IMG/VR virus record: IMGVR_UViG_3300029787_000119
Span: 1 to 40,181 of that record
Length of the DNA stretch: 40,181 bases
Source of the DNA: a virus
Strand: one strand, 5' to 3'
This document shows, piece after piece, positions 1 through 40,181 of the stretch. Under the pieces are notes generated by a model. It had not been told where the DNA came from. It saw only the letters and a program-made list of their open reading frames with translations, and ran no database searches. The translations under genes were made by a program, and so were the position numbers. Position 1 is the first letter of the stretch; each line of letters starts with the position of its first letter.

Positions 1-1569
1 AGACATTGTGATTGCTTCAGCATTTCTTAGATTGTAATATCTAAAATATTGGTTGCCGATAGCACCATAAGCACTGTTCAATTGAATCTTACGTGCCATC
101 TGTATGTTGTTATATTTACTGATACTCTTCTCTAGTTCTTTAGTTGGTGTCTTCTCATATTCTTGCTTTGCCATAAGCATAAGTTTTTTAGATTGCACAC
201 GTTCATCGTATATCTTCTGCATAATCTCAGGCAAGAAACCATGTATGTCTTTACGATACTGTGCACCATTTGCACACAGTGCATACCTAGGATCTATCTG
301 TTCCTTTTGACCAAGTATTCTAGCAACTGTAGCTGATGGGTGCCTCTTCTCAACGAGTGTTTCTGGGGAAATATTATATTGCATAATAAGATGAGGATAC
401 AGACTGTTGAGGTCAAAACTAACCACCCAATCATAGCGTCCTGGCTTCGGTTCTTTAACATACGCACCTTCATACTTTTCATCTTTGTGTGAACGTTTTG
501 CAGGGGGAACTACTATATTCTTTTCCTTAAGAAAATTGTATATGATAGTATCCCACATTCTTACTTGATAGTATACATCCCTGATATTAACTTTAGCATC
601 ATATGCTAGAGCAACAGCAAGTTCTAGCAACTTCATCTTTTCTTCTAGACGTATGACAAGTTCCACGTCAACGATGTTGTAGTCAATAAATTTCTGCCAG
701 TCATTAGTATAGAATTGTTTGAAGTTTTCAAACTCACTGTGATCAACTTTCTTTTGACCTAGTTCTACAAATGCAATATGATCTAGTCTATATGATTCCT
801 GATTAGTATATGTAAATTTCTTGTAGAGATCCATGTAGTCAACCACATTAATCCCAAAAATATTATAGAGAATTTGTTGACGACCTTTTATCTCTAGGTC
901 TTCCCTATACACAATACCCCATGGGGATATCTGTTTCATTTCTTTCTCACCAAACAATCTTTCTAGACGTCCACATATGTACGGGATATCATATAGTTCT
1001 ACGTTCCACCCCGTGAGAATATCTGGGAAATTAGTAATCCAATAGTCAAGAAAACAACGGAGAAGATGTTCTTCACCGTCACAGAGTATGTACTCAACGT
1101 CATCTCTATTATTTGTATACGGTTTGGTACCCCATACTTTGATCTTACGACTGAGATGGTCTTGTACTGTAATGCTAAGAAGAGGTTGCGAGCATTCCTG
1201 CACGTTAGGAAAGCCATTCTCACATGCCACCTCGATATCAAGAGATGTAGTTTTAAGATTTTTAAATTCGTAATCAATTTCTTTCGGAAACTCTTCCGAG
1301 ATGAATTGATAGAGATATCTGTCATAACCATGTACCTCGAAGTTTTGTACTTCTTTGTATTGTTCGATGAATCCTTTTGCTTCTTTTACGGAACCAAACT
1401 TGATAGGTTTAGCATACCTACCATCAAGAGTTTTTTGTTTAGTTTGTTTATCAGTGACGACAAAAAGAGTTGGAGAAAATTTAAACTTACGTTGAATACG
1501 TTGTCCATCCTCGTACCCAAGGTAAAGTAAATTATCCCCAACCAGTTGTACGTTGGTATAGAAACTCAT
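1..1569 (-). CDS. gp43: DNA polymerase gp43, family B, C-terminus cut by window edge
   Basis: This is the replicative DNA polymerase of T4-like phages, with 3'-5' exonuclease proofreading. I translated 523 residues from the ATG at 1569 to the window edge without a stop. The exonuclease motifs are seen as SLDIEV, TGWNVELYDIPYI and YNIVDVELV. The palm motif A is DLNSLYPHLIMQYN, and motif B is KIQLNSAYGAIGNQ followed by FRYYN. The catalytic DTDS motif and the thumb lie beyond base 1, so the gene is partial rather than broken. Its ATG overlaps the stop of the upstream Sm-like gene (TGA at 1566-1568), which suggests translational coupling. In T4 this gene directly follows regA; here hsp20 and a block of Sm-like genes stand between them. 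Confidence 0.97.
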   Translation of the reverse strand, partial: MSFYTNVQLVGDNLLYLGYEDGQRIQRKFKFSPTLFVVTDKQTKQKTLDGRYAKPIKFGSVKEAKGFIEQYKEVQNFEVHGYDRYLYQFISEEFPKEIDYEFKNLKTTSLDIEVACENGFPNVQECSQPLLSITVQDHLSRKIKVWGTKPYTNNRDDVEYILCDGEEHLLRCFLDYWITNFPDILTGWNVELYDIPYICGRLERLFGEKEMKQISPWGIVYREDLEIKGRQQILYNIFGINVVDYMDLYKKFTYTNQESYRLDHIAFVELGQKKVDHSEFENFKQFYTNDWQKFIDYNIVDVELVIRLEEKMKLLELAVALAYDAKVNIRDVYYQVRMWDTIIYNFLKEKNIVVPPAKRSHKDEKYEGAYVKEPKPGRYDWVVSFDLNSLYPHLIMQYNISPETLVEKRHPSATVARILGQKEQIDPRYALCANGAQYRKDIHGFLPEIMQKIYDERVQSKKLMLMAKQEYEKTPTKELEKSISKYNNIQMARKIQLNSAYGAIGNQYFRYYNLRNAEAITMS

Positions 1570-1805
1570 TTAGTTACCGTCTTATACTTTGCCTTCATCG
1601 CTGATGATGCATTTACTATTGTAGCAAGTGTCTCAGAATAAATCAACACGTCCACATCATCAGTGTAATTTGGCCATGGTTCTAGTGTACCATCATCCTT
1701 AATAAGATAAGGATCTTGCAAATGACAACTTGGTTCTTCGTCTAATTGTTCTACCTTAGATATGAGGTGTACCCCACTCTTAAGGATTACTATCATTGTT
1801 TGCAT
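1566..1805 (-). CDS. Sm-like family protein, short member (79 aa)
   Basis: A 79-residue protein with the pattern of three other proteins in this window: an N-terminal hydrophobic strand followed by KSG (VILKSGVHLISKVEQ), a CHLQDPY segment, a WPNYTDD segment and a final SETLATIVNASSAM strand. I read this as an Sm-like (LSm/Hfq-type) fold. From memory, a solved structure of an Sm-like protein of putative cyanophage origin has this layout. It could bind RNA or be a protein-protein scaffold; function is not shown. It overlaps the upstream gene by 13 bases and gp43 by 4 bases. A promoter-like sequence lies about 120 bases upstream, inside the previous gene. Confidence 0.7.
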   Translation of the reverse strand: MQTMIVILKSGVHLISKVEQLDEEPSCHLQDPYLIKDDGTLEPWPNYTDDVDVLIYSETLATIVNASSAMKAKYKTVTK

Positions 1806-2251
1806 AATTTTTCTAATTTGTATAAGTCCTCTTCATTCCAAATATTATTATATTTTTTCCTGTACAAGTATACAGGTTCAATAGTTTTTAATTCTGGTAC
1901 GAATTTTTTAGTAATTAGATTACCAATATACATCTTAGGTTTGTATTTGTCAACTGTAATGTTAAAGTAACTAGGACCGTTGAACATAAGATGTTTAAAT
2001 TTAAAAGTTCCCCTACCTATTTCTATAGGAAATGGTTGAGGAACTAGATCCATATTATATAATGGAGTTTTGATTGGTTGATCAAATGTTATGATGCCAA
2101 ACTTTCCATTTACACGTGCAGGATAGTCTACTAGACATTTTGTTATTGTAACAGGTCCTTCAATTTCTATCTGTTTACTACCTTGAAATTTGTGGTCTGT
2201 TGTATAAGTATGAATTACAGTATCATTATCATATAGGTTAAGTCTCCTCAT
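1793..2251 (-). CDS. Hypothetical phage protein (152 aa) in the gp43 block
   Basis: A 152-residue protein I do not recognise. It looks beta-rich with many short charged loops, has no signal peptide or membrane segment, and ends in a charged helix rich in Lys and Glu. It lacks the strand-KSG start and the W-P-x-x-x-D segment of the Sm-like proteins on both sides, so I do not place it in that family. It overlaps its upstream neighbour by 14 bases and its downstream neighbour by 13 bases, so it belongs to the same transcript ending in gp43. A sigma-70-like promoter motif (1925-1953) lies within its coding sequence. Confidence 0.7.
   Translation of the reverse strand: MRRLNLYDNDTVIHTYTTDHKFQGSKQIEIEGPVTITKCLVDYPARVNGKFGIITFDQPIKTPLYNMDLVPQPFPIEIGRGTFKFKHLMFNGPSYFNITVDKYKPKMYIGNLITKKFVPELKTIEPVYLYRKKYNNIWNEEDLYKLEKLCKQ
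1925..1953 (-). promoter_or_regulatory. Possible internal sigma-70 promoter ahead of gp43
   Basis: On the minus strand TTGACA (1948-1953) is followed after exactly 17 bases by TATATT (1925-1930), a perfect -35 and a five-of-six -10 box. It lies inside the 152-residue gene and would start RNA near 1918, feeding the short Sm-like gene and gp43. Because it is within coding sequence of AT-rich DNA it could be chance; no start site is known. Confidence 0.35.
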
Positions 2252-2660
2252 CTTCCAGTGCCTTTTCTGCTTGTCTGAAAACTTCTTCCATATCTAAATC
2301 ATTATCTGTAACTCCAGCGATCATATCTTCGTGACGTTTAAAGTTCTCCTCATAGTTTTCTTCTCGTATTGCTTGTACATATTGTTCAGAAATACTATCT
2401 AATGGATCATATGCTGTAATAACATGTCCTGCAGGAAGAAAGAAATCTTTATCTTTACTTAGAGGTGCCCATGGAAACCATGATATTTGATATCCCTTTT
2501 CATTATTAAATACAATCCCTCCATCATTAGATACAATGTCTAATCTGAAAGGTTTATGCAAATGATATCCCATGGGTTCCTTAGTCTCAGGATTCACGAT
2601 CTCTTTTGCTTCTGTTATTACTTCTTCACCAGATTTTAATAGTAAAAGTTTTACACTCAT
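2238..2660 (-). CDS. Sm-like family protein (140 aa)
   Basis: A 140-residue member of the Sm-like group. The N-terminus is a strand followed by the turn LLLKSGEEVITEAKEI, then NPETKEPMGYHLHKPF, then ISWFPWAPLSKDKDF, and then a last strand HVITAYDPLDSISEQY. This core fills roughly residues 1-100; the remaining 40 residues are acidic and probably unstructured. The order of segments matches the proteins at 2657-3052 and 16504-16968. Predicted role by fold is RNA or protein binding in the cytoplasm; this is inference. It starts in an ATGA overlap with the upstream paralogue, so the two are co-translated, and they are probably the result of tandem duplication. Confidence 0.72.
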   Translation of the reverse strand: MSVKLLLLKSGEEVITEAKEIVNPETKEPMGYHLHKPFRLDIVSNDGGIVFNNEKGYQISWFPWAPLSKDKDFFLPAGHVITAYDPLDSISEQYVQAIREENYEENFKRHEDMIAGVTDNDLDMEEVFRQAEKALEDEET

Positions 2661-3052
2661 TCTACACTGCCACCCATCTTCTGTACATTCTTGATGTATG
2701 TATCACGAAGACTTGGAACTGGTTCTAAAATAGTCAACACCATTGTGTGATTAATTGGTATCTGAACTTCTGGTGTTAGTGGGCAGTATGGTGAGTAATG
2801 TACTTTGACTTCTGGGTCAGTTACGATACCTGTACCATCTAGTTTAGGTTGGTCATACTCAACTTTATAAGGAAAATTTAATATGAATGCTTGTCTTTCT
2901 CCAGTTTCTTTATGAGTTGCTTCTTGAACATCAGCAATGACACTATCTCCATTGCTGAGAATTACTACCTTTACTCTTTCTGCTTTTATTAATGACTCAG
3001 CAGCAGCAGGAGGGGGAGTTACGTTTATAGGTTCTTTCTTACCTTTTGCCAT
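2657..3052 (-). CDS. Sm-like family protein (131 aa), first gene of the gp43 block
   Basis: First gene behind the consensus promoter at 3075-3103. After about 27 residues rich in Lys, Pro and Ala, the Sm-like core starts: KVVILSNGDSVIADVQEA, HKETGERQAFILNFPY, KVHYSPYCPLTPE, then HTMVLTILEPVPSLRDTY. The two halves mirror Sm1- and Sm2-like strands, but I cannot test the fold. No Shine-Dalgarno sequence is visible; the bases before the ATG are a run of T and A, and the predicted leader is only about 16 bases. It runs by an ATGA overlap into the 140-residue paralogue. The early-type promoter suggests expression soon after infection. Confidence 0.72.
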   Translation of the reverse strand: MAKGKKEPINVTPPPAAAESLIKAERVKVVILSNGDSVIADVQEATHKETGERQAFILNFPYKVEYDQPKLDGTGIVTDPEVKVHYSPYCPLTPEVQIPINHTMVLTILEPVPSLRDTYIKNVQKMGGSVE

Positions 3053-3074
3053 GTTAAAAAATACTTTTGTTTAC

Positions 3075-3103
3075 ATTATAAAGGAGGTATCAACATTTGT
3101 CAA
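3075..3103 (-). promoter_or_regulatory. Consensus sigma-70 promoter for the Sm-like/gp43 block
   Basis: On the minus strand a perfect TTGACA (3098-3103), a 17-base spacer and a perfect TATAAT (3075-3080) stand 23 bases before the ATG at 3052. The expected RNA start is near 3068. This is the form expected of an early phage promoter read by unmodified host RNA polymerase. Imperfect inverted arms (GGGGGTAT and ATACCTCC on the minus strand, about 3082-3109) flank the -35 box and much of the spacer and could be an operator. Confidence 0.85.
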
Positions 3104-3117
3104 TACCCCCTATGTAG

Positions 3118-3543
3118 TTAGATGTAATCTACTCTTTTGTGATGATCAGGAATTACTTTTCCTAGTAATATACTGAGGAGTCCATCATTAAACTCGACGG
3201 ATCTAACCTCCGTATCGTCGGAGAGCGTCCATGCTCGTTGGAAGGAACGTTGTGCCAGTCCTTGATGGACATACGTTCCATCATCCTCTGATTTTTCTTT
3301 GCTTGCTTCGACATATATCTTTCCATACTCCGTATAGACTTTGACGTCATCTTTTTTGAAGCCAGCGATTGCGATTTCCAGTCTTGATTCTTCATTACTT
3401 AAGTGGATTAGGTTGTAAGGTGGGTAGTTAGTCTGGGTTGTATTCCAGAATGAATCAAAATAACTATCCATTCCTATGCTGTTCTTTGTTATCTTATCAA
3501 ACAGTGTTGGTAAGTCGGCAGCAGTATACCTTTGAATTTCCAT
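3118..3543 (-). CDS. hsp20: Small heat shock protein Hsp20
   Basis: An alpha-crystallin-type chaperone of 141 residues that holds unfolding proteins in an ATP-independent way. The core shows EIAIAGFKKDDVKVY near the middle and the typical GLLSILLGKVIP closing strand, with a short C-terminal tail. I place the start at 3543 because AGGAG (3551-3555) sits 7 bases upstream; an in-frame ATG at 3615 would add 24 residues but has no ribosome site and lies directly on a terminator's T-run. Hsp20 genes are a regular feature of cyanophages and may help virion assembly or protect host proteins. It is a single gene between a terminator and the next block's promoter. Confidence 0.93.
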   Translation of the reverse strand: MEIQRYTAADLPTLFDKITKNSIGMDSYFDSFWNTTQTNYPPYNLIHLSNEESRLEIAIAGFKKDDVKVYTEYGKIYVEASKEKSEDDGTYVHQGLAQRSFQRAWTLSDDTEVRSVEFNDGLLSILLGKVIPDHHKRVDYI

Positions 3544-3575
3544 AGTAGTTCTCCTATTATAGCGAGTGTTAATTT

Positions 3576-3592
3576 TGTCCCCGAAGGCGACA
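3576..3592 (-). other. TTCG-loop hairpin in the hsp20 leader
   Basis: On the minus strand TGTC, a bulged G, CC, the loop TTCG, then GG and GACA can fold into a small stable hairpin about 20 bases before the AGGAG site of hsp20. It could be a structural element of the leader, for example part of temperature-dependent folding, but the ribosome site itself is not within the stem. Confidence 0.4.
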
Positions 3593-3615
3593 CTACTAAT
3601 TATAACAGCAGACAT

Positions 3616-3643
3616 AAAAAAGGAGGTTCGGTTATTCCTCCTT
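3616..3643 (-). terminator. Rho-independent terminator after regA
   Basis: On the minus strand AAGGAGG (3637-3643) pairs with CCTCCTT (3620-3626) across a 10-base loop and is followed by further T residues (3616-3619). The stem contains the last codons and stop of regA (3632). It should end the gp45-gp44-gp62-regA transcript before hsp20. Confidence 0.8.
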
Positions 3644-4054
3644 CTTCTTTCCTATGTTGTATTTACTTTCTAAAGTCCATTCGTGCTTTTCTTTATAGGC
3701 AAGAACTTTGATCTGACTTAAAGGTGCTACGTCAGCAATACTTTCCTTACTGTGGATTGATACTAAACCCCAATCACCTAGCAACTGTACTATACGATTC
3801 CTACGTTGTACATCGTTAAGACTTAAGTTCGCTTTCTTCCCATCCAGTGCGAACAACTCTTTAAAGTGAACTATGTAATATCTACCTTGTTTGTGTAGTA
3901 TATGACATGATTGATATAACTTCTTTTCTTTTCTGGATGCTACTCCAATTCTCGTCAGTGTTTCTCTTACCTTGAGAAAGTCATCAGGTTCTTTCAAACC
4001 TACCTCTATCATACTATCAGAAGTCCATTTTACTTCTTCTGTGATCGCAGTCAT
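3632..4054 (-). CDS. regA: RegA translational repressor
   Basis: RegA binds the start regions of early phage mRNAs and blocks their translation. The match to T4 RegA is strong: EPDDFLKVRETLTRIG near the N-terminus, LYQSCHILHKQGRYYIVHFKE in the middle, DWGLVSI, and KHEWTLESKYNIG near the end. The protein has 140 residues, about 14 more at the N-terminus than T4 RegA, whose start aligns with the internal Met at residue 15. I keep the outer ATG because it forms an ATGA overlap with gp62 and has GGGAGG just upstream. The order gp44, gp62, regA is as in T4. The gene's end lies within the terminator stem. Confidence 0.96.
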   Translation of the reverse strand: MTAITEEVKWTSDSMIEVGLKEPDDFLKVRETLTRIGVASRKEKKLYQSCHILHKQGRYYIVHFKELFALDGKKANLSLNDVQRRNRIVQLLGDWGLVSIHSKESIADVAPLSQIKVLAYKEKHEWTLESKYNIGKKKEE

Positions 4055-4431
4055 TGTTTTCCTCCCATCTCATGTTTGTTACGAATGTGTTCAATTTGGG
4101 TTTTGGTGAGAAGATTTACTGCGATCCTCGCTTTCTCGTTACTATATCCATAGTGTTTTTTAACTAGATCCAGATTTTCAATCTGTTCTTTCTTCAACCA
4201 AGGTGAGAAACGCTTTCGTTTCCGTAAAGTATATAGCAAGAAAGAGTACTGTAAATCCTTGTCAAGGTTACTATACATATTCATCTCATTTGCAAACAGG
4301 ATAGTGTCAAGATGTCCAGACAAACATCTGTTTACAATATATGGTGGATAAGATTTGATTGCTTCGGGATCATCTTCTATCAAGTTATCTTTGGTAAAAT
4401 TGATAGAGTTCAACCAGTCCTTTAGTTCCAT
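4051..4431 (-). CDS. gp62: Clamp loader small subunit gp62
   Basis: gp62 joins four gp44 ATPase subunits to load the sliding clamp gp45 onto primed DNA. The 126-residue protein is shorter than T4 gp62 (187) but has the cyanophage form, with PPYIVNRCLSGHLDTILFA in the first half and RKRKRFSPWLKKEQ in the second. Position gives further support: it lies between gp44 and regA, as in T4, although four other genes have been inserted after gp44. It starts in a TAATG overlap with the preceding small gene and ends in an ATGA overlap with regA. Confidence 0.88.
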   Translation of the reverse strand: MELKDWLNSINFTKDNLIEDDPEAIKSYPPYIVNRCLSGHLDTILFANEMNMYSNLDKDLQYSFLLYTLRKRKRFSPWLKKEQIENLDLVKKHYGYSNEKARIAVNLLTKTQIEHIRNKHEMGGKQ

Positions 4432-4640
4432 TAAAATGTCCTGATAGGTCCTACAACTCCTGTTCTGTTATTGTTTATACGATATATCTGTGTACTTCCA
4501 TTCTTCATTTGCACATGGACTTCTTCACCCATGATAATTGCTTGAGTAGCGTTGGGAGCAAATGTTCCCATAGGACCTCTACGTGTATTGTAGAGTTGAC
4601 AGTACCCACTACGTAGTACCCTGACTCCTAAACTTTCCAT
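4431..4640 (-). CDS. Hypothetical small protein (69 aa)
   Basis: A 69-residue protein I do not recognise. It contains several Asn and Gly turns and a segment VHVQMKNGSTQIYRINN that looks like a beta hairpin, so a small beta-barrel is possible. It overlaps the end of the Dam-type methylase gene by 32 bases in another frame, and its stop is joined to the gp62 start as TAATG. The coupling to gp62 and the lack of any competing reading frame are the main support for it being real. Confidence 0.65.
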   Translation of the reverse strand: MESLGVRVLRSGYCQLYNTRRGPMGTFAPNATQAIIMGEEVHVQMKNGSTQIYRINNNRTGVVGPIRTF

Positions 4641-5472
4641 AATTAAGACAAATTAATTCACGACGTTTTGTTTGATCTGACATGTATGTACCTGTAGATC
4701 TCATTGTATAAGTATGAGCAAAGTCATACTGATGCCACTCTTCAAATCTTTGAACGATATCTGGGTGGTTATTATATGATACCATAACATTGCCCATTGT
4801 GTCATCCATGATATCAGCAAATCTTCCGTGGTCAAAACCTTTGTGCATTGCACCTTTATGACCATAGAGATTATCTTTTACTTGATATGGTGGATCGACA
4901 TATATGAATGTATTATCTGAACAAGTTAGCATCCCTATTCTTCCTAAACAATCCTCTACTAGTTCAGCATAATCTAGATTAGTAATCTTCCAGTTCTTTA
5001 TCAACTTAGAATAGTCTTTGAGATTGTTGATACCACGTATGGAGAAGTTGGAATCACTTGCCTGTGGTGAGAAGGACGAACTTTCAGTGAGACCAGAGAA
5101 AGAACACTTATTGATAATATAAAAAGCAACCGCTTTATCTTTGTATCCAATATCATCCTCATTTACTTTCTCCTTAGCATCTAAAAATAATTGTTTAGCA
5201 GAACCTTGATCTGGATGTCTCTGTTTTAATTGTATGAGTTGATCATAGAGGTAGTCACCATCGTCTCTCAATACTAACCAGAAATTATATAATGGTTTGT
5301 ATAAGTCATTGACCCAGATAGGTAAATCAGGAAAACGTTTTGTCATCTCGATTGCCATACTACCACCACCTAAGAATGGTTCACGATACTCTGTGATAGT
5401 CTCAGGTAACCATTGCCACAACTTAGGAACTGCTCTTGACTTTCCGCCAGGATATCTTAGTGGTGTTTTCAT
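4609..5472 (-). CDS. dam: Dam-type adenine-N6 DNA methyltransferase (D12 class)
   Basis: A 287-residue DNA methyltransferase that transfers a methyl group from S-adenosylmethionine to adenine. The start LRYPGGKSRAVPKLW and EPFLGGGSMA (residues 31-40) form the cofactor site, and DPPY at residues 193-196 is the catalytic motif. The target is likely GATC by family, but this is not shown. No restriction enzyme gene is near, so it is an orphan methylase that may protect phage DNA or mark it for regulation. It sits within the clamp-loader operon, starting in an ATGA overlap with the 61-residue gene upstream. Confidence 0.93.
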   Translation of the reverse strand: MKTPLRYPGGKSRAVPKLWQWLPETITEYREPFLGGGSMAIEMTKRFPDLPIWVNDLYKPLYNFWLVLRDDGDYLYDQLIQLKQRHPDQGSAKQLFLDAKEKVNEDDIGYKDKAVAFYIINKCSFSGLTESSSFSPQASDSNFSIRGINNLKDYSKLIKNWKITNLDYAELVEDCLGRIGMLTCSDNTFIYVDPPYQVKDNLYGHKGAMHKGFDHGRFADIMDDTMGNVMVSYNNHPDIVQRFEEWHQYDFAHTYTMRSTGTYMSDQTKRRELICLNYGKFRSQGTT

Positions 5473-5654
5473 GGTTCTGCTGATTCTAATTCCATTATAG
5501 CATCAACTGGCACTTCATTGCCACCTATGTTATACCAATGTTCCATCTCTCCTGACTTATAACTTTTACGTTCACCAAGATATTCTAAGTCATGGAATGT
5601 ATGTTCTCTAAGCATTGCTTGAAGACGATAGTGTATTAGTTCAGACTTTTTCAT
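5469..5654 (-). CDS. Hypothetical small protein (61 aa)
   Basis: A 61-residue soluble protein with an N-terminal charged helix (KKSELIHYRLQAMLREH) and a middle with Tyr, Gly and Trp. I do not recognise it. It has ATGA overlaps with both neighbours (5651-5654 and 5469-5472), so it belongs to the gp44-to-regA transcript. Confidence 0.7.
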   Translation of the reverse strand: MKKSELIHYRLQAMLREHTFHDLEYLGERKSYKSGEMEHWYNIGGNEVPVDAIMELESAEP

Positions 5655-5923
5655 TGCACTATTGTCATCCCATAATCTTCTGGAGTTGGAATAGGCATGT
5701 AGTATCCATCCTGTCTCTGTCTCTTTCTTACTGGTTCTTGCATAATGTCAATAGTTTCTTCAAACCATCTATTCATTGATCTTGCCATAGCACGATAAGA
5801 GGTTCCAACATATAGTTGTCCACTTACAACAGCAACGGTTGCTGCACCCCAGAAGATATAATAAAATCTAGATTTCATTTGTGCTCTGATCTTTTCACGT
5901 TTGCTCATAAATTTGTTAGTCAT
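5651..5923 (-). CDS. Small single-pass membrane protein (90 aa)
   Basis: A 90-residue protein with a basic N-terminus (residues 1-20, rich in Lys and Arg), one hydrophobic segment at about residues 21-40 (YYIFWGAATVAVVSGQLYVG), and a polar C-terminal half with an Arg-rich stretch. The positive residues before the segment predict the N-terminus inside the cell. Function is unknown. It is coupled by 4-base overlaps to gp44 upstream and to the 61-residue gene downstream, an odd place for a membrane protein inside a replisome operon. Confidence 0.72.
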   Translation of the reverse strand: MTNKFMSKREKIRAQMKSRFYYIFWGAATVAVVSGQLYVGTSYRAMARSMNRWFEETIDIMQEPVRKRQRQDGYYMPIPTPEDYGMTIVQ

Positions 5924-6861
5924 TTGAAGTTACACTCCACCATAATTTCGGTTAGTGCTGCTAAGAGATTGATTTCTTGATCAGCAACAAATGCTGATTG
6001 GTATTGATACTTAGCAATAATCAATACCGCTTGAGGTATACTTGTTGGTGTAAGAGATTCATAAAGATTATCATACACTGTCCTTAGTATAGCATTAGGA
6101 TCATTATCTAAATTAGCAACGATCCACTTACGAGCAGCACCGAAGTCTTTTGCCTTCAATGCACCCACAAGTTTTTCTAATCGAACCTGACTTATCTGTG
6201 CCAGAATGCCAGTGTCGATGACTCCTGACGCTGCATACCTTTGCAGTTCGTTGAGGGTACGTCTGAAGTCTGGGAAGAACTTCTGGACGACCTCAGCGAC
6301 CACAGCATCAGTAAATTGTATATTCTCTGCAGTAAGTATTCCACGACACCTCTCAAAAAATTGTCCTGCAATTTGTTGTTTCTGTTTTCCACGAGTGTTG
6401 CAATCAATAACTGTTGTACGAGAGTGAAGTGGTTCTATAATTTTGTTTTTAAAATTACAGGTAAATATAAATCTACAATTGTTTTGAAACTCTTCTATAG
6501 ATGCACGCAATAGTAACTGCACATCATGTGTGGTATTGTCTGCTTCATCTATAATGATGACCTTATGTTTAGATGATGAGGTCAATGATACAGTTGATGC
6601 AAATTGTTTTGCACTATTTCTTACAGTGTCTAAGAATCTACCTTCATCAGATCCATTGATAACTATACTATCAACTTGCAATTCTTCGCATAATGCTTTT
6701 GCAACTGTAGTCTTACCAATTCCTGCAGTTCCACATAAAAGAAGATTAGGAATCTCTCCTGCCTTCACAAATGATTCAAAGGTAGACTTCAACTCAGGTG
6801 GAAGAATACAATGTTCAATGCGTTTGGGGCGATACTTTTCTACCCAAAGAAACTCACTCAT
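5920..6861 (-). CDS. gp44: Clamp loader large subunit gp44 (AAA+ ATPase)
   Basis: gp44 uses ATP to open and place the gp45 clamp. The 313-residue protein has EKYRPKRIEHCILP at residues 8-21, Walker A GTAGIGKT at 44-51, the Walker B box IIIDEAD ending at residue 108, and SRT at 147-149 in the place of the SRC arginine-finger motif. FPDFRRTLNELQRYA matches the T4 lid region. The length is close to T4 gp44 (319). It follows a conserved phage protein by 3 bases, and runs by ATGA into the small membrane protein gene. Confidence 0.97.
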   Translation of the reverse strand: MSEFLWVEKYRPKRIEHCILPPELKSTFESFVKAGEIPNLLLCGTAGIGKTTVAKALCEELQVDSIVINGSDEGRFLDTVRNSAKQFASTVSLTSSSKHKVIIIDEADNTTHDVQLLLRASIEEFQNNCRFIFTCNFKNKIIEPLHSRTTVIDCNTRGKQKQQIAGQFFERCRGILTAENIQFTDAVVAEVVQKFFPDFRRTLNELQRYAASGVIDTGILAQISQVRLEKLVGALKAKDFGAARKWIVANLDNDPNAILRTVYDNLYESLTPTSIPQAVLIIAKYQYQSAFVADQEINLLAALTEIMVECNFK

Positions 6862-6864
6862 AAT

Positions 6865-7365
6865 TTAGGATAACCAATTCGGTTTGCGGGATGGGTCACG
6901 AAGATAATTAGATGCAACCCAAGGTTTGCTGCTAATGTAATTCTTGTAAGCAGTAAAAGTGTCAATGCTTGTGTCATATTTAAACTCATCGGGCATAGCA
7001 CGTGTAAAGGATGTGGGTGGTGGGCAGGATGGAAACATAATATCAGCACACTCAATAGTATACTGACAACTATGAACCTTGTTGTACCTGTGTGTATATT
7101 CTGCACACAATGCAAGACCATGTTCTATTAACCAATAGAAATTATTCTGTGCCCAGATAGTGCAAGGATGATTACGAAATGCACCCTTGTCTGTTTTGTA
7201 TGGAGTGCCATCTATCTTAGGTAATGTGCCAAAACCATGACCCCACTTCTCTGATGCAACAATAGATAACATTTGACATGTTTCTAGTGGCATCTTGACA
7301 ATATGCTTGTCAGGTAAAACCTGTGCAGACTTATAGGGTGATGGGTCAGTAACAAAGATATTCAT
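6865..7365 (-). CDS. Conserved phage protein of unknown function (166 aa)
   Basis: A 166-residue protein of a type often seen in phages, starting MNIFVTDPSPYKSAQVLPDK. Clear conserved-looking blocks are HIVKMPLETCQML, NHPCTIWAQNN, EYTHRYNKVH and the C-terminal KPWVASNYLRDPSRKP. The many His, Asp and Cys residues in these blocks suggest an enzyme or metal site, but I know no proven function. It lies between gp45 and gp44, genes that are adjacent in T4, with gaps of 14 and 3 bases, so it is probably made with the clamp and its loader. Confidence 0.8.
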   Translation of the reverse strand: MNIFVTDPSPYKSAQVLPDKHIVKMPLETCQMLSIVASEKWGHGFGTLPKIDGTPYKTDKGAFRNHPCTIWAQNNFYWLIEHGLALCAEYTHRYNKVHSCQYTIECADIMFPSCPPPTSFTRAMPDEFKYDTSIDTFTAYKNYISSKPWVASNYLRDPSRKPNWLS

Positions 7366-7379
7366 AGCACAATGGTATA

Positions 7380-8048
7380 TTACCCATTATAGCGTGAGTC
7401 TGGTTCTAATGCAATAAGATATTCTAGATCTCTTTTTGGATCTCTGAACAAGGATGCATTCTGTTTGCTAATTGTCACTTCATAATCTGCAGGAAGTAGT
7501 TTTAGATTTTCTACTTTGAAATTGAAAGTAAACTTAGCATCAGTAGATCCAACGGTTACAGCATAACTGTTTGATGTTTTATTCTTCTTATCACTAACAA
7601 GAAGTTTGATCTCACTACCGTTACCTACAACTGCTAGATCAGCAATTTGATAGATAGATGCTGCCTTGATTATGTTTGATAAATCAGACCAAGCAACACT
7701 GAAACATACATCCCTACTTGGAATGTCTACCTTGTTCTCTGGTGGTTTTATAATGGTAGATGGATCAGCGAAGAAATATCTTGATTGACACTTCTTGTCT
7801 TTGATAACGACATAGTTGTCATCGTCAAATATAAAATCTGGATCTTCAAATAATGTAAGACCAGATAAGAACTCACTCAGATCATAGATGGCAAAGTCTT
7901 TTGGAAACTTTTCATTTACTACTGCACGTGATAAAATGTTTTTTTGTATTGATAAGGTAGATAACTCTGTACCTTCTTTAAAACAAATTGATTGATTAAT
8001 ATTGGAAAAGTTCTTCAGAATATCAAGTGTTCCTTTAGAAAGTTTCAT
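7380..8048 (-). CDS. gp45: Sliding clamp gp45
   Basis: gp45 is the trimeric ring that holds the polymerase on DNA and also activates late transcription with gp33 and gp55. The 222-residue protein starts MKLSKGTLDILKNFSNINQS, close to T4 MKLSKDTTALLKNFATINSG. It carries AIYDLSEFLSGLTLFED, FFADPSTI, and near the end the YLIALEPDS strand matching YVVALEADS of T4. T4 gp45 has 228 residues. The start is joined in a TAATG overlap to the gene upstream, so clamp and clamp loader form one transcription unit here as in T4. Confidence 0.96.
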   Translation of the reverse strand: MKLSKGTLDILKNFSNINQSICFKEGTELSTLSIQKNILSRAVVNEKFPKDFAIYDLSEFLSGLTLFEDPDFIFDDDNYVVIKDKKCQSRYFFADPSTIIKPPENKVDIPSRDVCFSVAWSDLSNIIKAASIYQIADLAVVGNGSEIKLLVSDKKNKTSNSYAVTVGSTDAKFTFNFKVENLKLLPADYEVTISKQNASLFRDPKRDLEYLIALEPDSRYNG

Positions 8049-8488
8049 TAGTTCTCCTTATTGTGAAAGTGATATAATAATACACAATAGTGTATTGCTT
8101 TTAAAATGTCAAGTTTAGGGGTTCCCTTCTTGTCAAAACGACTTAGGTACTTCATAGCATTTCCTCTACAGAATGCTTGAGCATCACCTAGTGCTTCGAT
8201 GAAATCTAGAGTTTGGAAGTTGTCCTTACTCGAATAGTGTTTCTTATAAGTTTTAACAATGTATTTTTCCGCTTCAGCGAGAGTTTCTTTTTCATTGTAC
8301 TTACAAGTTTCTAGATCATCAATAGTGATATTCATATCCATCATCTCTGAATACGATGGGTAGTCATAAGGGGACTTGAATTCAAGTCCCGATAGATCTG
8401 GAATATCATCTCCTAGTGAATCAAATCCATATTGTTCCAATAGTCCTTCCTCCTTCAAAACGTCATAAAGTAACCAGTATGCCACCAT
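8048..8488 (-). CDS. DUF3310-like phage protein (146 aa)
   Basis: A 146-residue protein. Its C-terminal half reads FIEALGDAQAFCRGNAMKYL followed by SRFDKKG and ILKAIHYCVLLYHF, the pattern of DUF3310 proteins found in many phages (FI-x-C-x-GNAxKYxxRxxxKG-x-D-L-x-KAxxY). The first 70 residues are acidic and rich in Asp, Glu and Tyr. DUF3310 has been linked to nucleotide metabolism by association, but the activity is not known to me. It is joined by TAATG overlaps to cobS upstream and gp45 downstream. Confidence 0.75.
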   Translation of the reverse strand: MVAYWLLYDVLKEEGLLEQYGFDSLGDDIPDLSGLEFKSPYDYPSYSEMMDMNITIDDLETCKYNEKETLAEAEKYIVKTYKKHYSSKDNFQTLDFIEALGDAQAFCRGNAMKYLSRFDKKGTPKLDILKAIHYCVLLYHFHNKEN

Positions 8489-9552
8489 TATACCTCAAAG
8501 TCTACGTCTGCGTCAACCTTATCGTAAAGTTCTTGAAACGCTTGCTTTGTCTCGTCATCAAAACGTGATATACATGTAGTGATTGCCTTAGCACGATTAC
8601 CAAAGATTTTGAATGCTTGAATGATGTGTACAAGTCTACGAGTAGAGATGACCTCATCAATACCACCGTCAAAGAATGTCTTACGGATGATGTCTGCCCA
8701 GTCACAAAGTCTCTTGTTGAACTCTTTGTCATCAGACAATAGGTCAAGCATCTTCTGCTCTGTCTGTGGATGAGGATAGTTCTGCTCAAAGGTAACAGGG
8801 AATCTCTCAAGGAATGCTTCGTTAAGAACATTGGTGCCTACGAATCTACCATCCTCAGAACCTTTACCTTTTGTGTTAGCAGTAGCGATAACTGTGAACC
8901 CTGCTGCAGGTTTTACATACTTGCCGATTTTCTTAAGAAAGACACCTTTACCTTCAAGGATAGATTGTAAACATAAGATCTTGTTAGATGCCAAGTCAAT
9001 CTCGTCAAGTAATAGAACTGCACCTCTTTCAAGTGCTTCAACTACAGGACCGTTGTGCCATACTGTGCTGCCATCAACAAGTCTGAATCCACCGATGAGA
9101 TCGTCTTCGTCTGTCTCGATAGAGATGTTAACTCTGATCAATTCTCTCTTTGCCTGTGCACACGCTTGCTCTACAGAAAATGTTTTACCATTGCCTGATA
9201 GACCTGTGATAAATGCAGGATAGAAGATACCTGATTGGATAATCTTCTTGACGTCAGCAAAGTTACCGAACTTGACAAAGGTATCAACTACCTCTGGAAT
9301 AAGGTTTTGCTCAACTGAGGGGATTACAGAGGGTGCTGAGACTGCTTTCTCAAGTATCTCTCTACCTTCAGCAATAGTTAGATTCCATGAACCACGCTTA
9401 GTTTGGAACTGTTTTAGTTTGCGAGCAACAGTTGCATAACCGCAGTTACGACTTGTTGCAAATTTTCTGATATGAGATGCATCAATCTCATTACCGTGTT
9501 CTTGACGTAGTTCGTCTACGAAGTTTACGGATAGTTTTCTTTCAAAAGGCAT
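8488..9552 (-). CDS. cobS: CobS-like MoxR-type AAA+ ATPase
   Basis: A 354-residue ATPase of the CobS/MoxR group. After an N-terminal part of about 100 residues come Walker A GLSGNGKT (117-124), Walker B VLLLDEID (179-186) and the sensor segment IATANTKGKG; STRRLVHI is a likely sensor 2 region. In bacteria CobS and CobT insert cobalt into the corrin ring of vitamin B12 together with CobN. Cyanophage copies are usually annotated on that basis. No other B12 gene is seen here, and the gene immediately upstream encodes a vWA protein, the usual partner of MoxR ATPases. It therefore may act as a general remodelling chaperone instead. No clear ribosome site precedes the ATG. Confidence 0.9.
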   Translation of the reverse strand: MPFERKLSVNFVDELRQEHGNEIDASHIRKFATSRNCGYATVARKLKQFQTKRGSWNLTIAEGREILEKAVSAPSVIPSVEQNLIPEVVDTFVKFGNFADVKKIIQSGIFYPAFITGLSGNGKTFSVEQACAQAKRELIRVNISIETDEDDLIGGFRLVDGSTVWHNGPVVEALERGAVLLLDEIDLASNKILCLQSILEGKGVFLKKIGKYVKPAAGFTVIATANTKGKGSEDGRFVGTNVLNEAFLERFPVTFEQNYPHPQTEQKMLDLLSDDKEFNKRLCDWADIIRKTFFDGGIDEVISTRRLVHIIQAFKIFGNRAKAITTCISRFDDETKQAFQELYDKVDADVDFEV

Positions 9553-9581
9553 AATGTAAAATTGAAATTGATTTGTATAGT

Positions 9582-9587
9582 ATTATA
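9582..9587 (-). promoter_or_regulatory. Possible -10 box before cobS
   Basis: A perfect TATAAT on the minus strand lies 30 bases before the cobS ATG in the 90-base gap. No good -35 box is found 16-18 bases upstream, so this is weak. The same gap holds a GTGCCA/TGGCAC hairpin (9622-9643) that starts at the stop codon of the vWA gene and has no T-run. Confidence 0.3.
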
Positions 9588-9642
9588 ATGACACATAGCA
9601 TAGGACTTATCTACTATGAATGTGCCACTAATTTTATTGGCA

Positions 9643-11841
9643 CTAAGCGATACGCTCGATGAAGGAAGATAAGATCTTCTTGTTCATCTTCTTACCACCA
9701 AGAGACTTGCTAAATGCTTTCTTGATTTGTGCTTTAGTAGCATCTTCTTGCACTTCAAACTCAGCATTGTTGTCAAGTGCATTGATATGTAATGCGTACT
9801 GTACTGTCCAGAAAGATGATGTGCAGATGAATGACTTGGTTCTTCTCCACACTTGATCTGCTTTAGATATTTCTTCTTGAGATACAGTACTGCCTAAGCA
9901 AGATGACTTGAATCTACCCCAGTCATTACCTGTGATAAGTCTGATGTTCATAAACTCACACTCAGGAAATCTGTCACGTAGTTGAAGAACAAAAGTTTCT
10001 GTCATTCCTGATCCCCAATAGTCGTCATTAAATTTGTACATCTTACCAGTTTTACGATCACGTAAGAATACATGGGAGTCAATTCTAGAAGCATAGATCT
10101 TCCACTCATCCTGCTCATAGTATCTCTTTGCTTTCTTACCGAAAGAAACACTAGGTGCACCTTCACCATCAGTTAAAGTTAGAACGTGTACTTTTTGTAC
10201 ACCTGTCTTTTTCTTGAACTGAGGAATGATGTAGTTCAATGCAATCATCGCTTCATTAAGTGGAGTGCCACCTAATTGTAGTTTGTGAGGTACATTACCA
10301 TAACCATAGTTTCCACTGTATGCTCTCGCTAGACGGAAAAGATTTAATGCTTGCTTTTCGTGTAGTCTGTTGTTAGAACTGCTAGTTAGAACATTGATTA
10401 AGTTAAAGTTTCTTAAGATAATTTTATTTTCTAATGAAGCATCTTCTTCTGTATCATAGTGATCTTTATGCCAAGCATCTGTGAAAAGATATACATCATA
10501 CTGGATACCAACTTTACGACAGAATGATACCATAGTAAGAGTCTGTTTGATAGTTGCTAATATCTGATGATGCATAGAACCTGACCAGTCAATGTTGAAT
10601 ATTAGACCGTGGTTTTTGCTGTTAGGAATAGTAGTAACTTTTCTAAAAAGATCTTCATTGTATTTGTAAGTGTGTAACTTACCAGTATCAAGAACTCCAG
10701 TTCTTGCAGTAGTGGCACGTGCATAACCATCTGCTGCTTTCTTCATCTCAAACTCTTTGACAAGATAGTTAACTTCTTTAGTATTACCTACTTTAAAGTT
10801 TCTGTAATCAGAATCAGACTCATCTAAGTCTGCAGTGATTCTTCTTGCCAATTCCATATCATACTCATCATTGAAATCTGTTTTACTTCTCAATGCATAC
10901 TGGTTAGCGTACCAATCAGTAAGATAATCATCTGTCTCTTTGTTATCAACAACGTGACTTGATCTTAGAGTTGGTGTTAACTCCACGTAAAAGTTTTCTC
11001 TGTTAGTTTTTTCAACTAATCCTTTGATTGCTTCATCAAATGAATCTGCAGTTTGTACTTGAGGTTCAGCGATTGCATCCTCAGGACCGTTGCAACGTCC
11101 TGCGGTTGTACCCTGTGGTGATTGAGCAGGAGTTTCTTGAAGAAGATCTTCTACCTCATCACTAGGAGATGATTGCTGTTGCTGTTGCTGCTGCCCATCA
11201 GTTTGTTCTGCATCACCTTTCTCATTAGAAGGCATTGACTCACCTTCAGAATTACCTGACTCTGAATCTGGTTGTGATTCTTCTAACTGCTCTTTTTGCT
11301 TATCAAGTTGATCTTTACAGTATCCGTGCAACTCTTTTGCTAAAGCAATAGTATCTTCAAAAGTTTCTAGAAGATCTGCCTTTGCTTTGAAGTATAGTTC
11401 TTCTGTAGTAAAAGGAATGTCAACGTGATGACCTACTTTGAAATGTAAGTTTAGTTTGTCTGCAAGATTGAACTGACTTAGATCTTTGTCTGCAATATCA
11501 AAGAAGTCTTCGCCTTGTAAAACTTCATAACCATTGAAGAATGTTTTAGGTAAACCTTGATATCTACGCTTGATAAGTTTCTCAACACGAATGTCTTCAA
11601 CGACATTTACAAATGACATATTGACTTCTTCTAACCAAGAATTATCATCAGGTGTATAAAGTGCGTGAGATACTTCGTGTGCTATGAGTAAGTCAGTAAC
11701 GTAGTTGCTTTCGTGTGCCCATGTTGGAAGTGTTAGAATTCTTCTGGTTACATCAAACTGTGCAGTTTGTACTGGACGATGCTCAATGATTAGATCTTCT
11801 TGTGCGAGTAGTTTTGCAAGTGACTCTTTGACGATGTTCAT
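9643..11841 (-). CDS. CobT-like protein: HExxH metallopeptidase-like N-terminus plus vWA domain
   Basis: A 732-residue two-domain protein. The N-terminal domain has HEVSH at 55-59 and a downstream NVVEDIRVEKL segment (79-89) whose Glu may be the third zinc ligand, the layout of zinc metallopeptidases. A low-complexity linker rich in Gln, Glu and Ser (about 185-250) follows. The C-terminal half holds a von Willebrand A domain with MIDAS residues DWSGS, then LGGTPLNEAM and LTDGEG supplying the Thr and Asp. Its gene precedes cobS, so the pair looks like a MoxR-vWA or CobS-CobT system. Proteolysis is inferred only. A terminator lies upstream, and a GTGCCA hairpin begins at its stop codon. Confidence 0.85.
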   Translation of the reverse strand: MNIVKESLAKLLAQEDLIIEHRPVQTAQFDVTRRILTLPTWAHESNYVTDLLIAHEVSHALYTPDDNSWLEEVNMSFVNVVEDIRVEKLIKRRYQGLPKTFFNGYEVLQGEDFFDIADKDLSQFNLADKLNLHFKVGHHVDIPFTTEELYFKAKADLLETFEDTIALAKELHGYCKDQLDKQKEQLEESQPDSESGNSEGESMPSNEKGDAEQTDGQQQQQQQSSPSDEVEDLLQETPAQSPQGTTAGRCNGPEDAIAEPQVQTADSFDEAIKGLVEKTNRENFYVELTPTLRSSHVVDNKETDDYLTDWYANQYALRSKTDFNDEYDMELARRITADLDESDSDYRNFKVGNTKEVNYLVKEFEMKKAADGYARATTARTGVLDTGKLHTYKYNEDLFRKVTTIPNSKNHGLIFNIDWSGSMHHQILATIKQTLTMVSFCRKVGIQYDVYLFTDAWHKDHYDTEEDASLENKIILRNFNLINVLTSSSNNRLHEKQALNLFRLARAYSGNYGYGNVPHKLQLGGTPLNEAMIALNYIIPQFKKKTGVQKVHVLTLTDGEGAPSVSFGKKAKRYYEQDEWKIYASRIDSHVFLRDRKTGKMYKFNDDYWGSGMTETFVLQLRDRFPECEFMNIRLITGNDWGRFKSSCLGSTVSQEEISKADQVWRRTKSFICTSSFWTVQYALHINALDNNAEFEVQEDATKAQIKKAFSKSLGGKKMNKKILSSFIERIA

Positions 11842-11859
11842 AATTCTCTGTGTCTTATA

Positions 11860-12012
11860 CTATACATTGTAATAACAAAACCGCCCCTTGGGACGGTTGA
11901 GTAGACACTTTGTCAACTGGTTGCGACGCTTCCTTGCTTGACGCAATGCTTGTGGTTTAAGATGACGCTTCTTTTCTTTTTTAGAGTGGTGTTGCCAGTT
12001 AGGTATTTTCAT
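11860..12012 (-). CDS. Small very basic protein (50 aa)
   Basis: A 50-codon frame from the ATG at 12012 to a TAG at 11860. The product begins MKIPNWQHHSKKEKKRHL and goes on with alternating Arg, Lys and Gln, so it is likely an RNA- or DNA-binding peptide or a ribosomal-protein mimic. The ATG lies inside the end of the 65-residue gene, a 14-base overlap typical of this genome. It fills an otherwise empty 157-base gap. The last 13 codons coincide with a terminator hairpin, which lowers my confidence, although coding and terminator can share sequence, as regA shows here. Confidence 0.5.
   Translation of the reverse strand: MKIPNWQHHSKKEKKRHLKPQALRQARKRRNQLTKCLLNRPKGRFCYYNV
11871..11898 (-). terminator. 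Terminator before the vWA gene
   Basis: On the minus strand AACCGTCCC pairs with GGGGCGGTT (11879-11898, one G-T pair), followed by TTGTTATT. It would end the gp46-small membrane protein transcript. The stem overlaps the 3' part of the 50-codon gene. The T-run is interrupted, so some read-through into the vWA gene is likely. Confidence 0.7.
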
Positions 12013-12196
12013 ATTGCTCCAAGTCAACGTGTACTAATGTTTCTCCTTCGTATTCCTTTCTCTGTGGTTGTCCTATCTTTTCTAGGATCTCAGCAGGAAT
12101 CTTTTTCTTTGTAATATCATAAGGTATAGGTGCATTTGCTACACATACTCTTATACATTCCCATTGTTCGTCAGTAAAGAAGTTGTTATGGTACAT
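11999..12196 (-). CDS. Hypothetical small protein (65 aa)
   Basis: A 65-residue soluble acidic protein with an N-terminal helix FTDEQWECIRVCVANAPIPY and a charged C-terminal part. I do not recognise it. It shares one base with the upstream membrane protein gene (TAATG type) and carries the start of the 50-codon gene in its last codons. No membrane segment is seen, unlike its three upstream neighbours. Confidence 0.68.
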   Translation of the reverse strand: MYHNNFFTDEQWECIRVCVANAPIPYDITKKKIPAEILEKIGQPQRKEYEGETLVHVDLEQYENT

Positions 12197-12420
12197 TATC
12201 TTCTTACTACAACAGTGTCAGGTTCATCATCATCTTCCTCTGGTTTAAATACAAGTAACTCATCACCTGTTTGTACGTCTTTCATTTCTGGATGTACATT
12301 TCTTACAGGTTTATTGACTGCCTCAATCGTGGTTCTCATCATCATGAACATGAACATTGCACTACTTCCTGCTACTATGGCAAAGAGTATGAAATAGATC
12401 CCCACGGTCAGGTCATTCAT
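12196..12420 (-). CDS. Small membrane protein (74 aa)
   Basis: A 74-residue protein with one strongly hydrophobic segment (residues 5-28, rich in Ile, Phe, Ala and Met) and then a soluble tail ending in an acidic cluster EEDDDEPD and VVVRR. The short, nearly uncharged N-terminus gives little topology signal. Function is unknown; such single-pass proteins are frequent in cyanophages. It overlaps the 26-codon gene upstream by ATGA and the 65-residue gene downstream by one base. Confidence 0.72.
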   Translation of the reverse strand: MNDLTVGIYFILFAIVAGSSAMFMFMMMRTTIEAVNKPVRNVHPEMKDVQTGDELLVFKPEEDDDEPDTVVVRR

Positions 12421-12497
12421 TTTCTATTCTCGTATTGGTAGATTAAAAGCACTCCAAGTGTGACCCAGAATACTACTTCAAGTCCATAATTAGTCAT
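12417..12497 (-). CDS. Tiny membrane peptide (26 aa)
   Basis: A 26-codon frame starting at the ATG at 12497, within an ATGACTAA overlap with the upstream gene, and ending in an ATGA overlap with the 74-residue gene. The product is nearly all one hydrophobic helix (LEVVFWVTLGVLLIYQY) followed by ENRK. The exact overlaps at both ends, together with the gap it fills, make it likely to be translated. Peptides of this kind can act as subunits of membrane complexes, but none can be named. Confidence 0.6.
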   Translation of the reverse strand: MTNYGLEVVFWVTLGVLLIYQYENRK

Positions 12498-12699
12498 CGT
12501 GTTCGTCCCACTGATCTGTTAGATCTTTGTTGTTAAAGAATGCTCTATACACACCGAATCCAGTCAGTCCAACAGTGAATATTAATAATGCTATCCCAAA
12601 CGTAACGTTAGGGTCTGCGTTGTAATGTGGAATGAGTGCATTACATTTACTCCACGTCCCAGGTAGGGTATAGACTGGTGGGCAACTTGCTAGAAACAT
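12490..12699 (-). CDS. Small membrane protein (69 aa), first gene behind a consensus promoter
   Basis: A 69-residue protein with a Cys- and Pro-containing N-terminal part, a hydrophobic segment at about residues 33-54 (VTFGIALLIFTVGLTGFGVY) and an acidic C-terminus DQWDEHDD. It is the first of three membrane-protein genes in a row, followed by the 65- and 50-residue ORFs, and is preceded by a near-perfect sigma-70 promoter at 12720-12747. This suggests early expression. Function unknown; changes to the host membrane or to electron transport are possible but not shown. Confidence 0.72.
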   Translation of the reverse strand: MFLASCPPVYTLPGTWSKCNALIPHYNADPNVTFGIALLIFTVGLTGFGVYRAFFNNKDLTDQWDEHDD

Positions 12700-12719
12700 A
12701 AATTTTAGATACTATCTTC

Positions 12720-12747
12720 ATTATACAGGAGACTATGCGTTTGTCAA
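12720..12747 (-). promoter_or_regulatory. Consensus sigma-70 promoter for the small membrane protein genes
   Basis: On the minus strand TTGACA (12742-12747), a 16-base spacer and TATAAT (12720-12725), both boxes perfect. The -35 box lies in the last codons of gp46 (stop at 12733). The expected RNA start near 12713 leaves a short leader to the ATG at 12699. Confidence 0.8.
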
Positions 12748-14448
12748 ATGTAAATTTGAGAAATCGCCATCTTTCTTAAACTCAACCGTCTTATCAAAGC
12801 GGTCAATTAGGACTTCACCTTTGTGTGAAATCACAAACAAATTAGTTTTGTCTAACTTATTCTTTAATATCTTCATCAGTTCATCAGTGGCAGATTGATC
12901 TAGTGATGAGTCAAACACTTCATCAAGAATGAGTAGGTTAGTTGCCACACTATTTTTAAGTTGTGCAACCTCTCTCCATGTAAACAGTAGTGCTAGGTCA
13001 ATCTTTTGCTTTTCACCCTCAGAGAATGAGGCATATGTAAAGTCATCACGAAATCTTGATAGGATCTTCTCAGTAAAGTTATCATCTAGTGTGAAGTTTA
13101 CAAAGAAATCCATGCTGTGCAGATATTTATTAATTCTAGCATTGATTAGTGGTATAAACTTAGCAATTATCTTTGTTTTGATACCACTGTCCTTCAATAA
13201 CTCACCTACAATACCAAGATAGTTTGCTTGTGTATTGACTTTGGCACAGTCATCTTTCTTATCTTCTAAGTTCTTTTGGATAGTAACTAATGACTGTCTC
13301 TCATACTCTAAGTTTGTAGTATCACTACCAACCTCAGTTAATATATCAGTATTCTCTTTAAGAAGTTTAGTTTCCTCATGTGTCAATGCCTGTATTTCAT
13401 ACCTATAACCATTGATCTCTTCTGATTTCTTCCTGAGATCTTTGACTGTGGTCGCAAGTTTTTTAATCTCATCAGTAATTTGTTTAGACCCTGCTGCTAA
13501 TTCAGTTCCTTTATCTGCAAGATACTTTATCTTTGTTTCTTTAAACTGTTCACTAATCTCTTGTGTACATGTGGGGCATGTGTGATTGTTCTCAAAGAAA
13601 TTCATTTCTCTACGAGAGTTATCAAATTTAGATTTGATCTTGGTACGCATCTCTTTGAACTTCTCATGTTTATCTACTGCCTTGTCTAGTTCTAATATCT
13701 GTGGTTCTAACGTATCACATTTCTTATCTAGTTCTTTGATTCTAGATTTGATTTGTATACAACGTTCTTCATTTAGATCAAACTTCTTCTGCTTCCTTTC
13801 CATCTGTGTAGTATCAACCTTTTCTAGGTTCTCGATATTACGGATTTGCATTTCAACTTTCTGTTGTGCAATATCCATTTCATACTCACATGATCTCTGC
13901 TCGTCCTTGATCTCTTTGACTCTCTCCTTTAACAGAGTATTCATCTGAGAGAAGATCTGGATGTCTAGTATATCTTCTATAACTTCTCTTCTATTAGGTC
14001 CTGTCAACTGCATGAAAGGCACAAAGGTACTGCTACCCAGTATGACTACCTGTGTAAATGATTTAAAATTAAGTTTAAGTACAGATTGTTCTAAGTATTT
14101 CTGGTCATCAGCAACAGATGCATTTGCATCATAGAGTTCTCCGTTGCGATAGATCTCAAACTTAGAGGGTTTCATACCTCTGATAACTTTATATTCAATA
14201 CTACCGATATTAAATTCTATCTCTACTACACATTCCTTTTCATTAACTGTATTGATTAATTGTGTCTTACTAATCTTTCTAAATGGTTTTGCAAACAGAC
14301 CAAAACAAAGAGCATCAAGAAGTGTGCTCTTGCCTGCTCCGTTATTACCTACAATTAATGTAGACGCAGTATCATTCAGATTGATTTCAGTAAACTGCTG
14401 ACCAGTGGACAACAGATTCTTCCATCTAATCTTTTCAAAAACAATCAT
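12733..14448 (-). CDS. gp46: Recombination endonuclease subunit gp46 (SbcC/Rad50-like)
   Basis: gp46 and gp47 form the Mre11-Rad50-type complex that resects DNA ends for recombination-dependent replication. The 571-residue protein has Walker A GNNGAGKST (34-42), long coiled coils around a zinc hook CPTC (291-294), the ABC signature FSEGEKQKIDLALL and Walker B LLILDEVFDSSLD near the end. T4 gp46 has 560 residues. Its ATG stands directly after the TAA of the DUF3110-like gene. The promoter of the next transcript lies in its last codons. Confidence 0.96.
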   Translation of the reverse strand: MIVFEKIRWKNLLSTGQQFTEINLNDTASTLIVGNNGAGKSTLLDALCFGLFAKPFRKISKTQLINTVNEKECVVEIEFNIGSIEYKVIRGMKPSKFEIYRNGELYDANASVADDQKYLEQSVLKLNFKSFTQVVILGSSTFVPFMQLTGPNRREVIEDILDIQIFSQMNTLLKERVKEIKDEQRSCEYEMDIAQQKVEMQIRNIENLEKVDTTQMERKQKKFDLNEERCIQIKSRIKELDKKCDTLEPQILELDKAVDKHEKFKEMRTKIKSKFDNSRREMNFFENNHTCPTCTQEISEQFKETKIKYLADKGTELAAGSKQITDEIKKLATTVKDLRKKSEEINGYRYEIQALTHEETKLLKENTDILTEVGSDTTNLEYERQSLVTIQKNLEDKKDDCAKVNTQANYLGIVGELLKDSGIKTKIIAKFIPLINARINKYLHSMDFFVNFTLDDNFTEKILSRFRDDFTYASFSEGEKQKIDLALLFTWREVAQLKNSVATNLLILDEVFDSSLDQSATDELMKILKNKLDKTNLFVISHKGEVLIDRFDKTVEFKKDGDFSNLHLTNA

Positions 14449-14712
14449 TTAGTCAGAATCACTTGGGGGATAAACAATATCAGTTGGTTTAATTACCGTA
14501 TATACATAACCGAATGACGCACAATTATCTTTTACCTGTTGCTCGTCACATGGTGTAATTATTAATTCTCTCTCATAATCTGCTGCAATAAGATACTCGT
14601 GATATCTAACAGCATCGTCTTCTTCTTGGAAGAGTTGAACAACACGTTCTACTGTGGTGTCATCCTTTACAGCATACACCCCTCCGCTTGCTTTGTCAAC
14701 TAATACAAACAT
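14449..14712 (-). CDS. DUF3110-like protein (87 aa) between gp47 and gp46
   Basis: An 87-residue protein. The segment LFQEEDDAVRYHEYLIAADY and the later CASFGYVYTVIKP followed by YPP resemble DUF3110, a family I know from cyanobacteria and plastids (FEDEDDATRY...LEAQDF pattern). Function of that family is not known to me. If right, this is a host-type gene held in a recombination operon. It is coupled by TAATG to gp47 and lies directly before gp46. Confidence 0.6.
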   Translation of the reverse strand: MFVLVDKASGGVYAVKDDTTVERVVQLFQEEDDAVRYHEYLIAADYERELIITPCDEQQVKDNCASFGYVYTVIKPTDIVYPPSDSD

Positions 14713-15740
14713 TAAACTCTTTGTGCTTCTACATATAAAGATTTAAGTATACCAAAGACTTCATCCTTATGATCGACCTCTGCAACACATTTGTTGAGAA
14801 TGGATAAAGTGTCCTCTGTTTCTATCGTCTCATCTATTTCATCCAATACCATAAAGGTATCTTCTATAATCTTTAAGTCGGCAGGATTTGATTGCAAGAT
14901 CATGGATAGTTTACTATCAAACATCTTCTGATCTTCTTTCTTTTCTACGATCAACTTTACATATGTACCACTTAGAGACTGATAATCAATAGGAGCAGTT
15001 TCACTATCCCTATAATATATCTTATTGAACATATTATTAGGGTTCTTTATGAAAGTCAGTTTCTTTGTCTTAGTATTTAGTGTATGGAACCCTCTCTCTG
15101 TACCGAAGTCATTCCAGTATAGTTGATACGGATTACCAAGGTATGTAATATTACCCTTACATGACCTGTGATGGTAATGACCTGAGCATACTACATCAAA
15201 CTTCTCGAAAGGAGCAGGATCATCACCATGATCCATAGTATATCCTGGGATAGGATCAAACTGACTGAGTTCCAAATGTCCTAGACATACTGTACTCTTG
15301 GTATCTTCTATTATCTTTCTCCACTTGTGTGTATTTGCTTCACACCTCCATGGTAACATTAGAATATCTAAACCACCTATATTAATATCCTGTGGTTCAT
15401 CAACTATTGTAATGTTATCGTAATCTTCAAACAATAACTCAGGACTATTGACCTTTAAAGTATTCTTATAGTAGATGTCATGGTTACCCACAATGCACCA
15501 CATATGGATACCACGATCCCTGACAGGATCAAACCACATCTCCTTTGCAGCATCTAAGGACGAATAGTTTATAGACTTTCGTTTATCAAACGTGTCGCCA
15601 AGATTTACAATGTGAGTGATCTTGTTCTTATCAATGTATGGGAGGACAGTATCCTTATAGAATTTACGATACTGCTCAATGTATGCAGGACTATCGTTCC
15701 TTACACCAAAGTGTTGATCAGTTATCAGAAGCAGTTTCAT
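14712..15740 (-). CDS. gp47: Recombination endonuclease subunit gp47 (Mre11/SbcD-like)
   Basis: The nuclease partner of gp46. Calcineurin-like phosphoesterase motifs are present in order: ITDQHFG, NLGDTFDKRKS, IVGNHDIYYKN, CLGHLELSQF and CSGHYHHRS, which bind two metal ions. The length of 342 residues matches T4 gp47 (339). I start at 15740 (MKLLLITDQHFG), which aligns with the T4 start; an in-frame ATG at 15752 would add four residues. It overlaps the preceding 64-residue gene by about 23 bases, and its stop is coupled by TAATG to the DUF3110-like gene. Confidence 0.95.
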   Translation of the reverse strand: MKLLLITDQHFGVRNDSPAYIEQYRKFYKDTVLPYIDKNKITHIVNLGDTFDKRKSINYSSLDAAKEMWFDPVRDRGIHMWCIVGNHDIYYKNTLKVNSPELLFEDYDNITIVDEPQDINIGGLDILMLPWRCEANTHKWRKIIEDTKSTVCLGHLELSQFDPIPGYTMDHGDDPAPFEKFDVVCSGHYHHRSCKGNITYLGNPYQLYWNDFGTERGFHTLNTKTKKLTFIKNPNNMFNKIYYRDSETAPIDYQSLSGTYVKLIVEKKEDQKMFDSKLSMILQSNPADLKIIEDTFMVLDEIDETIETEDTLSILNKCVAEVDHKDEVFGILKSLYVEAQRV

Positions 15741-15912
15741 AGAGTCTGTCAAATTTATCTAGTAGTATACCATAATGTTTAAACATCCGATCTCCTGCAA
15801 TGAAGTTTCGTTGACGTTTATGTAAAGCATCACAAATTAATTTGTAGTCTGCCTTAGTCAGTTCAAGATCATCTTCTTTAAACATGACTTTGAGTTGAGA
15901 GAGTATTCCCAT
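15718..15912 (-). CDS. Hypothetical small protein (64 aa)
   Basis: A 64-residue, probably all-helical protein with charged residues throughout (FKEDDLELTKADYKLICDAL). I do not recognise it. Its place between gp55 and gp47, with TAATG coupling to gp55, makes it a candidate for a small partner in late transcription or recombination. It shows no visible similarity to the T4 coactivator gp33. Confidence 0.68.
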   Translation of the reverse strand: MGILSQLKVMFKEDDLELTKADYKLICDALHKRQRNFIAGDRMFKHYGILLDKFDRLYETASDN

Positions 15913-16391
15913 TAGTTGTATCGTGTGTTAGTTTCGACTCTGTTCTTGATGTAATTTAAGTCAGCAGAGTTATCGTGGTCATCTGAGTGGAAGACTTCTT
16001 CGTAACCTTTGCGTTCCAGAATCTTTTCTCGTATCGCTTGTTGTCGTTTTTCTTTTGCAATACGTCTTAAATATGCATAATAAACGATCTGCGTAAAATA
16101 CGCGAATGGGTTAGAAGATTTGTCGGGGTCAAAGTTGTGAATGTATTGAATACAATTTTCAATACCGTCTCCGATCATGTCTTCTCTGTACATATAGTTG
16201 ATAAAGTTAGGTCTATATGATAGATGAGTTGCTATTTTTAAAAAGCAGTCGCCAATATAGTTTGAAACTCTTGGTTTACCGAGTCCTTTCTCAGTTGCCT
16301 CAGCGCATTCAGTACGATACACGACTAATGCTGCTAGAAACTTCTTGTTATCTACATAATGTTCTTTTTTCTTGGTAGATTTGCGGGGCAT
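15912..16391 (-). CDS. gp55: Late transcription sigma factor gp55
   Basis: gp55 is the phage sigma factor that directs host RNA polymerase to late promoters (TATAAATA), helped by gp33 and the gp45 clamp. The 159-residue protein contains YREDMIGDGIENCIQYIHNF followed by DPDKSSNPFAYFTQIVYYAY, matching the sigma region 2-like core of T4 gp55 ([31 protein letters not shown]). The basic N-terminus and acidic C-terminus are also similar. It follows a terminator-like hairpin, so it may have its own promoter, which I cannot define. Its targets are seen at seven late promoters in this window. Confidence 0.95.
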   Translation of the reverse strand: MPRKSTKKKEHYVDNKKFLAALVVYRTECAEATEKGLGKPRVSNYIGDCFLKIATHLSYRPNFINYMYREDMIGDGIENCIQYIHNFDPDKSSNPFAYFTQIVYYAYLRRIAKEKRQQAIREKILERKGYEEVFHSDDHDNSADLNYIKNRVETNTRYN

Positions 16392-16419
16392 AATATCCGT
16401 TTGGATGTACCTATATTAA

Positions 16420-16471
16420 CAAAAAAACACAGAAAACGCAACTAGCTTGACAAGTTGTTAAATTCTGTGTA
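16420..16471 (-). terminator. Long terminator-like hairpin upstream of gp55
   Basis: On the minus strand ACACAGAA (16463-16470) pairs with TTCTGTGT (16427-16434) and is followed by a T-run (16421-16426). The 28-base loop holds a second small stem CAACT/AGTTG. It lies after the Sm-like gene and before gp55. It could end the uvsY-uvsW transcript. Confidence 0.6.
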
Positions 16472-16503
16472 CACTCAACACTGTGAGGGTTGGAAGGGAA
16501 GTT

Positions 16504-16968
16504 CTATTGGTTTATATCTGGTAACTTAGGGTTCTTATAGATTCTTTCTAAAAGTTGTCTGGCATTGTCTACTGTGTCTAGTAATCCCATAGAACTATTC
16601 ATGGGTACTTCCCTTTCTTTCTCAGGCAATCTATCGATTTCTTTTCTGACCCACCTCTTATACATCATAATTGATGAAGGAGACATGGGTGCTATCGTCA
16701 TTATATCTTTCTCGCTTATAACATAAAAGTCTTCGTCGCTGAAATTCATCCACTTGATAAAACCCATCGCCACCTTCTGTTCTCTGGAATTTTCTTGTAT
16801 AGGATGATCTAAATCAATAACCTTAGTCTTAGCAGGATGCTGAATGAATATTAAGTCTGTCTTGGTCTCAGGATCTTCTGTAACAATTATCTCACCTAAT
16901 ACTTCATCCCCATGAGAGAGTTTACATACTCCGTAGAATTGTTCGTCGTGTCGAATGTAGTTAATCAT
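16504..16968 (-). CDS. Sm-like family protein (154 aa) after uvsW
   Basis: A fourth member of the Sm-like group, far from the three near gp43. After MINYIRHDEQFYG the core reads CKLSHGDEVLGEIIVTEDPE, TDLIFIQHPAK, VAMGFIKWMNFSDEDFYVI and then DIMTIAPMSPSSIMMYKRW, in the same order as the 140-residue protein. About 35 extra C-terminal residues are helical. I start at 16968, because this ATG overlaps the uvsW stop by 8 bases; an earlier in-frame start would run over 100 bases into uvsW. RNA or protein binding is inferred from the fold only. A terminator-like hairpin follows. Confidence 0.7.
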   Translation of the reverse strand: MINYIRHDEQFYGVCKLSHGDEVLGEIIVTEDPETKTDLIFIQHPAKTKVIDLDHPIQENSREQKVAMGFIKWMNFSDEDFYVISEKDIMTIAPMSPSSIMMYKRWVRKEIDRLPEKEREVPMNSSMGLLDTVDNARQLLERIYKNPKLPDINQ

Positions 16969-18424
16969 TGAGTTTGATCTCCTTAATTTCGTAATTGAAA
17001 GATTCTTCATTGTATATCTTAATTCTTTCATCAAGATGTCTAATAGTATAGTTCTTTTTTGATCCACGAGCACAGTTGTCTGCTATATCATATAGCGTTG
17101 CTTGTGCTTTGTTGTCACCCTTACGAAGGACACGTCCAATAGATTGAAGATTACGAATCCTCGACTTAGATGGACTTGCGAAAATTACATTATGTAAGTT
17201 CCTAATATTGATACCAGTAGAGAAAGTCCCATAAGAAGCAAGAATGATCGCGTCTTTTTCCTGCTCGCAAATCGAGCGTGCTTGTTCCCTGTCATATGCA
17301 TCAATACCACCATGTATAAAGAACGTCTTTCGACCATCCTTTACTTTACTATTTAGCATTTCGTTCAAGGGGATACCATGTTTCTCGACGTAGTTGAAGA
17401 GAACCAAGGTGTTACCTGACAAGTCGAGTGCTAGGTTAGTGATCAAGGTATTTCGTCTATGGTTCTGAACTATCCAATCCATCTCCTGTTGATAGTCCTC
17501 AAATGGTACGAAACCATGCTTCAACACTAGGATCTTGACATATAGAGGAGCAAGATGACCCTTCTTCATGAGGTCAACAGTCTTAGTTACCTTGTCGCAT
17601 TTACCGAACAAACCCTCTAACACTAACTGATGAGTCTGCATACCATCTAGTGTCCCTGTCAGTCCTACTCTGTGTTTTGCGTCATGACACTTGGTGAGGA
17701 TACCCGACAATGACTTTGCTTTATATAAGTGTGCTTCGTCCCCTATAACTACATCAAACTTCTTGAAAAACTTTCGGGGTTCTTTGTATATACTCTGCCA
17801 TGTAGATATTGTGACAGGTAACTCTGTAAATTTCTCTGCTCCTGCTGAGATTCTATGACAGTATCCACGAGGATTCCATCCATATTCTTTAAAGTCTTTA
17901 TATAACTGCTCTACTAATGATACTGTTGGAACTATAATTAATATATTTCTTTTAAAATGTAGATGCCATCTTACCATGGCATATATTATCAGGGATTTTC
18001 CTGATCCTGTCGGGGAAAGTAAAAGTCTGCGATTGTATTTAAGTGCTTGGTAAACTGCTCGTAACTGGTAGTCTCGTGCTTTAAACGGAATTGATAGAGA
18101 TCTAATAAACCCCGCAACAGCCTCAGGTGATATGAGAAGTTCGGTATCTGTTGGTCTTCCATAGATGTTATTGTCCTGTATCTGATAGTGGTAACCTCTT
18201 TCTTCTAGAAAGTCAGTCAGATAGTCAAAAAGACCAGCGTATATCTCACCAGTAGCAGGAGAGTATAATCTGATCTTTCCATCCCATTTATATTTTTGAT
18301 ACTGTGGCATGTATTTTGCCCCAGGTACATCAAACTGAAAGTGATCACTTAGTTCTTGGTGAACATGAGGTTCAGCATTCACTTTCAAATAAACTTCATT
18401 CTTTTTTGTGATTAATGTAGTCAA
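16961..18424 (-). CDS. uvsW: RNA-DNA helicase UvsW
   Basis: A superfamily 2 helicase of 487 residues that unwinds R-loops and branched DNA and helps the switch from origin- to recombination-dependent replication. Motifs in order: Q-motif-like ARDYQLRAVYQALKYNRRL (116 on), Walker A SPTGSGKS (137-144), DEAH (229-232), GLTGTLDG, SYGTFSTGINI and QSIGRVLRKG. T4 UvsW has about 500 residues. It starts in an ATGA overlap with uvsY, forming a recombination operon. Confidence 0.96.
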   Translation of the reverse strand: MTTLITKKNEVYLKVNAEPHVHQELSDHFQFDVPGAKYMPQYQKYKWDGKIRLYSPATGEIYAGLFDYLTDFLEERGYHYQIQDNNIYGRPTDTELLISPEAVAGFIRSLSIPFKARDYQLRAVYQALKYNRRLLLSPTGSGKSLIIYAMVRWHLHFKRNILIIVPTVSLVEQLYKDFKEYGWNPRGYCHRISAGAEKFTELPVTISTWQSIYKEPRKFFKKFDVVIGDEAHLYKAKSLSGILTKCHDAKHRVGLTGTLDGMQTHQLVLEGLFGKCDKVTKTVDLMKKGHLAPLYVKILVLKHGFVPFEDYQQEMDWIVQNHRRNTLITNLALDLSGNTLVLFNYVEKHGIPLNEMLNSKVKDGRKTFFIHGGIDAYDREQARSICEQEKDAIILASYGTFSTGINIRNLHNVIFASPSKSRIRNLQSIGRVLRKGDNKAQATLYDIADNCARGSKKNYTIRHLDERIKIYNEESFNYEIKEIKLND

Positions 18425-18843
18425 TAATCTGCATGTTTTCTCAGTTCAAGATAGTTCTTTATTTGGAAACCACGGTTGGAACACTGTTTAAGAATCATCT
18501 CCAAATAATTTATAACAGTTTGGAGGTAGTCAATTTTCTGCTTGTTCTTCAACCAATCTTCGTCTGCCCAGATGTATGTGGTCAGGTCACCTTTCAATAC
18601 CTTATGATTAAAAGGGTTCTTAGCATATACTGCTGCTGGTGCTTTGCCTGCATAGTATTCAAATTTCTCTTTGTACAGCATCTTTCCCTTAGTCTCAGCA
18701 TCTGATAGCATCAGACGAAAGTGAGACCATATGTTTAGATACTTTTCATGGATAACTGTACATTTAAAGTTCTCAGTGTCGAGGTCGTTCTGATCAATCT
18801 TACAGTCCTCCCTCCACATGTCACGAATTTCATCAAGGTTCAT
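18421..18843 (-). CDS. uvsY: Recombination mediator UvsY
   Basis: UvsY loads the UvsX recombinase onto single-stranded DNA covered by gp32. The 140-residue protein shows the T4 pattern: an N-terminal MNLDEIRDMWREDCKID, YLNIWSHFRLMLSDAETK, FEYYAGKAP and the C-terminal CSNRGFQIKNYLELRKH, matching T4 IKSRGFAIKHIQDMR. Length fits T4 UvsY (137). Its ATG overlaps the stop of the gp3-like tail gene, so a structural gene and a recombination gene share a transcript. Confidence 0.94.
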   Translation of the reverse strand: MNLDEIRDMWREDCKIDQNDLDTENFKCTVIHEKYLNIWSHFRLMLSDAETKGKMLYKEKFEYYAGKAPAAVYAKNPFNHKVLKGDLTTYIWADEDWLKNKQKIDYLQTVINYLEMILKQCSNRGFQIKNYLELRKHADY

Positions 18844-19391
18844 TCTAATTGTGTTCTTACGATACCGTCTACTGTTTCTATATTATACACAGCATACCTA
18901 AACTCTGCGGTTGCAGTAGCATACTCTGTACCATCTATTGTAGCATTAAATTCCAATGCGTTCAAGGAGACAGGAAACATATCCTTGAATGTCACAAAGA
19001 AATTTGCTTGGAAATTACTGTTAAGCACAGCGAGTGATCCATCACAACGAACTGAATAGTTTCTTTCAATATTACTACGCTCTCTGAGACTTTCTCTACC
19101 ACCCGCGATAGCAGTCAACCAGTTATGTATTATCAAATAGTTCTCTAAATTTTCGTCAACTAGAAACGTCAGATTAAATGGTTCATAGTTAAGTCCAAAT
19201 GCTTCGTATGGAATTGGACGACCCATACCTGTCTGTTGTTCTACTGTATTTGTAGAAACACCAGGGATATTAGCGGACTGTGCAAAATATACAGTCTTCG
19301 GATATTCATCTATCTGCATCTTGAAACCGATTGGAGATAGAAAGTTTCTATTCTCAATCTGTTTGTTCCACTGACCATAGTCTTGTGGCAT
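18840..19391 (-). CDS. gp3: Tail completion/tube-like protein, probably gp3
   Basis: A 183-residue virion protein with the beta-rich look of tail tube relatives: YFAQSANIPGVST, PIPYEAFGLNYEPFNLTFLV, and LIIHNWLTAIAGG. These are shared themes of gp19, gp54 and gp3 proteins. I favour gp3, the terminator of the tail tube, because cyanophages commonly carry gp3 right after gp23 and before uvsY; gp54-like or another tube-cap role is possible. A perfect late promoter (19411-19418) and a small hairpin (TACCTA/TAGGTA) lie just upstream. Confidence 0.65.
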   Translation of the reverse strand: MPQDYGQWNKQIENRNFLSPIGFKMQIDEYPKTVYFAQSANIPGVSTNTVEQQTGMGRPIPYEAFGLNYEPFNLTFLVDENLENYLIIHNWLTAIAGGRESLRERSNIERNYSVRCDGSLAVLNSNFQANFFVTFKDMFPVSLNALEFNATIDGTEYATATAEFRYAVYNIETVDGIVRTQLE

Positions 19392-19410
19392 TTTTCTACC
19401 TATTTTTAGG

Positions 19411-19418
19411 TATTTATA
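19411..19418 (-). promoter_or_regulatory. Late promoter TATAAATA before gp3
   Basis: A perfect T4-type late box TATAAATA on the minus strand, 20 bases before the gp3 ATG. An inverted repeat TACCTA-AAAA-TAGGTA (19397-19412) overlaps its downstream edge and would form a hairpin at the 5' end of the RNA. Confidence 0.8.
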
Positions 19419-19764
19419 GTTGTTTGGTTACTTCGTCTTTGATAGCATCAACTACGTCTTGAATTATATTTACATCTAGTCCCATGAATGGTGGGATCAA
19501 TCCTAAAACTCTGAATAATCCATCAGCAAATAGTGCCATGAATATGAAACCTAGGACCATGCTGATCTGTCCTGCGTTTCTATTGTGTTGATTGATAGCG
19601 AACTCAATCATTGCTTCACACTCTTCTCTTGTAAATGTTTCTTGCTTCTTGTTGAGATATCCTTTCTTGTATGCTTTCTTTACAGCAGGACTTGTAGTCC
19701 TCACCCTGCGTTTAGGTTTAACATAGTCACTGATAGGTGACTCCTTTAAAACTTCTGATAACAT
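19414..19764 (-). CDS. Membrane protein with capsid-targeting-like N-terminus (116 aa)
   Basis: A 116-residue protein with a basic first half (KPKRRVRTTS and KKAYKKGYLNKKQ) and a hydrophobic segment at about residues 65-92 (ISMVLGFIFMALFADGLFRV then GLIPPF). The start at 19764 is chosen because AGGAG lies 7 bases upstream; an in-frame ATG at 19794 has no such site. The first residues MLSEVLKES resemble the short helices that end at a gp21 cleavage site (LxE before a small residue). Function unknown. It follows the gp23 terminator and may have its own promoter. Confidence 0.7.
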   Translation of the reverse strand: MLSEVLKESPISDYVKPKRRVRTTSPAVKKAYKKGYLNKKQETFTREECEAMIEFAINQHNRNAGQISMVLGFIFMALFADGLFRVLGLIPPFMGLDVNIIQDVVDAIKDEVTKQL

Positions 19765-19801
19765 GTAGAATCTCCTTTTAGGTGTGGTTCTCATAATGTC
19801 T

Positions 19802-19819
19802 ATTATATACCATTTATAA
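19802..19819 (-). promoter_or_regulatory. Possible promoter after the gp23 terminator
   Basis: Right after the terminator T-run the minus strand reads TATAAATG (one mismatch to the late box, about 19811-19818) and then TATAAT (19802-19807). Either could start RNA for the 116-residue gene at 19764. No clear -35 box is seen. Confidence 0.4.
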
Positions 19820-19844
19820 TAAAAAAGGACCCCGAAGGGTCCTT
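19818..19844 (-). terminator. Strong rho-independent terminator after gp23
   Basis: On the minus strand AAGGACCC (19837-19844), the loop TTCG, GGGTCCTT (19825-19832) and then a T-run. This is a textbook terminator with a stable tetraloop and ends the head gene transcript after the major capsid gene. Confidence 0.92.
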
Positions 19845-19854
19845 GGGATTAGTT

Positions 19855-19872
19855 ATGTGAGTGGACTCACAT
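19855..19872 (-). repeat. Palindrome between gp23 stop and terminator
   Basis: An 18-base inverted repeat with arms ATGTGAGT and ACTCACAT around GG (plus strand). It lies 8 bases after the gp23 stop and before the terminator. It may be a second hairpin that protects the 3' end of the abundant capsid mRNA. Confidence 0.6.
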
Positions 19873-19879
19873 ATAAGAT

Positions 19880-21226
19880 TTACATTAGGTTGTCAACTAG
19901 GACTCTTCTGTAATATCTGTTCTTGTTAGGATCAAGATCTCCACCGCCTTGGTCAGTGCCTTCCGCAAATGGGTTAGCAACCATACCGTAACGAGTCTTA
20001 AATCCGATTTTTGGTTGGAATGTATCCTGACCTACTGCTCTGACCATTTGTAGAGGTACATATGGACAGTAGAATAATCCAGCATCGTATGCAGAACTAC
20101 CTTTGTATCCAGCAACATAGAAATGTCTATCAGATACGTTTGCAGAATAAGGATCAACGTAAACCTTGATTCTTCCGTTCAATGTACCAGCAAGTGTGGA
20201 ACTATTGTCGTCAGGAAGTAGGTTAGAGTTTCCAGCAAGAGCAGGAGTGTAGTCTAACACACCAGCCATTGAAAGTGCAGATGCAACGTCAGCAGAACAT
20301 ATTAGAATGTTCCCTTTTCCACGACGAGTTTCATGCCCGATTGCGTTCATGTCTCTTTCGATCTGGAATAGAAGTCCCTTGAACTTCTCAACTGACCATC
20401 TACCATTGGAGTCAACGTCTAGGTCAAATATACCAGCAGTAGCAGTGTTGTTCTGAGCACCAGGTCTTGCAACCTTGTATACTGTTCTAACAACTTCTCT
20501 GTTGATTTCAGCAAGAACCTCAGTTGAGAGGATGTTTGCTAATTCTGACTCAGCGTCTAGTCCGTGGACTGCTTTCAAGTCCTGAGCAAGTTCTAAACTG
20601 TACTCTGCTTTTAGCGCACGAGATTTCGCAGTCACTGTGACTTTCTCGATTGAGAAGTTCATTTCAGCGAACTGGTTACCAGATGCATCACCTAATGCTT
20701 CTGACTGTGCTGTTGTCATACCAGTGTTAGTAGTATATGTACCACTATCATTGAGTAGACCTGGGTTAGATCCAGACTGTGCTGATTGTCCTAGATCTGA
20801 TGCAGCGTTCTCTGCTGAGAATTCTGCGTCTGCTTCGTTAAAGAATGCTTCATTGCCTGCGGTTCTGTTTGTACCGTAGCGTGATCTCATTGCGAAGATT
20901 AGACCAGTAGGACCAGTCATAGGTTGTACACCAGCAATGTCATAAGCGATTAACTTAGGCATTGATCTTCTTATTAATGAAATCAACACAGGGTCGAAAC
21001 CAGCAACAGGTCCAGTAGCAGTTGAACTACCACTGAAACCAGCAGTACCAGCACTCATTGTAGGAGCAGCTTCGTTAAGAATGCCTGCCTCTTCTTTGAG
21101 GAATGATTCTTGGTTTTCTAGCAAGATTGATGTGACTGCCTTTCTATACTTATCTGAGATGTTATCTAACTCGGAATGTTCTAGAATAGGTGCCCACTTT
21201 TCCTGCAAGTGTTCTGAGTTGAACAT
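19880..21226 (-). CDS. gp23: Major capsid protein gp23
   Basis: The main head protein, 448 residues (T4: 521). It has the gp23 landmarks FDPVLISLIRRSMPKLIAYD, GVQPMTGPTGLIFAMRSRYG and near the end GLFYCPYVPLQMVRAVG. The N-terminal propeptide most likely ends at ILNE (residue 52) before AAPTMSAG, fitting the gp21 rule of cleavage after L/I-x-E. It follows gp22 by 45 bases without a late box of its own that I can see, so it is probably read from the gp22 late promoter. It is followed by two hairpins, the second a strong terminator. Confidence 0.98.
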   Translation of the reverse strand: MFNSEHLQEKWAPILEHSELDNISDKYRKAVTSILLENQESFLKEEAGILNEAAPTMSAGTAGFSGSSTATGPVAGFDPVLISLIRRSMPKLIAYDIAGVQPMTGPTGLIFAMRSRYGTNRTAGNEAFFNEADAEFSAENAASDLGQSAQSGSNPGLLNDSGTYTTNTGMTTAQSEALGDASGNQFAEMNFSIEKVTVTAKSRALKAEYSLELAQDLKAVHGLDAESELANILSTEVLAEINREVVRTVYKVARPGAQNNTATAGIFDLDVDSNGRWSVEKFKGLLFQIERDMNAIGHETRRGKGNILICSADVASALSMAGVLDYTPALAGNSNLLPDDNSSTLAGTLNGRIKVYVDPYSANVSDRHFYVAGYKGSSAYDAGLFYCPYVPLQMVRAVGQDTFQPKIGFKTRYGMVANPFAEGTDQGGGDLDPNKNRYYRRVLVDNLM

Positions 21227-21271
21227 TTTTCTTGATTTAAAGGATAAATTTTGGATTAGTGTTTACTATAA

Positions 21272-22309
21272 TCACTTTGCCCAGCGGGAAAGTGCATTGA
21301 CATATGCGCCCATTGTTCCTTCAACAGAAGGTGCATCAACTTCGACGTCCTCAGTGACTGTTGTCGCTTCGGGTTTGCCATTGTTGAAGTATGATTCGCG
21401 TATTGTCTTGACCTTCTCGCGGAAGGATTCTTCATTTTCAAACTCAACTGCATCTGTTAGACTAGCAAACTTCTCTTTCTGAGAAACGCTAAGACCGTCA
21501 GACAATTCGTTCACTATCCCATTCTTGATATATCCGCCTATCTCATTAGTTAGAGAGACGTTTTCTTCGATTTGTGAATTGAGTTTCTTCTCCATTGTAT
21601 CGAGTTGTCCAGTCATTTCGTCAACTAGATCAACTTTCTCTTCGGGAACATCTATGAAGTTCTCGGAGAAAACCTGTTTGAGTCCTGCAAGGACTGACTC
21701 TGCCATTTCGGTTTTGATACCGTGCTCAATAGCAAGAGCGTTGTCTTTTGCCCATTTGTTAGTTGCGAATGACAGGTACTCATCTACCTTCTCTGCCAAT
21801 TCGTTCTTAACAGACTCAATTTCTTCTTCTAAGACTTTTGCATAGTCATCATGCATGCGTCCTAGTTCTTCGTTTAAGCGTGAGATCACTGCTGCTTCAA
21901 AGATTGTCGCTGCTTTCGCTTTGAACTCTTCGCTTAGATCTTCACCCTCAGTTAGTGCAGCAACATCAGCAGATAGGTCAACTTGTATAGTTTCTTCCTT
22001 CTCTTCCTCTGTTATCTCCTCACCTTCTGGTTTGTGTGAAGCATGTACATCACCCTTTGTACTGAACTCTGCCTTCTGTGCAGAAGCATCAGATGGTTTT
22101 GTTTGAGGGGGTGTTGCAGTTGGTCCGCCACCAGTCTTATACTTATTAGACTCATCATCTGGTTTGGAATTAGATGGTGTTGGTCCTCCTAGATCCTGAT
22201 ATCCAGGTTGTCCAGGTGTTCCTGCTTCTGACTTAGGCATTGGATCGCCAGGTTTAGCGTTAGCAGTAACACTAGATTCAGTTACAGTTTTTTCAAGTTT
22301 GTCAGACAT
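21272..22309 (-). CDS. gp22: Prohead core scaffolding protein gp22
   Basis: The scaffold around which gp23 assembles; it is later cut up by gp21. The 345-residue protein has a polar Pro/Gly/Ser-rich N-terminal third (about 1-95), an acidic stretch, and long coiled-coil helices after residue 120 with repeated Glu, Lys and Leu. The C-terminal part ends SVEGTMGAYVNALSRWAK, similar to the conserved end of gp22 proteins. Position between gp21 and gp23 is as in T4. T4 gp22 is shorter (269); the extra length is in the N-terminal polar region. A perfect late promoter lies 40 bases upstream. Confidence 0.92.
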   Translation of the reverse strand: MSDKLEKTVTESSVTANAKPGDPMPKSEAGTPGQPGYQDLGGPTPSNSKPDDESNKYKTGGGPTATPPQTKPSDASAQKAEFSTKGDVHASHKPEGEEITEEEKEETIQVDLSADVAALTEGEDLSEEFKAKAATIFEAAVISRLNEELGRMHDDYAKVLEEEIESVKNELAEKVDEYLSFATNKWAKDNALAIEHGIKTEMAESVLAGLKQVFSENFIDVPEEKVDLVDEMTGQLDTMEKKLNSQIEENVSLTNEIGGYIKNGIVNELSDGLSVSQKEKFASLTDAVEFENEESFREKVKTIRESYFNNGKPEATTVTEDVEVDAPSVEGTMGAYVNALSRWAK

Positions 22310-22350
22310 TGTTACTCCGTGTCCTAAGTTATTGTTGAGTTGCTAATTAT

Positions 22351-22358
22351 TATTTATA
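22351..22358 (-). promoter_or_regulatory. Late promoter TATAAATA before gp22
   Basis: Perfect late box on the minus strand in the gap between gp21 and gp22, in the context CTATAAATAATAA. It likely drives gp22 and gp23. Confidence 0.85.
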
Positions 22359-22359
22359 G

Positions 22360-23007
22360 TTATAAAGAATTTAAGAATGAATTAAATGCGGAAATCTTCC
22401 TTTCTTCAATCTGCGATAGCGCAGCATTGTTAATTCTCTTCTTAATTGAGTCAATATCTTGCTCAGCTATTGCGCCACCAGCAAGTACCCAATCTTTACC
22501 TTCCATGATGCCATTAACAAAAGCATCAGGTGCTGACGGATCAGCAACGATATCAGCAGCAGTAGCAAGAACGAAGTCCTCACCTACAACTTTGATACCA
22601 TTTTCTTCTTTGATAGACCCTAGTCCGCGTGATGAGACTCCTAATTTAACACCTTCATCAAGAAGTTGTTTAGCAATCTTACCCATTGGGGTCTCTAATA
22701 AACGTGCTTTACCTACAAAGTTATTACCTTCTTGTTTTAATGAAGTAATTATATGTGATGCACGATCTAAATTGATGGTTGGACCTTCGGGATGACCCAA
22801 TTCACCTAGCGCACGACCAGTTTTTACAAACTTATCGTTGTATGTCGCTGCCTCTCTTGCAAGAGTTTGTATTGGATAACGTCTACCGTTACGGTTTGTG
22901 ATTTCACCTTGTAAGAAAACACCCTCTATAAAGGTTTGTTTTTTACCATTCTTACCCTCAGTTATTACAACTTGGGCATCATCAATTTGTTCCGTTATCA
23001 GTTTCAT
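22360..23007 (-). CDS. gp21: Prohead protease gp21
   Basis: The serine protease that matures the T4-type head by cutting after L/I-x-E. The 215-residue protein (T4: 212) has EGVFLQGEITNRNGRRYP, the likely catalytic His in ALGELGHPEGP, and the likely catalytic Ser in GVSSRGLGSI, followed by DPSAPDAFV. The start at 23007 (MKLITEQIDDAQ) is preferred; an in-frame upstream start would overlap the gp67-like gene by over 100 bases. The gene overlaps that neighbour by 26 bases. Likely substrates in this window are gp23, gp22, the gp67-like protein and proteins with LxE-type N-termini. Confidence 0.95.
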   Translation of the reverse strand: MKLITEQIDDAQVVITEGKNGKKQTFIEGVFLQGEITNRNGRRYPIQTLAREAATYNDKFVKTGRALGELGHPEGPTINLDRASHIITSLKQEGNNFVGKARLLETPMGKIAKQLLDEGVKLGVSSRGLGSIKEENGIKVVGEDFVLATAADIVADPSAPDAFVNGIMEGKDWVLAGGAIAEQDIDSIKKRINNAALSQIEERKISAFNSFLNSL

Positions 23008-23230
23008 CTTTGGGTTCCTCGGTTTGATCAGGTGGAATTGCATCAACAGGTTGCTCAGTGGATTCTGGTCCATCTTCTTGTGGAGCAAACATTGTTTTCC
23101 CAACCTCTTTTTTCATATCCTCGATAGAGTCCATGGCAAGAGATTTCATTTGCGTATCTACATAGTCAGAAAGATCTTTCTGTCCAGCAAATAGTGCATT
23201 CACGATGTCATTAGCAGATTGAGAAGGCAT
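22982..23230 (-). CDS. gp67: Prohead core protein, gp67-like
   Basis: An 82-residue protein with a helical N-terminal half (NDIVNALFAGQKDLSDYVDT) and an acidic, Pro-rich tail. It lies between gp20 and gp21, where T4 has gp67 and gp68; T4 gp67 is also about 80 residues with a short helix and an acidic tail. I therefore call it gp67-like from position, size and composition rather than from clear sequence identity. It would be part of the scaffold core. A late-type box TCTAAATA is 22 bases upstream. Confidence 0.65.
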   Translation of the reverse strand: MPSQSANDIVNALFAGQKDLSDYVDTQMKSLAMDSIEDMKKEVGKTMFAPQEDGPESTEQPVDAIPPDQTEEPKDETDNGTN

Positions 23231-23251
23231 AATTTATGTGTGTATGTATAC

Positions 23252-23259
23252 TATTTAGA
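23252..23259 (-). promoter_or_regulatory. Late promoter variant TCTAAATA before the gp67-like gene
   Basis: TCTAAATA on the minus strand overlaps the last codon and stop of gp20 (stop at 23255). The same variant precedes gp20 and gp18, which supports it as an active form of the late box. Confidence 0.65.
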
Positions 23260-24859
23260 TTTCTCCCTTTTTATAGTCCTTATCAGACAAACTGGGTTCC
23301 TCGGGAGGCGGTTCTGGTGGTTGCATAGACATTTCCATCTGCGCTTTTTCCATTTGTTGCATCTCAACAGGAGAAACAACTAACCCATCAGCAATTTCTG
23401 CTGCCATTTGTTCATCAAGTTCTTGCATTTCGTTGTCAGTCTGGCGTAAGATGTTGCGTCTTAGATACTCAACAGAGAAATATTTTCCTGCATAAGGATC
23501 CATTTGTTGCAACATAGCGAGACGTTCATTCATAACTTCCTTCTCTTTCATTTCAGAGAAGTAGTTATCCGCAATAAAGTTGTACTGAACGTGTTCCTTA
23601 ATCTCATCCCACTCTTCTAAGGTGCAAACACCTTTAAGAACGCATTGAGTTTTAAGGAGATCATTAAATAAATCACTGAACTTCTTACGAAGTCTGGTGA
23701 CAAACTTCTGAAACTTCACTTCATCACGAGTGATCTCAGCAGATCTACCAATGTTGAATGAGTTATCAGATTCTAAGCGTGACTCGGGTACGTTGAGTGA
23801 TCGGTAGAGTTTCTTTTGGAAGTACTTGACGTCTTCAAGTTCTCCAAGATTCTGTCCACCTGGGAGAGTAGAGATTTCCGTGCCTCTTCCCCCTTCTCTT
23901 CGTGGTAACCAGAAGTCTTCGAGCATTGACATGAATTTCTTGTCATCTCTTATTTCTCCTGTATCAGCGTTGTAAACAAGTTTGTTACGATAGCGGGACA
24001 TCACCTCACGGAGGTATTGTTCTGCTTTTTGCTTAGGTAAATTACCCACGTCAATATAGAATATCCTACGCTCGGGAGCGCGAGACAATCTATATATAAC
24101 CAAACTATCCTCAATCATCCTAAGTTGATTAAGTGCCTTGATTGCTTTATGTAGATGTGAGAGAACATAATTTCTCTGCATATCTAACTGACCTGAGTGA
24201 CAATACGTTATTGCATCAGGTGCAATCTTGATTCCATTGTTCTCATATCCTTTCAGACCTTTGGGTGAGTATATGTAATACTCAACAGAACGCGGAACAA
24301 TAGAAGCGGTCTGTGGATCTATGGGTTGTAATCTATCTTTTGGTTTATCAAACTCTACAACTTTCTTAATCTTTCTAGGATCAATGTATCTAAGTTCCGT
24401 AATACCATTCTTAGGATTCTTAGTATCGATCATCTTATGATAGAATAATCTACCATCTATATACCAACGTCTGAATATATCGTATGCTTTTCTATCGAAA
24501 TCTAAAAGAACAAGGACGTTATCAAACTCTTCCTTGATTCTTGTCTTTAAGTTTGACGATCCACGGAGGTTTTGAAGATCAATATCTACTGGATGATCGT
24601 TCAAGTCCCCTGCTATCGCTTCATTAACAACATCATTGATCGCTGCATCTGCCTCTGGGTGTAGAGACATTTCTCTATAACGACCAATTAAATCTGCTTC
24701 GCTTGCCTTATTAGCAGCGTCGCCCATTTCAACATACTGTCCGAAATACCCACCCGCTACTATCGGTTGCGCTGCGTCATCAGATTCTTTACGCACGAAA
24801 GAAGGGGTTGCGCCCCCCTTCTTTTTGCGATCAAGAGAATAACCAAATAAATTTGACAT
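23255..24859 (-). CDS. gp20: Portal vertex protein gp20
   Basis: The dodecameric portal through which DNA is packaged and ejected; it also nucleates head assembly. The 534-residue protein (T4: 524) has the gp20 landmarks MSLHPEADAAINDVVNEAI, GITELRYIDPRKIKKVVEF, YRLSRAPERRIFYIDVGNLP and EFxxF-type helices followed by FNDLLKTQ. The C-terminus is rich in Pro and Met. A late-type box lies 31 bases before the ATG. It has no overlap with gp19 upstream. Confidence 0.97.
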   Translation of the reverse strand: MSNLFGYSLDRKKKGGATPSFVRKESDDAAQPIVAGGYFGQYVEMGDAANKASEADLIGRYREMSLHPEADAAINDVVNEAIAGDLNDHPVDIDLQNLRGSSNLKTRIKEEFDNVLVLLDFDRKAYDIFRRWYIDGRLFYHKMIDTKNPKNGITELRYIDPRKIKKVVEFDKPKDRLQPIDPQTASIVPRSVEYYIYSPKGLKGYENNGIKIAPDAITYCHSGQLDMQRNYVLSHLHKAIKALNQLRMIEDSLVIYRLSRAPERRIFYIDVGNLPKQKAEQYLREVMSRYRNKLVYNADTGEIRDDKKFMSMLEDFWLPRREGGRGTEISTLPGGQNLGELEDVKYFQKKLYRSLNVPESRLESDNSFNIGRSAEITRDEVKFQKFVTRLRKKFSDLFNDLLKTQCVLKGVCTLEEWDEIKEHVQYNFIADNYFSEMKEKEVMNERLAMLQQMDPYAGKYFSVEYLRRNILRQTDNEMQELDEQMAAEIADGLVVSPVEMQQMEKAQMEMSMQPPEPPPEEPSLSDKDYKKGEI

Positions 24860-24889
24860 TATCGGATCTTACTATAATTACTTCATTAT

Positions 24890-24897
24890 TATTTAGA
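24890..24897 (-). promoter_or_regulatory. Late promoter variant TCTAAATA before gp20
   Basis: TCTAAATA followed by ATAATG on the minus strand, in the gap between gp19 and gp20. The context TCTAAATAATAA is close to the gp22 promoter, with C in place of A at the second position. Confidence 0.7.
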
Positions 24898-24911
24898 CAC
24901 GTTCTAAAACG

Positions 24912-25496
24912 TTACTTTGAAACTTCCTTAGAATTGTATACATCAGTATCGTTTTTAATTGCTTCCCAGTACTGGACTGCGAACTCAACTGTGTACTCCT
25001 CAGCAGCATCATTGCTATCCCATGCTAAGTCAATAGCAGAGATATTTACAGGATAGATTCCTTCAAATTTGTATGATTTGATGTCTCCACCTGATCTTGA
25101 TAACTGTCTTACAGTAGCACTTGTTTGATACTGTGTTGCATTCTCAAAGAAAGATCTGTTCTCAGCAAGTTTACTGATTTTATCTGACCATTCTTCAAAA
25201 GCGTTTCTTAACTTAAACCCTTCGTCGTTGATAACAGTAACAGTCCATGGTTCAAATGTTCTGTCTCCTGCAATCTTTAAGACTCTTCCTCTGTATGGAA
25301 GTTCAACTGTACCAACAGTAGATGCTGGTAAGTTTGCTCCCTTAACTAGGAATGTTCCAAATTCTGCTAGTGCAGATGGACTAGCGTCTGCTAATCCACC
25401 TGGAAAATCTAGTTCAACTTGGAATTGATTGGGGCGGGCAACTTCTCTAACCGAGTTACGGAATGAGATAATGTCCTTAATTACTTCTAATGCCAT
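24912..25496 (-). CDS. gp19: Tail tube protein gp19
   Basis: The subunit of the inner tail tube. The 194-residue protein has the T4 gp19 pattern: an N-terminal RPNQFQVELDFPGG, FLVKGANLPASTVGTVELPY followed by RGR, and GDRTFEPWTVTVIND; near the end a beta strand YTVEFAVQYWEA. T4 gp19 has 163 residues. It follows the sheath gene gp18 by 34 bases and is probably read from the gp18 late promoter. Confidence 0.96.
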   Translation of the reverse strand: MALEVIKDIISFRNSVREVARPNQFQVELDFPGGLADASPSALAEFGTFLVKGANLPASTVGTVELPYRGRVLKIAGDRTFEPWTVTVINDEGFKLRNAFEEWSDKISKLAENRSFFENATQYQTSATVRQLSRSGGDIKSYKFEGIYPVNISAIDLAWDSNDAAEEYTVEFAVQYWEAIKNDTDVYNSKEVSK

Positions 25497-25530
25497 TAGT
25501 TTTACCTATTGTTTTTGTGGTGAATAATAA

Positions 25531-28338
25531 TTACTGTGTTACCTCAGCAAAGGTTGCCCCTGTTCTGGTTGCAGTAAATGTAAGTGTGATGAAGTTAATC
25601 GACCTTGTTGGTTTAACAAAGATTTCAGCAAAGAACTCACCACGGTCCTGTGCTTCGGGAGGGTTGTTGCTTTGATCGCAAACAACTAGGTAATCTACAA
25701 TACCTCTTGCGGATTGAACTCCTCTTAGGTATGGATCAACTAAGTTTTTGAATCCTTTACGAGTAAACTCATCGTTGATTTCAAAGAGTTGATTCTTAGC
25801 AGATACAGAGATTGCTCTCTCAATTACTAGGAATAAGCGTCTAACATTGATTCTGTCAAATGCTGATGCTCCTGCTAGTGCAGTCTTATCTCCGTAAAGT
25901 ATATTTCCTTCACCAGGGAATGATACAATAGGGTTGATTCTTGAACCATATAAACGATCTCTATGATCTTTTAATGGTGAGTATGCTAACTTAACTGCGT
26001 TTAATAGTTGTCCTCTGTTGAATCCAGCAGGGGAGAACCATGCTTCTGCGTTAAGTGCGGTGCTTAGTGTTAGACCAGCAACGTCAGCGTTACATGGAAG
26101 ATAACGATACTTGTCGTTATACTTGTCATACATGTACTTGTAGTTGTTGTCAAACACTGCGTATGATGTAGAAGATAATTGATCGAAGAACTCGATTGTA
26201 TTTTCTACGATTGTGTTTGTGTTAGGTACACCGATAACAGAATACTTAGGAGGTGAGATGAATGCGATGCAGTCCTTACGGATGTTTGCAACGTCAATCA
26301 ACTTTTGTGCCTTAGCAAGTGAGTCTGCCTCATTGCTCATGCCTGGACCACCTATGATGTAGTCTATTTCTTCTGTCTCAGGGTCTGTGAATAAGTCGTA
26401 TGCGTCAAACAACTTGTCTCTTTCTGCTGAATAACCATCAACTCCACCTTTCAAGGAGTATTTGATAGTTGATGTTCCCTTAGTGAACATAACTGGTATT
26501 GCGCCAGCAGTTGATCCTGTTGGATCGTCAATGTCAGAGATAGCAGATGTGTTCTTAAAGATATCGAACTGTCTGTTTGTAGCAGTTGTTCCGATATCAC
26601 CAGTAGCAGTACTATCAAGATCCTGTACAAGTGTTAGTTCGTGTGAACCCCACCAGATATACTCTGAGGAAGTCTTGATTACATCTTTATAGTAGATGTT
26701 TGTTCCTTGTGGTGACTTAGCATCAGATGCCTTAGACACATTGAGGAACTTTTCAAGAACTGTTCCTGGTACACCAGTGATTCCTCCGTCTCCATCTAAT
26801 ACAAGGATGTGCATTAGGTCACGGAATCCGTTCTTGTCTGCTGCGTATGCGGAAGTTCCAGGTCTATCTGCAATAGATGACCACTTAGAGTTCTTACCAT
26901 ATACACGAGTTGCGTACTCAGATGCGATAGAAACAATGTTTACGTCGCGTCCTGCTGTTGTTACACCGTCAGCAGCGTATGTTGAACCTTCTTTAATGAC
27001 TTGGTTAGCAACGAAGTTTGTTGCTCCCTTGTCCATTACAATAGATAATCTTCTGTTAATTGCAGCAATCTTACCGCTATCGCCAGTTGCAGAACCAGGT
27101 GATCCGCCACTATTTGATAGTTCTGTGATTGTGTCTCCAACTTCTAGGTAATCAGATGATGTTGTATCAACTGTGATCTCAATCTTTCTAGATGTTGCAT
27201 CGTATGATACTACATTACCAGTTACGTTACCTGATACAGCAGTGAAGAAGTTACCACCATTGAAAGAACCTACTAGGGTTGATCCCTGCTCTAAGGTAAT
27301 TTCTAGGACGTAACTATAAATCTGTGAGTAAGATGAAGTTGCTGAAATGTTAACCTTCTTGCCTGGCTCTAACTTATGCTCAGGGTTACCTGTTGTTGGA
27401 GTTGCAAGGTATAGGATTTGGTCTGGACCAGCGTCTGTAACTACAACTCTGATTGAGTTACCGTATGTTCCAGGTGTCTTTCCTGCCCACTTCCAGTTAT
27501 TAGAAGCAGTCTCGACTGTTGCTTCGTACTCATCAAAGTTCTTAATCAATGGAGGAGTAACACCACTTGTTGTTGTCTCATTGATTGTTGTCTTGTTAGT
27601 AGTAACAGTTAGAAGTGTTACAGTAACACCGTCAGTGTGTGATGATGCAGCAGTTCCGAGTTGGGCACGAGTTACAGTCAAGTCATTGGTACTGATACCA
27701 GTAACTTGCATAATTTCATCAGTGATTCTGATGTAACTGTTAATCTGTACACCTAATGTAGATGCGTTAGTAACAGTTAGAGTTGTATCACTATCAGAGA
27801 ATGTACCACCCTCATTAATAGTTGTGGTAGTTCCTGCTGCCTCGATCAACATGATCTGAGAAGATGCAGCGTGTGATACCGCAGATGTATTAAGTTGTCC
27901 ACGAGACACAGCGATGTCCAATCCAGAGATTCCTGTGATTGAGACGATTTCTGAGTCGATCTTTAAAAGATCCCCTGTGTCAAAGTCTGTTGCCTCTGCA
28001 ACTGTTAGTGTAGTGTCTGTTGCTGAGAATGTTGTATCGGTTACAGTAGTAGTATCAATACTATTCTTTAATGATGTGCTTGTTGCACGAACTACTTTTA
28101 CTGATCCACCGTACAACATAAATTGTGCAGCAGAGAACCAATACTCGTAATTACTGTCGTTTGGTTTACCAAACTCTTCAACCAGTTGTCTCTCGGACGA
28201 GATTACTCTAACCTCATCTACTGGTCCTTTTTCAAAGGTTCCAACTACCGCTGCAATGTTATCAACAGTTGCGTTTACGGTATTAGTCAGATCTCTTTCT
28301 AGGACAACGACACCTGGGGAAATTTGTGTGGATGCCAT
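25531..28338 (-). CDS. gp18: Contractile tail sheath protein gp18, enlarged by repeat modules
   Basis: The sheath that contracts during infection. The N-terminal ISPGVVVLERDLTNTV and the C-terminal part with EFFDQLSSTSYAVFDNNYKY, YRYLPCNADVAGL, EGNILYGDKTALAGASAFDR and GEFFAEIFVKPTRSINFITL are typical of gp18. With 935 residues it is far longer than T4 gp18 (659). Much of the extra length lies at residues 107-245, where two copies of a 60-65 residue beta module occur; a Gly- and Ser-rich insert follows later. The same module is found in gp15. Such inserts probably decorate the outer sheath surface. AGGAG lies 10-15 bases before the ATG, and a late box lies 44 bases upstream. Confidence 0.96.
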   Translation of the reverse strand: MASTQISPGVVVLERDLTNTVNATVDNIAAVVGTFEKGPVDEVRVISSERQLVEEFGKPNDSNYEYWFSAAQFMLYGGSVKVVRATSTSLKNSIDTTTVTDTTFSATDTTLTVAEATDFDTGDLLKIDSEIVSITGISGLDIAVSRGQLNTSAVSHAASSQIMLIEAAGTTTTINEGGTFSDSDTTLTVTNASTLGVQINSYIRITDEIMQVTGISTNDLTVTRAQLGTAASSHTDGVTVTLLTVTTNKTTINETTTSGVTPPLIKNFDEYEATVETASNNWKWAGKTPGTYGNSIRVVVTDAGPDQILYLATPTTGNPEHKLEPGKKVNISATSSYSQIYSYVLEITLEQGSTLVGSFNGGNFFTAVSGNVTGNVVSYDATSRKIEITVDTTSSDYLEVGDTITELSNSGGSPGSATGDSGKIAAINRRLSIVMDKGATNFVANQVIKEGSTYAADGVTTAGRDVNIVSIASEYATRVYGKNSKWSSIADRPGTSAYAADKNGFRDLMHILVLDGDGGITGVPGTVLEKFLNVSKASDAKSPQGTNIYYKDVIKTSSEYIWWGSHELTLVQDLDSTATGDIGTTATNRQFDIFKNTSAISDIDDPTGSTAGAIPVMFTKGTSTIKYSLKGGVDGYSAERDKLFDAYDLFTDPETEEIDYIIGGPGMSNEADSLAKAQKLIDVANIRKDCIAFISPPKYSVIGVPNTNTIVENTIEFFDQLSSTSYAVFDNNYKYMYDKYNDKYRYLPCNADVAGLTLSTALNAEAWFSPAGFNRGQLLNAVKLAYSPLKDHRDRLYGSRINPIVSFPGEGNILYGDKTALAGASAFDRINVRRLFLVIERAISVSAKNQLFEINDEFTRKGFKNLVDPYLRGVQSARGIVDYLVVCDQSNNPPEAQDRGEFFAEIFVKPTRSINFITLTFTATRTGATFAEVTQ
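27604..28020 (-). repeat. Two diverged copies of a beta module inside gp18
   Basis: Residues 107-166 and 181-245 of gp18 share the pattern DTTLTVxxAxxF, then D-x-x-x-I-D/T-x-E-I-M/V-x-I/V-TGIS, then L-x-V-x-R-x-Q-L-x-T-x-A-x-S-H. A third copy lies in gp15 at residues 248-310 (37043-37231). The modules are similar at protein level, so they are old duplications or separate acquisitions. Confidence 0.75.
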
Positions 28339-28381
28339 CTGGGTATACTCCTCGGATAAATTTCAATTCGGATGCTACTAA

Positions 28382-28389
28382 TATTTAGA
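28382..28389 (-). promoter_or_regulatory. Late promoter variant TCTAAATA before gp18
   Basis: TCTAAATA on the minus strand, 44 bases before the gp18 ATG and directly after a hairpin with a T-run. It would drive gp18 and gp19. Confidence 0.7.
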
Positions 28390-28416
28390 AAAACGTATGT
28401 TTCCAGTGGGGAAACA
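28389..28416 (-). terminator. Weak terminator upstream of the gp18 promoter
   Basis: On the minus strand TGTTTCC (28410-28416), a 5-base loop, GGAAACA (28398-28404), then TACG and five T (28389-28393). The gap between stem and T-run makes it weak. It would lower read-through from the gp17 transcript. Confidence 0.45.
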
Positions 28417-28427
28417 AGACGTGAACA

Positions 28428-28658
28428 TCACCAGTCAGGGTAGGAGTAGGTAGTTATATCAACACTTTTACGTCTTTTCTTAATTCTTATCTTTGTACAT
28501 GATTTGCACTCATACGAAAAAGCAGAGGGCATAGCACCTCTGTCTTTTCTAGTCTTATAATAGTCAGTAAGTAGATCTTTCTCTATCCCACATGTCTTGC
28601 AAACACGTTGTTTTAGGATAAGGTGTTCTAATTCTAAGAAGTCACTTTCGAGGTCCAT
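28428..28658 (-). CDS. Small zinc-ribbon protein (76 aa)
   Basis: A 76-residue protein with a helical N-terminus (MDLESDFLELEHLILKQ), CKTCG at residues 20-24 and CKSC near residue 53, about 29 residues later, so a four-cysteine zinc site. The linking DYYKTRKDRGAMPSAFSYE and the basic tail KIRIKKRRK suggest nucleic acid binding, as in small phage HNH-like zinc ribbons; no HNH catalytic residues are visible. The ATG at 28658 is a best guess; a GTG at 28703 would add 15 residues. It lies between the terminase and sheath genes. Confidence 0.72.
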   Translation of the reverse strand: MDLESDFLELEHLILKQRVCKTCGIEKDLLTDYYKTRKDRGAMPSAFSYECKSCTKIRIKKRRKSVDITTYSYPDW

Positions 28659-28743
28659 CCTTCTTTGGTTGTGCAGGATACTCTGATGCGAGTTTCTTAC
28701 CACTCCTTATAAACTCTTTACTTTTATCTACTTTTATTACCAT
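28642..28743 (-). CDS. Tiny basic protein (33 aa)
   Basis: A 33-codon frame from the ATG at 28743 to a TGA at 28642. The ATG overlaps the stop of the 95-residue membrane protein gene (TAATG), and the end overlaps the zinc-ribbon gene by 17 bases. The product is rich in Lys (VIKVDKSKEFIRSGKKL, later PKKDGPRK). Support comes only from the coupling and from filling the gap; it could instead be an untranslated leader for the zinc-ribbon gene. Confidence 0.4.
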   Translation of the reverse strand: MVIKVDKSKEFIRSGKKLASEYPAQPKKDGPRK

Positions 28744-29030
28744 TAGATTCCGTTCCAGAATGTATCGGTTGGTGTTTGCATATTACGAGATACTAAGAAC
28801 AGACTTACATTGACCATAAACCATATTAGATTAGTGACCCATGCTTGTCTCCAACAGTATCTACGGTTGGTCTGTACTATATAGAGATTTCTCTCATTTA
28901 TCTCATCAAAAGGTGATAAGGGTTTTGCTTTAACAATCTGTTCTAGTATTAACGATACCACAAACCCTATTGCAAAAACATAGAACAATAGGTTTAGTAA
29001 ACCAGCACTAGCGAATAAAAAAGAAATCAT
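28743..29030 (-). CDS. Small membrane protein after the terminase (95 aa)
   Basis: A 95-residue protein with two hydrophobic segments, about residues 1-28 (ISFLFASAGLLNLLFYVFAI) and 63-82 (VTNLIWFMVNVSLFLVS), joined by a charged loop. I start at 29030 because this ATG forms an ATGA overlap with the gp17 stop; another in-frame ATG four codons earlier is possible. Both ends may lie outside or inside the membrane; topology is not clear. It could be a holin by size and two-segment shape, but nothing specific shows this. Confidence 0.7.
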   Translation of the reverse strand: MISFLFASAGLLNLLFYVFAIGFVVSLILEQIVKAKPLSPFDEINERNLYIVQTNRRYCWRQAWVTNLIWFMVNVSLFLVSRNMQTPTDTFWNGI

Positions 29031-30676
29031 TTGTAATCCCACATGTAAGACATATCTCCATACTCATCAGTATGCCATACTTGACCTTCATTGTCAATGA
29101 TGGTTTCCTGCTCTAATCCGTCACTAACAAATCCAAAAGGTGCCATGTCTGCTTCTATCTGATCCTTCTGCTCTTGATACATTCTCATTCTGACGTCATT
29201 GTCATGTAGTTCACGGAAGTAATCTGATGTTGCTAACCATGAGAACATAACCAGACACATAGCAAGGTCATCATTACAACCCTCTTCTGCTTCCCATGCC
29301 TGACCTCTCTGTATGAATGTAGTCAGTTCTGCAATGATGTCATAGTCAGATATCAGTAACTTGTCATCTTCTATCAACTGTTTCATATTAGAACACCCTG
29401 TCTTCTTGACAGTCGTACTCATCTTAACTCCTAGTTGTACCTTAGTACCAGAGAATCCTTGTCCTACTACCTGTCCTGCACGTCCACGCATAGATGCCAT
29501 AAGGATATTGTCATACTCCAAGTCAAAGTGCAACATGTCCGCAATCTGCCCGCCAATATCATTTACCTCCACTAATACAAACGCATGGTTGTACGCACAC
29601 GCGACATCGTATATGGTATTAGGGAATAGCAGTGGTTTAATTGTGTTATTTCTATACTTTGCTACCACCTTATATGGTATTGTTGTCGTGTCTATTACAC
29701 AGAACGCACTATAATCCTTCGTTACACCCCTTGCTACGTCAACAGTTATACAATATGTCTTATCTTTTTCTGGTTTCTCATATACATCTAGTCCTTTATT
29801 CTTTTGTATAGGGTCATCATATGCCATCATCCTCAACTTAGATGCGGAGATAAGAGTATCAACAGATCCCAGGAACTCACACTCAAACTCAACTCTAAAC
29901 TGTTCCTCTGATGTGTTCGCTATGGTCTGCTCTTTCCATACTGCGTCTCTACCTGGCACCTGTGACCAGTGTACCTCAGTAGTAACGTATTCGTTCTTCT
30001 GTCTCTCGGCATCATGCCAGAGTTTATAGAACATGTTCATACCATGTGGTGTAGATATGATAATAACTTTTGTTGATTTACCAGAAGATATAGTAGGATA
30101 CACAGAACTGAAAAACTGGTCAGCAATGTGATTCGGAATGAACGCGAATTCGTCCAGAAATATGATATTAAAAGACATACCCCTGACAGCAGAAGCGGAA
30201 GTAGAAGCAGCCATGATTTTACTGCCGTTTTCAAGTTCCAAAGAACCTCTGTTCCACTGGTTGATTCCTTGTTGCATCCATTTTGGGAGGTTTTCATAAC
30301 TTAATTGTAGACGTTGTAGCATTTCCCTAGCAGTCGCTGCCTTGTTTGCAAGGATTGCTACGTTAACATTATCATTAAAGATTACATACCATAACAGATA
30401 TGATGTAACAACAGTAGACTTACCAGACTGTCTAGGTAACTTAGCAATATTAAATCTATAATCATTAAACTTGTTTACCATGTCTTCTTGGAAGTCATAC
30501 AAGTCAAATGGTATAAGACCTTTATCTAGTGAGACGATTCTAATATACTTCTTAATAAAATACACAGGGTCCTGAGAACATTTGACGAACTCTTTCACCT
30601 GTGACGGAGTAAAACTCTGTGCTACGTTTGCTTTTTTTAGATTAGGGTTACCTAGATACTGATTTTCAGTCGCCAT
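29027..30676 (-). CDS. gp17: Large terminase subunit gp17
   Basis: The DNA packaging motor with ATPase and nuclease domains. The 549-residue protein (T4: 610) has the Walker A box RQSGKST (82-88), Walker B IIFLDEF (171-177), the coupling motif IISTPHG, and a RNase H-like nuclease with TVDVARGVTKDYSAF, LVEVNDIGG and GCNDDLAMCLVMF carrying the metal-binding Asp residues. It begins 11 bases inside the end of pcyA, so the terminase depends on the same transcript as the host-like genes upstream. gp16 lies about 6 kb upstream, not adjacent as in T4. Confidence 0.97.
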   Translation of the reverse strand: MATENQYLGNPNLKKANVAQSFTPSQVKEFVKCSQDPVYFIKKYIRIVSLDKGLIPFDLYDFQEDMVNKFNDYRFNIAKLPRQSGKSTVVTSYLLWYVIFNDNVNVAILANKAATAREMLQRLQLSYENLPKWMQQGINQWNRGSLELENGSKIMAASTSASAVRGMSFNIIFLDEFAFIPNHIADQFFSSVYPTISSGKSTKVIIISTPHGMNMFYKLWHDAERQKNEYVTTEVHWSQVPGRDAVWKEQTIANTSEEQFRVEFECEFLGSVDTLISASKLRMMAYDDPIQKNKGLDVYEKPEKDKTYCITVDVARGVTKDYSAFCVIDTTTIPYKVVAKYRNNTIKPLLFPNTIYDVACAYNHAFVLVEVNDIGGQIADMLHFDLEYDNILMASMRGRAGQVVGQGFSGTKVQLGVKMSTTVKKTGCSNMKQLIEDDKLLISDYDIIAELTTFIQRGQAWEAEEGCNDDLAMCLVMFSWLATSDYFRELHDNDVRMRMYQEQKDQIEADMAPFGFVSDGLEQETIIDNEGQVWHTDEYGDMSYMWDYK

Positions 30677-31403
30677 TCATCCACCATTGCCAATTTCTAT
30701 TAGGTACATCAAACAAGGTATTGTCGATATAATCTTGTGCCCACTCAGGATCGAACCATTGTCCAAGGACTGCCTTGGTTTTCTTGTTCTGCCTTTGTTG
30801 CTTACAATACCAGATCTGATCATCCATTCTCTTCATAGTATTTATCCAGTTCTTATCTCTCTCAGCACCATACACATGTTCAATGTATATGTCTAAGTAC
30901 CTTTCCACTAACTGTACAAACATTCTTTTCTCTTTATCATCTCTTATACGCATGAACTGACAGAAAGGTGAAAATATATCTGCCCACTCTGGTAATGCTC
31001 TTGGTTCTTTAAACTTATATTGACTAGCGATTATATCTAAACCATAGTATATACTACTTGCATTATGTACAGGAGAGATATCACAGATCGCAGCAGTAAT
31101 TACCTTCGGTGTTGCAACTATATCAGCACCAAATATAGGTAAGGGATATTCTGGATTAGGAAAGAACACACAGTGCATGACTTCAATGTTCTTTGTATAT
31201 CCAGTTTCTAAATGTACTTTCCTTAGACCCTTACACCTATTCATCTCATTAATAATAAACACATCATCGTTTTCTACGATAGGATGTGGATTATCTAAGG
31301 GTTTAAGTGCGGGTAAAGTTAATATCTTATGTCTAATTAATGAAGAAACTTCATGAACCAGATTCCCTGTCAACGTATTTTGAGAGGACTTCGAGTTGGT
31401 CAT
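30666..31403 (-). CDS. pcyA: Phycocyanobilin:ferredoxin oxidoreductase PcyA
   Basis: PcyA reduces biliverdin IXalpha to phycocyanobilin with electrons from ferredoxin, making light-harvesting and phytochrome pigments. The 245-residue protein matches PcyA in RKVHLE, MHCVFFPNPEYPLPIFGADI, RALPEWADIFSPFCQFMRIR, YCKQQRQNKKTKAVLGQWFD and the final NTLFDVP. Counterparts of the three key residues of Synechocystis PcyA (E76, H88, D105) are seen at E66, H77 and D94, so it is probably active. The sequence is not like PebS of P-SSM2. It overlaps gp17 by 11 bases and the 75-residue gene by 53 bases; no strong ribosome site is visible before the ATG. Confidence 0.94.
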   Translation of the reverse strand: MTNSKSSQNTLTGNLVHEVSSLIRHKILTLPALKPLDNPHPIVENDDVFIINEMNRCKGLRKVHLETGYTKNIEVMHCVFFPNPEYPLPIFGADIVATPKVITAAICDISPVHNASSIYYGLDIIASQYKFKEPRALPEWADIFSPFCQFMRIRDDKEKRMFVQLVERYLDIYIEHVYGAERDKNWINTMKRMDDQIWYCKQQRQNKKTKAVLGQWFDPEWAQDYIDNTLFDVPNRNWQWWMNGD

Positions 31404-31578
31404 GGTATTTTGCCACCTGATCTAGTTCTACTTGGATTGCTTCCATAACATCAGAGTGTTCTCCGATGCCAGCAGGGTTCTCCAAATAGATTTCAATGTT
31501 TGCTAAATGTTTTTTGATGTCACCCATAGCATGTGCTTTGAGTGCGTTAATAATAGTTTTTCTCATAGATGGCATCAT
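31351..31578 (-). CDS. Conserved-looking small helical protein (75 aa)
   Basis: A 75-residue, mainly helical protein (IINALKAHAMGDIKKHLANI, then HSDVMEAIQVELDQVAKYHD). No membrane segment. I do not know its function; I have a recollection of similar small proteins next to gp17 in marine T4-like phages. Two ATG codons in a row begin it, overlapping the TGA of the nuclease gene. Its 3' end overlaps pcyA by 53 bases. Confidence 0.72.
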   Translation of the reverse strand: MMPSMRKTIINALKAHAMGDIKKHLANIEIYLENPAGIGEHSDVMEAIQVELDQVAKYHDQLEVLSKYVDRESGS

Positions 31579-32036
31579 TCTATTAACGTTCCTTGACTTC
31601 TACGAATCTCTTTAAGTGATTCAAAGTCTTTACGTTTGGTACCACCATCATAGCACCATGCGTATCCTTCGTCAATCATCTGTTCATTGAGCGACTTTTC
31701 CTCGTCACCCACATATAACCAACCAAGGAGACGACCATACTTACCAACCCCGCCTTTAAGTTCAGTTCGTATAGTGAGTTCATGTTCTCCATTAATCGTG
31801 TCCTCCAAAGTTGCTTTCATCCAGTTAGTTGCGTCTATACCTAGTTTCTTTTCTGCAAGGTCTCTCGTTCTCTTCTCAGGAGTATCTATTCCAGCAATTC
31901 TGACTCTTTCGTGTTTGTATATATCAAACCCTAAGTCTATTACTACGTCAATAGTGTCACCATCAACTACCTTTGTTATCTCCGTCACTCGAAAGTTGTA
32001 ACAACTCTTCCTGCTTGGTGGTGTCATTGCTCCCAT
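31575..32036 (-). CDS. Staphylococcal-nuclease-like (thermonuclease) protein
   Basis: A 153-residue SNase-fold nuclease, which cuts DNA or RNA with a calcium ion. Catalytic residues are in place: VVDGDT (Asp at 25 and 27), R46 in ERVRIAG, D51 and E54 in IDTPE, and R102 in KYGRLLGWLYV. No signal peptide is seen, so it should act inside the cell, for example on host DNA or RNA. The ATG at 32036 has GAGGAA 9 bases upstream. The first 15 residues are beyond the domain, so a later start is possible. The 5' end is shared with a 58-codon membrane protein frame. Confidence 0.88.
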   Translation of the reverse strand: MGAMTPPSRKSCYNFRVTEITKVVDGDTIDVVIDLGFDIYKHERVRIAGIDTPEKRTRDLAEKKLGIDATNWMKATLEDTINGEHELTIRTELKGGVGKYGRLLGWLYVGDEEKSLNEQMIDEGYAWCYDGGTKRKDFESLKEIRRSQGTLIE

Positions 32037-32139
32037 CGTTCATTTCCTCATAGGCATACTTCATTATATAGGCGATAAGAATCGTCACACTTATGATAAG
32101 TATGAGAACCATAATGTTGACTGAATGAACTACAACCAT
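31963..32139 (-). CDS. Tiny membrane protein after PTOX (58 aa)
   Basis: A 58-codon frame starting with TAATG coupling to the PTOX stop and ending at a TGA at 31963, inside the nuclease gene (74-base overlap). The product has one hydrophobic segment (VNIMVLILIISVTILIAYIM, residues 7-26) followed by an acidic polar tail. It fills the 100-base gap between PTOX and the nuclease. The long overlap is unusual but both frames have good start signals. It may be a small partner of PTOX in the membrane; that is speculation. Confidence 0.55.
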   Translation of the reverse strand: MVVVHSVNIMVLILIISVTILIAYIMKYAYEEMNDGSNDTTKQEELLQLSSDGDNKGS

Positions 32140-32639
32140 TAGATCATAGACATTGCGTGTTGTAATTCGTGTGCGTGTTTTAGTTCGTCTTCTGCTATCT
32201 CTGCTATCTTCTTATCTTCTGGATGATATGCCAAATACTTTATATACGTCTCGAATGCATGTTTCTCTATCTTCATATTAATATCATAAGCAGCAAGAGG
32301 ATTAGCAAGGTAGTACCCAACCATGATCCAATAATAGATAAGAACAAGGTGCTTTGCAAGAAACCTGTCAATCCAGTATTCATCACCACCTCGTTTTTCC
32401 ATCTCTTCCAAGTGCTCAGTTTCATTTAATGCCTGATAGAAATGTTCTTTCATTAAGTAGATATGTTCTGGTCCTCTAAGTCCTAATGACTCACGGAAAT
32501 GTAGAACACTAATAAATGAGAAGTAGGGTGCTCTTGCAATAACTTCTAATACCCAGAATCTTTGGAAGTCTCTACCTCTGTAAAGAAAATCCAAGATGTA
32601 AATTGTGGTGTCTAAGACCCAAGTGTTAAACTTCCTCAT
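32139..32639 (-). CDS. ptox: Plastoquinol terminal oxidase (PTOX, alternative oxidase family)
   Basis: A di-iron enzyme that oxidises plastoquinol and reduces oxygen to water, acting as an electron valve on the photosynthetic membrane. The 166-residue protein carries the ligands in order: E32 in VLEVIARAPYF, E73 and H76 in LNETEHLEEM, E125 in MKIEKHAFETY, and E152 and H155 in EDELKHAHE. The segment IYYWIMVGYYLANPLAAYD is the membrane-dipping part. It is shorter than plant and host enzymes. I start at 32639 (MRKFNTW), where the ATG overlaps the TGA of a 28-codon gene; a TTG two codons earlier is less likely. PTOX is a known cyanophage gene. Confidence 0.95.
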   Translation of the reverse strand: MRKFNTWVLDTTIYILDFLYRGRDFQRFWVLEVIARAPYFSFISVLHFRESLGLRGPEHIYLMKEHFYQALNETEHLEEMEKRGGDEYWIDRFLAKHLVLIYYWIMVGYYLANPLAAYDINMKIEKHAFETYIKYLAYHPEDKKIAEIAEDELKHAHELQHAMSMI

Positions 32640-32722
32640 ACCCAAGCAAAGCGTGAGAATAGAAGAGCAACACTAACGGTCCCAAACAAAATACATGATG
32701 ACCTAATTGGTAAGTCTTTCAT
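32636..32722 (-). CDS. Tiny membrane peptide ahead of PTOX (28 aa)
   Basis: A 28-codon frame from the ATG at 32722 to a TGA overlapping the PTOX start (ATGA). After MKDLPIRSS comes one hydrophobic helix (CILFGTVSVALLFSRFAWV). The exact coupling to PTOX supports translation; it may serve to bring ribosomes to PTOX or be a membrane partner. Confidence 0.5.
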   Translation of the reverse strand: MKDLPIRSSCILFGTVSVALLFSRFAWV

Positions 32723-32737
32723 TTAATTTCTCTAAAC

Positions 32738-32756
32738 TACCTATATTATATAGGTA
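32738..32756. repeat. AT-rich palindrome upstream of the PTOX genes
   Basis: Arms TACCTATA and TATAGGTA around a 3-base loop, in the 41-base gap after the exported protein gene. The minus strand of the centre also contains a TATAAT. A related TACCTA/TAGGTA hairpin stands before gp3 (19397-19412). It may be an RNA processing stem, an operator or a -10 region. Confidence 0.5.
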
Positions 32757-32763
32757 ATTTTAC

Positions 32764-33135
32764 TTATCCGTGGTTCTGTAACTTCTCTAATTGTGTTGAT
32801 GCTGACATACTAGGCACGTCATTTAAACCATTGGCATCAAACCAAGGTGCGGTTTCCCAGTCAAACCCTTCTCCAAATGTATTATCTGCTTCTGCAATGT
32901 ACCAATGACATGATGCGTCTGGAATATCTACTGCACATACTGCCCAGTCATCTGTCCACTGTGGAACTTGTACCCAGATAACAGGTTCTTTATCAAATGC
33001 ATATGCACTCTGTGTCATACCTAACATGAATGCTAGTATGATTGCCCAAGTAAAAAATCTAGGTATGTGTTTTACTGACGGAGGGTGACCGTTTCCTCGG
33101 TACACCTCCATCACATCGTGATAGGAGTATTTCAT
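32764..33135 (-). CDS. Putative exported or membrane-anchored protein (123 aa)
   Basis: A 123-residue protein. Residues 28-45 form a hydrophobic segment (FFTWAIILAFMLGMTQS) after basic residues, followed by AYA-FDKE, a plausible signal peptidase site. The rest is soluble, acidic and rich in Trp with two Cys (CAVDIPDASCHW), which could form a disulfide outside the cytoplasm or in the thylakoid lumen. I do not recognise the family. It starts the host-gene island, with a perfect late box (33163-33170) 28 bases upstream and PTOX downstream, so a role in host membrane energetics is possible. Confidence 0.7.
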   Translation of the reverse strand: MKYSYHDVMEVYRGNGHPPSVKHIPRFFTWAIILAFMLGMTQSAYAFDKEPVIWVQVPQWTDDWAVCAVDIPDASCHWYIAEADNTFGEGFDWETAPWFDANGLNDVPSMSASTQLEKLQNHG

Positions 33136-33136
33136 A

Positions 33137-33502
33137 TCAGCAGTTCCACGCTCGTAGTGATTTATTTATACGAGAGTCAGGGTCACGAGCAGTTTTTGCT
33201 GACGTAAGTTTTCGTTTCATGCCTTTCATTCTAGCACAGAAACTTGCTCTTCTTTTATTACCTTTCTTCTTGCTTGGTGCTTTTAAGTCAGAACCAGGAT
33301 TCTCACGTTCGTAAGACTTTCTCCCTTTCTCATTTAAACCACCTTCTTTATTCTGTCCTTCCTTCTTTGTCCATGCTGCCTCCTTCATCATCTTCTTTTC
33401 CTCACAAGTTTTCTCAACACACATCTGACACTTCGGGCAATACTTTTTACCGTCAGGGCAGTTGGATGCTTCTTGTAAGTACTCTTTGAAGGTTAAGATC
33501 AT
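33137..33502 (-). CDS. DUF6321-like protein with capsid-targeting-like N-terminus (121 aa)
   Basis: The first residues MILTFKEYLQEA look like the capsid targeting peptides of T4 internal head proteins (such as MKTYQEFIAEA in IPIII as I recall it), with a gp21 site after E11. A Cys cluster follows (C15, C22, C25, C28, C33: CPDGKKYCPKCQMCVEKTC), perhaps a zinc site. The C-terminal 80 residues, AWTKKEGQNKEGGLNEKGRK to RRASFCARMKGMKRK and INKSLRAWNC, fit the DUF6321 pattern. It may be packaged in the head and delivered into the host. It starts in an ATGA overlap with the zinc-finger gene upstream. Confidence 0.75.
   Translation of the reverse strand: MILTFKEYLQEASNCPDGKKYCPKCQMCVEKTCEEKKMMKEAAWTKKEGQNKEGGLNEKGRKSYERENPGSDLKAPSKKKGNKRRASFCARMKGMKRKLTSAKTARDPDSRINKSLRAWNC
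33163..33170 (-). promoter_or_regulatory. Late promoter TATAAATA before the PTOX/pcyA island
   Basis: A perfect late box on the minus strand lying in the last codons of the 121-residue gene, 28 bases before the ATG at 33135. It would put PTOX, the nuclease, pcyA and gp17 under late control. Confidence 0.65.
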
Positions 33503-33624
33503 GATCTCTTAGCACAATTCAATTCGTGTTTTTCCATCCAAGTTCTTGGACGTGCGTGACCTAACGGTGCAGTTAGTCCACAAAATTGGCATTGATAAAC
33601 GCCATTGTCATTTCTTTTTGCCAT
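33499..33624 (-). CDS. Small C2HC zinc-finger protein (41 aa)
   Basis: A 41-codon frame from the ATG at 33624 to a TGA at 33499. The product has CQFC at residues 12-15 and HELNC at 33-37, so Cys-Cys-His-Cys with an 18-residue centre, a likely zinc finger. Basic residues (RPRTW, KR) suggest nucleic acid or protein binding. The ATG overlaps the stop of the 781-residue gene (17 bases shared) and its end forms an ATGA overlap with the 121-residue gene, which fits the coding style here. It fills the whole 105-base gap. Confidence 0.68.
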   Translation of the reverse strand: MAKRNDNGVYQCQFCGLTAPLGHARPRTWMEKHELNCAKRS

Positions 33625-35953
33625 AGTGATAAGTTGAGTTAGGTTTTGTTTTCTTAGGTAGTTTACCGCCCCTTACTTTGGTTGCAGATGTTTCACCTTC
33701 ACCAGAGGGGTTCTTACCTTTCTTTACTTCTTTGCCAAGGTTGTATGACTTACCAGGTTTTTTAGATTCAGTGTCATGTAATCTAGCGGGTTTCCCTGCC
33801 TTCTTAGTAATCACTGATTCCTGTCCATGCTTACGTCCCAAACGACGTGTAAGTTTTCCGAACTTACGCTTAGACATTCCCTTGCCAGGACTTGTTTGAT
33901 AGGATACTTCCCTACCAGTAGATCCATCATCATACTTGTAACTACCGACTGATTTTTTAAAACCAATCCCTTTCTTTTTAAGATCCTTTTCTAGTCCTTT
34001 ACGACTAGCACGGTTCTTTTTTTCGTCTGTACCTCTGTCTGCTGCTATATTACCAGTAGTCTGGTTCTTTGCTTTTGACATCATACGAGCACGATCATTT
34101 CCTTCTTTGAGGAAATCAGAGAATGACATTACATTCTCTTTCTGCATCTTCTTCTTTTGCCATGAGTCAAGTGCTTGGTCAGGACGTTTGCCCTTTGACA
34201 TTTCACTCTTCTTATGTGCTTGGAACTTAGCAGCGGAATCTGCTTTTGATTTCCTTTCAGCAGCAGCAGATGCTGCTTGCTTTGCTACGTTCGCTTTTGC
34301 CTTATCCTGGACTGCTTGCAGTTTTGGATTAAGTGCCTCACCCATTATAGCATTCTTTCCGTATTTTTGTCTAATGTCTGCTTTTACCTTGTCTAATGCA
34401 TTGCCAGGACGCTTCCATGTGTTGCCCTGACCAGGTGTAGCAACGTTTTTCTTTGCTAATGGTTTGATTTTTCCTTCGTCTCTTAGACGATCATACCCTT
34501 CTTCTTTTACAACCTTCTTATATTTTGATAGGGTTTTTACACCACGCTTCTCTTTGTGTGCTTTGTGTCTCTTATCCATTGACACAAGTCTCTCAGCAGG
34601 ATCAGCAGCATTACCACCCTCACCTGTATGTCTTACGTTTCTGACAGATGCTTTACCATAGTTAGAACGACCACGTTCCTGACTTAACCTCTGGTTGTCA
34701 CTATCCTTTTGTCTTTCATCTAATACTTCTACCTCTTCTTTCTTCATCTTCTTCCTTGAAGGTTCATCATAAGACTTACCTTGTGTATGGAAGTGAGACT
34801 TTCTATCATCAATGAAGTTGGTCATCTTTGTAGACCCATCATTATTTTCCTTCTCACCCTTATACTTCTTGACTCCTCTCTTCATTGCATGAATAACTTT
34901 ACGAGCAGGAGCATTATACTTTCTACCATAACCAGTACCATAACTACGAACAGATCTATCATCCTGTTTAGTTGCTGTACTTTTTCCTTTATCACCCTTT
35001 GGTGTTTCCTCTAATTCTTCTACCTCTTCCTTTGTTATCTTATCAGTTGCTTTCAATATACCAGAATGTCTTTTCATTACCTTGTCTTTGTCACCTTTTA
35101 CAGCACTTATTGCCATGTCTGTCGATGCTTTCTTAACGTAAGAACCCATTGTTTTCTTATCAAGTTCATCTAACTGATCTAATGCTTTACTTGACCAATA
35201 TACTTCTGTGTCTTCTGATCTACTTAAACTCTTACGATTAGAATGATGACTTGGATCATCAAATGCAGGGTTACCTGTCTTTCTTGCAACTGGTTTCTTC
35301 TTTGTATCTGGTTTTGCTTTCTTTACAAATCCTGCAAACTGCATCTTAGGTTTACCATCACCTTTGTAGAGACCGTATGATGTACCTTCATGTGTAAATT
35401 TCATACCCTTAGTTGCTTTGTCTTTAAGTGCTTCACGCTTTTTAGGATCCATGTTCTTTTCGTAATCTGCTAGTTTAGAAGCAAACTTTTTGTTATCCAT
35501 TTTCTTGATAACTTTTCTGTCCGCTTTGTTAGGTCCTGTATATGAGGTGCTCCCAGTAACAGCACCACCGCCTGCTGCTGTACCTATTGCTGCCTCTTCG
35601 ACACCTTGCATTTTACCTCTCCTGTTAGTTTGAGCGACACCTTGTGGTAGACCTGTATTACCTGTGCCAATTTTGTCGTTCTTCTTACGAAGTCTTTTTA
35701 GTTTAGCAAAAGTGTTCATGAACTCTGCTGATGATCTGAAATCGGAATTACCTACATGCTCTACTGATTCTTTTTTCACTTTCTTTTCGGGTAATCCTTT
35801 ATGTTTAGTTGATGCAAACTTCTTTGCATCTTTCATCTTTATGCTGGAAGCAACTCTGGCAACCTCAGATGAGGGAGTTTGCGTTTGATCCCCTTTCTGA
35901 AACGCTCTAACCATCCCGAAGAATCTTTGTTGTTTCTTTGAGACTGCGGGCAT
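33608..35953 (-). CDS. Large lysine-rich protein, probable virion or internal head protein (781 aa)
   Basis: A 781-residue, very basic protein with long polar, probably disordered stretches. The first 21 residues (MPAVSKKQQRFFGMVRAFQK) resemble a short motif I know from DUF3008-type phage proteins. A globular part may lie at about 249-310 (TEVYWSSKALDQLDELDKKT). At 609-618 there is MSFSDFLKEG, which looks like a capsid targeting peptide with a gp21 cleavage site, oddly inside the chain. Such a basic protein could bind DNA in the head. It lies among virion genes, 6 bases after the gene upstream. Function is not established. Confidence 0.72.
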   Translation of the reverse strand: MPAVSKKQQRFFGMVRAFQKGDQTQTPSSEVARVASSIKMKDAKKFASTKHKGLPEKKVKKESVEHVGNSDFRSSAEFMNTFAKLKRLRKKNDKIGTGNTGLPQGVAQTNRRGKMQGVEEAAIGTAAGGGAVTGSTSYTGPNKADRKVIKKMDNKKFASKLADYEKNMDPKKREALKDKATKGMKFTHEGTSYGLYKGDGKPKMQFAGFVKKAKPDTKKKPVARKTGNPAFDDPSHHSNRKSLSRSEDTEVYWSSKALDQLDELDKKTMGSYVKKASTDMAISAVKGDKDKVMKRHSGILKATDKITKEEVEELEETPKGDKGKSTATKQDDRSVRSYGTGYGRKYNAPARKVIHAMKRGVKKYKGEKENNDGSTKMTNFIDDRKSHFHTQGKSYDEPSRKKMKKEEVEVLDERQKDSDNQRLSQERGRSNYGKASVRNVRHTGEGGNAADPAERLVSMDKRHKAHKEKRGVKTLSKYKKVVKEEGYDRLRDEGKIKPLAKKNVATPGQGNTWKRPGNALDKVKADIRQKYGKNAIMGEALNPKLQAVQDKAKANVAKQAASAAAERKSKADSAAKFQAHKKSEMSKGKRPDQALDSWQKKKMQKENVMSFSDFLKEGNDRARMMSKAKNQTTGNIAADRGTDEKKNRASRKGLEKDLKKKGIGFKKSVGSYKYDDGSTGREVSYQTSPGKGMSKRKFGKLTRRLGRKHGQESVITKKAGKPARLHDTESKKPGKSYNLGKEVKKGKNPSGEGETSATKVRGGKLPKKTKPNSTYHYGKKK

Positions 35954-35959
35954 TCCTGA

Positions 35960-36499
35960 TTATCCTCCGACAATCTGTACTTGCTCGACAATGACTGCGT
36001 TAGAACCAGCGACAAGTTTTGCAACTCTTTGTATGACAGGGATGTTGCCAGCAGTTGAGTCTGCTGCTGAGAGAGCATAGTCTCCTGATGCTGCTGATGA
36101 ATCATAATTTGTTGTAATAGTTGAACCAGTTACTGCTGTAACTGCTTTTCCTGATGCTGCTGCTGACTCGAAGTCTGATGTAAATCCATCTGTGTCACCA
36201 CCATCAATAGTCTGAATGAAATCACCAACACTGAATGTATGACGACCACCACCAGCAAAACCTTCAACGGTAACTACCATTGATGATGCATCTGTTGCAC
36301 CAACAATCTTAGCGTTCTTTGCTTTACCACAGGAAACTAACAATGCTTCTCCTGCTGCCAAAGTTATAGCGGGACCACCGTCTATCGCTATTGTTGACGC
36401 GGATGCTGCATAGCATCTAAGCACACCACTTTTTACCACGATATAGCTTGTGCCACTTCCTGATACTGTTTGGGTGTCAATTACATTTAATACTGACAT
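35960..36499 (-). CDS. Probable virion protein of unknown function (179 aa)
   Basis: A 179-residue protein rich in Ala, Ser, Gly, Thr and Val with no Trp, typical of beta-rich structural proteins. Segments include VLRCYAASASTIAIDGGPAI, RHTFSVGDFIQTIDGGDTDG and AGNIPVIQRVAKLVAGSNAV. The N-terminal 90 residues may be one domain and the middle a Ser/Ala-rich loop region. It could be a head decoration or neck-associated protein. A late-type box (36524-36531) and AGGAG before the ATG support late, high expression. Confidence 0.68.
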   Translation of the reverse strand: MSVLNVIDTQTVSGSGTSYIVVKSGVLRCYAASASTIAIDGGPAITLAAGEALLVSCGKAKNAKIVGATDASSMVVTVEGFAGGGRHTFSVGDFIQTIDGGDTDGFTSDFESAAASGKAVTAVTGSTITTNYDSSAASGDYALSAADSTAGNIPVIQRVAKLVAGSNAVIVEQVQIVGG

Positions 36500-36522
36500 T
36501 GGGTAAAAATTCTCCTACTATG

Positions 36523-36972
36523 TTATTTATCCTTTTCTTGCTTTAAGAATTTTGCAAGATCAGCAGTGCTACCAACGAACATGGTATTGTTAGTGACTTC
36601 TGTTTGTTTTCCTTTGCCTGGATTTTCTATTTCATTGACCTTCTTTTGTAGATCAACTAACTTGTCTGCTACGTCACCAACATGCTTTATAAGTTGTCCT
36701 GCAACCTCGTATGCTCTTGGTTGATCAGACTCCTGTGCGAGTTCTAAGATACCATCTACTGCTTCTTGTCCTTTATCAATTAGTGTATACAAGTTGCCTC
36801 TGGTATACTCATAATCTTTTTTAAGTTGGTTCTTGTCTGATATATCCACACTAGGTTCCACCTTCTTAATAGAAGTGTCTGCCTGCATAATTTCAGTCTT
36901 GACATCGAGTGCTTCCTCGATACCATCAAACTTACTCGTCTGCTCCTGTGGTTGGGTTTCTTGATTTTCCAT
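36523..36972 (-). CDS. gp16: Small terminase subunit gp16
   Basis: gp16 recognises DNA and regulates gp17 during packaging. The 149-residue protein matches T4 gp16 in order: LKKDYEYTRGNLYTLIDKGQ, LAQESDQPRAYEVAGQLIKH, DKLVDLQKKVNEI and near the end NNTMFVGSTADL (T4: ATVFMGSPTDL). T4 gp16 has 164 residues. I start at 36972 (MENQETQPQ), overlapping gp15 by 41 bases; an in-frame ATG at 37014 would add 14 residues. Six bases after its stop codon's neighbourhood the next gene's late box is found, sharing its last codons. Confidence 0.92.
   Translation of the reverse strand: MENQETQPQEQTSKFDGIEEALDVKTEIMQADTSIKKVEPSVDISDKNQLKKDYEYTRGNLYTLIDKGQEAVDGILELAQESDQPRAYEVAGQLIKHVGDVADKLVDLQKKVNEIENPGKGKQTEVTNNTMFVGSTADLAKFLKQEKDK
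36524..36531 (-). promoter_or_regulatory. Late promoter variant GATAAATA at the end of gp16
   Basis: GATAAATA on the minus strand, one mismatch to the late consensus, 25 bases before the ATG at 36499 and overlapping the gp16 stop codon. Confidence 0.55.
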
Positions 36973-37972
36973 CAGTAAACTCACTATAAAGTTCGTTGAA
37001 TCCAAAGTCGTCATCGGAATCTAACAATGCATGATCTGCACTTGTTATGATGAATACATTTGAACTCGCTACATGTGCTGCTATGGTTGAATTATTGAAC
37101 GCACGAGCAACATAGACCTTGGTGCCATCAATTTTTGTGACACGCATCACCTCACTATCTATCTGAATGTCATCTTTCAATGATATTCCAGACGCATCTG
37201 TTACATTTATAATGCCATCATTATCATCTATATCTGCTGATACAGTTGTGACTGCATTGTTATCTCTTTCAACAAGAGATCTAGGTGTAGCAACATAACG
37301 TACCTCTCTTGGCGCAGTTCTAACTGAGTCAGTAGAGTAGTCGACAATAGTTTTCTTAATAAGTTCACCAGACTTATCAACTACTGGACCATACATGTAT
37401 GTCTTAGCAATGAATTGCAATGTATATATTAACGTTCTTCTGGTATCGTAGTCTCCTTCGTACTCGTCTCCGTAATCAATACTTGTTAATGTTACAGGAT
37501 AATCTTTTACCTCTCCTAATTCTGGTACAAGATTCATTGTAATATTGAAACTTGGTTGGAAGAATGGAAGTATCTGTTCTAGTATTTGTAGAGCATCATC
37601 TTGGTTCTTACTTAATATTGCTAACTCAAAATTAATATTGTAAGGAACAGGCATGAATCCTTTGTTCTCTTTGTTGCCTGTTGTATGTCTGATATATTGT
37701 GTTGGTGATACCTTTCTAGTAGGATCATAATTAATACCTTGTATCTCAAATGATATTCTAGGTAATGTAATTTGTACCTGATCCTGTGTAGTTAAGTCAC
37801 CTAACTGACGTAAACGTGCTAAGAACTTTGCCTTTGGTCCATAAGCAAGGGGCACTTTCATGACCTCTGTCTTAGAACCAGACACACGTCTGATTTCTAT
37901 GTTGTTAAATAACGTACCAAATCCTACAACGGTCTTCTTTATTATACCGTTGTAATTATATGAACCAAGCAT
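36932..37972 (-). CDS. gp15: Tail sheath stabiliser/completion protein gp15
   Basis: gp15 caps the end of the tail sheath and tube before head joining. The first 230 residues follow T4 gp15: FGTLFNNIEIRR, KVPLAYGPKAKFLARLRQ, ITLPRISFEIQGINYDP, YNINFELAILSKNQDDALQI, LEQILPFFQPSFNITM and a final MYGPVVDKSGELIKKT. T4 gp15 has 272 residues; here there are 346. The extra part, at residues 248-310, is a copy of the beta module found twice in gp18. The ATG overlaps the gp14 stop as TAATG. Confidence 0.95.
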   Translation of the reverse strand: MLGSYNYNGIIKKTVVGFGTLFNNIEIRRVSGSKTEVMKVPLAYGPKAKFLARLRQLGDLTTQDQVQITLPRISFEIQGINYDPTRKVSPTQYIRHTTGNKENKGFMPVPYNINFELAILSKNQDDALQILEQILPFFQPSFNITMNLVPELGEVKDYPVTLTSIDYGDEYEGDYDTRRTLIYTLQFIAKTYMYGPVVDKSGELIKKTIVDYSTDSVRTAPREVRYVATPRSLVERDNNAVTTVSADIDDNDGIINVTDASGISLKDDIQIDSEVMRVTKIDGTKVYVARAFNNSTIAAHVASSNVFIITSADHALLDSDDDFGFNELYSEFTDGKSRNPTTGADE

Positions 37973-38847
37973 TAGATAGAACCTCCACTATTTCCAAATT
38001 CACCGAATGGATTGCCCTGTGTAAAGTCAAGTATACCATCGGCAGACGTCTCAATGGACGCATTGATATCAAATTCGGAGTTAGTATTATTTAGTGTATT
38101 ATATGATGCAGTTGTGAACGATGCACTAGATGTGCCACCAGTGATAGTTTCTGGGACCGTGAAGGTGCCTGATCTGTTAATCACTATCAAAGTATTAGTT
38201 GAACTATCAAATGACTTAACCTCAGCAGTAACATTAGATGTACCACCAGTTACAGTTTCACCAGCAGTGAATGTTCCAGATCCACCAGCAACTAGACCAA
38301 CTGTAATAGCATTGGCAAAGTTTGTTTCTAATGCATCTACTGCTGCCACACCAGTATCGATATCCTCGTCGCTGTACTCGAACAACTCACAACGTAAACC
38401 CCAAACATAGTTCTTACCAAACTGATAGAAAGGTTGTTCGTGCTCTACAAACTGTATCTCAAAAGTTTTATTTGCCATAGGCAAATGTATTAGGTCACCT
38501 TCGTTAGGTCTACCCTCTACAATTAAAGTTGCATTATCGTCTACTGCTGCTGTGAATCTTGATCGAGATATAACAAAGGTGATTTGGTCTTGAATTCTGA
38601 CTCCAAACTTAGAGAAAATATCACCGTCGCCCCTAAAACCACCAGCGTCTTCAATGTACGCTTCAATTAAGTGTGCTCCTTCAAACTTAGAGAGGGTATC
38701 CTCCCCGAAGACACTATCTTCTTTAACAAGTGTTCTCGGGATATAGTAGACGTCCTTGCCGAACATTTTAATTTGCTCTGTGACAAGAGACTCTTGCAAA
38801 TCTTGCTCTCCTGTTGTACCTTGGGTAAAGTAACTGTTAGTTGCCAT
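37972..38847 (-). CDS. gp14: Neck protein gp14 with a C-terminal repeat insert
   Basis: gp14 forms the neck with gp13, sealing the DNA-filled head. The first 160 residues match T4 gp14: TEQIKMFGKDVYYIPRTLV, DSVFGEDTLSKFEGAHLIEA, IFSKFGVRIQDQITFVIS, EGDLIHLPMANKTFEIQFVE and FYQFGKNYVWGLRCELFEYS. After residue 180 two copies of a short repeat occur (GSGTFTAGETVTGGTSNVTA at 189-208 and RSGTFTVPETITGGTSSASF at 225-244). The very end, FGEFGNSG, resembles the T4 tail. It lies one base after gp13. Confidence 0.94.
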   Translation of the reverse strand: MATNSYFTQGTTGEQDLQESLVTEQIKMFGKDVYYIPRTLVKEDSVFGEDTLSKFEGAHLIEAYIEDAGGFRGDGDIFSKFGVRIQDQITFVISRSRFTAAVDDNATLIVEGRPNEGDLIHLPMANKTFEIQFVEHEQPFYQFGKNYVWGLRCELFEYSDEDIDTGVAAVDALETNFANAITVGLVAGGSGTFTAGETVTGGTSNVTAEVKSFDSSTNTLIVINRSGTFTVPETITGGTSSASFTTASYNTLNNTNSEFDINASIETSADGILDFTQGNPFGEFGNSGGSI

Positions 38848-38848
38848 A

Positions 38849-39649
38849 TCATCCTATCATGTCTAGTGGTGGAGTTTCCCATGTGGTGCGAAGTTGCTCA
38901 TCAAGGATCTTTAATTCCTCGACTGCATCATTATAAATCATCTCTCCGTTAAGAGTGATACCACCTGGCATTTGAACGCTAGTAAATTTAGTAAGGTTTG
39001 TTCCCCATTGTTTCTTAATCTTTGCAGTAGCATAATCCTTTAACCACATCTGATTATAGATCTCAGTCCATGTGTCAGGTTGTAATGCTCTCCAACATTT
39101 GATAACAATAAACTGATCTTCTAATGCATCTTGTGACCAGTCAAAATCTAAGTAAACTTTATCTTGTACTGCTTGATATCTTACTGGGTGCATACCTTCT
39201 AGTATGAAATCAATAGTCTCTAAGTGTTGTTGTATCATATAGTAATGATAGAACTGTGTAGATGTAAAATCATACAAGTCATTCAAACGCATTTGATATC
39301 TAATATCAAACATGTTTCTAGTACCTTTGTCTGTAAATTTAAAGATACCTTCAATAGCAGTTATGTGCTCTGGTACAGGAACGAATGCAGATTGTTCTAA
39401 CCACTCAGTAGTACCATCAGTTGCTAGTGAAGTTGTGTTTGACTTACCAGCAGTGATCTCATCAGCAGTAAACTTATGCTTTAAGTAAACTCTTTCGGCA
39501 CCTTCATAGTGATACTGTTGAAATTTCTGTACAGCATAATCAATCGCATCATCAACTTGATCGTCTGACACGTTAACTTCTAATACTGGTTTGCCGAGTC
39601 TACGGAGACAGTATTCTTTAAAAGTTGATTTTGAGGTTGGGATTGCCAT
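38849..39649 (-). CDS. gp13: Neck protein gp13
   Basis: Partner of gp14 in the neck. The 266-residue protein (T4: 309) has TFKEYCLRRLGKPVLEVNVS, DDQVDDAIDYAVQKFQQYHY, the middle DWSQDALEDQFIVIKCWRAL, and the C-terminal QMWLKDYATAKIKKQWG, MPGGITLNGEMIYNDAVEEL and PPLDMIG, matching T4 WVKDYATALAKELNG, LPGGVTIDG and PPFGILVG. It follows the fibre-like gene by 4 bases. Confidence 0.94.
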   Translation of the reverse strand: MAIPTSKSTFKEYCLRRLGKPVLEVNVSDDQVDDAIDYAVQKFQQYHYEGAERVYLKHKFTADEITAGKSNTTSLATDGTTEWLEQSAFVPVPEHITAIEGIFKFTDKGTRNMFDIRYQMRLNDLYDFTSTQFYHYYMIQQHLETIDFILEGMHPVRYQAVQDKVYLDFDWSQDALEDQFIVIKCWRALQPDTWTEIYNQMWLKDYATAKIKKQWGTNLTKFTSVQMPGGITLNGEMIYNDAVEELKILDEQLRTTWETPPLDMIG

Positions 39650-39653
39650 TTAC

Positions 39654-40181
39654 TTATAGAGCAGCGATTCTAGATTGGAAGTCAGCAAAGTCAGAAGACG
39701 CTGCTGTAACAGATTTCAGTGTTGCTAATGTAATTGTTTCTGCCTGCAATGCAGATGCAGCAAGAGCACCTTGTGCAGCAGTAGCGTATGCAGTTGATGC
39801 AGTAGCAGCAGCAGTACCTAGTGTTGGTTTGTTGCTTAGGTCATCATAATCATTAGATGTGGCAACAGCACCAAGAGAAGGTGCACCAGTTAGGTCTGCA
39901 TATGCACCAGAGAATAATGAAGGTTTGCCACTTAGATCATTATATGCACCAGAGAATAATGTAGGTTTACCAGATAGGTCATTGTATGCCCCAGAGAATA
40001 CTGTTGGCAATGTGACACTCATCACACCAGTTGAAGCGTTATATGATAAGTCTCCACCAGCACTGATTGCAGAACGTGCACGAGCAGTTGTGTGATAAAG
40101 ATTAGTTCCTTCTGATAGATCGCTTGTAGATGCAGCAGCAATTCTTGCATCTGCCCTTGCATTAGTAAAGTATAGATTGCT
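39654..40181 (-). CDS. Fibre-like repeat protein, C-terminal part only
   Basis: An open frame enters from the right window edge and runs 175 residues to a TAA at 39654, so the N-terminus is missing. It starts with tandem motifs typical of cyanophage fibre proteins (SNLYFTNARADARIA, then TNLYHTTARARSAI), then SYNASTGVMSVTLP. Next come three repeats of LFSGAYNDLSGKPT type and one divergent copy (DYDDLSNKPTLG), and an Ala-rich region ending ASSDFADFQSRIAAL. It is probably a tail fibre, whisker or neck appendage protein. The C-terminal heptad-like end may form a trimer. Its place before gp13 fits T4 gp12 or wac, but sequence alone does not decide this. Confidence 0.82.
   Translation of the reverse strand, partial: SNLYFTNARADARIAAASTSDLSEGTNLYHTTARARSAISAGGDLSYNASTGVMSVTLPTVFSGAYNDLSGKPTLFSGAYNDLSGKPSLFSGAYADLTGAPSLGAVATSNDYDDLSNKPTLGTAAATASTAYATAAQGALAASALQAETITLATLKSVTAASSDFADFQSRIAAL

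Follow-up and report, generated by a model that had tools for sequence, protein, structure and literature searches.

Why should a phage carry several proteins of the Sm type? The question is raised by a single 40-kb IMG/VR viral contig (40,181 nucleotides, below called the window), in which small genes stand at the head of the DNA polymerase transcript. Most well-studied Sm, LSm and Hfq proteins bind RNA, and one Sm-like protein, probably from a cyanophage, was already known. The first-pass annotation of the window had read four small proteins as an Sm/LSm set, three opening the polymerase transcript and a fourth after uvsW.

Kinship and fold of the four proteins

The four ORFs, all on the minus strand, lie where the first-pass annotation had placed them. 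A1 (2657–3052, 131 aa) is encoded by the first gene of the gp43 operon; A2 (2238–2660, 140 aa), with an acidic helical C-terminal tail, overlaps A1 by 4 nt; B (1566–1805, 79 aa) overlaps by 4 nt the gene of the DNA polymerase gp43, the 5′ part of which is present (1–1569, minus strand, 82% identity to P-HM2 gp43) before it runs off the window; and C (16504–16968, 154 aa), whose start overlaps the end of uvsW, lies in a part of the contig with a differing history. The tandem arrangement claimed for the first three is correct in its coordinates, but a phrog_23688 gene (1793–2251, minus strand) is interposed between the second and third copies. This gene is missing from most relatives, and 22 of the 66 double-A loci have an A-to-B gap that could accommodate it (432 nt).

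In Pfam, A2 and B matched DUF6561 (PF20198; 2.4e-6 and 1.9e-18, respectively) and C matched Sm_like, PF16243 (3e-23), all three passing the curated cut-off, and A1 matched DUF6561 at 1.4e-5 with 25.4 bits, 1.6 bits below the cut-off of 27. The PHROGs matches were phrog_431 for A1 and A2 (5.4e-28 and 1.9e-33), phrog_483 for B (1.8e-25) and phrog_471 for C (1.6e-40). The Pfam, PHROGs (431, 471, 483, 527) and T4-GC (139, 176 and 417, the P-HM2 numbers) listings of these families give no function.

On sequence grounds A1, A2, B and C are members of one superfamily, divided into three ortholog groups of which two (A and B) precede gp43 and the third (C) follows uvsW. Comparison of the group profiles with one another gave E-values of 1e-15 (A–B), 3e-11 (A–C) and 6e-9 (B–C), a resemblance judged to be far above chance, and these values together with the Pfam and PHROGs matches uphold the kinship first proposed from shared segments. 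As for the segments themselves, the G-E turn, the proline of strand 3, the W/Y-x-P block and the final V-x-T...Y recur in the alignments with variations, but the P-E-T-K/H-x-x-P segment corresponds to a variable loop without conservation in relatives. In a maximum-likelihood tree, from which the phiM12 sequence was left out, a branch separated B from all other sequences in 98% of bootstrap trees and C in 100%, and group A was not clearly resolved; A1 appeared on a long branch as a fast-evolving duplicate of group A.

When the group profiles were compared with all PDB sequences, each of them found 3by7 (3.9e-9 for A, 2.6e-7 for B and 4e-6 for C) and, beyond 3by7 and its engineered derivative TIP60, gave no confident match. 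Profiles were needed for this result, 3by7 being weakly matched in single-sequence PDB searches. The entry (JCVI_PEP_1096686650277), whose title refers to structural similarity to Sm/LSm-like RNA-binding proteins, was deposited as five chains and provides the five-fold component of TIP60, a designed cage; the structure was reportedly described by Das et al. in 2009. We take it to be the cyanophage-like Sm structure mentioned in the first-pass annotation. The window proteins have about 20% identity to it; A1 adds an N-terminal extension, and A2 and C add C-terminal tails.

AlphaFold models of A2 and C were obtained from alignments of 38 and 35 natural sequences, respectively. In both, DSSP assigned strands 1–3, a split strand 4, a short turn, strand 5 and then a helix, and mean pLDDT was 79 (A2) and 86 (C), with values above 90 across most of the barrel. 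A Foldseek search of the PDB placed 3by7 at the top for A2 (E 1.3e-5, target TM 0.92, rmsd 1.6) and for C (E 1.1e-4, target TM 0.72–0.78), and among the matches listed nearly all the others were Sm and LSm chains. A five-strand Sm barrel like that of 3by7 is thereby supported for A2 and C at the level of models, and the same barrel is predicted for A1 and B from their sequence kinship. The Sm/LSm fold, put forward at the outset as a refutable proposal, was recovered in both models, whose folds agree, and the suggested comparison with the solved cyanophage structure led to 3by7 as the first match of each. The four proteins are of the 3by7 type, Sm-like and specific to phages (DUF6561, PF16243). 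The label 'methylamine utilization', which phrog_471 and many records attach to C, was rejected, since C matched no such Pfam family and its model is an Sm barrel.

Distribution of the set and history of the contig

Whole-record scans were made of 12 T4-like cyanophage isolates and of other phages. In all 12 isolates a single C follows uvsW, and one or more A and one or more B copies precede gp43, giving three to five related Sm-like proteins per phage, two or three of them in the gp43 operon, with C separate from A and B in every surveyed genome. A second A copy occurs in P-HM1 and P-HM2, phages of Prochlorococcus MED4, which have four copies each, and an extra copy of the phrog_527 type is found in Syn9, P-SSM7 and S-ShM2. 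One member occurs in the Pelagibacter phage HTVC008M; T4 gave no match to these families in a whole-record scan, and KVP40 and phiM12 gave weak matches at most, that of phiM12 being discarded because the extracted protein was unconvincing. A tblastn search of 50,697 phage records matched A2 in 311 and C in 330, and the matched records are all named as cyanophages, Synechococcus or Prochlorococcus phages or marine viruses. The multi-copy state, for which a survey had been suggested, is common to all the T4-like cyanophages surveyed and not peculiar to the phage of the window.

The window itself appears to be of mixed descent. Its polymerase side is closest to the MED4 phages P-HM2, P-HM1 and MED4-213, and gene by gene the stretch from gp43 to the peptidase resembles P-HM2 (56–97%), whereas that from gp46 to uvsY, C included, resembles S-SZBM1 (60–84%), C having no match in the P-HM2 stretch at the setting of this comparison. 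The IMG/VR contig 3300020459_000039 showed 98.2% identity with window positions 2–12020 and divergence beyond them; contig 3300020413_000016 showed 98.3% identity with 11650–16864 and divergence on the opposite side, and contig 3300020420_000411 showed 98.5% identity with 13344–33331. The lineage switch falls within 100 bases (11877–11976) that are identical in both lineages, and the join of the window is absent from all matching contigs, including two further ones of the left lineage and one further of the right. Because of this switch and of a join that no other contig supports, the window is probably a chimera of the assembly, the alternative being a rare recombinant. The fourth copy is present after uvsW as first described, but it lies beyond the switch and so probably comes from a different phage genome than A1, A2 and B. 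The claim of four copies survives nevertheless, since P-HM1, P-HM2 and the sister contig 3300020459_000039 each have four of their own, those of this left-lineage contig being A1, A2, B (L187) and, at a distance of 14 kb, a C of its own.

The gp43 operon and its promoter

Loci were collected with A, B or C as queries, so that adjacency to gp43 was unselected, and some of them overlap; for A and B single relatives served as queries, the alignments being too diverse. Among 467 sequences (these loci and the window), the gene order was A-B-gp43 in 170 and A-A-B-gp43 in 94, and the few remaining orders were cut short, lay on the uvsW side or included a further member. A and B are always neighbours and the order A-B-gp43 is invariant. 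The 4-nt overlaps between A1 and A2 and between B and gp43 were present in all 66 double-A loci.

Just upstream of the A1 start lies a sigma-70-type promoter, TTGACA-N17-TATAAT (3075–3103, minus strand), which matches the consensus at 12 of 12 positions. A 12/12 promoter was found in 58 of the 66 distinct double-A loci, mostly ending 20–23 nt upstream of the ATG, and a score of 11 or 12 in 44 of 122 single-A loci; of random 120-nt stretches of the window, 0.5% score 12. A and B adjoin gp43, the genes overlap, and a sigma-70-type promoter precedes them; with this promoter before A1 and the overlap of B with gp43, the view that the Sm-like genes open the polymerase transcript was confirmed.

A hairpin (3082–3111, minus strand) and the promoter form one fused element, with the -35 box as the upper part of the 5′ arm and the 3′ arm ending at TTTATAAT, next to the -10 box. 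The stem folds in 34 of 34 distinct elements, with 92% of cells paired against 40–61% in slid registers, and it shows strong covariation, with 39 double changes versus 8.6 in shuffles and none of 500 shuffles as high. The element occurs once in the window; it is found in some single-A phages and missing from many, and Rfam gave no RNA family within window positions 1–20000. We infer that, besides carrying the Sm-gp43 operon promoter, the element would serve as the hsp20 terminator.

Possible roles of the Sm-like proteins

The known Sm-type systems offer partial likenesses. Eukaryotic Sm/LSm proteins share the barrel, have several paralogs per genome and are the next-best structural matches after 3by7, and the A2 and C models have their five-strand barrel, in which a short turn joins strands 4 and 5; however, the eukaryotic proteins are hetero-heptamers with an N-terminal helix and an RG loop, and no sequence kinship to them was found in this analysis. 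The A2 and C models open with strand 1 or coil, without the N-terminal Sm helix, and their helix is C-terminal. Bacterial Hfq likewise has an Sm-type barrel in common with the window proteins, which differ from it by this helix, by their acidic charge and by having neither a KH-type nor an RG loop; the Hfq profile PF17209 found no match at E up to 1 in the window or in 16 phage records, control genomes being positive.

The RG[DN] motif was found within the first 115 residues in 4 of 239 sequences of A, 0 of 160 of B, 1 of 134 of C and 0 of 3 of D, and the window proteins lack the Sm loop-5 RG motif at the aligned position, which was set by the strand-turn-strand layout of the models and not by structural superposition. 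All groups are acidic, with a median net charge of -6 to -10. The lack of the motif and the acidic charge argue against a classical uridine pocket, not against other contacts with RNA.

The explanation placed first, although tentatively, is that rings of these proteins handle phage RNA inside the cell. Each protein would form a small ring, probably a pentamer, as expected from the five chains of 3by7 and its five-fold role in TIP60; hexamers or heptamers, as considered in the first-pass annotation, would not be anticipated. A and B, whose genes always lie side by side, may assemble together, and C may act independently of them. A study of P-HM2 (PMC5082946) assigns gene 43 of T4-like phages to the early/middle class, and expression with gp43 would put the Sm genes in the same phase, so the rings would act intracellularly during early/middle, replication stages. 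Their likeliest job would be the binding, protection or regulation of phage transcripts, with RNA contacted through a surface other than the classical uridine pocket. For this explanation count the Sm fold, the kinship with 3by7, the occurrence in 12 of 12 isolates, the invariant A-B-gp43 order, and the promoter and 4-nt overlaps. So does the virion list of S-SZBM1, in which B, A and C (SSZBM1_149, _150 and _171) are not among the 30 proteins detected, although low-copy proteins could be missed (PMC9146016); a stable virion role is thus unsupported and was set aside. The absence of Hfq from MED4 and from 10 of 12 Prochlorococcus strains (PMC2518516) also counts for it and makes the Hfq comparison attractive, MED4 being the host of the nearest isolates. 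Against it stand the missing loop-5 RG motif, the acidic charge, and the presence of the set in Synechococcus phages although their hosts are reported to have Hfq, like the other cyanobacteria of the same study; for this last reason an 'own Hfq for an Hfq-less host' was rejected as a general explanation. That A and B (A1/A2 in MED4 phages) form mixed rings, made with the DNA polymerase and controlling phage and host RNA during replication, is regarded as quite improbable. Mixed Sm rings are otherwise a hallmark of eukaryotic Sm/LSm proteins, and in a mirror-tree analysis the partial correlation of A with B given gp43 was 0.51, equal to that of B with gp43 given A, a coupling no greater than shared descent.

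Close behind RNA handling ranks the possibility, itself doubtful, that the proteins are protein-binding adaptors, A and B acting on the DNA polymerase or replisome, on host RNA polymerase or on RNase E. The acidic surface without an RG motif, the operon shared with gp43 and its invariant gene order would suit such a role, and the Sm-like Rof is described as acting by binding a protein, the factor Rho (PMC11018626); on the other hand, C is encoded away from gp43, the gene overlap could be explained by dosage alone, and no partner is known. It is unlikely that the three groups have separate, unrelated jobs with the fold alone in common and form no Sm 'system': B and C are each a single branch in the tree, the C-terminal tails differ between groups and C stands apart in every genome, but A, B and C co-occur in 12 of 12 cyanophage isolates with A and B always neighbours.

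An Sm-type ring is known from the life cycle of a T4-type phage: in T4, Hfq of the host attaches to gp14 and serves as a gate of the neck, yet is absent from mature virions (PMC12270204). That the window proteins are transient assembly factors, a phage-made stand-in for this Hfq hexamer, would fit the lack of Hfq in MED4 (PMC2518516) and the location of C near gp55 and head genes. The T4 plug, however, is host-encoded and acts late; A and B lie among replication genes behind a sigma-70-type promoter; three groups exceed the need of one plug; the plug is six-fold, unlike the five-fold 3by7; the neck-binding surface of Hfq is positive, whereas the three groups are acidic; and none of the three was detected among the S-SZBM1 virion proteins. 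This role is considered highly improbable.

No mention of DUF6561 was found in the literature searched, and as far as checked three findings are new: that DUF6561 belongs to the Sm fold, that every T4-like cyanophage surveyed has the paralog set, and that a hairpin-promoter heads the operon. T4-like cyanophages are abundant ocean viruses, and several 'hypothetical' genes that they share (DUF6561; phrog_431, 471, 483 and 527; T4-GC 139, 176 and 417) are now tied to one solved fold. The reason that a phage would need a family of Sm rings can be tested directly, as the proteins are small and one relative has been crystallised and engineered as TIP60.

Promoter and gene order at the polymerase locus

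Upstream of A1, the Sm-like gene at 2657-3052, a covarying hairpin and a sigma-70-type promoter with a perfect match (TTGACA-N17-TATAAT) were found fused at positions 3075-3113 on the minus strand. The -35 box of this promoter, which precedes the Sm-like genes and the DNA polymerase gene gp43, sits within the hairpin stem, and the 3' arm of the hairpin is followed by the -10 box. In the Prochlorococcus phage P-HM2, endonuclease and DNA adenine methylase genes are inserted between hsp20 and A1 (record positions 133853-135251), occupying the position of the hairpin and promoter in relatives. A function-unassigned gene of phrog_23688 (1793-2251) is inserted between the Sm-like genes A2 and B; its product gave no match in a Pfam profile search, and the gene is present only in P-HM1/P-HM2 and some relatives.

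Lineage switch within the window

The lineage of the window changes abruptly within 100 bases (11877-11976), which are identical between two phages that diverge elsewhere. Comparison with other contigs gave no support for this join, so the window probably represents either an assembly chimera or a recombinant of a rare kind.

Other Sm-like proteins

Additional Sm-like copies of the phrog_527 type were located elsewhere in the genomes of Syn9 (133396-133686), P-SSM7 (135067-135360) and S-ShM2 (19657-19935). Among the control genomes, Methanocaldococcus jannaschii was also matched by the phrog_527 profile. Many cyanophage records annotate protein C (16504-16968) and its relatives (T4-GC 139, phrog_471) as "methylamine utilization"; the predicted fold of C is an Sm barrel.
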